Source: Pseudomonadota bacterium
GTDB taxonomy: Bacteria > Desulfobacterota > Desulfobulbia > Desulfobulbales > SURF-16
DNA length: 44,463 nt
NCBI GenBank assembly: GCA_018816555.1
Contig: JAHIVT010000051.1
Coordinates: 1 to 44,463 of the forward strand
Direction: 5' to 3'
Numbering within the stretch: the stretch's first letter is position 1; each line of letters opens with the position of its first letter. Under the pieces are notes generated by a model, which was given only the letters and a program-made list of their open reading frames with translations, did not search any database and was not told where the DNA came from. The position numbers were made by a program, and so were the translations under genes. Of the stretch, positions 1 to 44,463 are shown one piece after another.

Positions 1-21
1 AAGGTTTTTGGCACAGAAACA

Positions 22-102
22 ATGAGCAAGAAAATTCCGGAAGAACGGCTGTTGGCATTAAAGAAGCGCTTAGATCTTCCGCATTGCAAAATCCTGAACT
101 GA
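22..102 (+). pseudogene. 5' fragment of a Mu-type transposase gene
   Basis: An ATG opens a 26-codon frame beginning MSKKIPEERLLALKKRLD. From memory of the family, this is how one group of Mu/TniA-like integrase-core transposases begins, where it is normally followed by an HTH (pattern like LPPRS-x-ERK-x-LVQ). Here the frame breaks after about 20 codons and stops. It therefore looks like the start of a second transposase gene, lost when the intact transposase downstream arrived or by deletion. The family call rests on about 20 residues only. Confidence 0.35.
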
Positions 103-292
103 TATTTACCCCTTACTCACCTGGGAAGCAATTGACCTGTTGGCCGAGCGTCTTCTTACCCATTTACAAATTGAGCATCACATTACGCTTGCCCTTGAGG
201 AGGCCTCTCTGCCGGATCTTACTTCATTTGATTGGGGATTGTCATGCCGCAACTTTTCGAGCTATCGGAAGATAAAAGAAATCTCGCTTTAA
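98..292 (+). other. open fragment upstream of the transposase, possible 3' end of a lost gene
   Basis: This frame is open for 64 codons, has no plausible start, and runs into the 5' end of the transposase gene before stopping. It contains the stretch WEAIDLLAERLLTH and then EEASLPDLTSFDWG, which has the composition of real protein rather than random translation. I do not recognise the family. It may be the tail of a gene whose front was deleted together with the fragment just upstream. Confidence 0.25.
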
Positions 293-1692
293 AAAGATTC
301 AAGGTTATTGAACCCTACATCAATGGCAGAGATACCCTGTCAAATATCGCCCGACAGCACTCAGTATCGCAAAGCTCGCTTACAAGATGGGTAGCAAAAT
401 ATAAAAACCATGGATTGTCAGGCCTTGCCAGAAAACAGCGCAAGGACCGAGGAACCAGGAAGATTTCCGATCTACTATTTCATGGAATTGAAGCATTAGT
501 TTTGCATCGACCGCACCTCTCCGCTGCAGCCATCCATAGACAGATTTCCAAATTCGCCAAATCTAACGGCGAGTACACACCGTCATATTCCTTTGTAAGA
601 AATTATATAGCCAATATTCCCGATGATTTAAAAACTCTCGCTCACCATGGGAACAAAAAGTACGATGATTTGTATGAGCTCATTTTTATACGCAATGCAG
701 AGCGCTCAAATAAAATTTGGCAGGCTGACCACACCCAGTTGGACATAATCGTCTTAGATGAAAATGATAATGAAAGAAGACCTTGGCTTACTATAATCTT
801 GGATGACAAAAGTCGTGCTGTGGCAGGATACTATCTTACCTTTGCTGCCCCCTCCGCACTCAATACATCCTTGGCTTTAAGACAAGCAATTTGGAGAAAA
901 CAAGATCCCAACTGGCCAGTGTGCGGGATACCCGAGATTTTATACACTGATCACGGCAGCGATTTTACTTCCAGGCATATTGAACAGGTATGCGCTGAAC
1001 TCAAGATTGAATTAATCTTTTCATCAGTTGGAAAGCCGAGAGGCAGGGGAAAAATTGAACGGTTCTTCGAAACGATTAATCAAATGCTGTTGATTGATCT
1101 GCCAGGGTATCCCAAATGCAAATCGAAGCCTCAGAACTTATTGAGCAAGGATTTACTGGAAACCCGGATCAGAGATTTCCTCAACGACTACCACCACAAA
1201 AAGCACCCCGCATTGAACAAGAATCCCATTGAGAGCTGGGAAGAAAACGGCTTTCTCCCCCGATTGCCCGATTCATACGAGCAGCTGGACTTGTTGTTGC
1301 TAACGGTTGTGAAGCCGAGAAAAGTTCGGAATGTGGGAATATCCTTTTCGGGACTGAATTATCAATCTCCAGTCCTTGCCGCGTATGTTGGTGAACCAGT
1401 GGTGATCAGATACGACCCTCGCGATATATCTGAGATTAGAGTGTTCCATGACGACAAATATTTATGCAGCGCAATCTGTCCAGAATTATCTGAACGCAGT
1501 GTTAGTCTCGATCAATTAAAGAAGGCGAGAATAAAACGGAAGGCTGAACTACGCAAAATAATAAGACAACGCAAATCACTGGTTGATCAGATATTGGAAA
1601 AACCTGCACCTCCCATCATTGCCAAAAAGAAACCTTTGCGCGGCAAACAGACCCAAAATAAACCTCAATTAAAAATCTATGAAAACGAATAA
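244..1692 (+). CDS. TniA/Mu-type DDE transposase
   Basis: 482-residue transposase expected to cut transposon ends and join them to target DNA. An N-terminal helix-turn-helix (about residues 20-75, with HSVSQSSLTRW) precedes an RNase H-fold integrase core. The catalytic triad is visible as D162 (in WQADHTQLD), D236 (in YTDHGSDF) and E272 (in GKIERFFE), a DD35E spacing. The C-terminal part resembles the Mu transposase beta-barrel, and the last 60 residues are lysine/arginine rich, as expected for the segment that contacts the partner ATPase. I chose ATG 244, which has GGGG 7 bases upstream, over the upstream in-frame TTG at 232. The gene overlaps the ATPase gene by 14 bases, so the two are coupled as tniA-tniB are in Tn5053-like elements. 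All catalytic residues are present, so the protein is probably active. Confidence 0.9.
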   Translation: MPQLFELSEDKRNLALKRFKVIEPYINGRDTLSNIARQHSVSQSSLTRWVAKYKNHGLSGLARKQRKDRGTRKISDLLFHGIEALVLHRPHLSAAAIHRQISKFAKSNGEYTPSYSFVRNYIANIPDDLKTLAHHGNKKYDDLYELIFIRNAERSNKIWQADHTQLDIIVLDENDNERRPWLTIILDDKSRAVAGYYLTFAAPSALNTSLALRQAIWRKQDPNWPVCGIPEILYTDHGSDFTSRHIEQVCAELKIELIFSSVGKPRGRGKIERFFETINQMLLIDLPGYPKCKSKPQNLLSKDLLETRIRDFLNDYHHKKHPALNKNPIESWEENGFLPRLPDSYEQLDLLLLTVVKPRKVRNVGISFSGLNYQSPVLAAYVGEPVVIRYDPRDISEIRVFHDDKYLCSAICPELSERSVSLDQLKKARIKRKAELRKIIRQRKSLVDQILEKPAPPIIAKKKPLRGKQTQNKPQLKIYENE

Positions 1693-2470
1693 TACGGATT
1701 TCTTGGTCACCAAAGGGTATCGATTATTTCAGGAGTTTTGTGCTGCATGTAAGAGAGACAAATACATCGGAATTTGTTTTGGATCACCGGGCGTGGGCAA
1801 GACACTCTCCGCGAGGCATTATTCGATGTGGGACGATATTGAGCAAATTGACCCTTTTTTCGAGAGCTCAAAATACACCCCTGAGCTAGCTGGTCAGAAA
1901 ACCGTATTTTACACTCCCCCGGTTTCTAATACCCCGAAGAGAATAGATGATGGTCTGAACGACACGTTATTCAAACTCCAAGCAGTTGTCTATTACGGAA
2001 GAGAATCCAGCGAAAATGAAACTGATCATGATGGAAGTTGCGAGTTGGTTATTGTTGATGAGGCTGACCGTTTGACTCTACACAGTCTAGAGCATTTGCG
2101 TGATCGATATGATCAGGAAGGCTTCGGCCTTATTGTCATAGGCATGCCTGGGATTGAGAAAAAAATATCTCGCTACCCTCAGTTTTACTCCCGAGTCGGA
2201 TTCTCGCATGCATATAAACCTCTCTCAGAAGAGGAAATGGAGTTTGTTCTGAAGCACCATTGGGAGAAATTGGGTTTGTCGTTGAGCCTTGATGATTTTA
2301 CTGACAGAGAAGCGATGGCGAGCGTCGTTCGTGTAACCTCCGGTAATTTCAGGTTAGTAAACCGACTATTTTCTCAGATACAGCGGATCATGGAGGTAAA
2401 TACTCTGAGCTCAATATCGAAGGAGGTTGTTGAGGCGGCCAGACAGTGTTTGGTTGTGGGAGTTAACTGA
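1679..2470 (+). CDS. TniB/TnsC-type AAA+ ATPase, transposition regulator
   Basis: 263-residue AAA+ ATPase. Walker A is GSPGVGKT near residues 35-42 and Walker B is LVIVDEADR near 124-132. In Tn7, Mu and Tn5053 families the equivalent protein (TnsC, MuB, TniB) binds target DNA, recruits and activates the DDE transposase and gives target immunity. The start ATG lies inside the last codons of the transposase gene (14-base overlap), indicating translational coupling. The length is close to that of TniB. No TniQ or TnsD target selector is visible nearby, so target choice probably rests on this ATPase or on the recombinases downstream. Confidence 0.85.
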   Translation: MKTNNTDFLVTKGYRLFQEFCAACKRDKYIGICFGSPGVGKTLSARHYSMWDDIEQIDPFFESSKYTPELAGQKTVFYTPPVSNTPKRIDDGLNDTLFKLQAVVYYGRESSENETDHDGSCELVIVDEADRLTLHSLEHLRDRYDQEGFGLIVIGMPGIEKKISRYPQFYSRVGFSHAYKPLSEEEMEFVLKHHWEKLGLSLSLDDFTDREAMASVVRVTSGNFRLVNRLFSQIQRIMEVNTLSSISKEVVEAARQCLVVGVN

Positions 2471-2471
2471 G

Positions 2472-3053
2472 ATGGTCCCATGCAAGGGCGTGAAGTTATT
2501 TGAGGATGGGCAACGTCTATTTCTAACCACCGAAGAACGACATCAGTTTCGGGATACAATACGTTCTCTGGACACCCTGCACAGAATCTTTTGCCGGCTC
2601 ATGTATTACACGGGTTGTAAGTTACACGAAGCAGTAGAATTTTATCCAAATCAAGTCAAAGCGCGAGATGGTTACGTGCTGTTGGGCACTAAAGGGAAAA
2701 ACTTATTAGAGAGATTCGTTCCGATACCGCCTGCTTTTACTATTGAACTATTAATTTACTTACGTCCACAAACTCGATCTGGATCTCGGCCGCTATGGAC
2801 TATGTCACGCACAACTGGCTGGCGACTGATAAATGATGCGATGAATAAATCAGGAATTCGAGGTAAACAAGCAACTCCAACAGGTTTGCGGCATAGTTTT
2901 GCTATTTCATGTTTTGAGGTAAGCCCGCGAATACCACTCGATCACATCAGCAAATGGATGGGGCATAGGAAACCCGACTTGACCGCGAGTTATCTAAAAG
3001 CTTTTCAGCAAGACGAGATCGAGAGCCTTGGGCTTCTTTGGAATCACTTCTGA
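2472..3053 (+). CDS. short tyrosine recombinase, probably catalytically impaired
   Basis: 193-residue catalytic-domain-only tyrosine recombinase. The family needs Arg-Lys-His-Arg-His/Trp-Tyr. The box I arginine is replaced by lysine (YYTGCK50LHEA instead of YTGxRxxE), and the first His of the HxxRH box is Thr (TPTGLRHSF). The GH pair (WMGHRK) and a following Tyr (SYLKA) are kept. Loss of the box I Arg usually abolishes strand cleavage, so this copy may only bind DNA or assist its active paralogue downstream. I chose ATG 2472, one base after the ATPase stop with GGGAG 9 bases upstream. In-frame TTG codons further up sit directly on an AGGAGG and are too close to use. There is no N-terminal core-binding SAM domain, so it is shorter than phage integrases and is not IntI. 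Confidence 0.75.
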   Translation: MVPCKGVKLFEDGQRLFLTTEERHQFRDTIRSLDTLHRIFCRLMYYTGCKLHEAVEFYPNQVKARDGYVLLGTKGKNLLERFVPIPPAFTIELLIYLRPQTRSGSRPLWTMSRTTGWRLINDAMNKSGIRGKQATPTGLRHSFAISCFEVSPRIPLDHISKWMGHRKPDLTASYLKAFQQDEIESLGLLWNHF

Positions 3054-3104
3054 TATGGCTCAAATACTGGTAATAGAAATGGCTCATTTATCGATGTGAT
3101 TCAC

Positions 3105-3155
3105 AAAAATGCCCTCAAAAAACCCTATTCCCGGCCCTTGACCGGGCATTTTTTT
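3105..3155 (+). terminator. Rho-independent terminator after the first recombinase
   Basis: AAAAATGCCC (3105-3114) and GGGCATTTTT (3144-3153) are perfect 10-base inverted repeats. A nested CCCGG/CCGGG stem lies just before the T run. The A run on one side and the T run on the other would let it work in both directions. It separates the tniA-tniB-recombinase operon from the second recombinase, which therefore has its own transcription start or is read through. Confidence 0.65.
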
Positions 3156-3199
3156 GATGGTAAATGAAACAAAACTAATGAATTGTTTCAGGTGATAAT

Positions 3200-3823
3200 A
3201 TGGCTAATTTTTTCCCCGAAATGTCCCTTTTTGATGAAAACGGCAAGCGGCTCTATCTTACCGACACCGAGCGCAGGCTTTTTCTCGATGCCTCCAAAGT
3301 CGAGAACAGAGAAAACCGAGTTTTTTGCTCTGTCCTGCATTACACTGGGTGCCGACTTTCTGAAGCTCTGGAACTTACCCCACGGCGGATCTCCATTCAA
3401 GACCAAGCAATAATTATCAGGACCCTCAAGAAAAGAAAGCACGATAAACAGGGAAGGGTGAAAAAGCCTCAATTTCGTTCTATTCCTGTTCCTTCCAGCG
3501 TGATTGATTTTTTTGATTTAGTGTTTGATCTTCGGCGGCAGCAGCACAGGAATAATGCCCAGCCCTTTTGGACTATGAGCAGGACATCCGCATGGCGAAT
3601 GATAAAAAAGGTTATGGAGCGTGCTGGGATCAGCGGCCCCCAAGCTACACCTAAAGGCCTACGCCATGGTTTCGGGGTTGCCATGGTCACCAGCGAAAAT
3701 CCTTTACCCCTCCACATTTTGGCCGATCTCATGGGCCACTCTTCTACCGCCACAACGGAAATTTATACGAGGGTCCTTGCCGGCGAAAAGCAAAAAATGG
3801 TTTTAAATGCCTGGAAAAGATAA
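3200..3823 (+). CDS. short tyrosine recombinase (active-site residues largely intact)
   Basis: 207-residue tyrosine recombinase, clearly paralogous to the one encoded just upstream: both share the LFxxxxxRLxLT opening, a WTMSRT motif and ATPxGLRH. Here the box I arginine is present (HYTGCR52LSEALEL), followed by KGLRHGFG, LMGHSS and the nucleophile Tyr in TEIYTRV. Lys replaces the first His of HxxRH, which is tolerated in many members. It probably resolves cointegrates or catalyses site-specific recombination for the transposon, the job done by the serine resolvase TniR in Tn5053. The ATG at 3200 is preceded by a weak CAGG. The gene ends about 20 bases before the BrnT remnant, so the right boundary of the element may lie there. 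Confidence 0.85.
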   Translation: MANFFPEMSLFDENGKRLYLTDTERRLFLDASKVENRENRVFCSVLHYTGCRLSEALELTPRRISIQDQAIIIRTLKKRKHDKQGRVKKPQFRSIPVPSSVIDFFDLVFDLRRQQHRNNAQPFWTMSRTSAWRMIKKVMERAGISGPQATPKGLRHGFGVAMVTSENPLPLHILADLMGHSSTATTEIYTRVLAGEKQKMVLNAWKR

Positions 3824-3845
3824 AAAGGCGATGTCTCGTAATTGA

Positions 3846-3956
3846 AAAACCAGGCAAAAAACATTGGTCGGGTGTAATACTTACCTGGATAATTCTATAA
3901 GAATCATTTCTGCTAGGCTTTCCAGGAAAAAGAAGGTTCTGTATTATGAAAGCTAA
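3846..3956 (+). pseudogene. 3' remnant of a BrnT toxin gene
   Basis: In the frame that overlaps the BrnA start by 11 bases, the last codons read IRIISARLSRKKKVLYYES and then stop. BrnT toxins characteristically end with an IRIISAR-xA-x-KxE-x-YY-like segment, and brnT normally overlaps brnA at exactly this place. A short stretch in another frame just before it (reading GVILTW) resembles the preceding BrnT beta strand, which would imply a frameshift as well. The rest of the toxin is missing and is replaced by the end of the recombinase region. The identification rests on about 19 residues plus gene order. Confidence 0.55.
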
Positions 3957-4170
3957 AAAATTTGACAAAAAATTTGAAGCTGGCGAGGACATGACGGATG
4001 ATCTGAATTTTTCAAAAGCTCGGCGGCTCAATCAAGGAACTAAACGAGTCAATATAGACTTCCCAGCCTGGGTAGTAGAAAAGCTCGACAAGCAATCCAA
4101 AAGACTTGGAATAACAAGGCAGGCCCTTATTAAAGTTTGGATTGCGAAGAAGCTCAAAGAGGCTGTTTAA
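3946..4170 (+). CDS. brnA: BrnA-type ribbon-helix-helix antitoxin, orphaned
   Basis: 74-residue protein. The N-terminal half is charged and disordered-looking (toxin-wrapping in the family). The C-terminal half is a ribbon-helix-helix of the BrnA/CopG type: KRVNIDFPAWVVEKLDKQSK, then GITRQALIKVWIAKKL. BrnA dimers neutralise BrnT ribonuclease and repress their own operon. The toxin in front is reduced to its last codons, so this antitoxin has no partner here. It could still repress other BrnT-BrnA loci or be decaying. AAGAAGG lies upstream of ATG 3946. Confidence 0.75.
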   Translation: MKAKKFDKKFEAGEDMTDDLNFSKARRLNQGTKRVNIDFPAWVVEKLDKQSKRLGITRQALIKVWIAKKLKEAV

Positions 4171-4750
4171 GCCGAGACACGAGAAGGGAGACGACCCCTG
4201 TCTTGGGGCAACTTTGTTTGAAATATCTTCACTTAGTACGAAAAGGGGCTCCTTGACTTTTTGAGGGCGGCAAATTGTTATAAGTGCAAGATTTTATACT
4301 TGCGGGATTGCTTTACTGATTTTTTTGATATTTGGGGGAAAAGATCAGAAAGAATATCAAATTGCTATATTTTTCAATCATGACCCTTGCCAGAACAAAC
4401 CTAAATTGAAGAGGTTCATTAAAAGAAATATTCTTAGACAGCAAAAAGGCTGGATAAAAATAATCTGGGTAATAATATGCGTTAGGATAGCGGACTAAAA
4501 TTTTTTATGCTTCCATAACGAGTTAAAACTCTTCGTTTTTTCGTAAGTCTACTTTATTTAAACCTCAGACATCGGGCTGCGTAGCATGAACTTCCAGTCT
4601 TCAAAATCTGCGATTACTTTAAAGCGTTTTTTTGGCTGAGGTTATTTTGAAAGATAACGTTACAAATGCCTTTACCTTTTTTAACCTATTTGTGATGAAT
4701 TATCCGGGTTAGAAAAAACTGGATTTCCCCAATACAAACTGGATCTTTAC
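4171..4750. other. 580-base gap before the defence cassette
   Basis: I see no convincing gene on either strand. The sequence is AT-rich with a weak CCCC/GGGG hairpin at 4195-4208 soon after brnA, a GAGTT/AACTC palindrome near 4520 and several T runs. It separates mobile-element debris from the large operon, and presumably holds that operon's promoter and regulatory sites. Confidence 0.4.
4253..4281 (+). promoter_or_regulatory. candidate sigma-70 promoter for the defence cassette
   Basis: TTGACT (4253-4258), a 17-base spacer and TGTTAT (4276-4281). It is the best -35/-10 pair I can find in this gap, but it lies about 470 bases from the first start codon, so a nearer weaker promoter is possible. 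Confidence 0.3.
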
Positions 4751-7700
4751 ATGAATGTATTTGACCTCAGAAATCGTCTTGTTGAAGACTACTCAAGTTA
4801 CACAAAAAGCTTTATCAAAATTGCAGACGCCCGCATTGCCGAGAAAGTAAATTTGGAACTTTCAGCCGGCGCTTTCTGGCCAGAGCCACTCCTACAGCTC
4901 AATCCAACCTTTCTGCCCGGGGGCACCATTGACGAACTTGTGAGCCAGGGTATGCTTCACCCTGAGTGCTCCAAGATATTCCGGATCGACAAGTCAGATG
5001 TCGACCTCAACGGCAAACCTCTGCTCCTCCATACCCATCAGCGGGATGCCATTATCAAGTCCAAAGAGGGTAAATCGTACGTTCTAACAAGTGGCACGGG
5101 ATCAGGGAAAAGTCTGACCTACATTGTGCCCATCGTTGATCATGTCCTGCGAAACGGTTCTGGGCGGGGCATCCAGGCAATTGTCGTCTATCCGATGAAT
5201 GCCCTCGCCAATAGCCAGGATGAGGAGTTGAGCAAGTTTTTGAAGAAGGGGTACCCGGAAGGGAAGTCCCCTGTCCGATTTGCTCGGTATACCGGTCAAG
5301 AAAAGGGCGCAGAACGTGAAGAAATAAGAAGCAATCCTCCCGACATCCTGCTGACCAACTACATGATGTTGGAATTACTGCTGACTCGCCGCGAGGACCG
5401 AGAACTGGTAAGAGCCGCGCAAGGCTTGAGCTTTCTGGTCTTTGACGAACTCCATACCTATCGAGGGCGGCAAGGAGCTGATGTAGCGCTTCTTATCCGT
5501 CGTTGTCGATTTGCCTTTGGCGGTCATGACATAATCTGTATTGGCACCTCGGCCACCATGGCCAGCGGTGGGAGTTCAGATGAACAGAAACAGGAGGTTG
5601 CCAAGGTTGCCAATACCCTGTTCGGGGTTTCTTTTGATACTTCACAGGTCATTGGTGAAACACTTGAGCGAGCCACGCCGGAGGCTGATTTTGAGTCGCC
5701 CACGGCAATCCAATCATTGAAAGAGGCGATTTTTAATGATGTCCAGCCCCCAGACAATTATGAAGAGTTTCGCCTTCATCCATTGGCATCATGGATTGAA
5801 ACAATGTTCGGGGTGACAACTGAAGAAGGGACCGGCCGCCTGGTGCGACAGACTCCTCTTCGATTGCAGGGTGAGGACAGTGCTGTTGATGTGCTGACAA
5901 GGTTGATCCCATCACTCGATCCTGTTCAGTGCGATACAGTGTTACGCCGTTATCTTTTGAAAGGCTCTGAACTGCGGCGCAGCAGTTCAAGTCGGTTCCC
6001 TATTTTTGCTTTCCGGCTTCATCAATTTTTTACACGGGGCGATACCATATGGTCGACTATTGAATCCGAGGAAAAGCGGCACCTCGAACTGACCAAAAAA
6101 GGATCCAAACCTGGCGAACCAGACAAGCCTCTCTTCCCCCTTGTTTTTTGTCGTCAATGCGGAACCGCCTATTACCGTGTCAAAGTGACCGCCGATCAAC
6201 ACGGCACCATCCTACTTCCCCGGGAAGACAAACGTGAGGAGGGCGATGATGGCAGCGGTGATGCCTATCTATTTACCTCCGAGTCGGCACCGTGGCCTAG
6301 GACTGATGGAAACAGCTTGTTGGAACGCCTCCCTTCTGTCATGAAAGAGACCTCGCCCCAAGGTGTAGAAAGGATTCGTTCTGATGCACGCGGCGATAAA
6401 CCCGAGCCGGTATTCGTGGATGCAGGTGGCTATATTGTGACCGAAGACCAGGGCATACCGGCGGCGTTGATCCGGAAGAACTTCCTTTTTTGCCTAGAGC
6501 CGTCCTGTGGCATCGCCTATACCAAGAGCCAGCGATCAGAGCGTCCTAAATTGGGCACCCTCGGGGTCGATAACCGCAGCACGGCAACCACAATCCTTGC
6601 GGTTCGCTCTCTCATCGAATTGCAAAGGGATCAAGCTCTCAAGCCTGAGGCCCGCAAGCTATTGAGCTTCACGGACAACCGCCAGGATGCCTCACTCCAG
6701 GCTGGCCACTTCAACGATTTTGCTCAGGTCGCCTTGCTTCGTTCTTCGCTCCATAAAGCAACTCAGGATAGGGGCGAAAAGGGGTTGAGTCATGGGGAGC
6801 TTTCTCGAAGCGTCTTTGAAGCCATGCAGCTTCGATTCGATGAATATGCTGCCGATGCCGAGGTTCGAGGGCCAGCCAGAAATGCCACCAATGATGCCCT
6901 GCGCCGCGTCATCGACTACTATCTGTATCGCGATTTACAGCGCGGTTGGCGTGTAACGGCACCAAATCTCGAAGACTGCGGACTGCTGGCCTTTGACTAT
7001 GAAGGGTTGAAAGGAGATGATGGTCTCCTCGGAGAGACAGAGCTTTGGGAGTCAGGCTTCACGGTCCAAGTAGACCGCGAGGCTAAAGAGTTTATCGAGA
7101 CTCCAGCACCTCTCCGTGATTGCCCACCTGAGTTGAGGGAGGAACTATTACGTACGCTGCTCGAAATTATGCGTCGATCACTGGCTGTCAAAGTCGATGT
7201 GCTTGATTCGCAGAAGCAACTTGATCTTGTTGAGCAAACAAAATTTCGTCTTCTTGAAAATACCGTCTGGTATCTGGAAGATGTACGGGAACTCGTGAGG
7301 TCAGAAGTTGCCTACCCCCGCCCTAAACAGCAGCAGGATCGCTCAGGTTTCTTTGTCTCGTCCTATGGCAGCTATGGTCGCTACTTGAAGCGTTCTCTTA
7401 AAAGCTATGTGCCGTCAGGGCAAAACTTCGGTCGTGCCGAAGTCGATCAGGTGATCCGCTTTTTATTCCTCTCCCTCAAACGCTACGGCATTGTCGAGCA
7501 AGTTCGCAGTGGAGATGTGCCGGGTTATCAGATTAACGCCGACGCCTTGCGCTGGCTTCCAGGGAATGGTGAAGTCCGCCCCTTGGATAGAACGCGACTT
7601 TTGGAAGTCGGCGAGATCCCACCCGAAGTAAATCGCTATTTTCTGGAGTGCTACCGCCGATTCGTCGATTTGAAGTGCGTTCTCGAAGCCCGTGAGCATA

Positions 7701-10006
7701 CCGCTCAGGTCGCGTCTGAGGATCGCGAGGAACGTGAAGATCGATTCCGTACTGGGGACCTGCCGCTGCTCTTCTGCTCGCCGACCATGGAACTGGGGGT
7801 GGATATTGCCCAATTGAATCTTGTAAATCTCCGTAATGTCCCACCCACCCCGGCAAATTATGCGCAACGGAGCGGTCGTGCAGGACGTGGTGGCCAGCCG
7901 GCCCTTGTCTATACTTACTGTGCCGGAAGGAGTCCCCACGATCAGTATTATTTCCGCCAGCCAACCCGAATGGTAGCCGGAGCGGTTGCCCCACCGCGAA
8001 TCGATATCCGTAATCGTGATCTTGTCCGCTCCCATGTTCACGCCATTTGGATGGAGGTGGCCAAACCTGATCTGGGGAAGACCCTCACTACGGTCATCGA
8101 CCTTGCCTCTGCCGAGGGGAAGCTTCCGTTGGCTGTTAATGAAGCCATCCAGCGGGAATTGAAGAGCCCTGCCCATCTGGCTGCAACCCAGACCAAAGCA
8201 ACGGAACTCATCGGCAGCATTCAAGGTGAACTGGCCACTGCGGCATGGTTTCATGATAATTGGGTAAAAGAGACCCTTGACCAGATCGAGAGGTCCTTCG
8301 ATGTCGCTTGCGAACGCTGGCGCAGCCTGTACCGTGCGGCAGTCCGGCAGCGAGAGCTGCACCACAAGATTATCGGGGATCACTCGAGGCCCGAGATAGA
8401 GCGAAATCATTCCCGCCGGCTACGTGCACAGGCAGAGAGCCAGATTCGTTTGCTCACCGAGGCCAAGGGGATGTATGAGGGAGATTTTTACTCATACCGC
8501 TATTTTGCGGCAGAAGGTTTTCTGCCCGGCTACAACTTTCCGCGTCTGCCGCTCTCTGCCTATGTCCCAGGCCGTCGACGCCGCAAGGGAAAGGATGAGT
8601 TCGTCTCAAGGCCACGATTTCTCGCGGTATCGGAGTTCGGCCCCCGTGCCCTGGTTTACCATGAAGGGGCACGCTACCGGGTCTATAAGGTCAACCTCGA
8701 TTTTGGCTCCGACGACATCGAGGCAACGCACGATCTCGTGACCGCCACCATGAAACGCTGCCAGAATTGTGGCTACGCACATCTTGAACAAGGGAAAAAC
8801 TTGGCTGAAGTCTGTGACCGTTGTGGGTCAGCATTTGATGGTCCCAGTTGTATCGAAAATCTTGTGCACATGCAGAACGTCAGCCTCAAACTCGCCCAGC
8901 GCATCACCTGCGATGAGGAAGAACGCCAGCGCTTCGGCTATCGGCTTGTCACCTCATACCACTTTCCAGAAGTTGGCGGTAAACTGGATCGCAAGGATGC
9001 CGAGGTCTACTGTGGCGAAACCCTGGCTATGCGCCTCAGCTACGCCGATGCAACTGATCTCTATCGTGTCAACCTGGGCTGGGCCAGCCAGAAAAGTAAC
9101 GAACCTGCCGGGTTCAACCTTGATTTGGAGCGTGGCTACTGGTCCAGCAATCGGATGGATGCCGACGATGAAGACGACGCTGCGAACCAAGGAAGGCGTC
9201 AAAGGGTTGTGCCTTATGTGAAGGATACCAAGAACGCTCTGGTGATGCGTTTCGAGCCACCTCGATCTGGTCCTGAAATGGCGAGCCTGCAGGCCGCCTT
9301 CAAGGAGGCAATCCAGAAACATTTCCAACTGGAACCCCGCGAACTTTCCGGTGAGCCGATGCCTGCCGCCAAGGATCGCAAGGAAGTTCTCTTCTATGAA
9401 TCCTCAGAGGGTGGCGCTGGGGTGTTGCGCCAGGTAGCCGAAGACCCGACACTCATGCCGATGCTGGCCCGTCGCGCCCTGGAGATCTGCCACTTCGACC
9501 CAGATACCCTGGAGGACAAGGGACTTCAGACCTGCGGCAAGGCCTGTTATGAGTGCCTGCTTGACTATGGCAATCAGCCGGACCACAAGGACCTCGACCG
9601 CTATCTTATTCGCGACCTGTTATCCGAACTGTCGCAATCCGAATGCCGGCCAGCCGGTGGGGCCGGATCTCGCACGGAACGGATGGCCTCTTTACGGAAA
9701 CGTTGCGACAGTAAACTGGAGATCAAGTGGCTTGACTTGGTTGATAGCATGATGCTCCGTCCACCGAGTGACGCCCAGTACCTTATCGAGTCCTGTTCCA
9801 CCCGGCCTGATTTTTATTACGCCGAGCACAACACCGCCATCTATGTTGATGGACCTCCCCACGATGAACCAAGTCAGATTCGCGATGACGAGGGCATCAC
9901 TGGACGGCTGATGGAGATGGGCTACATTGTCATCCGCTTTCACCACAAGCAGGACTGGCAGGAGATCTTCCGTCGTCATCCCGACATTTTTGGGACCCCG
10001 AAATGA
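4751..10006 (+). CDS. giant DUF1998 helicase with C-terminal Vsr-like nuclease domain (DrmA/DrmB-like)
   Basis: 1751-residue superfamily 2 helicase. Walker A is SGTGSGKS (about residue 114), the DEAD-box position is FDELHTYRGRQG (231), motif III is GTSATM (267), and motif V/VI reads SPTMELGVD to QRSGRAGRGG (1010-1045). Zinc-type pairs are FCRQCGTAY (about 470) and CQNCGY/CDRCGS (1337-1358). A DUF1998 block follows: FYESSEGGAGV (about 1550) and CGKACYECLLDYGNQ (about 1595). The last 80 residues (RPDFYY, IYVDGPPH, GYIVIRF) match the Vsr/DUF559 type of PD-(D/E)XK fold. In DISARM the helicase (DrmA) and DUF1998 protein (DrmB) are separate; here their hallmarks are in one chain, of roughly their combined length. 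DruE of Druantia is another large DUF1998 helicase, so that relationship is the main alternative. It is first in the operon, and its stop overlaps the next start as ATGA. Confidence 0.85.
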   Translation: MNVFDLRNRLVEDYSSYTKSFIKIADARIAEKVNLELSAGAFWPEPLLQLNPTFLPGGTIDELVSQGMLHPECSKIFRIDKSDVDLNGKPLLLHTHQRDAIIKSKEGKSYVLTSGTGSGKSLTYIVPIVDHVLRNGSGRGIQAIVVYPMNALANSQDEELSKFLKKGYPEGKSPVRFARYTGQEKGAEREEIRSNPPDILLTNYMMLELLLTRREDRELVRAAQGLSFLVFDELHTYRGRQGADVALLIRRCRFAFGGHDIICIGTSATMASGGSSDEQKQEVAKVANTLFGVSFDTSQVIGETLERATPEADFESPTAIQSLKEAIFNDVQPPDNYEEFRLHPLASWIETMFGVTTEEGTGRLVRQTPLRLQGEDSAVDVLTRLIPSLDPVQCDTVLRRYLLKGSELRRSSSSRFPIFAFRLHQFFTRGDTIWSTIESEEKRHLELTKKGSKPGEPDKPLFPLVFCRQCGTAYYRVKVTADQHGTILLPREDKREEGDDGSGDAYLFTSESAPWPRTDGNSLLERLPSVMKETSPQGVERIRSDARGDKPEPVFVDAGGYIVTEDQGIPAALIRKNFLFCLEPSCGIAYTKSQRSERPKLGTLGVDNRSTATTILAVRSLIELQRDQALKPEARKLLSFTDNRQDASLQAGHFNDFAQVALLRSSLHKATQDRGEKGLSHGELSRSVFEAMQLRFDEYAADAEVRGPARNATNDALRRVIDYYLYRDLQRGWRVTAPNLEDCGLLAFDYEGLKGDDGLLGETELWESGFTVQVDREAKEFIETPAPLRDCPPELREELLRTLLEIMRRSLAVKVDVLDSQKQLDLVEQTKFRLLENTVWYLEDVRELVRSEVAYPRPKQQQDRSGFFVSSYGSYGRYLKRSLKSYVPSGQNFGRAEVDQVIRFLFLSLKRYGIVEQVRSGDVPGYQINADALRWLPGNGEVRPLDRTRLLEVGEIPPEVNRYFLECYRRFVDLKCVLEAREHTAQVASEDREEREDRFRTGDLPLLFCSPTMELGVDIAQLNLVNLRNVPPTPANYAQRSGRAGRGGQPALVYTYCAGRSPHDQYYFRQPTRMVAGAVAPPRIDIRNRDLVRSHVHAIWMEVAKPDLGKTLTTVIDLASAEGKLPLAVNEAIQRELKSPAHLAATQTKATELIGSIQGELATAAWFHDNWVKETLDQIERSFDVACERWRSLYRAAVRQRELHHKIIGDHSRPEIERNHSRRLRAQAESQIRLLTEAKGMYEGDFYSYRYFAAEGFLPGYNFPRLPLSAYVPGRRRRKGKDEFVSRPRFLAVSEFGPRALVYHEGARYRVYKVNLDFGSDDIEATHDLVTATMKRCQNCGYAHLEQGKNLAEVCDRCGSAFDGPSCIENLVHMQNVSLKLAQRITCDEEERQRFGYRLVTSYHFPEVGGKLDRKDAEVYCGETLAMRLSYADATDLYRVNLGWASQKSNEPAGFNLDLERGYWSSNRMDADDEDDAANQGRRQRVVPYVKDTKNALVMRFEPPRSGPEMASLQAAFKEAIQKHFQLEPRELSGEPMPAAKDRKEVLFYESSEGGAGVLRQVAEDPTLMPMLARRALEICHFDPDTLEDKGLQTCGKACYECLLDYGNQPDHKDLDRYLIRDLLSELSQSECRPAGGAGSRTERMASLRKRCDSKLEIKWLDLVDSMMLRPPSDAQYLIESCSTRPDFYYAEHNTAIYVDGPPHDEPSQIRDDEGITGRLMEMGYIVIRFHHKQDWQEIFRRHPDIFGTPK

Positions 10007-12840
10007 TTACAGTATCCTTCCTTGCCAAACCCGGCACCATGATCCACGCTCGTGGCCGCGAGTGGGTAGTCCTGCCCGAGTCCACAGAAGAACTGCTTCT
10101 CGCTCGGCCCGTGGGTGGGCTTGACGAAGAGATCGCAGGCATTCTTCCCGCTGTCGAGCCTGTACAATCCACCACATTCCATCTACCTACCCTTGCCGAT
10201 ATCGGTGACTTTGCCTCGGGCCAACTCCTGCGCGAGGCAGCACGGTTGTCTACCCGGGCCGCTGCCGGTCCCTTCCGCAGCTTCGGCCGCATTGCTGCCG
10301 AACCTCGGCCTTACCAGCTTGTGCCGCTGATGATGGCTTTGAAACTCGATCCCGTCCGCCTGCTCATTGCCGACGATGTCGGGATTGGCAAGACCATCGA
10401 GGCCGCTGTCATTGCCCGTGAACTCCTTGACCGAGGAGAGATCACCCGAATGGCCGTCCTCTGCCCTCCGCACCTTGCCGAACAATGGCAACGGGAACTG
10501 GCAGAGAAATTCCATATCGAAGCTGAACTGGTTCTCTCCAGCACCATCCAGCGTTTGGAGCGAGACCTGCCTATTGGGGTATCGGTATTTGATCGTCACC
10601 GCTTCACCATAGTCTCCACTGATTTCATCAAGACCCCTCGCCACGCCGAAGACTTTCTCATTAAATGTCCCGAGTTCGTTATCGTCGATGAAGCCCATGG
10701 TTGCACGCTGGCAGGCGGCGTAGGTCGTGGCAGGCAGCAACGCTTCGACCTCCTGAGGCGAGTTGCGGAAGACCAATCACGTCACATAGTGCTTGTCACC
10801 GCCACCCCCCACAGCGGTAATGAGAACGCATTCCGCTCGCTCTTGAGCCTGCTCGACAAGGATTTTATCAACCTTCCCACCGACCTCGACCGGGCAGAAC
10901 GGGAAGGCATCCGACGAAAGCTTGCCCGCCATTTGGTGCAGCGTCGGCGTGCCGACATCCGCCATTATCTCGAGACCGACACCTCCTTTCCCGAGCGCAA
11001 GGATAAGGAATCGACCTACATCTTCAGCAAAGAGTACCGCATCCTCTTTGACGATATTCTTTCCTTTGCGCGGGAGTATGTTTCTGAAAAAGACGGCGGC
11101 AAACGCCAGCAGAGGGTCCGCTATTGGTCGGCCCTGGCCCTGCTGCGCTGCGTATCCTCCAGCCCGGCCGCCGCAGCATCGACGCTGCGAAACAGGGCAG
11201 CCGTGGATCAGGCGGACGAGCATGACGTCGATGAGGTCGGACGTCGCACAGTACTTGATCAGGACGACTCCGACGATACGGCAGCTCTCGATTTCAGCCC
11301 AGGGTCAGACACCGAAAATGGTGCCGAGAATACCCGCCGGAAATTGCTCGAATTTGCCAGACGGGCCGAGAGGCTTGCCGCCGACACGGACCTCAAGCTC
11401 CAGGGGGCCATCCGTGAGATCAAGACCCTTGTCAAGGACGGTTTCCAGCCGGTGGTATTCTGCCGCTTTATTGACACAGCCGACTATGTCGCCCGCCAGC
11501 TTCGTGAGTCACTCCCCTCCAAAGTCAAGGTCGAGTCGGTGACCGGCTTGCTGCCATCTTCCGAGCGTGAGGCGCGCATCGCCTCCCTGACCAGCGAGCC
11601 GGGGAAGTATGTGCTGGTCTGTACCGATTGCCTGTCAGAGGGGATCAACCTTCAGCAGCACTTCAATGCGGTTCTGCACTATGACCTTGCTTGGAACCCT
11701 ACTCGTCACGAACAGCGGGAAGGTCGAGTGGATCGTTTTGGCCAGGAAAAGCCAGAGGTTCGTGTCATCACCTATTACGGCACCGATAACCCCATTGATG
11801 GCGTCATCCTCGATGTACTCATACGCAAGCATAAGAGCATCAAGAGCGCCCTCGGGGTTAGTGTCGCTGTTCCAGGGTCGAGCGAGCAGATCGCCGAGGC
11901 CCTTTTCGAGGGGGCGCTCTTCCGCAAACAGTCCATCGGCAAGGCCCGTCAACTTTCGCTTTTTGACCTGGAAGAAGTCGTAACAAAGAAGATGTCGCTG
12001 CACAGCGAGTGGGATAATGCCCGCGACCGCGAAAAGGCGAGCCGTTCACGTTTCGCCCAGCACACCCTGAGCCCTCAGGCGGTTGCTGAGGAGTTGCAGA
12101 ACATTCGCACCTCCATCGGCCGTGGCGAAGAAGTGGCCCGCTTTTTTAACGATGTGCTGCAGGCGGCACATCTCCCGGTCCAGACTAAAGGTAAGGCGGT
12201 GACTGTACATTTGAGTAACGAAACGCCGCGTGCAATGCGCCAGGCCATTGGACGTGACGAATCCTTTACCGGTCGTTTTGACCTGCCGCTGCAGGAAGGG
12301 GAGCTGTATCTCGGACGTACCAGTCCGGTGGTGGAAGGTCTGGCCGCCTGGACGCTCGATCAAGCCCTTGATCCGGTGGCCCGCGATACCCGGCCGGTGG
12401 CCTCGCGATGCGGCGTTGTCTCCACCTCTTTCGTGAATGTCCGGACAACACTGCTCCTGGCCCGTTTCCGTTATCACCTCAATATCGCCGGGGGTGACGC
12501 CGAAACTATCCTCTGCGAAGAGATTGTCCCGCTTGCCTGTATTGGGCAGGCGGACTCACCCCAATGGTTTTCCCCGGAAGAAAGCGAACGCTTCCTGACG
12601 GCCCGACCGGAACGCAATCTCATCATGACGGCCATCGAGCAGCAGGTCGGACTATTGACATCTGTCCTGCCGAAACTTCAACAGGCCCTGGCTCTGGTTG
12701 CCACGGAACGCGCCGATATCCAACTCGCCGCCCACGAACGTGTCCGCGAGTCGGCCCGGGCCAAGGGCCGAGTCACTATCAAGCCCGTTCTCCCGGTGGA
12801 TATACTCGGGGCCTATGTTCTGCTGCCGAGGTTGAGCTAG
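10003..12840 (+). CDS. SNF2-family helicase, DrmD-like
   Basis: 945-residue SNF2/RapA-like DNA translocase. Motif I is ADDVGIGKT (about residue 123) with the Q-motif-like PRPYQL before it. Motif II is VDEAH (about 229), motif III is TATPHSG (266), and the C-terminal lobe has CTDCLSEGINLQ, LAWNPTRHEQREGRVDRFGQ (541-580). This is the layout of DrmD, the SNF2 helicase of class 1 DISARM. The long C-terminal extension past the helicase lobes (residues 620-945) is also DrmD-like. It would translocate on duplex DNA and feed or regulate the other components. ATGA overlap with the previous gene and a 2-base gap to the methylase indicate tight co-translation. Confidence 0.85.
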   Translation: MITVSFLAKPGTMIHARGREWVVLPESTEELLLARPVGGLDEEIAGILPAVEPVQSTTFHLPTLADIGDFASGQLLREAARLSTRAAAGPFRSFGRIAAEPRPYQLVPLMMALKLDPVRLLIADDVGIGKTIEAAVIARELLDRGEITRMAVLCPPHLAEQWQRELAEKFHIEAELVLSSTIQRLERDLPIGVSVFDRHRFTIVSTDFIKTPRHAEDFLIKCPEFVIVDEAHGCTLAGGVGRGRQQRFDLLRRVAEDQSRHIVLVTATPHSGNENAFRSLLSLLDKDFINLPTDLDRAEREGIRRKLARHLVQRRRADIRHYLETDTSFPERKDKESTYIFSKEYRILFDDILSFAREYVSEKDGGKRQQRVRYWSALALLRCVSSSPAAAASTLRNRAAVDQADEHDVDEVGRRTVLDQDDSDDTAALDFSPGSDTENGAENTRRKLLEFARRAERLAADTDLKLQGAIREIKTLVKDGFQPVVFCRFIDTADYVARQLRESLPSKVKVESVTGLLPSSEREARIASLTSEPGKYVLVCTDCLSEGINLQQHFNAVLHYDLAWNPTRHEQREGRVDRFGQEKPEVRVITYYGTDNPIDGVILDVLIRKHKSIKSALGVSVAVPGSSEQIAEALFEGALFRKQSIGKARQLSLFDLEEVVTKKMSLHSEWDNARDREKASRSRFAQHTLSPQAVAEELQNIRTSIGRGEEVARFFNDVLQAAHLPVQTKGKAVTVHLSNETPRAMRQAIGRDESFTGRFDLPLQEGELYLGRTSPVVEGLAAWTLDQALDPVARDTRPVASRCGVVSTSFVNVRTTLLLARFRYHLNIAGGDAETILCEEIVPLACIGQADSPQWFSPEESERFLTARPERNLIMTAIEQQVGLLTSVLPKLQQALALVATERADIQLAAHERVRESARAKGRVTIKPVLPVDILGAYVLLPRLS

Positions 12841-12842
12841 CC

Positions 12843-15800
12843 ATGACCAGACGACACAACGACTTCCATGCTATCCGCTCGGAAGGCGGTCTGTTACCGC
12901 CTGACCTCTTGCGCCGCGTACTCGACCCGAAAGAGAGGCTCGCCGGAGTCCGACCCGAGGATTATGGCCTGCCCCAGGGCGAACGACTCAACGAAGTCAT
13001 CACCCAGTCCTGGAACCGCCTGCGCCGGCACTGGGCCGAGTTCCTTGCTTCCGCTGCGAACCTCCCCAAAGGCGAACCCGCAACCGGCCTGACCAACGAT
13101 AAATGGAGCCTGCCGCTGTTGCGTGAGCTCGGCTTTGGCCTGCTCCCCACCACTGCCGGCCCCGAGATCGACGGCCGCACGTATGCCATCAACCGTTTTT
13201 TCGGCCCGGTGCCTATTCATCTGGTCGGCTGTGGCTTGAGCCTCGACCGTCGTGCTGCCGGGGTGCGCGGTGCCGCCGCGGTCAATCCGCACGGTCTGGT
13301 TCAGGAATTCCTGAACCGCAGCGAAGGCCACCTCTGGGCCATTGTGTCGAATGGCCTGCGCTTCCGCCTGCTCCGTGACAACCAGGCCCTCTCGCGTCAG
13401 TCTTTCCTTGAATTCGATCTCGAAGCTATGCTGGCTGGCGAGGTCTATTCCGATTTTGTTCTGCTCTGGCTCATGGCCCACGCCACCCGATTTGTTTCAC
13501 AAGAAAATGAACGGCCCGAGAGCTGCTGGCTGGAGCATTGGACCAAGATTGCCGGGGAACAGGGCACCCGGGCTTTGGGGGATTTGCGCGGCGGTGTGGA
13601 AAAGGCGTTGCAGATCCTGGGCGAGGGCTTTACCAGCCACCCCAAGAACACCACCCTGCGTGACGCGCTGCGCACTGGCCAGGTAAGCCTCATCGATTTT
13701 CATGGCCAGCTCCTGCGGGTGGTCTACAGGCTGATTTTCCTCTTCGTGGCCGAAGATCGCACCCTGGACGGCCAACCCCTCCTCCATCCCGGCGATCCCT
13801 CCGAGGCAGCTCGGCTGGCCCGGGAACGCTATGCCGCCCATTACAGCACCGGCCGACTTCGTGATATGGCCTCCCGCATCAAGGGCAGCCGTCATGGAGA
13901 CCTTTGGCGGCAGTTCCAGCTCCTGGTCAATGCCCTGTCTGGCACTGATCAGTTCGATGCAGCGCGCCAGCTCCTGGCCTTGCCGGCCTTGGGCAGTTTC
14001 TTATGGGATCCGGACTCGACAGCGGCGCTGAATGATGCGGAACTGACCAACCACGATCTGCTAGAGGCCCTGCGCCACCTCGCCTTTACCCGCCAGGGCA
14101 AGATGCTGCGGCCGGTGGATTACAAGAACCTTGGGGCCGAGGAACTGGGCGGGGTCTACGAGAGTCTCCTGGCCCTCACCCCACAGATAAGCGCCGACGG
14201 TGCCCGATTCTCCTTTGCCGAATTCGCCGGCAACGAGCGCAAGACCTCCGGCTCCTACTACACGCCGGACTCCCTGGTTCAGTGTCTTTTAGACTCCGCC
14301 CTGGACCCGGTGGTGGCCAAGGCCATTAAGGGCAAGACCGGTGTTGAGGCTGAGAAGGCCATTCTCAACCTCAAGGTCTGCGATCCGGCTGTTGGTTCCG
14401 GACATTTTCTGGTAGGTGCCGCCCACAGGCTGGCCCGACATCTGGCCCGGGTACGGGCGCTGGCGCAAGGGGAGAGCGAACCCTCGCCGTTACTGTACCA
14501 GCATGCCCTGCGTGATGTCATTGGACGCTGCCTGTATGGCGTAGACGTGAATCCTATGTCAGCCGAGCTCTGCCGGGTGAACCTCTGGCTGGAGGCTCTG
14601 GAGCCCGGCAAGCCGCTCTCTTTCCTCGACCATCATATCCGGGTGGGCAACAGCCTCCTGGGCGCCATCCCGGAACTCGTTGCCGCAGGGCTCCCGGACG
14701 ATGCCTTCAAGCCCTTCGAGGGCGATGATAAGCAGGCGTGCGCTGAACTCAAGAAACGCAATAAAGGGGAACGAAAAGGATGGGGGCCAATTGAGGGGCA
14801 GCGTGACGCCGAGACCCAGGCCCGACTGGCCCAGGCCGCCGCCACGCTGGAGGAATTGCCCGACGACCGGCCGGAATCAATCCGCGCCAAGGAACTGGCC
14901 TTCCACCGCCATGAAGAAACCGAGGCGTACCGGAAGAAGAAGCTGCTCGCCGATGCCTGGTGCGCTGCCTTTGTCATCAAGAAATATTTCCCGCCCCATC
15001 CGACCGACCCCAGATTCCCGTCATCTGAGCCCTACGGCATCACCCAGGGCCTGCTGAACGGCTTGGCCAGTGGCATGCCTCTTCCCGCCGGGATGGCGGA
15101 AGAGATCGAGGATTTGGCGCGGCAGTATCAGTTCTTCCACTGGCATCTGACTTTTCCTGAGGTGTTTGCCAAGGGCGGCTTTGACTGTATGCTTGGAAAT
15201 CCGCCATGGGATATGCAAGAGGTAAAAGATAACGAGTTTTTTGCATCATGTTATCCTGAAATCCTCTCTGTCAAGAGTGCGAAAGACAAGGCTGCTGTTT
15301 TGTATAAAATTCAGTCTGATGACGCTGAGTTATGGCAAGAGTATCAGGAATACGTTCGCTTTACCTATGGTCAAAAACACCTTATGGCAGCCAGCGGCCG
15401 ATTTCCCTACGCTAATGTGGGACGGTTGAACCTGTATCGTTTGTTTTTGGAGTTAGAGCATAATTTCATGGGGCCAACTGGTCGCGTTGGCATCGTTGTA
15501 CCCTCCGGGTTTGCTTCTGACTCGTTTTCGCAGGACCATTTTGCAACCTTACACGGCGACAATCGGCTAGTGAGCCTGTATGACTTTGAAAATCGGCTGG
15601 GACTCTTTCCTGGAGTGGACAGTCGTTATCGATTCTGCCTGCTTACCATCGGAGGCAAGGGGGTCTGTAGCGATACCGACTTCTTTTTTTTCGCCCACTC
15701 ACCGTCCGACCTGGCGGACACCAATCGGCATATCCGACTTTCACAGCAAGCGGTTTCAGTGCTGAACCCACTGAGCCGAACGGCGCCACTCTTCCGAACC

Positions 15801-17048
15801 CGGCATGACTATATTCTAACCTTGATGTTGCAAAAGGCTGGTCCCATCATTGGTAGAGACGAGGGAGGGCAAGGATGGAGGATAAAACCAACCTTGATGT
15901 TTATGATGAATGCCGCCATGAAAGGCCACCGGACGGCAGAAGAATTATATGCTAAGGGATTCCATTTGCGAGGGAACTGCTTCACACGCGACTCCGATGT
16001 ATGGTTTCCGTTCTACGAGGGGAAGATGGTTGGTATGTATGACCACCGAGCGGCGATCATCCGTTTTGACCCAACCAATAGGGTACGCCGCAATCAACCA
16101 GTGGCTCTGTCGGATACAGAACATCAAGACCCTAAACAGTTGGCCCAGCCGATGTTTTGGGTCAGCGCATCGGATGTTAGCGAACGTTGCAATGTGGTGC
16201 CCCGGTGGTGTCTCGCTATCAAGGATGTTACCGCTTCTACGAACGAGCGTACTGCGATTGCGTCAATGCTTGCGGGAGTTGCATTAACTCATTCTCTTCC
16301 CTGGCTTCCAACGCCGCATACCGCAGAGTTAAATGCTTGTCTATTGGCCAATTTCAATTCTTTTTGTTTTGATTACACGGCAAGACAGAAAGTTGCTGGT
16401 CTCCACCTTTATGGGCACTATCTCAACCAGTTGCCTGTCATTGGAATACCCATTTTCAATGGCTCCTGCCGCTGGTCTGAGGTCATAAATTGTTTCGCTT
16501 TATGGATTTCACCTCGTGTCCTTGAACTTACATACACCGCCTGGGACCTTGAGCCCTTCGCGCAGGATTGCGGCTGGTCTGCCTCACCGTTTCGCTGGGA
16601 TGAAGAACGTCGCTTCATACTCCGCTGCGAACTAGATGCCGCCTTCTTCCACCTCTACCTGCAAGCTACGGCGAATGGCCAATGGGGAATTACGAATGGC
16701 GAGGTCGATGCTGAAGGTAAATCACTCGCTATTCGCCACTCACTCCTCGCCGCCTTTCCCACCCCCCGACACGCCGTGAACTACATCATGGACACCTTCC
16801 CCATCGTCCGCCGCAAGGATGAGGCCAAGTACGACGGCGACTACCGCACCAAGCGCGTCATCCTTGAAATTTACGATGCCATGCAGGAGGCCATCCGCAC
16901 CGGCCAGCCCTACCAGACCCTCCTTGACCCGCCACCAGGACCACCAATCGACGCTGAGGGCAATTTCATCCAACCTGCAGACTGGACCGAGGTAATCCGT
17001 GAACGATACCGGGGCATTATCCATCCGCCGCGAGAGGAGGCTGAGTGA
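12843..17048 (+). CDS. Eco57I/PglX-like N6-adenine DNA methyltransferase
   Basis: 1401-residue gamma-class adenine methylase. SAM-binding motif I is CDPAVGSGHFL (about residue 514), preceded by GSYYTPDSLV (472). YGVDVNPMSAELCRVNLW follows, and the catalytic motif IV is GNPPWD (about 786). The region after residue 800 should be the target recognition part. The N-terminal 450 residues resemble the front of type IIG or PglX enzymes (LWAIVSNGLRFRLLRDN), but I see no convincing nuclease catalytic residues, so it is probably a methylase only. In DISARM and BREX the equivalent enzyme marks host DNA so that the rest of the system spares it. ATG 12843 follows the SNF2 stop by 2 bases. The stop overlaps, as GTGA, the GTG of the broken gene behind it. 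Confidence 0.9.
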   Translation: MTRRHNDFHAIRSEGGLLPPDLLRRVLDPKERLAGVRPEDYGLPQGERLNEVITQSWNRLRRHWAEFLASAANLPKGEPATGLTNDKWSLPLLRELGFGLLPTTAGPEIDGRTYAINRFFGPVPIHLVGCGLSLDRRAAGVRGAAAVNPHGLVQEFLNRSEGHLWAIVSNGLRFRLLRDNQALSRQSFLEFDLEAMLAGEVYSDFVLLWLMAHATRFVSQENERPESCWLEHWTKIAGEQGTRALGDLRGGVEKALQILGEGFTSHPKNTTLRDALRTGQVSLIDFHGQLLRVVYRLIFLFVAEDRTLDGQPLLHPGDPSEAARLARERYAAHYSTGRLRDMASRIKGSRHGDLWRQFQLLVNALSGTDQFDAARQLLALPALGSFLWDPDSTAALNDAELTNHDLLEALRHLAFTRQGKMLRPVDYKNLGAEELGGVYESLLALTPQISADGARFSFAEFAGNERKTSGSYYTPDSLVQCLLDSALDPVVAKAIKGKTGVEAEKAILNLKVCDPAVGSGHFLVGAAHRLARHLARVRALAQGESEPSPLLYQHALRDVIGRCLYGVDVNPMSAELCRVNLWLEALEPGKPLSFLDHHIRVGNSLLGAIPELVAAGLPDDAFKPFEGDDKQACAELKKRNKGERKGWGPIEGQRDAETQARLAQAAATLEELPDDRPESIRAKELAFHRHEETEAYRKKKLLADAWCAAFVIKKYFPPHPTDPRFPSSEPYGITQGLLNGLASGMPLPAGMAEEIEDLARQYQFFHWHLTFPEVFAKGGFDCMLGNPPWDMQEVKDNEFFASCYPEILSVKSAKDKAAVLYKIQSDDAELWQEYQEYVRFTYGQKHLMAASGRFPYANVGRLNLYRLFLELEHNFMGPTGRVGIVVPSGFASDSFSQDHFATLHGDNRLVSLYDFENRLGLFPGVDSRYRFCLLTIGGKGVCSDTDFFFFAHSPSDLADTNRHIRLSQQAVSVLNPLSRTAPLFRTRHDYILTLMLQKAGPIIGRDEGGQGWRIKPTLMFMMNAAMKGHRTAEELYAKGFHLRGNCFTRDSDVWFPFYEGKMVGMYDHRAAIIRFDPTNRVRRNQPVALSDTEHQDPKQLAQPMFWVSASDVSERCNVVPRWCLAIKDVTASTNERTAIASMLAGVALTHSLPWLPTPHTAELNACLLANFNSFCFDYTARQKVAGLHLYGHYLNQLPVIGIPIFNGSCRWSEVINCFALWISPRVLELTYTAWDLEPFAQDCGWSASPFRWDEERRFILRCELDAAFFHLYLQATANGQWGITNGEVDAEGKSLAIRHSLLAAFPTPRHAVNYIMDTFPIVRRKDEAKYDGDYRTKRVILEIYDAMQEAIRTGQPYQTLLDPPPGPPIDAEGNFIQPADWTEVIRERYRGIIHPPREEAE

Positions 17049-17351
17049 CCAGTGACCGGTCCAACCAGCACTCGCTGCAGATGGCATTGTGCGGCAAATA
17101 TCCCAGCCAGACCGATGCCAAGGGCTACGTCCGCACCCCTTGCCGACAACCTGATCGACGGCGTCAGCCTGGCGCAGTTCGAGGCTGACCTGCAAAGCGG
17201 CGACGGTGCCGAACTTCATGGGAAGTTCCGTGCCGTCCACTCTTCCTCTGCCCTGGCCGTAAACTGCTTTCCGCTCTTGACCAGAGGAGCCACGATTGGT
17301 TTGAACATTTCGCTTTTTGAGAGAACATGGATATCTCCACTGCTTGGGTAA
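17045..17351 (+). pseudogene. broken 5' end of a putative restriction-nuclease gene (PGN_0703-like)
   Basis: A GTG start overlapping the methylase stop (GTGA) opens a frame with QTDAKGYVRT, which shifts at a CCCC run (17136-17139). Dropping one C joins it to a second frame reading LADNLIDGVSLAQFEADLQS, then GKFRAVHSSSALAVNCF and LFER, before it stops. From memory this pattern (ADNLI-x-GV, then a KFRAxHSSxALAVN box and FE) belongs to a family of PD-(D/E)XK-type proteins annotated as PGN_0703 family putative restriction endonucleases. Only about 100 codons remain of an expected 250 or more. The gene was thus both frameshifted and truncated, with the next gene starting inside its remnant. The family name is the least certain part; the broken-gene reading is well supported. 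Confidence 0.6.
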
Positions 17352-18964
17352 AGCCGACCAATGCCATCGGCGGTCTTGATCATCTGGCCGTGCAGGCACC
17401 CTGCATCAACCTCTATGGCCGTATGCTGCCAGGAATCACCAACGTCACCGATCGAGCCCGGTACTACAGCTTTTACCCTTGGGTCATCTGGGCTTTGGAA
17501 CAGCTCGGCCATCGTTACGGAGACGCCTTCATTGATTGGTTCCGGAAAGCGGACTGCCTGTTCACCTTGATTGCCGAGCGGCACGCCAAGGTCGTTGGCG
17601 GCGAACGTGACGATCATGCGGCTGCAACCGTTGGCAGCGGCAATATGGCAGAGCCTGTCACAATGGTGCGCGAGGGGGGCTCAGTCAGATTATCGGAATA
17701 TGCCTGCCGGAATGGGAAAACCCGCTACTTCAAAAACACCTTGGGTGGGCTTGGGCAATATTACATCGGCGTGTTCAGAGAGCTTGGCATCATGACCGGT
17801 GATCTCCAGTCTGGCATCAAAAACATCAAGGAGGTCGGTGGGAGCCTGGCGGAGGCCCTTGATCGGCAGGTCAATCGGGAGTTGTTCTTCAAGACAATTG
17901 AAGAAGACACAGTGTCAGCGGCACGGCTTGACGAACTGCACGCCTTTTGCCCGTGTGCCTTGCATGAAAGCCAAGAGGAACTCACCAAACTTGCGGGCAT
18001 GCTTTTTGTGCAAGGGCAATTTTTTGATCAAAACAGTCTGGTTCGGCGGCGCACCTTGCAGATGCTCCTTTTTCTGTCCGATAGTTTAGCGGCAGAGGGG
18101 ATGAACTTGGGCATCGAGCAGTTTCGTGGGTGTACCTATAGTGGGGGCTTGCCGGAGAAAAAAGAATGGGATCTTCCTGAACGCCTTCAGGTTACCCGCC
18201 AGCAGTGGGCTATCTACCAACGCAACGAAATTTTATCCCTGGCGGTTCAAGGGATTTTTTATGTCATCCTTGGCCAATATGGTTCTTCAGGCGAACGCTT
18301 CCAGTCGGTCGACGAACTCGTACTTTGGTTCCTCGAAAGACCAGAGGTCGAGGGGGTTGCTTCATTTTTTCCTTTAGATAGCCCTGTCGGTCATGCGAAA
18401 AGAGAAGCAGATTCGTGGCTTCCGCCTCTGGACGATTGGGGAAACGACAGCCACGAGATCCAATTGGCTTTTCAAATCGAAACCCTTTGTCGTGATAAAC
18501 ATGCTCATGACAAACACGCCGCAATCCTTCTGGCCTGCCTGAAGGCGCTTGTCGCGTTACAATGCCGCCATGAAATCGGTGATGGCTACGGCGATTTCGT
18601 CTTCCCGCCCAACTATCTCCAGGCCTATCCGATCAACCTGCAGACCTTCAACCATCATAGCAGCAACACCTGGGATACGCTTTCCATGCGCGAATGGATC
18701 GGGTGGCTGGCTAAATCATGGGGCATCAATACTCACTTCATGGTGGCATTGCGTAAGCTGCGCGGCCAATCCCAGTCAACTTTCCGCATCAGGCCTTCCG
18801 ATCAGGGGCTGGAGATGGTGGAGGCACCGCAAGCGGTTTTTACGACGCCACGTTTCCGGCAAGCCGTGCGCATTCTCAAAGATATCGGAGCACTTGTCCG
18901 AACAGGCGAGGTCTGGGCACCATCGGAACTCGGCAAGCGATTCATGGAGATGGCCGATGAGTGA
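17327..18964 (+). CDS. defence-cassette protein of unknown function with a RARYYSFYPW motif
   Basis: 545-residue soluble protein with no domain I can name. Near the N-terminus it reads MLPGITNVTDRARYYSFYPW (about residues 32-51). A very similar opening (PGxSxxxxRARYFLFxPW) is found in DUF6361-type proteins that sit next to helicase/methylase defence genes, so a distant relationship is possible. Later conserved-looking parts are FKNTLGGLGQYYIG (about 133-146), a Cys pair in FCPCALHESQEELTKL, and a C-terminal winged-helix-like stretch. It starts with ATG 17327 (GAGAG upstream) inside the remnant of the broken nuclease gene and overlaps the PLD gene by 8 bases. Its place between methylase and PLD makes it a likely structural or specificity part of the cassette. 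Confidence 0.75.
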   Translation: MDISTAWVKPTNAIGGLDHLAVQAPCINLYGRMLPGITNVTDRARYYSFYPWVIWALEQLGHRYGDAFIDWFRKADCLFTLIAERHAKVVGGERDDHAAATVGSGNMAEPVTMVREGGSVRLSEYACRNGKTRYFKNTLGGLGQYYIGVFRELGIMTGDLQSGIKNIKEVGGSLAEALDRQVNRELFFKTIEEDTVSAARLDELHAFCPCALHESQEELTKLAGMLFVQGQFFDQNSLVRRRTLQMLLFLSDSLAAEGMNLGIEQFRGCTYSGGLPEKKEWDLPERLQVTRQQWAIYQRNEILSLAVQGIFYVILGQYGSSGERFQSVDELVLWFLERPEVEGVASFFPLDSPVGHAKREADSWLPPLDDWGNDSHEIQLAFQIETLCRDKHAHDKHAAILLACLKALVALQCRHEIGDGYGDFVFPPNYLQAYPINLQTFNHHSSNTWDTLSMREWIGWLAKSWGINTHFMVALRKLRGQSQSTFRIRPSDQGLEMVEAPQAVFTTPRFRQAVRILKDIGALVRTGEVWAPSELGKRFMEMADE

Positions 18965-21596
18965 GGCCATTTCGCTCCTCAAAGAGATTCGTTTCGGGGG
19001 CTACGAAGCCTCCTTGATCACCACTTTCAATGCGTATCTGCCTTTTTACGAGGACGTGGTCCTGCGACATCTGATGGCCAGTGGTGTGCGGCACAATGTC
19101 TTGATGATGGACTCATCACAGGCCAGCCTTGCCATAGATCGCCATCCGCCCCGTTCCGCCGGCCGTTTGTACACCTTGACGCCAATCAAAGTAGGCGCTG
19201 CCTTTCACCCGAAAATCATCCTCTTGGTAGGCAAAAAGAAAGGAACTCTGTTTGTGGGTAGCCACAACATGACCTTGTCGGGATTTGGCTTCAACCGAGA
19301 GATGACCAACCTGATCCGCTACAGTGGAACGGGAGATGCCGATGCCGCAGCTCTCTTGGGATCTGCCTGGCAAGATGTTCTCCACTGGGTGGCAACCCAA
19401 GGCAATCACTTGACTGGCCATGTCAGTGAGATGATCATGAAGGTGCAGGATTTTGCTCCGTGGCTTCAGCAGAGTGGTGCCAAGGTGGCATCTGAAGAGT
19501 ATCGGGTTCTTGCTTCCAGGCAAGATGCACCAAGCCTTTGGCAACAGCTGAGGGAATTCGTTGGTACGGAACCGGTCAAGCACGTTGTGATCAGCGGGGC
19601 ATTCTTTGACGCAAACCTCTCCTTTATCGAACAGGTACGCGATGCGCTTGCACCCAAGGAACTGACTGTAGGGTTTGATCCCGCCACAGTCCAGTTCCCG
19701 GTTGAGAAAAAACTTCCTGGGGTATCCTTCGTCAACTCTTCTGGCCTGGGTGTGGGAGAAAATCATGGCAAGCACGCCGGATATTTGCATGCCAAATCGA
19801 TTTTCATTCAACACGAGAACGGTACGATGGTCTTGGCTGTCGGCAGCGCCAACCCAAGCTCACCCGCCTGGCTTGCTCCCAATTTAACGAAAAATGCCGA
19901 GATGATGATAGCTCGAAAAGACGAAGCGGCTTTGCAGACAGCCGAAGCGCTTGGGTTGACATCTATCCCTACCATGCCTCCCTTGACAAAGGATGATTGG
20001 GAGGTTGCTCGCCAGAATTGGGACGGTACGGGCGGTATAGAAAAAAATGATGCTGTTTCGAAGGTGATCATTGCCATTCAGATGGAGAATGCGATCAGAT
20101 TTCGATTTCCGGACTGTGCGCATCCTTCTTTCCTTGATTGCGAACTTTTTTCTTCGCCGTTCGCTAGCCCTGAGGTCAAACGAGCACTTTTGCTGGACGA
20201 TGAATATGTCCTCGCACTTGAAGGCGTTGTTGTCCCGCCGATTCTCATTCGATTTATTGTCAATGGCAAGTCCTTTACTGGTCTTGTGCAGTGCGTCAAA
20301 CAAATAGAGGGACTCTCGAGAACAAGTTCTCAGAGAAAATTCAATGAAGCATTAGCATCTCTCACGACTGGCATGCCTGATATTGCCCATTTTATCGATT
20401 GTATTAAGGATATTATCAGTATCAGTGATAAAGTGGTTATGACCAAATCTCTGCCCGGAGGGGGATTAAAAAAGAAAGACAGTGAAGCACCTAAAAAGAT
20501 AACTGAAGGGGCAGAACTGTCGATTGGCATTGATGAGCTTGACCAACAAAACATCAAAAAGAAACAACGATTGCGCAGTTCCGATGACCTTGGATACCTG
20601 CTGGATGTATTACTCTATAATTTGCGGGACGACCACCAGACTGGTTTAGAGGCCGTCTTGGAAGAACGCGATGCCAAGGGGCGCTCAGAGGAAGAACAGG
20701 TTGATGCTGATGACGAGGATGAAGTTCCGCCAGTATTCCCTCCCTCGGATCGTGAACAAAAAACACCGGGTGTAGAGTTCGGTAATTGTACAAGCGCACG
20801 GGATGCTGACCGGAACCCATTGGACGTCTGCCACCAGAAAGTCAGATCTCTTGTGTCAATAGCACGCAAAAAACTGGATGCCTTGAAACTAGGCAACATG
20901 GATTTGCCTCAATTCGTGGTGATCTTGGCTGGAGTTCTATCGACACTTCGTTTGTTGCGTGGATTCGATGGCAAGGTTCCCTGGATCGGTGCCGGTCAGA
21001 CGGCAGTTCCAATCAAAGAGCTTCGTGCTCTTTTTGATCACATTGCCTCTGTCATGTATGACGGGAGTTATTCGATTATTTGTCTTGATAACCGTCACTC
21101 GAACTTGGCAGATATGGATGAGTTTGCGCGGCTCAAGGGGTTGATTGTCTGGCTAGCATGTGAGTGTGGAATCTCATTCAAGAAAAAGAAGCCATTGTCT
21201 GAATCGGTTGATGAACAAAACAAGCGATATATAGAAAATCAACTTTATGTGGCCACGGCTCAATTGATTGCTGGTGACGATGTTGTTATAAGTGAAGTAC
21301 AGCAAAGTATTGGGCAATCAAGTCCTCTTAGCATTGATTGGCTAAAGAAAATTGTTTCCGTTGATAAATTTTTTCTGCGGGCATATTCACAACCAGATCT
21401 TTTTCATGCAGGCGGCAATGTGAATTCAGGTGATTTTGGCTTTAATCCGTCAATACGTCATATTGGTATGCGTGCGATTTCGAAGCGTGGTTCAAATAAT
21501 TTTTCGTTATCCTTCCATGATAATATGAAACCGCGCTTTATATTTCCAGAAATCAATATCCGTGTAATTCATTTTGAGCAGATTTATAATGCATAG
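18957..21596 (+). CDS. phospholipase-D-fold protein, DrmC-like, with long C-terminal extension
   Basis: 879-residue protein. Two HKD-like half-sites are visible. The first is HPKIILLVGKKKGTLFVGSHN (residues about 84-104). The second is HAKSIF with VGSANPS (about 278-301), where the spacing and GS(H/A)N pattern fit the PLD fold used by nucleases. Residues 480-600 are polar and linker-like (many D/E/K). The last 280 residues form a second domain I do not recognise, in more AT-rich sequence. DrmC of DISARM is a PLD protein but much shorter, so this is at most a distant counterpart. ATG 18957 overlaps the previous stop (ATGAGTGA). The frame is open a further 400 bases upstream, but that part lies inside the preceding gene and is not needed. 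It is the last gene of the operon. Confidence 0.8.
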   Translation: MSEAISLLKEIRFGGYEASLITTFNAYLPFYEDVVLRHLMASGVRHNVLMMDSSQASLAIDRHPPRSAGRLYTLTPIKVGAAFHPKIILLVGKKKGTLFVGSHNMTLSGFGFNREMTNLIRYSGTGDADAAALLGSAWQDVLHWVATQGNHLTGHVSEMIMKVQDFAPWLQQSGAKVASEEYRVLASRQDAPSLWQQLREFVGTEPVKHVVISGAFFDANLSFIEQVRDALAPKELTVGFDPATVQFPVEKKLPGVSFVNSSGLGVGENHGKHAGYLHAKSIFIQHENGTMVLAVGSANPSSPAWLAPNLTKNAEMMIARKDEAALQTAEALGLTSIPTMPPLTKDDWEVARQNWDGTGGIEKNDAVSKVIIAIQMENAIRFRFPDCAHPSFLDCELFSSPFASPEVKRALLLDDEYVLALEGVVVPPILIRFIVNGKSFTGLVQCVKQIEGLSRTSSQRKFNEALASLTTGMPDIAHFIDCIKDIISISDKVVMTKSLPGGGLKKKDSEAPKKITEGAELSIGIDELDQQNIKKKQRLRSSDDLGYLLDVLLYNLRDDHQTGLEAVLEERDAKGRSEEEQVDADDEDEVPPVFPPSDREQKTPGVEFGNCTSARDADRNPLDVCHQKVRSLVSIARKKLDALKLGNMDLPQFVVILAGVLSTLRLLRGFDGKVPWIGAGQTAVPIKELRALFDHIASVMYDGSYSIICLDNRHSNLADMDEFARLKGLIVWLACECGISFKKKKPLSESVDEQNKRYIENQLYVATAQLIAGDDVVISEVQQSIGQSSPLSIDWLKKIVSVDKFFLRAYSQPDLFHAGGNVNSGDFGFNPSIRHIGMRAISKRGSNNFSLSFHDNMKPRFIFPEINIRVIHFEQIYNA

Positions 21597-21621
21597 CAGC
21601 CCGTTAGAGCGGTTTACATCG

Positions 21622-21637
21622 GCCGGAATAATCCGGC
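21622..21637 (+). terminator. hairpin after the defence cassette
   Basis: GCCGGA, a 4-base loop and TCCGGC form a perfect 6-base stem 25 bases after the PLD stop. No T run follows, so it is at best a weak terminator or an mRNA 3'-end stabiliser. Confidence 0.35.
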
Positions 21638-21645
21638 TCACTTCT

Positions 21646-21683
21646 GTCAGTTAGGATGGGGTAACCCCAACAAGGATTGAAAC
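21646..21683 (+). repeat. single CRISPR-like repeat
   Basis: GTCAGTTAGGATG runs into the palindrome GGGGTAACCCC and then AACAAGGATTGAAAC. The central palindrome and the GATTGAAAC end are features of type I and III CRISPR repeats. The GC-rich stretch that follows would be the right size and texture for a spacer, but no second copy occurs downstream and no cas gene is in the window. It reads as an array remnant, an excised last repeat, or chance resemblance. Confidence 0.4.
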
Positions 21684-21876
21684 CCAATGGCCGCCCTGGC
21701 GAGTTGCGCCTCGATCTGTCCGGCGCTGTCCTCAATGCCGGGAAATCTGATTGCAAATTACTCGACCAGGACCAACCCCGGAGCTGAAAACTGCAATCAA
21801 AAAATTAATGGCCGGCAACCTGGATAGCTGGTGATTGATTGCATGCGCATTCTCTTTACCCTACGTAACTCAGGAA

Positions 21877-21904
21877 TTATGTTGCACGATTAGTTATGTT
21901 GCTT
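21877..21904 (+). repeat. two direct copies of TTATGTTGC
   Basis: TTATGTTGC occurs at about 21877-21885 and again at 21893-21901, 16 bases apart. The same 9-mer is the core of the inverted repeat at 22194 and 22325. Repeated short sites at both ends are typical of transposase-binding regions of Tn7/Tni-type elements, but no transposase is adjacent. Confidence 0.45.
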
Positions 21905-22129
21905 ATTTTATTGGTCTTTTTCTTTTAATTTTTAAAAAAATATTGCAAATATTCCTTTTTATTCCTCTAATTCTTTATATTTTATTTTTATACTTTTTTA
22001 GTGTTTACAAACTCAAAAATTCCTGTAAGTGTTTATAGTGTAACTCCGGTACCACTAAAAAAGATTAAATTATTACGAGTGATATTAGCGACTTAACGGC
22101 TTGATTTCTTTTCTTATTAAATTATTTCT

Positions 22130-22150
22130 CACTTAAGTAACCCTTAAGTG
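22130..22150. promoter_or_regulatory. perfect dyad CACTTAAG-5-CTTAAGTG
   Basis: CACTTAAG (22130-22137) and CTTAAGTG (22143-22150) are exact inverted repeats around a 5-base centre. The size suits a dimeric repressor operator. No gene start lies next to it, so its role is open. Confidence 0.35.
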
Positions 22151-22193
22151 CCTATAGAAATTTTACCGTAGTAGTTTAATTAAAGTGAGTTAA

Positions 22194-22325
22194 TTATGTT
22201 GCGAGTTTTTTAGCAACAATTCCCAAATACACTGTGAGTTCTTGATATCTATACAAATATAAGAGTCCTGAAAAATATCAGAAAAACCCTTTAATTTCAA
22301 CCAGATAGGTCAACTCGCAACATAA
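22194..22325. repeat. 132-base segment bounded by perfect 14-base inverted repeats
   Basis: TTATGTTGCGAGTT (22194-22207) and AACTCGCAACATAA (22312-22325) are exact reverse complements. The left end also folds on itself (TGTTGC at 22197, GCAACA at 22213). I see no coding capacity and no clear target duplication. It may be a miniature inverted-repeat element or the paired ends of a lost element. Confidence 0.5.
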
Positions 22326-22397
22326 CAGTAGGAAGGTAATGGTGGAGGGAATTTGAATTTGTTACATATTTGATGTGGCAATCTCAAGGGCGGAACG

Positions 22398-22479
22398 CCG
22401 CAACTCACCTGCCGCGCAAAGGAAGAGCTGCGTAGCGCCGCCAACATTTTCGCGGGCAGGTGCAGTAGTATTGTTAGCG
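22398..22479 (-). other. attC-like integron recombination site A
   Basis: Read on the minus strand, the site begins with CCGCTAAC, whose TAA is the stop codon of the kinase gene, and ends with GTTGCGG. Between them CACCTGCCCGCG pairs with CGCGGCAGGTG, leaving one extrahelical base, the hallmark that sets attC strand choice. It shares CACCTG arms with site B and the TATTGTTAG end with site C. The GTTGCGG core deviates from GTTRRRY, so it may be a weak or decayed site. Confidence 0.6.
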
Positions 22480-23580
22480 GATTTTTTCAATTTCAGATAC
22501 AAGTTCTGTTAAGTCCTTACCTTGAAACGAATTGTCTTTTCTCCATCCAGCGCCTTTGTCTTTTTGGACAAAGTAATAAAGTTTTTTGGTGTTATAGACA
22601 ACCCTATGCCTGTTAACTCCTTGCCTCACTGGACAGCCTGATTCAATTTTCCAATCATGGATCTGACCTCGTATAAAGTTCAGTCGCGCGAGAAATTCAG
22701 AACAAGATTGATACCTTTTGCCAGGGTCAATATTGCATGCCTTTGAGATGGTGCGACGAAGAGGTATGCAAACCCAAGGGGGTAATGTTGATAGATCGAC
22801 AATCTTGCACTTTTCAATTTTCTTTTTGATGCATTTAGTCGCAAAAATTTGACGGTCTATATCGTCCGGGATAGCTCTATATTTTTTCAACTCGCGAAAG
22901 TTTAACCAAGAATACTCTTCATAAGGTAAACGACCTCCAAGCATTTGAAAAAGTATGATGCCAACTTGATAAATATCGCCAGGAATACCATACAAACCTG
23001 ACGTGATCGATTCCGGTGGTGTGTATATCAATGAATGCCCAGAACCTGGCACAGAAGTATTTCCTTGAGGGATTTTCTTTACAGAACCAAAGTCACCAAT
23101 GACGGCTTTGTTGTCATCGCCTATAAGTATGTTTTGAGCTTTCAAGTCCCTATGGAGGAGACTCTGTGCATGTAAGTGGCTTAACCCAGATAATATGTCT
23201 CTGGAAACGGCAATCGCTCTAAGATTGCCTTGGATGCCATTGCAAATTTCATTATCTAAATCGCCATTCTCAAAATATGGGGTCAGGAAAAAGGCATAAT
23301 CAGTGTCAACAAAAGAGGCGTCAAGTATTTGTGTGACGTTTTCGGAATTTATAGTAGCAAGATTTTTTGGTTCCGCATGATATTTAGCCTTGCCTCCCCA
23401 ATCGTAAAATTTAATTGCAACTTTTTGTTTATGAATGCGGTTTTGACCAAAAAATAACCACCCATTTGATCCCTTTCTGCTTCGTTTCGTGATTTCAATG
23501 TTTTTGCTAAGGCCAAGAAGCTTTGTCTTAATTGGGGTAGGGACATCAAGAATGTCAAAGTTGAAGTTTGGTTCTGTCAT
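22474..23580 (-). CDS. Hanks-type Ser/Thr protein kinase
   Basis: 368-residue cytosolic kinase with a complete active site: VAIK57FY, HRDLKAQN (143-150, catalytic D145) and DFG (163-165). The glycine loop is poor (KGSNGWLFFG). A short C-terminal tail of about 90 residues follows the kinase fold; there is no membrane segment or PASTA domain, unlike housekeeping PknB kinases. ATG 23580 overlaps the stop of the DUF3010 gene (ATGA), so the two are made together. Its TAA stop lies inside the attC core. A soluble kinase on an integron cassette next to defence genes suggests an accessory, possibly phage-responsive, role, but that is inference. Confidence 0.85.
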   Translation of the reverse strand: MTEPNFNFDILDVPTPIKTKLLGLSKNIEITKRSRKGSNGWLFFGQNRIHKQKVAIKFYDWGGKAKYHAEPKNLATINSENVTQILDASFVDTDYAFFLTPYFENGDLDNEICNGIQGNLRAIAVSRDILSGLSHLHAQSLLHRDLKAQNILIGDDNKAVIGDFGSVKKIPQGNTSVPGSGHSLIYTPPESITSGLYGIPGDIYQVGIILFQMLGGRLPYEEYSWLNFRELKKYRAIPDDIDRQIFATKCIKKKIEKCKIVDLSTLPPWVCIPLRRTISKACNIDPGKRYQSCSEFLARLNFIRGQIHDWKIESGCPVRQGVNRHRVVYNTKKLYYFVQKDKGAGWRKDNSFQGKDLTELVSEIEKIR

Positions 23581-23987
23581 GGCAAGGCACTGAAGGCTGT
23601 CTCAAAAGCATTATGTTGATACTTTTTCAAGCTTGTTGGTTTTGCCGGATTATGATTTTTCTGTGCAGCAGAAATTGTTTGGGGGGCGGTTAATGTGACA
23701 GGGCATTCTTCATGTAATTGAATTATTCCTTCAAGTTTGAATCCGACCGGGCCGCCGGAATATTCACCTTTTTTCCCCCGTTTCTTTATGACCACATGGG
23801 TAACCTGATTTTCTCTGAAAAAAGCCAACATTGAATCACGGAATGCCTTCACTTCACCTGGATTTTCATCGTCAGAAAGTTTTATTTTTCTTGGCTCGAC
23901 ATCAATATGAGAGAAGGCCGCTTTTGTCCCATCTAGAAGTGCTAATCTTGCCTCTGATCCAGACATTTCAATTCCGCAAATACTCAT
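23577..23987 (-). CDS. DUF3010 family protein (RNase H/RuvC-like fold)
   Basis: 136-residue protein matching the DUF3010 pattern: an opening CGIEMSGSEARLALLD, a central VTHVVIKKRGKKGEYSGG and GPVGFKLEGIIQL. The fold is thought to resemble RNase H/RuvC nucleases (an acidic residue in the first strand, E7 here), though activity is unproven. It follows the attC core by a few bases, with GGAGGG in place as ribosome binding site, so it is the first gene of a two-gene cassette and is coupled to the kinase. Confidence 0.8.
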   Translation of the reverse strand: MSICGIEMSGSEARLALLDGTKAAFSHIDVEPRKIKLSDDENPGEVKAFRDSMLAFFRENQVTHVVIKKRGKKGEYSGGPVGFKLEGIIQLHEECPVTLTAPQTISAAQKNHNPAKPTSLKKYQHNAFETAFSALP

Positions 23988-23997
23988 TGTTTCCCTC

Positions 23998-24118
23998 CGC
24001 TAACGGTTCGATCACCTGTCGAAAGGGAACGGGGCTTGAAGAACGTACCGGAAACACCGGCCTTTAAATGCTAAAAAAAAGTAGCCCCTTTCGGTCAGGT
24101 GTATTGGCAAGGTTAGAT
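23998..24118 (-). other. attC integron recombination site B
   Basis: On the minus strand the site opens with ATCTAAC, a perfect RYYYAAC box, and closes with GTTAGCG. The inner arms are ACACCTGACCGAAAGGGG (from 24102 down) and CCCTTTCGACAGGTGA (from 24027 down), which pair along their length with an unpaired extra base. Length (121 bases), box placement and extrahelical bases are those of attC. It lies exactly between one gene's stop and the next gene's ribosome binding site. Confidence 0.75.
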
Positions 24119-24127
24119 TTATATTAT

Positions 24128-24847
24128 TCATGACGGAGATAGTATCTCGCGAAATTCGTAAGCTAAAAGTTCTCTAATGGGGCATATTTGTGTTTTAATT
24201 ATTTCATTAACTTCTTTATCAAATTTTTCATATGCCTCACCTATTTTCTCCCTGAGTTCATAGCCATTTATGTCGTCACCACCTTCAGACATTTTATCTA
24301 AATGGTCACGTACAGATATATTATGTTTTGCCATGTAACTTTTATGACTTTTTATGCAGTTAGCCGATGAGTTTGCTACTGAATTTAAAGTCAATTTTAA
24401 CTGATTTAAAGTTTTACTCTGAAAATAAATTGAGGATTTTTCAATTTCATGCCTAGTGGATTTTATTTTGTCTAATATGTTCAAAAAGTCTTCAGTTATT
24501 AATTCAGGATCTTTCCATTTCAAGCCTTGATGGAGTCTCTCTAGCGGGATTAAAGACATTTGGCTTAAATCCCACTCAATTCCATAAAATAAGGTATGGA
24601 TATTTTTTATTGCATCAGCTCTTTCTTCCTCGAGCCTTGTGAAGATACTCATTTGTTCATGTGCAAATATTGAAAATTTATTCTTCAAAGAGATGGCATT
24701 TTCTTCTAACTCGGCCTTTTTAATTAAAAGTTCTTTGTTAAATTGATGCTCAATAAGTTTTTTTGATAAGAAGTAGGCACCAGTTAAGGCAATACTACTA
24801 CCGCCAATTGCACCAATGACAATGTTAATGATTTCTATAGCACCCAT
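24128..24847 (-). CDS. membrane-anchored coiled-coil protein of unknown function
   Basis: 239 residues. One N-terminal membrane segment (about residues 5-28, IINIVIGAIGGSSIALTGAYF) is followed by a long charged helical region (30-110) and further helices to the end, all presumably cytosolic. I recognise no catalytic motif. Small one-membrane-helix proteins of this shape are frequent in integron cassettes and in abortive-infection loci. It fills one cassette by itself, with attC sites at both ends. Confidence 0.7.
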   Translation of the reverse strand: MGAIEIINIVIGAIGGSSIALTGAYFLSKKLIEHQFNKELLIKKAELEENAISLKNKFSIFAHEQMSIFTRLEEERADAIKNIHTLFYGIEWDLSQMSLIPLERLHQGLKWKDPELITEDFLNILDKIKSTRHEIEKSSIYFQSKTLNQLKLTLNSVANSSANCIKSHKSYMAKHNISVRDHLDKMSEGGDDINGYELREKIGEAYEKFDKEVNEIIKTQICPIRELLAYEFREILSPS

Positions 24848-24881
24848 GATTTCTTATTGAGGAAGTTTATAATTTTTTTTA

Positions 24882-25002
24882 ATCTAACCCTAAAACCCCG
24901 CAGTCAGCAGTGAGAGGGTGATTTTGCTGGTGCGCGGGCCAGAAGCCTTGCCGTGTCAGCGCCGCAGACGTCCTCGAAGTCAGGTTAATTCTATTGTTAG
25001 GG
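24882..25002 (-). other. attC-like integron recombination site C
   Basis: On the minus strand it starts with CCCTAAC, whose TAA is the stop codon of the HEPN-type gene, and ends 121 bases later with GTTAGAT, a perfect GTTRRRY core. The end shared with site A (TATTGTTAG, preceded by CAGGT) supports common origin. The inner arms pair poorly, so this site may be a hybrid or be losing function. Confidence 0.55.
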
Positions 25003-26256
25003 GCGCTCGTACGAGTTTGCGATTATAACCTTTTCCGCTAAATACTTTACCAGCGGCACTTCCTTTTTCACTGAGGCTTCTGAGTTTGGCGTTGGGATGA
25101 ATGTTTCCTGGCGATTATAACGATCAGACGAATGTACCAGAGCGTTCCGAACCATTTTTACTCTTTTTGCTACATTCCCAACTATGTGGCCAGGAACGGC
25201 ACGGACTTCGTTTTCATCCCCAAATAACCGCCGTTTCTTGGAATACCACTTTTCTCCGAGATACTCTTCGTAAGCCTCAATAAATCTAATCAATTCAGAT
25301 TCATCAACATAACGGCTTAGCACGAGCCTAAGCATTTCTGTCTCATCAGACTCTCGTTTGTGGCTCGTTGTTTCTTGAATAATCCTGTCAAGCTGCTTCG
25401 GTTTAGCGGAAAATGCCGGATCATTAACGATTGCCGCCAACTTACGGTATAGCTCTTCATCGGAGATTGACACAAAGAAGTATTCGAGCACTTGATAAAA
25501 GGACAGGAATTGATTTACGGGGTCATCTGTGCTCATTCCGCGCTGATAAAACCGGATGATGTCTGTGTTAAGACGCCCCTTTGGCAATGGGAGATCACGA
25601 TCGGCTTTGCGCTCTTCAAACTGAAAAGGACGTTGTCTTGGCTGAAAACGTGGCCATTGTTCGTCAAGCGAATAGACTACACCCTTTAGATATGTGAGAT
25701 TGAAAAGACAGCCTTCAATAATACTCTGCGACTTCTTAATTGCCTGCTGAATGTCAGACGCGCGTATGTTGTATATGCGGACAGTTAACGGGGAAAAAAG
25801 CGAGTCCCACAAGGTATCAGAAGACGTTGGCCTGCCTGATCCGCGCCTCCGGATACGGTTTGATGAGTATTCATGGAAGCCATCAGCGAAACGAAAATAG
25901 TTCTTAAAATCATCCGAGGCTTCACCTACTTCAACATAGAGTGCGCCCGATGCGGGATCACCAAACGTCATAGGTGTACCGCGAAACTCGTGATACGGTG
26001 CTTTAAATTGGTTTGCCAGGCTGATCATTTGTTCACGATATTCCTTGCTACACATGCAGCATTCCACCGGACTTGCCGAGAACTCTGATCGACGCTCTTC
26101 AAACATAGCATAGGCGCGAAGTTCGTCAGCGCTGGCTCGACGCATCTGGTCAGATCCTATTTTGAAGAATAGCTCTTCTTGATGCTCGTCAACTAGCTCT
26201 ATCCAAGGAACCGAATACTTTTCTTTAAACAGCGCCTTTGCTTCTTCTATATTCAT
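24997..26256 (-). CDS. HEPN-type candidate antiviral RNase
   Basis: 419-residue cytosolic protein. Near the C-terminus it has VRNALVHSSDRY, an R-x4-H motif (R370, H375) of the HEPN ribonuclease class, within a helical domain (about 240-400). An N-terminal CCMC with neighbouring residues (about 64-67) could bind metal. HEPN proteins cut RNA in abortive infection, toxin-antitoxin and CRISPR ancillary systems. The motif and overall size fit the large single-gene HEPN antiphage proteins, but I cannot name the subfamily. It is the first visible cassette gene on the minus strand. ATG 26256 has no strong ribosome binding site, and the TAA lies within the attC box. Confidence 0.7.
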   Translation of the reverse strand: MNIEEAKALFKEKYSVPWIELVDEHQEELFFKIGSDQMRRASADELRAYAMFEERRSEFSASPVECCMCSKEYREQMISLANQFKAPYHEFRGTPMTFGDPASGALYVEVGEASDDFKNYFRFADGFHEYSSNRIRRRGSGRPTSSDTLWDSLFSPLTVRIYNIRASDIQQAIKKSQSIIEGCLFNLTYLKGVVYSLDEQWPRFQPRQRPFQFEERKADRDLPLPKGRLNTDIIRFYQRGMSTDDPVNQFLSFYQVLEYFFVSISDEELYRKLAAIVNDPAFSAKPKQLDRIIQETTSHKRESDETEMLRLVLSRYVDESELIRFIEAYEEYLGEKWYSKKRRLFGDENEVRAVPGHIVGNVAKRVKMVRNALVHSSDRYNRQETFIPTPNSEASVKKEVPLVKYLAEKVIIANSYERP

Positions 26257-26689
26257 GACAAACCTTCAAGTCCCATGAGTAGACATTCGAAAAGACGCAG
26301 AGTTTTACGCCCATTTGGAGTCTGAAAAAATTATATGCAGCGATTTAAACTGATAATATCACTCAGGCTGTTTTTATCCAGCTTTTTCAATGTTTAAAAA
26401 TTTTGCTTTTAATGATCTCTATAATTGAGATTTGCCTGGGTAAGGAAAATGCCTGACAAGAATGCAGCAAGTTAACACTGTTCCTGATTCTGATTAAGCA
26501 AAATCGCAAATTGACTTTCTTCCTGATCCTGAACCTGATTTATATCAAAAAATAGTCGCATAAAAACTCTCGCCAGAAGTATATCAGAACAAGTGGATGG
26601 GGTTGAGATGAGAATTGGTGGAAGGACTGGGAGTATAATCGACGGATGGGTTTGCATCATAACGGGTGGTGGGTTTGGGTAATATTAAG
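26257..26689. other. 433-base gap at the upstream edge of the cassette array
   Basis: No gene or integron integrase is visible. I looked for attI or a further attC box (RYYYAAC / GTTRRRY with paired arms) and found none, so the array is probably truncated here. The sequence is AT-rich with a tandem-like stretch of CTGAT-type words near 26481-26540. Confidence 0.35.
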
Positions 26690-26966
26690 CAGGAATAATA
26701 AAGCCCCTCACGCCGCAGAAGTGAACCGATTTCCCCGGGCTTATCACATGCATCTATTCTTGTAGGATGCGGAGCTTGTAGGTGGCGGTGAAACGCCTCC
26801 GTGGCTTTGTCTCTTGCACTTCCGGGTCAGGCGGCAAAGGTTTGTGTTTCGCCGTGTTGTTGAACGTGGATGGAACTCCAGTCGCCCTATGGGCTCCTTC
26901 CATTCCATTCACGTTCAAAGTTACTTGTCCGGCCATAGAAATTGATTTTAATTGAACAGTTTTCAT
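26690..26966 (-). pseudogene. frameshifted, truncated insertion-sequence orfA
   Basis: An ATG at 26966 with GGAG upstream starts a 70-codon frame ending RRRFTATYKLRILQE. The family normally continues EADAC-x-x-PG-x-IG-x-LLRREGLY-x-S. Here that continuation, DACDKPGEIGSLLRREGLYY, is found in another frame right after the stop, so 1-2 bases were lost at about 26757. The helix-turn-helix ends soon after, and no orfB or integrase core follows. It is a dead IS3-like or related transposase front end. Confidence 0.7.
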
Positions 26967-27024
26967 GGTGATAACTCCTACCCGCCCTACACTAATTTTT
27001 CCAGGGGTAGTTGTCTCTCTTACA

Positions 27025-27095
27025 TTGACACAGAGGGTTTAGCCATGTCAAACTTTCGGATTAACTTGACAAAAAGCGTATTCCAATCATATAGA
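27025..27095 (+). promoter_or_regulatory. promoter region with TTGACA/TGTCAA dyad
   Basis: TTGACA at 27066-27071 and TATAGA at 27090-27095, 18 bases apart, form a good sigma-70 promoter. Just upstream TTGACA (27025) and TGTCAA (27046) are inverted around 15 bases, so the three hexamers are about 20 bases apart. The dyad could be an operator. Transcription would begin near 27102. Confidence 0.5.
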
Positions 27096-27153
27096 ATATG
27101 GTTTGAAATTTTTAACGGCTGAAGCAAAAGCCGATTCATCAACGGATGGAAAA

Positions 27154-29139
27154 ATGCAAATGTGGATCATTCAAAGAAAATTTATCATGAGCCTACAGGC
27201 GGTTATAATTCTTATTTGCATCCTGCTGTCTGGGTTGTTTATCCCCAGGGAAATTCGGGCGGACCTCAATAAGGACCAGACCCAGCTCCAGGTATTGCAA
27301 TCATTAAACCTGATTGCGGTCTCTTTGACCCATATCATGACGTATAATGACAAGGTGGTTCTTGACCAGGAATACAATACCATCATCAATAATTTGAATT
27401 TGAGCAATATTCCTGACGCCGACATCATAACATTGCTTCAGGAACTCATGGACCTGCTCATAAGTTCGAAAATTCAAGATCATGAAAGGGATTACATCTT
27501 GACCCGCTTTGATAAAAATGTCCAAAACGAGCTTAAAAATAGAGTGAGGTCGCGCATTTTCGATACTGACATGGTTCTCAACCCTTATGTGGGCGTTTTA
27601 ACTGCGGTACTTTCCACAGGGTCCTTTTATTTTAATTACCGATCCCAAATGGATGCATACGCTAAAGAGAAAGAGGAAGGAGAATGGGCAATTGAAGCAA
27701 AAACCATGCAGGACATCAACAGTTTTTACAAAAAGCTGCTGAAATATTCCTGGGAGTTGATGCGGCGATATAATTTGCCTGACGAATGGAGATTGAATGA
27801 AAAACAGCTCCGCGATTATACTGATATTTTGAAGGAATCCGACCTTGACCGGCGGTATCGCAAATTGGAGCGGATTGAAAATAGTTTCCAAAAATTCCCG
27901 CCCTACTGGTATTACCGTGGTCAAGCGGCCCAGGAAATTGGTAAAAATGACGAGGCGATTGATTGTTTCAACCATTTTCAGCAAATCAATCAGAGGATCT
28001 TGAGAAAGGATCCTTATGCGGCCTCCGTTGCCATGTGCAAAACCATGTTGAAAGTGGAACAGTCAGATCCTGGCATGCTTAAAAGCGATTTGGATCTGAT
28101 TTTAGCCAATTCAGATGATGCCGATTGGGGGAATATCCTTTTTGCGGCCCTTCAGTATGGACGTATGGGAGATCCTGACGCGGCGGGCAAGCTGATTCTA
28201 CGCAATCTGGATAACGGGCATATCGCATTTATCGACTCTCCTGATATGATTCGGTCGGTCGGTCCGGCTTTGCTGCTTAATGCTCGAGTTGATGTTTTCA
28301 ATCGCATCATGGATATGGTGCTGAAAAACGATAAGGTGAAGAATTACGATGTGCTGTGGCTCTATGGGCAAATTCAAAACAGTGATATCTTAAAAAAAAT
28401 ACAACCTGAATTTGACCGCGTGTTGCTGCAGGTTGCGGATAAGTCCCTTCTCAACCCCCTCAATGTTTTTAAGGGCGATAATATTACACTTTTTTTGCCT
28501 ACGCGCTGGATGGCTGAAAATTCCCTGGTGACGTTGCGTTTAAAGAATGAGGACGGGGAGAAAGATTTCTATCCTGCCGATGCGGCCGTGATGCCCGGCC
28601 TTCCGGAAATGAGTGTGCTGACCTTTAAAGATGTATTTCCGATCAAATCTTTTATAAAGAAAAAACGTTCTGCGGAGATCTCCATCGCTCTTATTCGCGA
28701 AAAGCTTGCGGCGGACAAAACCGAAGCAGAAGGCTACGATATAGAAATGGTCTTCAAATCCCAAATCATTCGATCCGACGAGCAATTATCCAAAACAATA
28801 AAGTATACCAATGATCTCTTCAAAGTTGGCACACCTAGCATCGAAGCTGAAAAAAAGAAACAGGATTCAGACGACTTGACCGTTTGGTTCAATAAAGAAA
28901 AAATCATCCTGAACGGTGAAACTTTCGGGTGGAACGATGACGGTGTCACCAAAATCAACACCGAAGTCAATCTGCCGAGCTCCTCATCCCTGCTGCCCCC
29001 TCCGATATTAGAGCATCATCTCTCCCCTGTGCCAGTCCGCGATGAAATACAATCACAGGCACTGGATGACAGGAAAAAAGAGTTTAAAAAAAAGACTGGT
29101 TCAAATTGGGGTTTAGGGAGCAATGGAACGTTTTTGTGA
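27154..29139 (+). CDS. exported TPR-like protein of unknown function
   Basis: About 661 residues. A signal peptide of the form MWIIQRKFIMSLQAV then a hydrophobic core (IILICILLSGLFIP) and a cut after REIRA is clear. The mature part has predicted helical pairs (PYWYYRGQAAQEIGKNDEAI is a typical TPR helix pair near residues 250-270) and is mostly helical to about 460, followed by a likely beta-rich C-terminal third. I do not recognise a family. An in-frame TTG exists at 27103, but that is where transcription should start, so I take ATG 27154 (ATG 27163 is equally possible). The C-terminus is rich in Ser, Pro and Lys. Confidence 0.75.
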   Translation: MQMWIIQRKFIMSLQAVIILICILLSGLFIPREIRADLNKDQTQLQVLQSLNLIAVSLTHIMTYNDKVVLDQEYNTIINNLNLSNIPDADIITLLQELMDLLISSKIQDHERDYILTRFDKNVQNELKNRVRSRIFDTDMVLNPYVGVLTAVLSTGSFYFNYRSQMDAYAKEKEEGEWAIEAKTMQDINSFYKKLLKYSWELMRRYNLPDEWRLNEKQLRDYTDILKESDLDRRYRKLERIENSFQKFPPYWYYRGQAAQEIGKNDEAIDCFNHFQQINQRILRKDPYAASVAMCKTMLKVEQSDPGMLKSDLDLILANSDDADWGNILFAALQYGRMGDPDAAGKLILRNLDNGHIAFIDSPDMIRSVGPALLLNARVDVFNRIMDMVLKNDKVKNYDVLWLYGQIQNSDILKKIQPEFDRVLLQVADKSLLNPLNVFKGDNITLFLPTRWMAENSLVTLRLKNEDGEKDFYPADAAVMPGLPEMSVLTFKDVFPIKSFIKKKRSAEISIALIREKLAADKTEAEGYDIEMVFKSQIIRSDEQLSKTIKYTNDLFKVGTPSIEAEKKKQDSDDLTVWFNKEKIILNGETFGWNDDGVTKINTEVNLPSSSSLLPPPILEHHLSPVPVRDEIQSQALDDRKKEFKKKTGSNWGLGSNGTFL

Positions 29140-29192
29140 AGCTTCGCATAAATGTAGAGAAGTGGCTCTGAAAATTTATACAAGGCCACAAG

Positions 29193-29429
29193 GTGGAAAT
29201 TCTTCTACGAGCACAGCCAACGAAAGGTTTCAAGAAGGAGCAGAAGATAGCTCATTCGCCGCCGGATCACATCTGGAAGAAGGCTTTATTCATGACCGGC
29301 GACTGGGCCTTTCATATTTTGAATGTCGGTGAAGCCACTCAGGTCGCCCCGACCCCCATCCCCGGCGCTGTATGGCTTCTTGGCTCAGGTCTTGCCGGCA
29401 TCGTTGCCGGTCGCCGGTATAAAAAATAG
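29193..29429 (+). pseudogene. remnant carrying a PEP-CTERM-type sorting tail
   Basis: The last 30 codons read PTPIPGAVWLLGSG, then a short hydrophobic run and GRRYKK, which is the P-x-P motif, transmembrane helix and basic tail recognised by exosortase in PEP-CTERM proteins. The 45 codons before it have no signal peptide and start at GTG, so the tail seems detached from its original exported protein. If it is translated from ATG 29292 it would be only a 45-residue peptide. A decayed gene is more likely than a functional one. Confidence 0.5.
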
Positions 29430-30143
29430 GAACCAGGCAGCAATGACCATGCTGATGTTCATTTTTCCGCCGGCAGCAAGATAAGCTGCCGGTGGGACCG
29501 CCCACTCGCCGGGATGCACGCATGAGATCGGGCCATCAATGCCCTGGAGTAGGTGCCGAGGCAACGATATTCATCTGCCGCTGAATTCAGGTTTTAAATA
29601 TTGATCAGGTACAGACCCAGGATGAAAAAGTTGGCACGGCGTCTGAACCAGATCAAGCCATCCGCGATACCTGTCAAATCGTCCGGACAACTTTGAAAAT
29701 ACGTGGATCGATGAGTTGAGGAGTCCTGTTGCTCTCGGTTATCCCCTTCGGTTTCATAACACTCACTTGTCGCTGTTGATGGTGGATATTTTCTGCTGGC
29801 GAGTAGATTGTTGGTAAATTTTTCCCTCCATTTATAAATTCACTTGTATAAAATTCGCATCCTCTGATAAAGTTTATTTATTGTCTCAAGATGCCCTCTA
29901 TGCATCCAGGAAACGGGCCGTATTATTTTGGTTCGGAAGAGGTGGAACATGACGGGGCACTGAGTTGTCACATCAAATAATACAAATGACGAAGCAGTGG
30001 TTGGTGAGCCTGAAAAAAAACAGGTTTTTCTTCAGGCTGCTGCAGCAGGGCAAAAGCAGTAGATATGGATGTGGACAACCGGGATGGTTCGGTTTTTGTT
30101 TTTTTTAAATGATGTGCTGCTGTTCCACTAAGGAGGTAGCGAA
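29430..30143. other. 714-base gap with hairpins upstream of a small gene
   Basis: No gene seen. A perfect 8-base stem, CCGGCAGC (29470-29477) with GCTGCCGG (29485-29492), lies after the sorting-tail remnant but lacks a T run. A 32-base hairpin spans 30007-30038 (AGCCTGAA with TTCAGGCT, inner A and T runs pairing too). A short ACCG/CGGT stem followed by a long T run at about 30078-30106 looks like a terminator or attenuator in the leader of the small gene downstream. Confidence 0.4.
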
Positions 30144-30329
30144 ATGAAAGAGTGTCCTTATTACGGCGGAACCTGCGAAGGCACAAGTTGCCATTTATGG
30201 CAGGATGAAAAGTGCGCATTTAATAACGTTCTCTACAATATTCAAGCTTCTGAAGGGGATTATCCGGAAGACCTGATAACATATGTTCCCCCTCCTTTTG
30301 ATGAGGATTTTGATCAGGCGGAGTATTGA
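30144..30329 (+). CDS. small Cys-rich protein
   Basis: 61 residues. The front half has cysteines at 4, 11, 16 and 24 (CPYYGGTCEGTSC, then CAF), enough for a small metal or Fe-S site. The back half is acidic with a PPPF turn. There is no signal peptide. A textbook AAGGAGGT lies 7 bases before the ATG, the best ribosome binding site in this part of the window, which argues that this short frame is real. Function unknown. Confidence 0.65.
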   Translation: MKECPYYGGTCEGTSCHLWQDEKCAFNNVLYNIQASEGDYPEDLITYVPPPFDEDFDQAEY

Positions 30330-30942
30330 TTTTTTCCGGTGACCTGTCCCTGTGAGGTTCATGTTCTTCCGGCAAGTGGTTCCGCATCGGAGTCAAATGC
30401 TGCCAGAAGGGCTTGAGCCTTGCCTTCATGATCTTTTCAAGAATTTGCTTCAAGGAGTAAGGCCTTAAGTCTGTCCGCGTTCAAAAAGTTTTGTCCGGCG
30501 CAGTGATAATGTAATTTTTGCCCGTTGCCCTTCCACCACGGCGTACTCAACGAGAGCGTGCCTGAACGTTTAAAAAAATCAACACTCTTTCACTTTCTTT
30601 CCTCCCCCTCCAATTGCGGCTGTTTTTTTATTTTCAACTGATGACGCTGCATCTTTAACACCTGACTGATCTCTTCCCCGCGCGGCTGCTCTCAACTTTC
30701 GCTGTGATCCCCTGTTGCCGAAATCGGTTGACTTTGTTCCTCTCTTGTATCAAAACTTATTTATAGGTAGAATTATCCAATCATCCCGTATTTTTCCCCT
30801 GTTTTCTTTTTTCTCTGAACGCAGCATTAAGCCATTTAAGAGGGTAGGGGGATTTGCCGAATTTTGCCCCCTCCAGCCCCAACAAATCCAGAGCAACCGA
30901 CAGCATGACAGCTTCGGCTTGCAGATTGGCAAAGGTTACACA
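30330..30942. other. 613-base gap before the PAS regulator
   Basis: I see no convincing gene. The frame of the regulator is open back to 30715, but the upstream part lacks PAS-like sequence and a good ribosome binding site. Several short palindromes occur, none with a clear terminator T run. Confidence 0.35.
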
Positions 30943-32679
30943 ATGACGGAAAATGTATCAGGCAGAATCAGTGATGAGAAATTCCGAGCACTTTTTGAAA
31001 ATTCAGCCGTAGGCATTTCCCTGATCGCGTATTCCCCTGGCAGGCCACCGACAGGCGAAGAAAAAATGGAGGTCTGTAATAGGGCCATGCGGGACTTTTT
31101 CGGCTACAGTCAGGAGGAAATGCTGTCCAAATCCATCGCCGAGCTGGCCCATCCGGATGATGTGGCCAAGGATCTCACCTTTCTTGAAGAGTTGCTGGCC
31201 GGCAAACGGCAAAGCTATCATCTTGAAAAACGTTATCTCAGGAAAGGTGGCCAGTATGTCTGGGGATATCTGTCGGCAAGTCTTATCAAAGATGGGGCCG
31301 GCAAGCCGGTTCAATTGGTGCGCACCGTGGAGGATATCAGCCGGCAGAAAAAGGCCCAGACGGAAGCCCAGGCCAATGAGGAGCGCTACCGGTTGTTATA
31401 TGATGATGCCCCTGTCTGTTACCATTCATTGGATGAGAACGGTTATTTCATCGATGTGAATGAAACCTGGCTGAAAACCCTAGGATATGCGAGAGCAGAG
31501 GTGATCGGCAGATCCTTCAGCGATTTTCTCCATCCTGACTGGATTCCCAACTTTAAAAAGAATTTTCCCTGTTTTCTGGACGCCGGAATGACCCGTGACT
31601 TTGAGTTTGACATGGTCAGAAAGGATGGATCTCCTCTCAGCGTTTGCTTGAACGGCAAAATAGGCCGCAATCCGGATGGTTCATTCCGGCAGACCCACTG
31701 TATTTTTCTGGATGTTACGCAAAAAAAGCAGATGCAACAGGCGTTGCGTGAGAGTGAAGAACGTTTTCGCTGTCTGGCGGAGGCCACATTTGAAGGCATC
31801 TTTTTTTATGACCAGGGAACTATCATCGATGCAAATAGTGTCTTTGCGGAACTGTTCGGCTATGGTCCTGAAGAGATCCTTGGCATGCAGGTAACGGAAT
31901 TGCTTGCTGGTGGCTCATCGCCACAGAGAATGTCTGCCATGGCAATGGATGATAATGACTTCAGGGAAGTCCTCGGCCGCAAGAAAGACGGGACATGTTT
32001 CCCGGTGGAGATTCATGGAAAAGACATCCCATATAAGGGACGGATGGTTCGTGTTGCAGCCATAAGAGACATAACGGCCATCAAAATGGCGGAGAACACC
32101 TTAAAGGATATCAATCAGCAGCTTGAAATGCGGGTCAACGAGAGGACTGCCTCACTGGTCCGGATAAATAAGGCCCGGGAAAAAGAAATCCTGGAGCGGA
32201 AAGAAATCGAAAAAGATCTGAAACAGCAAGATGCTGAACTGCAGGCGAAACAGGTCAGACTGGAAGAGGTGAATACGGCCTTAAAAGTATTACTGCAGGA
32301 GAGCAGTGCTGCCAAAGAACAGTTCGAAAAACAGATATTTTTGAATATTAAAAAACTGCTGGAACCGCACATCGATGATCTGGAGAGTGTGCTGACAAGC
32401 AGGGAGCAGAAATCACATCTTGATATTGTCCGCCATGACATTGAAAAAATTTCCTCATCTTTTGCCGGGAAAATATCCGTGGAAAATTTTAATTTAACCC
32501 CCCGTGAGATTTTCATTGCTGACTACATCCGGCAGGGCAAGACCAATAAAGACATTGCCCAATTACTGAAAGTAACCCCCAGTGCGATTGATTTCCATCG
32601 CCGTAATCTGCGTAACAAGCTTCATATCAAAGGAAAAAACATCAGTCTCCGGTCGTATCTTCTGACACTCGTAGGGTAG
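30943..32679 (+). CDS. triple-PAS sensor with LuxR-type DNA-binding domain
   Basis: 578 residues, cytosolic. Three PAS domains (about 10-135, 150-265, 275-385, each with its FGYSQEEM, LGYARAEV or FGYGPEEI signature) are followed by a long coiled coil (about 385-510) and a C-terminal LuxR/GerE helix-turn-helix: LTPREIFIADYIRQGKTNKD (about 517-536), then IDFHRRNLRNKL. There is no kinase or receiver domain, so ligand or redox sensing by PAS is probably passed directly through the coiled coil to DNA binding. I start at ATG 30943 just before PAS 1. The chemoreceptor downstream is on the same strand but has its own promoter. Confidence 0.85.
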   Translation: MTENVSGRISDEKFRALFENSAVGISLIAYSPGRPPTGEEKMEVCNRAMRDFFGYSQEEMLSKSIAELAHPDDVAKDLTFLEELLAGKRQSYHLEKRYLRKGGQYVWGYLSASLIKDGAGKPVQLVRTVEDISRQKKAQTEAQANEERYRLLYDDAPVCYHSLDENGYFIDVNETWLKTLGYARAEVIGRSFSDFLHPDWIPNFKKNFPCFLDAGMTRDFEFDMVRKDGSPLSVCLNGKIGRNPDGSFRQTHCIFLDVTQKKQMQQALRESEERFRCLAEATFEGIFFYDQGTIIDANSVFAELFGYGPEEILGMQVTELLAGGSSPQRMSAMAMDDNDFREVLGRKKDGTCFPVEIHGKDIPYKGRMVRVAAIRDITAIKMAENTLKDINQQLEMRVNERTASLVRINKAREKEILERKEIEKDLKQQDAELQAKQVRLEEVNTALKVLLQESSAAKEQFEKQIFLNIKKLLEPHIDDLESVLTSREQKSHLDIVRHDIEKISSSFAGKISVENFNLTPREIFIADYIRQGKTNKDIAQLLKVTPSAIDFHRRNLRNKLHIKGKNISLRSYLLTLVG

Positions 32680-32710
32680 AACCTACGGATTCCCTCCCTG
32701 TTTTCCCGCA

Positions 32711-32740
32711 TTGACTCCTTTTTCATTTAATCCCTATGCT
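32711..32740 (+). promoter_or_regulatory. sigma-70-type promoter of the chemoreceptor gene
   Basis: TTGACT (32711-32716), an 18-base spacer and TATGCT (32735-32740). The start codon lies 112 bases on, with GGGAGGGAG as a strong ribosome binding site 6 bases before it. Confidence 0.5.
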
Positions 32741-32852
32741 GTATTCAGCGTTGAAGATTGACTGGACGGTTCCGGTAAATCCCGGCTTAACTTTGCCGTG
32801 GTAAGTGTTCTTTGCCATGGGAATGAAGACGTATACAGGGAGGGAGTAAGTC

Positions 32853-35090
32853 ATGTTGAATGGATTGAAGTTACAGACAAAACTGATTGGCGGATTCGGT
32901 ATCGTGCTGTTGTTGCTGGCAGCTATCATCGGGATCTATCAGTATGCCTCGGGCAGCATGGCCAATGGTTTTAAAAATCTCATGGCCGTGGATGTGGCAA
33001 TCCTTGGCCACGCTGGGGAGGTTGAAACATTGATGCAGCAATGCCGTCGGGACGAGAAGAATTTTCTGCTGCGTAAAGATAAAAAATATCAGGCTAATGT
33101 GGAAGAAAATCTTGCCCTGGTGAAGAAAGAGGCCCAAGCCATCGAAGAATTTGCCCGGCAGGCGGGATACGAGAAAATCGGCCAGCTGACGCAGACAATT
33201 TTGGCAAACAGTGCCCTGTATCAGGATAATTTCCGGGCGGTGGTGGAAAGCTCCGAAAGAAAAGGTCTGGACCACAGGTCGGGACTGCAGGGGGAATTCG
33301 GGCAAAAGGCGGATGAACTGGCCGAGGTGATCCAGGAACACGCCATCGATGATCTGGATACGGCCTTGCTGCAGATGCGCAGAGATGAAAAAGACTATTA
33401 TATCAACAGAAATGAGGGTACGCGACGGCAATGGTTAAGCTCCCTCACCGCCTACCGGAACCTGCTGGCCGCAAGCCTCTGCGAAAAGGAGTCAAAGGGG
33501 ATACAGCAGGAGAATCTGGAGCAGTATGGCAAACTCTCGCAGATGATGGCGGCGGCAGACTCCCAGGATGACTTTACCTTGCACTACAAGGCTTTGTCGG
33601 CTGCCGGCGATGCAATGGAAACAGCCATCGGCGGGGTGCACGTCCCCAGGGCTGAAGCCCTGCTGCTTGATGTCAGAAAAAACGAGAAAGATTATCTGCT
33701 GAGGGCTGATGAGAAATATATCCAAAAAACGGAGATGGCGGCCGAATCGCTGCTGACAGCCTTCCGCGCTGAGGGGGTTATTCAGGAACATGGGGATGAA
33801 ATCAAGGAAAAACTGCAGCAGTATCTGGCCTCTTTTCATGACCTGGCAGCCGAAGACCGAAAAATCACCGCAAATATTGCGGAAATGACCGAGGTTGTCC
33901 GCAGTATTCAGCAGGAAACGCAAGAAATTCACCATACGGCAACGGAGAGCGCTGACAGGCAGATGGAACTCACCCTGGCCAATACCTCTGTTCTGAACAG
34001 ACTGTCGCTGTCGGTGGGTTTTTTCGCCCTTATCCTGGGCAGCTGTCTGGCATTTTTCATAACCAGGGGCATTACCGGACCGGTTAAAACCATTATCAAC
34101 GGCATGGGCAGCAGCGCGGAACAGGTATCGGCCGCAGCCGGACAGATTTCAGCATCAAGCCAGGCCCTGGCCGACGGCGCTGCACAGCAGGCGGCCTCTC
34201 TTGAGGAAACATCCTCCTCCCTTGAGGAAATGGCCTCCATGACGAAACAGAACGCGGAAAACGCCATGCAGGCGGAGACCATGATGCAGGAGGCAAGTCA
34301 GGCGGTAGCTGAGGCCAATGAGGCGATGCAGGGACTCATTGCTTCCATGGCGGGGATCAGCAAATCCAGCGAGGAAACATCGAAAATCATAAAAACCATT
34401 GATGAGATCGCCTTTCAGACCAATCTGCTGGCCTTGAATGCCGCAGTGGAAGCTGCCAGGGCCGGAGAAGCGGGTGCCGGTTTTGCCGTTGTTGCCGGTG
34501 AGGTGAGAAGTCTCGCCATGCGAGCGGCTGAATCGGCTAGGGAAACGGCCCTATTGATCGATGATACAGGGGCTAAAGTGCATGCCGGGGCCCAACTGGT
34601 GAGCAGGACAAATGGCGCCTTTTGTCGGGTGACGGAGAATTCCGCCAAGGTGGTCAGTGTCATCAGGGAGATCAGCACCGCTTCCCGGGAGCAGTCCCAA
34701 GGCATTATCCAGATCAATCAGGCGGTGGCCGACATCGACAGCGTCACCCAGCATAATGCCGCCAACGCGGAGGAAGGGGCGGCCGCCTCGGAGGAGTTGT
34801 CCGCCCAGACGGAAACCATGAAGGAAATTGTCCAGGAAATGGTTGCCCTGATTGAGGGTGCCGGGACGCCAAAGACAGGAAGACAAATGGCGTCAGAAAA
34901 GATTTATGCCAGAGCTGCAACAGGTGGGAACAGACAAACAAAGAGGCTTGTCCGGCCTGGCAACAAATCCTGGAAAGGTGCGGAGGTCTTGCAGCCGGAG
35001 AAGGTGATCCCCTTGAGTGAGGATGATTCGGGTTTTGAAGATATGAAACTTAATGGCTTTGAAAAAAGTCTCGGCATCAAATTTTCGTGA
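32853..35090 (+). CDS. methyl-accepting chemotaxis protein
   Basis: 745-residue transmembrane chemoreceptor. TM1 is about residues 12-30. A large, entirely helical periplasmic part (30-385) contains three similar [10 protein letters not shown] / [10 protein letters not shown] / [10 protein letters not shown] motifs, as in helical bimodular (HBM) sensor domains that bind small organic acids. TM2 is about 385-405, then comes a short linker and the signalling helices. The conserved hairpin tip [20 protein letters not shown] begins near residue 516. There is no C-terminal pentapeptide tether for CheR, and the last 90 residues are a poorly ordered tail. No che genes are nearby. Confidence 0.9.
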
Positions 35091-35235
35091 TGATACATCA
35101 GCAATTTGTCGTGCACTGTAGGGCTGTCGAGCGGCTTTGGCGAGACAGTCAAATTTGCCGATATCGGCACGAGCTTCTGACATGGTACGCCTGATTTTTT
35201 CCCAGGGATTAACAGTAACAGGCAAGGGTAATGTT

Positions 35236-36291
35236 ATGGCCGCCGATCGGAAAATTATCGCCTCAAGTGTTTGGTTAGTGCTGATTTTTTTTATCTTTTT
35301 TCAGGGCTGTTTCTCCTCTTCCCCGGAAAAAGAGGAAAGTCTGAGCAGCCAGTCATGTTGCCAGGAGACGAGAAAAAAGGTGCTGCTGGTTAACTCCTAC
35401 CATCGGGGAAATGGCTGGACAGACGGGATCGTGGATGGCGCTTTGCAGGTTTTCGGCGCAGTGATGGATGAAAACGGCGAAATTGATGAGAGCAGAAGCA
35501 GGGTTGCCGTGCGGGCTGTCTATATGGATACCAAGAGAAACAGCTCCGAGGAATTCATAAAGGAGTCGGTCCGGCAGGCCAGGGCAGTGATTGGTGTATG
35601 GCAGCCGGATATCGTTATCGCCGCAGATGATAATGCCAGCCGTTATCTGATAGAGCCATATTTTAAGAACAGCGAAATTCCCGTTGTTTTCTGCGGCATC
35701 AATATGGATGCCTCCATTTACGGTTTCCCCTGCCGTAATATCACCGGCATGGTTGAGATGCCCTTGGTCAACCAATTGCTGAAGACCTTAAGTCTTTATG
35801 CCAGGGGAGAGCGGATAGGCTACCTCGGCATGGATTCATTTTCGTCCAGAAAGGATGCGGAACGCTATGAGCAGAAACGGGGCGTCAAGTTGCATGTTGT
35901 CACCTATGTCAAGACCTTTGCCCAGTGGCAAATGGGTTTTCGCGACCTGCAGGAAAAGGTTGATATGCTTATTGTCGGTTCGATCAGCGGCATGGAGGAC
36001 TGGAATGAGAGCGAGGCACGGCAATGGGCCCGCAGCTTCACCGTCATACCCACCGGGACTAATTCCAGTCACCTGAGAAATATTGCCCTGGTCAGCTATG
36101 CCAAAGTTCCCAATGAACAGGGTGAGTGGGCGGCCAAAACCGCTCTTGACATCATGAAGGGCAAGCGGCCCCAAGACATCCCGGTTGCCGCCAACAGGAA
36201 ATTTCGGGTCTACCTGAACATGAAGCTTGCCAAGGAACTGGGCATCAAGTTTCCCATGGATCTGCTAGAAAGTGCCACCTTTGCCCTTTAG
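35236..36291 (+). CDS. ABC-type substrate-binding lipoprotein
   Basis: 351 residues. The N-terminus has a hydrophobic signal ending FFQGC25, a lipoprotein-type cut site. The mature part (KVLLVNSYHRGNGWTDGI, DIVIAADDNASRYLI, PVVFCGIN, RIGYLGMDSF) matches the two-lobed periplasmic binding family often annotated as ABC transporter substrate-binding protein (the DUF534/PF04392 type). No permease or ATPase lies alongside. Instead the next gene, 8 bases on, is a membrane histidine kinase, so this protein probably presents a ligand to the kinase. ATG 35236 is chosen because it gives a clean signal peptide; the frame is open upstream to 35137. Confidence 0.8.
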   Translation: MAADRKIIASSVWLVLIFFIFFQGCFSSSPEKEESLSSQSCCQETRKKVLLVNSYHRGNGWTDGIVDGALQVFGAVMDENGEIDESRSRVAVRAVYMDTKRNSSEEFIKESVRQARAVIGVWQPDIVIAADDNASRYLIEPYFKNSEIPVVFCGINMDASIYGFPCRNITGMVEMPLVNQLLKTLSLYARGERIGYLGMDSFSSRKDAERYEQKRGVKLHVVTYVKTFAQWQMGFRDLQEKVDMLIVGSISGMEDWNESEARQWARSFTVIPTGTNSSHLRNIALVSYAKVPNEQGEWAAKTALDIMKGKRPQDIPVAANRKFRVYLNMKLAKELGIKFPMDLLESATFAL

Positions 36292-36299
36292 GTTCTTTA

Positions 36300-38615
36300 A
36301 TGGCGATACGATCAATCACCTTCCGCATTGTGGCAATTTTTGTCGGGATTTCTCTGGCCGGTGTTGTTTTTATTCTAAGCGTTGCCAACCAGCAGTTGCG
36401 GGATGTCATCGGTGAAAGCCATGAGGCAGAATACCACGACCAACTGGAGCATATCTGGAGCAGCCTGGATATTGCCGTGCATCGTCTGAAGCAGACCGAG
36501 ATGCGGGAAGTCTATGAAGCGGATTTCCAGGAGCGAATCATCGAGAACCTGCGCTCGGCCTATTACGCCTCCGGCCCGAGCGACAAGCACCAATGCATCT
36601 ATCCCTTTATTGTCAACTCCCTGGGTAAAGTCATCATGCATCCCAATCACAAACGGGGGGAGAGATTTTTTTCCGATAAGGCATTTATTGAAAAGATGTT
36701 TGCCGAGAAAGAGGGGGATCTTGCCTACCAGGATGAACACGGAGAGACCATTAGCTGTCATTTTATGTTTTTTCCGGAATGGGACTGGATGGTGGGCATG
36801 GTGGTGCCGCATCAGGTAAAGTTTAGTGATGCACGGCGGTTTCAGTATCGTATGATTGCGGTCATGACAGTGAGTATTCTTCTGGCGGGAGGACTTCTGG
36901 CCATTTTTGTCGGCCGGATCATGTGTCCTGTCAGCCAACTCACCGTGGCCTCCAAAGCCTTGGCAGCCGGGGATCTGCATCACGTCATTGATATCAGGGG
37001 TCATGATGAGATCGGCGAGCTTGCCGAGAGTTTTGTCGCCATGCGGGATGCCCTCAGGAAAAAAATTTCAGATCTGGCTGATAAAAATGAGAAACTGCAG
37101 GAAAGTGAGCAGCGCTTCCGGACTCTTATTCAACAGGCGGGGGATGCGGCTTTTGTCCTTGATGGTGAAGGAATGCTGCACGATGTCAATGAACAGGCCT
37201 GCATGAGCCTGAGGTATAGCAGAGATGAGCTGCTTGGCAAAAATATCACGGATATTGACAGTGAATTTGCCCTGCATATGAAAAACAATGAAAACTGGAA
37301 TAAGGTGACGTCCAGTCACGCCGCCACCTTTGCGGGACTGCATCACAGAAAGGACGGGTCGACTTTTCCGGTGGAGGTCCGTCTGCGTGTCCTGCAGTTG
37401 AACGGTCAACGCAGGTTTCTTATCTTTTCCCGGGATATTACGGATCGGGTCCGGGCGGAAGAAGAAAGAAAGAAACTGGAATCGCAGCTGCTTCATGCCC
37501 AGAAACTGGAGGCCATCGGCCGGTTAGCCGGTGGTATTGCCCATGATTTCAATAACATCCTTACCCCGGTGATAGGCTACGGCGAGCTTATCAAGGCGCA
37601 GCTGTCCCCGGGCAGCCCGGTTGCCGAGGATATGGATGTGCTGCTCGTATCAGCCAACCGGGCCAAGGAACTGGTCAAACAGATACTGACCTTCAGCCGG
37701 CAGGACAGAAATGAAAGAATTCCGGTGGAGATTCATATTATTGTTAAGGAGTCCCTCAAGCTGTTGCGGGCCACCATCCCAACCACCATTACTATCCTCG
37801 TAAATATTGACCCGCGGTGCGGGCAGGTTCTGGCCGAGCCCACCCAGCTTCATCAGGTGGTCATGAATCTTTGCATGAATGGCTATCAGGCCATGCAGAA
37901 CAGCGGGGGAACCTTGGGTGTGTCGCTTGCCGTTGTTGAGATAGAGCAGAATGATGCCTTGAAGAAAGTGAATGTTATACCTGGTTCCTATGTGCGGCTG
38001 GAGGTGAGCGATACCGGACACGGTATGGACCGGGAGATTGTTTCCCGAATTTTTGAACCCTATTTCACCACCAAGGGCCAGGGGAACGGCATCGGCCTGT
38101 CGGTGGTGCACGGCATAATAAAAAAACATAGTGGACATATATCCGTATACAGTCAACCTGGCCGGGGAACCACATTTCATGTCTATCTTCCCCGGCTTGG
38201 CGTTACTTCGCAGCAGGAACAGGCGAGGGAGCAGGCGCTGGCCGCCGGTGATGAGCATATCCTGGTGGTTGATGACGAAAAACAGATTGTCGAAACGTAC
38301 AGACGGATGCTGGAAACTCGGGGGTACAAGGTTACATGCTTTACCGATCCCCTGGCGGCACTGGAGAAGTTCAGGGAAAATCCCGCGGGTTTTGATCTTG
38401 TCCTGACGGACATGACCATGTCCCATATGACCGGTAAAGAGCTGGCCAGTGAGATGATGGCTTTACGAGCCGATATTCCGATAATACTCAGTACCGGCTT
38501 CAGTGAACTACTGAATGCCCAACAGGCAAAGGCCATGGGCATCAGGAAATATGTCATGAAGCCGGTTACCAGTATAGACCTTGCCGGGGCTGTCAGAAAG
38601 GTACTTGACGGGTGA
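36300..38615 (+). CDS. hybrid histidine kinase (Cache-HAMP-PAS-HisKA-HATPase-REC)
   Basis: 771 residues. TM1 is about 10-28, a periplasmic Cache domain 30-180 (FIVNSLGKVIMHPNHKRGER, WDWMVGMVVP), TM2 about 185-205, HAMP to about 258 and PAS about 270-385. HisKA has the phospho-acceptor in GGIAHDFNNILTP (H near 412). The ATPase has the N box region, DTGHGM and FEPYFTTKGQGNGIGL (about 586-601). A C-terminal receiver (VVDDEKQI near 656, acceptor Asp near 703 in LTDMTM) completes it. No separate response regulator or output gene follows, so signal may pass to a distant partner or be damped by its own receiver. Probably co-transcribed with the binding lipoprotein. Confidence 0.9.
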   Translation: MAIRSITFRIVAIFVGISLAGVVFILSVANQQLRDVIGESHEAEYHDQLEHIWSSLDIAVHRLKQTEMREVYEADFQERIIENLRSAYYASGPSDKHQCIYPFIVNSLGKVIMHPNHKRGERFFSDKAFIEKMFAEKEGDLAYQDEHGETISCHFMFFPEWDWMVGMVVPHQVKFSDARRFQYRMIAVMTVSILLAGGLLAIFVGRIMCPVSQLTVASKALAAGDLHHVIDIRGHDEIGELAESFVAMRDALRKKISDLADKNEKLQESEQRFRTLIQQAGDAAFVLDGEGMLHDVNEQACMSLRYSRDELLGKNITDIDSEFALHMKNNENWNKVTSSHAATFAGLHHRKDGSTFPVEVRLRVLQLNGQRRFLIFSRDITDRVRAEEERKKLESQLLHAQKLEAIGRLAGGIAHDFNNILTPVIGYGELIKAQLSPGSPVAEDMDVLLVSANRAKELVKQILTFSRQDRNERIPVEIHIIVKESLKLLRATIPTTITILVNIDPRCGQVLAEPTQLHQVVMNLCMNGYQAMQNSGGTLGVSLAVVEIEQNDALKKVNVIPGSYVRLEVSDTGHGMDREIVSRIFEPYFTTKGQGNGIGLSVVHGIIKKHSGHISVYSQPGRGTTFHVYLPRLGVTSQQEQAREQALAAGDEHILVVDDEKQIVETYRRMLETRGYKVTCFTDPLAALEKFRENPAGFDLVLTDMTMSHMTGKELASEMMALRADIPIILSTGFSELLNAQQAKAMGIRKYVMKPVTSIDLAGAVRKVLDG

Positions 38616-38661
38616 GGCATATCGCCTCATCCGGAAACGGGGCTTGCAACTTCCTGCAAGC
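38613..38661. terminator. two hairpins between convergent genes
   Basis: TGAGGC/GCCTCA (38613-38629) overlaps the kinase stop. GCTTGCA/TGCAAGC (38642-38661) follows 12 bases later. Both stems are perfect. Neither has a T run, so efficiency is uncertain, but the position between convergent transcripts fits a two-way end. Confidence 0.4.
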
Positions 38662-38723
38662 TAATGCCGCCAGGCTCAACAGTCCCGGTGCAGGATAATG
38701 AGGCGTTGTCGTCGTCGTCACTC

Positions 38724-39665
38724 TTAAGATTTATTCACCAGACTTCCCAATGTCATCTGCTGCAGCTGCTGGTCATCCAGCGCCACCTGCAGGGGCATCA
38801 GCTCCTCCTGCAGATCTGCCACCATATCCGCGGTAACCGTATAGGTCTTGGTCATGGCGGCCAGGGTCTGCGGATTTTCCGTGAGCAGAGCGCTGATACT
38901 GAGATGGGACAGGGCGGCAAAGGGGGTCAGTCCCACCTTAAGCGCCATGACCATCCTGGCCTTGGCGCGGAATTCCCGCAGTTTCACGGCAGCAATGCCG
39001 GCCGGTGGTTCGAGCAGATTCATGGTCAGAAAATCGCCCAGGGTGTTGACACCGGCCAGGGCCAGGGCCTGGCCATAGACATCACCCACGCCGTCAATGC
39101 TGCGAACCGGCAGACTAGCACCAAGGCCTGGGAACTCCTCCTTTACGGCATGGTGAGCGAAATCGAGACGCAGGGTCCGGCACAGGGTCAACCCCGGCGC
39201 AATATCGATGCGGGGATGGATGACATGGTTGATCATGAAGCCGCTGTCGGCAGCAGCCGTTGCGTTGCCGCCGAAGAGACCGAATTCCCGCACCGGCTGG
39301 AAGCCGTTGGCCGGGAAATCCGCCCGGGTCAGTTCGATGCTGATCTGCAGGCGGCCGGTTGGCGTGGTGGAGGATTGACCCGCGCTGTCCAGGAAAATAA
39401 TATCCTCTGCGGCGATGGGGCGGCGCAGGATTTCCGTAGAGAGCCTGGTGGTGGCCGGTTGGGGCAGGGGCAGGGTCGCGTCCCATTCTTTTAAGCCCTC
39501 GCCAACGGCCAGATAAAGGATGCCGCCAAGTCCCGGCGGGCCTTTCATCAGCGCGGCCAGCAGCCGGTTGCAGCCCTCGACGATGAGATTGGCACGCCAG
39601 CCCCGGTCCAGCCGTACTCTAGCATGAGCGTCAATGAGCCGGTCGTTATAGTAGCCTTTTAGCAT
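38724..39665 (-). CDS. phage-tail/injection-system fibre-type protein (larger paralogue)
   Basis: 313 residues, no signal peptide. The first 170 residues are alike in plan to the 175-residue protein encoded at 42405-42932: GWRANLIVEGCNRLLAALMK matches the GW-NTIVERCRILLAGFMK there, both then have a G-G-I-x-x-L-x-x-G-x-GL segment and the shared REFGLFG. The C-terminal 140 residues are helical and specific to this copy. Such proteins occur in tail-fibre or baseplate-accessory sets of phage-tail-like particles. AAAGG lies 6 bases before the ATG. It is separated from the rest of its cluster by the repeat region. Confidence 0.6.
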   Translation of the reverse strand: MLKGYYNDRLIDAHARVRLDRGWRANLIVEGCNRLLAALMKGPPGLGGILYLAVGEGLKEWDATLPLPQPATTRLSTEILRRPIAAEDIIFLDSAGQSSTTPTGRLQISIELTRADFPANGFQPVREFGLFGGNATAAADSGFMINHVIHPRIDIAPGLTLCRTLRLDFAHHAVKEEFPGLGASLPVRSIDGVGDVYGQALALAGVNTLGDFLTMNLLEPPAGIAAVKLREFRAKARMVMALKVGLTPFAALSHLSISALLTENPQTLAAMTKTYTVTADMVADLQEELMPLQVALDDQQLQQMTLGSLVNKS

Positions 39666-39698
39666 TTGTGCCTTTATCTGAACAGTCCGGGCTGATGA

Positions 39699-39893
39699 GG
39701 AAATCCCGACAGTCCTCCGGGTGGAGCGCCAGCGCTTCCCGCCTTCGGGAGATCCAGGGCAAGGGCGATGTTTTGCCCATAAACCCCATCACTCCCTAAC
39801 CAATGTTGCGGTACGGCAGTCCGCCTTTTCCCGTTGCGACCGGCTTGGTGCCGGTCCGGCGGCGCCCCACGCGGAGACCTGTCGAAATTTTCC
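39699..39893. repeat. structured repeat, copy 1
   Basis: Core ends GTGGAGCGCC and GGCGCCCCAC are inverted. The arm continues outward through CGACAG on the left and CTGTCG on the right. Inside are stems GGGCAAG-x-TTTTGCCC, CCCG-CCTT-CGGG and ACCGGC-TTGGT-GCCGGT (one internal base differs from copies 2 and 3). The interior is roughly 90 percent or more alike between copies by eye. Confidence 0.75.
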
Positions 39894-39945
39894 CCGTCTC
39901 AGTTACAGCCCGGTTTTTTTGATGAACCGGTGCAAAAAAATTGTT

Positions 39946-40025
39946 CACCACAGAGTACACGGAGATCACAGAGAAATATCTTTATTACAGTCAGTCTCTC
40001 TGTGGGCTCTGTGCTCTCTGTGGTA
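39946..40025. repeat. CACAGAG-type palindromic repeat
   Basis: Left arm CCACAGAGTACACGGAGATC (39948-39967) continues to CACAGAGA. The right arm from 39995 reads TCTCTGTGGGCTCTGTG and then CTCTCTGTGG. The arms pair with a few mismatches around an AT-rich loop. Repeats of this CACAGAG class are scattered through genomes of many environmental bacteria. It sits between structured-repeat copies 1 and 2. Confidence 0.65.
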
Positions 40026-40066
40026 AATTCTCAGTATTTGCGAATCTATCTCTTTATTGCATCGTT

Positions 40067-40260
40067 ATTATCTCTAACCGGCCTCCGAGTGGAGCGCCAG
40101 CGCTTCCCGCCTTCGGGAGATCCGGGGCAAAGGCGATGTTTTGCCCATAAACCCCATCACTCCCTAACCACTTGTGCGGTACGGCGGTCCGCCTTTTCCC
40201 GATGATACCGGCTTGGTGCCGGTCCGGCGGCGCCCCACGCGGAGAACGGTTAGAGATTAT
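40067..40260. repeat. structured repeat, copy 2
   Basis: Same core as copy 1. The outer arm here is ATCTCTAACCG on the left, matched by CGGTTAGAGAT on the right: different sequence from copy 1 but again complementary. Inner stems GGGCAAA/TTTGCCC and ACCGGC/GCCGGT are perfect. Confidence 0.75.
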
Positions 40261-40315
40261 TTTTCCCTCAGTTACTTCATCCTCATTTCCACTTTTCGTA
40301 CTGCCAGGTTCAGTC

Positions 40316-40493
40316 TGATCGGCCTTCGGGTGGGGCGCCAGCGCTTCCCGCCTTCGGGAGATCCGGGGCAAAGGCGATGTTTTGCCCATAAACCCCATCA
40401 CTCCCTAACCACTTGTGCGGTACGGCGGTCCGCCTTTTCCCGATGATACCGGCTTGGTGCCGGTTCGGCGGCGCCCCACGCGAAGACCGATCA
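40316..40493. repeat. structured repeat, copy 3
   Basis: Ends are TGATCGGCCTTCGGGTGG on the left and CGAAGACCGATCA on the right. The left CTTCG and right CGAAG replace CTCCG and CGGAG of the other copies, a paired change that keeps the stem. It ends 17 bases from the stop of the 134-residue minus-strand gene. Confidence 0.75.
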
Positions 40494-40509
40494 AAACGGG
40501 GGTATCTCA

Positions 40510-40914
40510 TTATCCTTCCGTATATTTTTTCAGTTTGTCCGGTAAGGTCCTTTTTCTCAACTCAGTGGTGACACTTGCGATTTTCAGGGCGGCAATCCGT
40601 TTCAACAGCACGGGATTCTTCTCGACATCCACCTCTTTGGCCATTTTCACCAGCAGATCCCGCTCCTTGGGTTTGCTGGCGTCGGCGTGCTGGGCCAGCA
40701 CCAGTTGAATCAGGGGATCGTTCATCTGGGCCAGCACCGGGACAATGGTGTCGAAACAGTCGTAGTATTTTTCCTTGAATTCAGGGATGATCTGCTCCCA
40801 GCAGTTTGCCGGGCAATCCTTGAGATACTGCAAAAAACCCTGCACCTTTTCGTCTTTGGAGTCAAGTATGCCGGTGCGCTGAAATTCTTTCCATATCATT
40901 TTTTTGTGGCTCAT
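40510..40914 (-). CDS. small helical protein in the tail-fibre cluster
   Basis: 134 residues, all-helical, highly charged, without signal peptide or membrane segment. Repeating 30-35-residue helical pairs (FKEKYYDCFDTIVPVLAQ; DPLIQLVLAQHADASK; NPVLLKRIAALKIASV) suggest HEAT-like packing. It follows the fibre gene by 3 bases and is thus in its operon, possibly as an assembly helper. I do not know the family. Confidence 0.65.
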   Translation of the reverse strand: MSHKKMIWKEFQRTGILDSKDEKVQGFLQYLKDCPANCWEQIIPEFKEKYYDCFDTIVPVLAQMNDPLIQLVLAQHADASKPKERDLLVKMAKEVDVEKNPVLLKRIAALKIASVTTELRKRTLPDKLKKYTEG

Positions 40915-40917
40915 TGC

Positions 40918-42249
40918 TCAGTTCTCCGCAAAAATGTATACATACCAGTAAATATCCACCTTTTCGCTGCCACCGGCTTCATTGCTGATCCGGATATAAA
41001 CATCGTATGTGTCTCTGCCTGATATTGACCGGTAGACAAATTCATGGCGGATATCGGCAGTGCCGGTGCCGGTAACGCTGGTAATGGCAACCACCGGCAT
41101 ATAGATCCTCTTCAATCCGTCCTGCCAGGTGACATTGGCTTGTACCAGTTCGAGTTCATAGGTGCCGGGAGAAAGGTCGACAATGGTGCCGTTATTCAGT
41201 ATGGTCAGATCAAGCTTGTCACGCCTTACGGCATCGTCAGCAATTTTTGTGGTGGTAACCGCGTTGTCACTGATTTTGGCGGCGGTGACCGTGTTGTTAC
41301 TGATTTTGGCGCTTGTCACCGAAAGATCGGCCAGTTTGTTGTTGGTCACCGCAAAATTTTCCAGGCCGTTGGTGCCGATGGTGTTGCCGGCCGCGCCGCC
41401 GCTGTGGTCATGGCCGGTGGCATTAAAGAGGATTTTTGATTCATTGATGGCCGCGGCTGCCTGCACCTGGTCATTACCCACCACGTTGAAACGCAGCTGG
41501 CCGCCCTTGGTCAGCGATTCGTCCAGCCGGTTGCCCACATTGCCCTTCATGCCCCTGGCATCGATGATTTCCGCCGCCAGATCGGCCAGGTTGATGCCCT
41601 TGGTGCGCAGGTCCTCGATCTGGGCGGCCAGGATAGCGGTGTTGCCGGCCGGCCGCTTGATGCGGGCCAGGGTGTAATAACCATGGCCCGCCGGAGGCGC
41701 GGGCAATGTGGCGGCGCCCTGGGCGACGCGCACCGCCCATTCGCGTCTGAGCCGCACGCAGGACTCGATGCCGATGGCCGGGTTGATCAAATTGGTGTCC
41801 TCGCTGCTGTCCACCTCGCGCTCCCACACATCGATATAGACCAGGTCAATCCTGGCCGCGCCCGGGGTGGTCAACGGGGCGATGGGGGTCACTCCCCACT
41901 TGGCGGCCAGGGAGGGATTGTTGTACAGGGGCTGATTGCTGTAGCGCATGGTGCTTTCCAGCATGGCGTCCATGCCCTCGACCAGGATGCGGCCCGCGCC
42001 CAGGGCGGTGCCGTTGCCGCCTTTGATATCGAAGTTGTTGGTCGTGGCCGCCGCGGCCATGATGAGGAAACCGTCACTGCCGCTCGGCACGCCGTTGCCG
42101 GCAAACCATTTCAGAAAGGCCTGCAGTTCAAACTTGCGGATATCCTCCTGTTCGTTCCAGTCGGCATCTATGAGTGGCACGCCCTGCTGCAGGCGGACAC
42201 CGACATAGTGTTTTAACCGGTCAAATGTATTTCTCGAAAAGTTGCCCAT
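40918..42249 (-). CDS. DUF6519-type tail-fibre-like protein
   Basis: 443 residues. The N-terminus (NTFDRLKHYVGVRLQQGVPL, then DADWNEQEDI) matches, from memory, the DUF6519-type proteins found in phage-tail-like and injection-system clusters. Residues about 295-345 are short repeats of the kind AKISDNAVTTTKIADDAV, typical of trimeric fibre shafts, and the C-terminal about 90 residues look like a small beta-rich head. There is no signal peptide, consistent with assembly in the cytosol as part of a particle. It is the first gene after a 155-base gap with a REP-like element and is followed closely by the small helical gene. Confidence 0.7.
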   Translation of the reverse strand: MGNFSRNTFDRLKHYVGVRLQQGVPLIDADWNEQEDIRKFELQAFLKWFAGNGVPSGSDGFLIMAAAATTNNFDIKGGNGTALGAGRILVEGMDAMLESTMRYSNQPLYNNPSLAAKWGVTPIAPLTTPGAARIDLVYIDVWEREVDSSEDTNLINPAIGIESCVRLRREWAVRVAQGAATLPAPPAGHGYYTLARIKRPAGNTAILAAQIEDLRTKGINLADLAAEIIDARGMKGNVGNRLDESLTKGGQLRFNVVGNDQVQAAAAINESKILFNATGHDHSGGAAGNTIGTNGLENFAVTNNKLADLSVTSAKISNNTVTAAKISDNAVTTTKIADDAVRRDKLDLTILNNGTIVDLSPGTYELELVQANVTWQDGLKRIYMPVVAITSVTGTGTADIRHEFVYRSISGRDTYDVYIRISNEAGGSEKVDIYWYVYIFAEN

Positions 42250-42320
42250 ATTTTACACCCCTTGCTGTGAAAGTCAGTTCACGGTTTGCTGCCGCTGCGT
42301 AATATGTCATCCTGTAGTAG

Positions 42321-42383
42321 GAGCGGGCCATGCCCGCGATAACAGTGTCTCGCAATGCCAAGAGTCGCGGACATGGCCCGCTC
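42321..42383. repeat. REP-like inverted pair
   Basis: GAGCGGGCCATGCCCGCGA (42321-42339) and, inverted, TCGCGGACATGGCCCGCTC (42365-42383) match over 19 bases with one difference. With the GTAG in front, the half-unit resembles the GTAGGAGCGGG...CCCGCGA REP class best known from Pseudomonas. Two inverted halves around a 25-base spacer form a REPIN-like unit between two minus-strand genes. Confidence 0.7.
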
Positions 42384-42404
42384 TTTCCCCGCGAAACTTT
42401 TTTA

Positions 42405-42932
42405 TTAAAAAAACAGGCGGAGCATCCTGATCAGCGTGGCTGATGCGTCTTTATGGATCACCGCGTGCCTGATGGAATTGATCATGTAATCCGTGCCGCC
42501 GAATCTGCCGAACAGACCGAATTCCCGCAGCGGGTAAGTGGTCAGGGGAGAAAGCGGCGCGGGATAGCCCGGCGCAAGTATTGCCGTGATCTGCAGTCTG
42601 CTGGTGGGCGCCGCCACCTCGTTGTTGCTTTCGTCCAGATAGGTCATGGTGAGGCTGGCCGCGGCCAGCGGCGGATTGTACGGCGTCACCAGCCCGGTGG
42701 CCGTGGGGTCCGGCGCCGGCGTGCCGGCACTGTCCCAGGTGGTCAGCCCCTGGCCGAAGGACAGGTGATGGATGCCGTCCGTCGGGTCGTTTTTCATGAA
42801 GCCCGCCAGAAGGATTCTGCACCGTTCGACAATGGTATTGCTGACCCAGCCGCTGTCGTGGATCACGCTGCCGTCAGCGCCCTGCAGGATATCCCGGTAA
42901 ATTCCCTTTAACTGATTGCCTATATGTTCCAT
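42405..42932 (-). CDS. phage-tail/injection-system fibre-type protein (smaller paralogue)
   Basis: 175 residues. Shares with the 313-residue protein encoded at 38724-39665 the GW-x-x-NTIVERCRILLAGF segment near residue 30, a G-IHHLSFGQGLTTWDS segment and YPLREFGLFG near 133. Its ATG overlaps the stop of the upstream gene by one base (TAATG). Predicted beta-rich. Probably a fibre-attachment or collar-type component. Confidence 0.6.
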   Translation of the reverse strand: MEHIGNQLKGIYRDILQGADGSVIHDSGWVSNTIVERCRILLAGFMKNDPTDGIHHLSFGQGLTTWDSAGTPAPDPTATGLVTPYNPPLAAASLTMTYLDESNNEVAAPTSRLQITAILAPGYPAPLSPLTTYPLREFGLFGRFGGTDYMINSIRHAVIHKDASATLIRMLRLFF

Positions 42933-44463
42933 TACTCATCTCCTTCTATGACACCGACATGCCACGTCCTGAAGCGGGTGCTGACGGGTGCTGCGGCAAA
43001 ATCAACACTGCCGCCTGCCGTGTACATCGTGCTCCAGGAGCGCAGCCAGCGCCATTCCGGGATCCGGTCGGCATAACTGTCAGTGGGTCCGCTGTAAATC
43101 TCGGTGCTCACCGTTGTCAGGCTGTCTGTATATTCTTCTTCGATAAACCGTGCGTTTTCCGCGGTGGGGAAATCGTAGGTGTAAATTTGCTCTCTGTAGA
43201 TAGCGGGCTCAATGACAAAGACATAGCGCACCTGGATGGGCAGGAACTGATGCAGCACGCCGCGCAACAGCTTCTGGTTGCGCAGGATGAGGCCCGGGTC
43301 CTCGGTGTCCGGGGTAAGGTAGATACCCAGCGTCTGGCGGGAGTACCAGTTGCTGTCAGTCATTTTGCCGCCCGCACCGACGTCATAGGTGTAGGCCTGG
43401 AAATCGGTGAATTTGCCGTGCAGGGCGTTTTTGGCAATGTTGGGCGCCATGCAGCTGACACTACCGGCATAGCGCACATCCATGGTTTTGGTTGCCTTGT
43501 ACACATCACTGCTGTAAGTGAGGTTGCGGTTTGAGCGGTAGAGAAGGAGTCTCTCGCCGCCAGCCGTCAGCGGCAGGGGGTAGCGCTCCGTGTAAGGCGA
43601 GGTGCTGATCTGCTCGACAGCGGACCAACTGTGGGTGGCGGCATCAAGTTCCACGCGCCACAAAGACCAGCTGCCGCTCTGGTCCGAGCTGAAAAAAATC
43701 TCGAGATTGCCGCTCGTATTGGCCAGGGCAACGGGGTCGCTGTCACTGATGTCAGCCGTATCCTTGGGCTTGAGCTGGACGTTCCCCCAGTCCGCGCTGT
43801 TTGCCGGATCGATGGAATCTTTGACCCGGCAGGCCACGGTCCAGCGGCTCTGGCCGGGGAGAAGCGCGGGCTCCTGCCGGGACCAGAGCACCATGAGCCG
43901 CTCGGTGGCGCCGCTGGTGAAGGTCAGCAACACAGGTTCGCTTTCCACCCTGGCATCGAGACCGGCATCCTGGGGGAAGAGGGCAGGGGAGGCAAGCTGC
44001 CAGTCCGCGCCGTCATGGCGGTTGTACTTCATCTGCCAGCGGCCGCCTTCCAGCTCCAGCCAGAAGAGCCACAGTCCGCCGCTGGCGTCCACCGCTGTTG
44101 CCGGGGATCTGCGCTGGTTGGTGAGCGGGCCGAAGGGAGCGACGTCAGACCACGCCCCGTCGCTTCTGCGCCGGAACTGGATGCGCCAGGTGCCGGACTG
44201 CTCATCATAGGAACTCCAGAAGAGCCACAGGGTGCCTGTCTGGAGGGCGGCGGCAGGATACTTGTCAATGGTCGCCTCTTCGCTGAGCGGCTGGCTGGCC
44301 GACCAGCCGTCCGTCGCCGTCCAGGTCTTGTGCCAGATATCCCAGCGGTTCTTTTTTTTGGTATGGTAGAACAGCCAGATGGCGCCCGTCTCGTCGGTTG
44401 CAGTCGCCGGTCGTCCCTCATAGGCGAAATTCAGCGAAAGGGGCGACTCCTGCTGCTGCCACT
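42932..44463 (-). CDS. large repeat protein of the tail-fibre cluster, partial
   Basis: The frame is open to the window edge, so the N-terminus is missing; about 510 codons are visible. The part nearest the edge contains repeated blades with the motif GAIWLFYHTKKKNRWDIWHK, GTLWLFWSSYDEQSG and GGLWLFWLELEGGRW, about 50 residues apart. These are followed further on by LEIFFSSDQSGSWSLWRV, a beta-propeller of the BNR/sialidase-like sort. The C-terminal 250 residues are different and may attach the propeller to the tail. Such propellers on tail-like particles commonly bind surface glycans, which is inference here. Confidence 0.65.
   Translation of the reverse strand, partial: WQQQESPLSLNFAYEGRPATATDETGAIWLFYHTKKKNRWDIWHKTWTATDGWSASQPLSEEATIDKYPAAALQTGTLWLFWSSYDEQSGTWRIQFRRRSDGAWSDVAPFGPLTNQRRSPATAVDASGGLWLFWLELEGGRWQMKYNRHDGADWQLASPALFPQDAGLDARVESEPVLLTFTSGATERLMVLWSRQEPALLPGQSRWTVACRVKDSIDPANSADWGNVQLKPKDTADISDSDPVALANTSGNLEIFFSSDQSGSWSLWRVELDAATHSWSAVEQISTSPYTERYPLPLTAGGERLLLYRSNRNLTYSSDVYKATKTMDVRYAGSVSCMAPNIAKNALHGKFTDFQAYTYDVGAGGKMTDSNWYSRQTLGIYLTPDTEDPGLILRNQKLLRGVLHQFLPIQVRYVFVIEPAIYREQIYTYDFPTAENARFIEEEYTDSLTTVSTEIYSGPTDSYADRIPEWRWLRSWSTMYTAGGSVDFAAAPVSTRFRTWHVGVIEGDE

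Follow-up and report, generated by a model that had tools for sequence, protein, structure and literature searches.

Five closely packed genes at positions 4751–21596 of the window, by which we mean the whole 44,463-nucleotide stretch of DNA analysed, raise the question of whether a single new antiphage system is encoded there. The original prediction was a DISARM relative, and possibly a new subtype, in which the functions of DrmA and DrmB lie in one chain, DrmC is replaced by a much larger PLD protein and a further component is added. We consider a different answer probable, and hold it with good confidence: the locus is an ARMADA I operon (genes 1–3) beside an uncharacterised Azaca-like nuclease pair (genes 4–5), two modules in one defence island. 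The features of the stretch are as follows.

Gene 1, 4751..10006, + strand: 1751 aa; YprA-like helicase fused to DUF1998/MZB, with a Vsr/DUF559-like motif at its C-terminus (probable ARMADA I YprA).
Gene 2, 10003..12840, + strand: 945 aa; SNF2/RapA/BrxHII-like helicase (ARMADA ArmA-like).
Gene 3, 12843..17048, + strand: 1401 aa; Eco57I/PglX-type putative N6-adenine methyltransferase (ARMADA ArmB-like).
Gap between genes 3 and 4, 17049..17326, + strand: decayed, frame-shifted N-terminal remnant of an REase-like protein of about 300 aa.
Gene 4, 17327..18964, + strand: 545 aa, largely helical; apparently a distant relative of ZacA/DUF6361; it opens the pair.
Gene 5, 18957..21596, + strand: 879 aa, two-motif PLD-superfamily protein; apparently a distant relative of ZacB; it completes the pair.

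The prediction of five intact, co-directional genes was borne out by the frames and the junction sequences. Genes 1 and 2 overlap by ATGA (10003–10006), genes 2 and 3 are separated by 2 bases (12841–12842), and genes 4 and 5 overlap by ATGAGTGA (18957–18964). The helicase, methylase and PLD catalytic motifs were intact in genes 1, 2, 3 and 5. Relatives in many genomes preserve the same reading frames, and the five frames are thus not due to chance.

In contrast to these tight junctions, 278 bases separate gene 3 from gene 4. The gap contained remnant pieces in two different frames, most clearly at 17136–17300, the larger of which resembled the N-terminal part of proteins of about 300 aa from a few other genomes of the same phylum. 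This piece matched open frames in 5 of the 296 other phylum genomes (E 5e-4 to 5e-3; cut-off, E 0.01 or better). Four of the five matches were convincing on reading; L157 was rejected as a false match. The intact relatives carry a motif that we read as PD-(D/E)xK, and we take them to be the PGN_0703-like family. The remnant had no match on plasmids, nor any in the loci collected before the phylum genomes were searched for it. The arrangement is consistent with a deletion or insertion at the pseudogene remnant across which the two modules touch. On the + strand of the gap, neither a terminator-like nor a promoter-like site was seen and, as genes 1–3 and 4–5 are co-directional, the two modules may share one transcript.

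The flanks of the stretch carry further genes of mobile-element and defence type. Upstream, at 232–3823 on the + strand, lie a TnsB-like transposase (PADLOC TnsB, type V-K, 1e-47), an AAA/TnsC-like protein (TnsC, E 5e-4) and two tyrosine recombinases of about 207 aa; the GC content there is 43%, against 50–56% in four other contigs of the genome. These TnsB/TnsC-like and recombinase genes are possibly the vehicle of the island. Beyond gene 5, at 22474–26256 on the - strand, are a Ser/Thr protein kinase matching the mad6 and PD-T4-6 models, a DUF3010 protein, an unassigned 239-aa protein and one that is MauJ-like; these may extend the same defence island. A DUF6519 protein lies at the right end (40918–42249, - strand) among several unassigned proteins.

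Profile searches placed genes 1–3 among the helicases and methylases of several related systems. In gene 1, Pfam detected DEAD, Helicase_C and MZB (1e-10) in a single chain, confirming that DrmA-type and DrmB-type functions are joined in one protein. The best PADLOC model for gene 1 was DruE3 (370.9 bits, against 51.9 bits for DrmA), and the NCBIfam DrmA model scored 13.8 bits (cut-off, 950). Its motifs were GTGSGKS, DELH, QRSGRAGR and PDF..VDG..H, the last at 1686. This last motif, together with a DUF559 match under the cut-off (E 0.031), is the basis on which the C-terminal end is assigned as Vsr-type and PD-(D/E)xK nuclease-like; of the fused nuclease that had been predicted, the motif stands, while a family match above the cut-off does not.

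Gene 2 was matched over residues 10–943 by a PADLOC model labelled DpdE (PDLC02853; 806.7 bits), followed by DrmD (273.8 bits) and BrxHI/HII (189.5 bits), and carried the motifs DDVGIGKT and DEAH. The DrmD layout attributed to it held as a resemblance, but its NCBIfam DrmD score of 299.8 bits fell under the cut-off of 610. PDLC02853 fits an ARMADA-type SNF2 helicase, and its DpdE label may mislabel ARMADA helicases. Gene 3 proved to have the domains of the predicted adenine methylase (Eco57I, 4e-16; N6_Mtase, 9e-10; PADLOC DrmMI, 210.1 bits) and the motifs DPAVGSG (SAM) and NPPW. For the five proteins taken in order, the best PADLOC models were DruE3, the DpdE-labelled model, DrmMI, ZacA (weak) and ZacB; a relationship to DISARM was upheld, within a set of models drawn from several systems.

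A mixed Druantia/DISARM profile picture is what the main text of a recent preprint describes for ARMADA (Bell et al., bioRxiv Sept 2025, PMC12458937). According to that text, the Type I gene order is generally YprA, BrxHII-like helicase and PglX-like methylase; the Type I YprA bears a C-terminal Vsr nuclease; the YprA helicase resembles that of Druantia; and the BrxHII-like helicase and PglX-like methylase are common to ARMADA and DISARM class 1 (PMC12458937). The same text links PLD nucleases with DISARM, Dpd, BRIGADE and Druantia III rather than with ARMADA, and nowhere names Azaca or DUF6361 (PMC12458937). By gene order and architecture, genes 1–3 are a probable member of ARMADA Type I. The core of the predicted new five-gene system or DISARM subtype therefore fits a published type, and its helicase is closer to DruE than to DrmA.

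A tree of 27 helicases was compatible with this placement. The window paired with L136 (support 100/100), the nearest core relative, whose helicase is 80% identical to that of the window, and nested among helicases from loci of the YprA-SNF2-methylase order. It lay apart from four helicases that fell elsewhere on long branches: one of ARMADA II type from E. coli, two of Druantia III type and a DISARM DrmA. Two reversed-order loci (L161 and L162) grouped with the ARMADA II and Druantia rows. The deep forks were weak and the long-branch placements are flagged as unsure, which leaves the window's own placement untouched. The type labels of the outgroups were read from gene order and annotation.

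The same three genes were found in the same order elsewhere, for the most part without genes 4 and 5. Among plasmids, 171 records had a gene-1 match, and 12 neighbourhoods were opened (gene-3 matches included). Seven of these, from Actinomycetota and Pseudomonadota (L010–L016), had the window's gene order, although in L012 genes 2 and 3 are separated by a toxin-antitoxin pair. Downstream of the seven cores lay McrBC, an AAA ATPase on the opposite strand, HNH, an SMC-like protein with HNH (twice), a transposase region and IS21. Genes 4 and 5 had no match in any of these seven stretches, and the 13 plasmid records matching gene 4 included none of the seven. The other five neighbourhoods (L158–L162) had different gene orders, also without a gene-4 or gene-5 match. 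Two of these, L158 and L159, are E. coli plasmids, with an ARMADA II-type gene order and with an array of Zorya II, Druantia III-type, SNF2 and methylase genes, and resemble chromosomal islands described in the preprint's main text (PMC12458937).

Within the window's phylum, gene 1 was matched at E 1e-50 or better in 26 of 395 genomes, its own included. Of 16 stretches taken, eight had genes 1–3 in order; the others ended early or had no gene-2 or gene-3 match. Genes 4–5 were absent from seven of the eight over the 2 to 7.5 kb covered beyond gene 3, though a stretch ending 2–4 kb past gene 3 could miss a more distant gene 4. The eighth, L151, had a broken gene-4 piece farther downstream (L169). 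Significant for the question posed above, the stretch of the nearest relative, L136, lacked genes 4–5, and gene 4 was also absent from its genome (G006).

Genes 4 and 5, in turn, form a coupled pair. A genome scan with a six-row gene-4 profile confirmed 191 places, of which 80 were kept. In all 72 loci with a gene 4 of 500 or more codons, a relative of gene 5 followed directly, and the two genes overlapped by 4, 8 or 11 bases in 66 of the 72 (start codons were picked by script; that of gene 5 could not be located in L032). Among these 72 loci, gene 5 was short in L056, L057 and L075 and cut in L039. In the remaining eight loci (L060, L061, L063, L064, L070, L074, L079 and L084), gene 4 was short, broken or cut by a contig end; L061 kept a gene-5 relative and the other seven were without one.

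The pair was also found on mobile DNA. Gene 4 was matched in 13 of 72,556 plasmid records, nine of which also matched gene 5, and gene 5 was matched in 16, seven of them without a gene-4 match. The pair was present on five of six gene-4 plasmids opened, where it stood alone or adjoined Zorya, type I R-M or AbiE-like genes; the sixth (L009) held a gene-4 fragment only. On viral contigs, three gene-4 relatives were found, each followed by a gene-5 relative. In the window's phylum the pair is thinly spread, since gene 4 was matched in two of the 297 genomes searched: that of the window and one with broken pieces.

Gene 4 matched no Pfam, NCBIfam or PHROG family. Its structure was predicted with high confidence (pLDDT 91.8) and, on a Foldseek search of the PDB, the model had no match at E 0.001 or better. 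A second structure comparison gave middling Z scores against helical transporters and MntR, a likeness that we read as common helix arrangements in the model; these structure searches do not make the predicted fold new. Gene 5 was recognised as the PLD protein that had been predicted (Pfam PLDc_2, 8e-9), with HPK at 84 and GSHN at 101, and HAK at 278 and GSAN at 296. The core of both HxK/GSxN motifs was conserved in 43 sequences, with H84, H278, K280, S297 and N299 invariant. The predicted structure (pLDDT 83.6) matched Tdp1, PLD4 and PLD3 (best E 6.2e-9).

Both proteins pointed remotely to Azaca. The genes of Azaca are ZacA-ZacB-ZacC. The PADLOC ZacA model matched gene 4 at E 0.0074, whereas a true ZacA scores 9.2e-147; the ZacB model matched gene 5 in part at 3.2e-11, compared with 2e-183 for a true ZacB. 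No Pfam DUF6361 match was obtained for gene 4. On profile comparison, gene 4 aligned with DUF6361 in 73 columns of its N-terminal region (86% probability; pairwise P 4.7e-6) and gene 5 with ZacB-type proteins over 286 columns (97%; pairwise P 3.4e-11). DUF6361 genes were found in 3 of 148 phylum genomes, each followed by a PLD gene, and one of these pairs gave the true ZacA and ZacB scores of 9.2e-147 and 2e-183. Azaca is likewise reported to contain a PLD-like domain (PMC10952713).

Two of the DUF6361-PLD loci were extended, and both had a third gene, encoding a helicase of about 1090 aa. With these two helicases from beside ZacA/ZacB-type pairs as queries, no match at E 1e-8 was found in the 80 gene-4 loci, and gene 2 of the window shared with them a 44-bit stretch only. 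Genes 4–5 are thus candidate remote relatives of ZacA-ZacB that have no ZacC-like helicase. No description of a gene 4–5 system turned up in the open-licence literature searched, an absence that weighs little. The pair appears to be an Azaca-like variant that is apparently unnamed in the libraries and literature searched.

Gene 5 was also considered as simply an enlarged DrmC, a reading that we rejected. DrmC matched it at E 0.0027, with ZacB better at 3.2e-11, and the gene pairs with gene 4; a gene-5 relative in L017 gave 5.6e-7 for DrmC and 3.9e-12 for ZacB. Replacement of DrmC by a larger PLD protein, as the original prediction had it, is accordingly set aside, gene 5 belonging to a pair of its own that is apparently a remote relation of ZacA-ZacB.

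Whether core and pair belong together was judged from the loci in which they meet. An ARMADA I core and gene 4 lay on the same contig in 7 of the 80 gene-4 loci, with gene 4 beginning 1.2 to 8.4 kb downstream of the methylase. Gene 4 was intact in L018, L046, L050 and L058, and broken in L064, L074 and L084. The co-occurrence expected of all five genes was therefore seen as nearness of the two modules, but with other genes between them: Fic in L046, a pair of SIR2 and Dsr1-like genes in L058, E1-E2 among others in L018, and LmuB-like, YhcG and HNH genes in L050. These intervening genes were mostly of defence type. Among the linked loci seen, core and pair were in direct contact in the window alone, across the pseudogene remnant. 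In the three loci with a broken gene 4 after an ARMADA I core, the pair seems to decay in place.

Several loci with partial resemblance were not counted as linked: L017, with a methylase upstream and YprA-SNF2 on another contig; L078, with YprA upstream of the pair and neither SNF2 nor methylase detected; L042, with a DISARM DrmA nearby; and L092, with SNF2 and methylase downstream. Of the 50 rows in the gene-4 tree, 7 lay near ARMADA genes (among those so labelled are L017, the window and L059, whose YprA lies 6 kb beyond gene 5). At least five changes of ARMADA-nearness were needed, and 18 of 500 shuffles gave a number as low. Among gene-4 relatives with sufficient flanking sequence, those closest to the window (L017, L018 and the broken L064 and L084) all had ARMADA genes upstream, a pattern that hints at something beyond chance in that lineage. 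Pair and core have met repeatedly, and neither needs the other in order to be kept. Gene 4, predicted to be an added component of the system, is not a fixed part of ARMADA and was mostly found without ARMADA nearby.

Among the alternatives to two modules in one island, the one that survives best, while still unlikely, is that the modules are separable and cooperate where they meet, ARMADA I recruiting the pair as an extra nuclease. The synergy reported for ARMADA II with Druantia III, as given in the main text of the preprint, would be a precedent (PMC12458937). The five or more changes on the gene-4 tree imply repeated meetings or losses, and the closest gene-4 relatives (L017, L018, L064 and L084) come from genomes whose ARMADA-type helicases are merely 37–39% identical to that of the window, both of which speak for such recruitment. 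An ARMADA-type methylase was, however, no commoner than HsdM in the gene-4 loci (9 of 80 each, the former including L042 and L092; HsdR, 7 of 80), and ordinary defence-island clustering could yield such counts. As a rough control confined to the gene-4 loci, the HsdM and HsdR counts demonstrate neither enrichment nor its absence; the background for ARMADA-type helicases is the 26 of 395 phylum genomes given above.

That genes 4–5 are not antiphage at all, and act instead in DNA repair, mobile-element competition or as a toxin-antitoxin, we think improbable, and more so than cooperation. The modelled structure of the PLD protein resembles the repair enzyme Tdp1 and the pair is carried on some plasmids (gene 4 in the 13 records above), but its neighbours include Zorya, type I R-M, AbiE-like and ARMADA genes, and its remote relatives are Azaca proteins.

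A single five-gene system, a new DISARM or ARMADA subtype with gene 4 and the PLD protein as constant components, is very unlikely. The close packing and shared direction of the genes argue for it, as does the linkage in seven loci, four with an intact gene 4, from several phyla. Most opened copies of each module, however, were without the other, the intervening genes varied among the four linked loci whose gene 4 is intact, contact was direct in the window only and across a pseudogene remnant, and the nearest core (L136) had no pair. The five genes were rejected as a fixed unit, the modules occurring mostly apart. Of the two outcomes that had been named in advance as fatal to a new system, a described type holding the same five genes and homologues never found together, neither was observed in full.

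Least credible of all, and rejected on the PADLOC and NCBIfam scores and the helicase tree, is a DISARM class 1 locus with fused DrmA and DrmB: genes 2 and 3 give DrmD-like and DrmMI-like profiles, but the NCBIfam DrmA (13.8 of 950) and DrmD (299.8 of 610) bit scores fall short, gene 1 is nearest to DruE, and a DISARM DrmA forms a very long branch that falls outside the rest of the tree, a placement flagged as unsure.

We return, then, to an ARMADA I operon beside an Azaca-like pair. Gene content, gene order, intact motifs, pairing, separability and remote homology are direct observations, and we infer the antiphage activity of both modules and each biochemical step below. The gene 3 adenine methylase would mark self DNA. 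The helicases of gene 2 (SNF2/RapA type) and gene 1 (YprA type, with a zinc canopy) would engage unmarked or abnormal incoming DNA, and the nuclease-like end of gene 1 would cut it, giving direct, non-abortive restriction. In ARMADA Type II, on which rather than on Type I the phage tests of the preprint's main text were done, four genes were essential and protection was non-abortive (PMC12458937). These data lend support to the class, not to this locus. The PLD-superfamily phosphodiesterase of gene 5 probably cuts nucleic acid, and gene 4, its constant partner, is probably a sensor or adaptor controlling it.

A broader proposal, advanced tentatively and about as doubtful as the cooperation considered above, is that genes 4–5 represent a two-gene antiphage family, so far unnamed, that crosses phyla. 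Its Azaca-like sensor and PLD nuclease, needing no helicase of their own, would then serve as a recurrent plug-in effector beside ARMADA I or other systems, using their helicases or DNA intermediates.

The locus is thus no longer a "new DISARM-like system" but probably belongs to a type described only recently, and a false claim is avoided. The novelty left is the gene 4–5 pair, gene 4 having a confidently predicted fold and no clear match in the libraries searched. The pair fits a single-plasmid test, and its helicase-free form asks what the helicase does in Azaca.

Compared with known systems, the window resembles Druantia III in that gene 1 is nearest in profile to DruE; it differs in that gene 1 is accompanied by an SNF2 helicase and a methylase, not a DruH-type gene, and in its separate branch on the helicase tree. 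With DISARM class 1 it has in common an SNF2 helicase, an adenine methylase, DUF1998 helicase functions and a nearby PLD protein. It differs in having a single chain in place of separate DrmA and DrmB genes, in NCBIfam scores far under the cut-offs, and in a PLD protein that belongs to another pair. The resemblance to Azaca lies in the DUF6361-like N-terminal region followed by an overlapping PLD gene, but the proteins of genes 4 and 5 are longer and very distant, and the helicase that adjoins true ZacA-ZacB had no relative in the 80 gene-4 loci. To ARMADA Type I the window adds the adjoining PLD pair and the REase-like remnant; with it the window shares the order of YprA, BrxHII/RapA-like helicase and PglX-like methylase, the fusion of DUF1998 to the helicase in gene 1, and the nuclease-like motif at the C-terminus of that protein.
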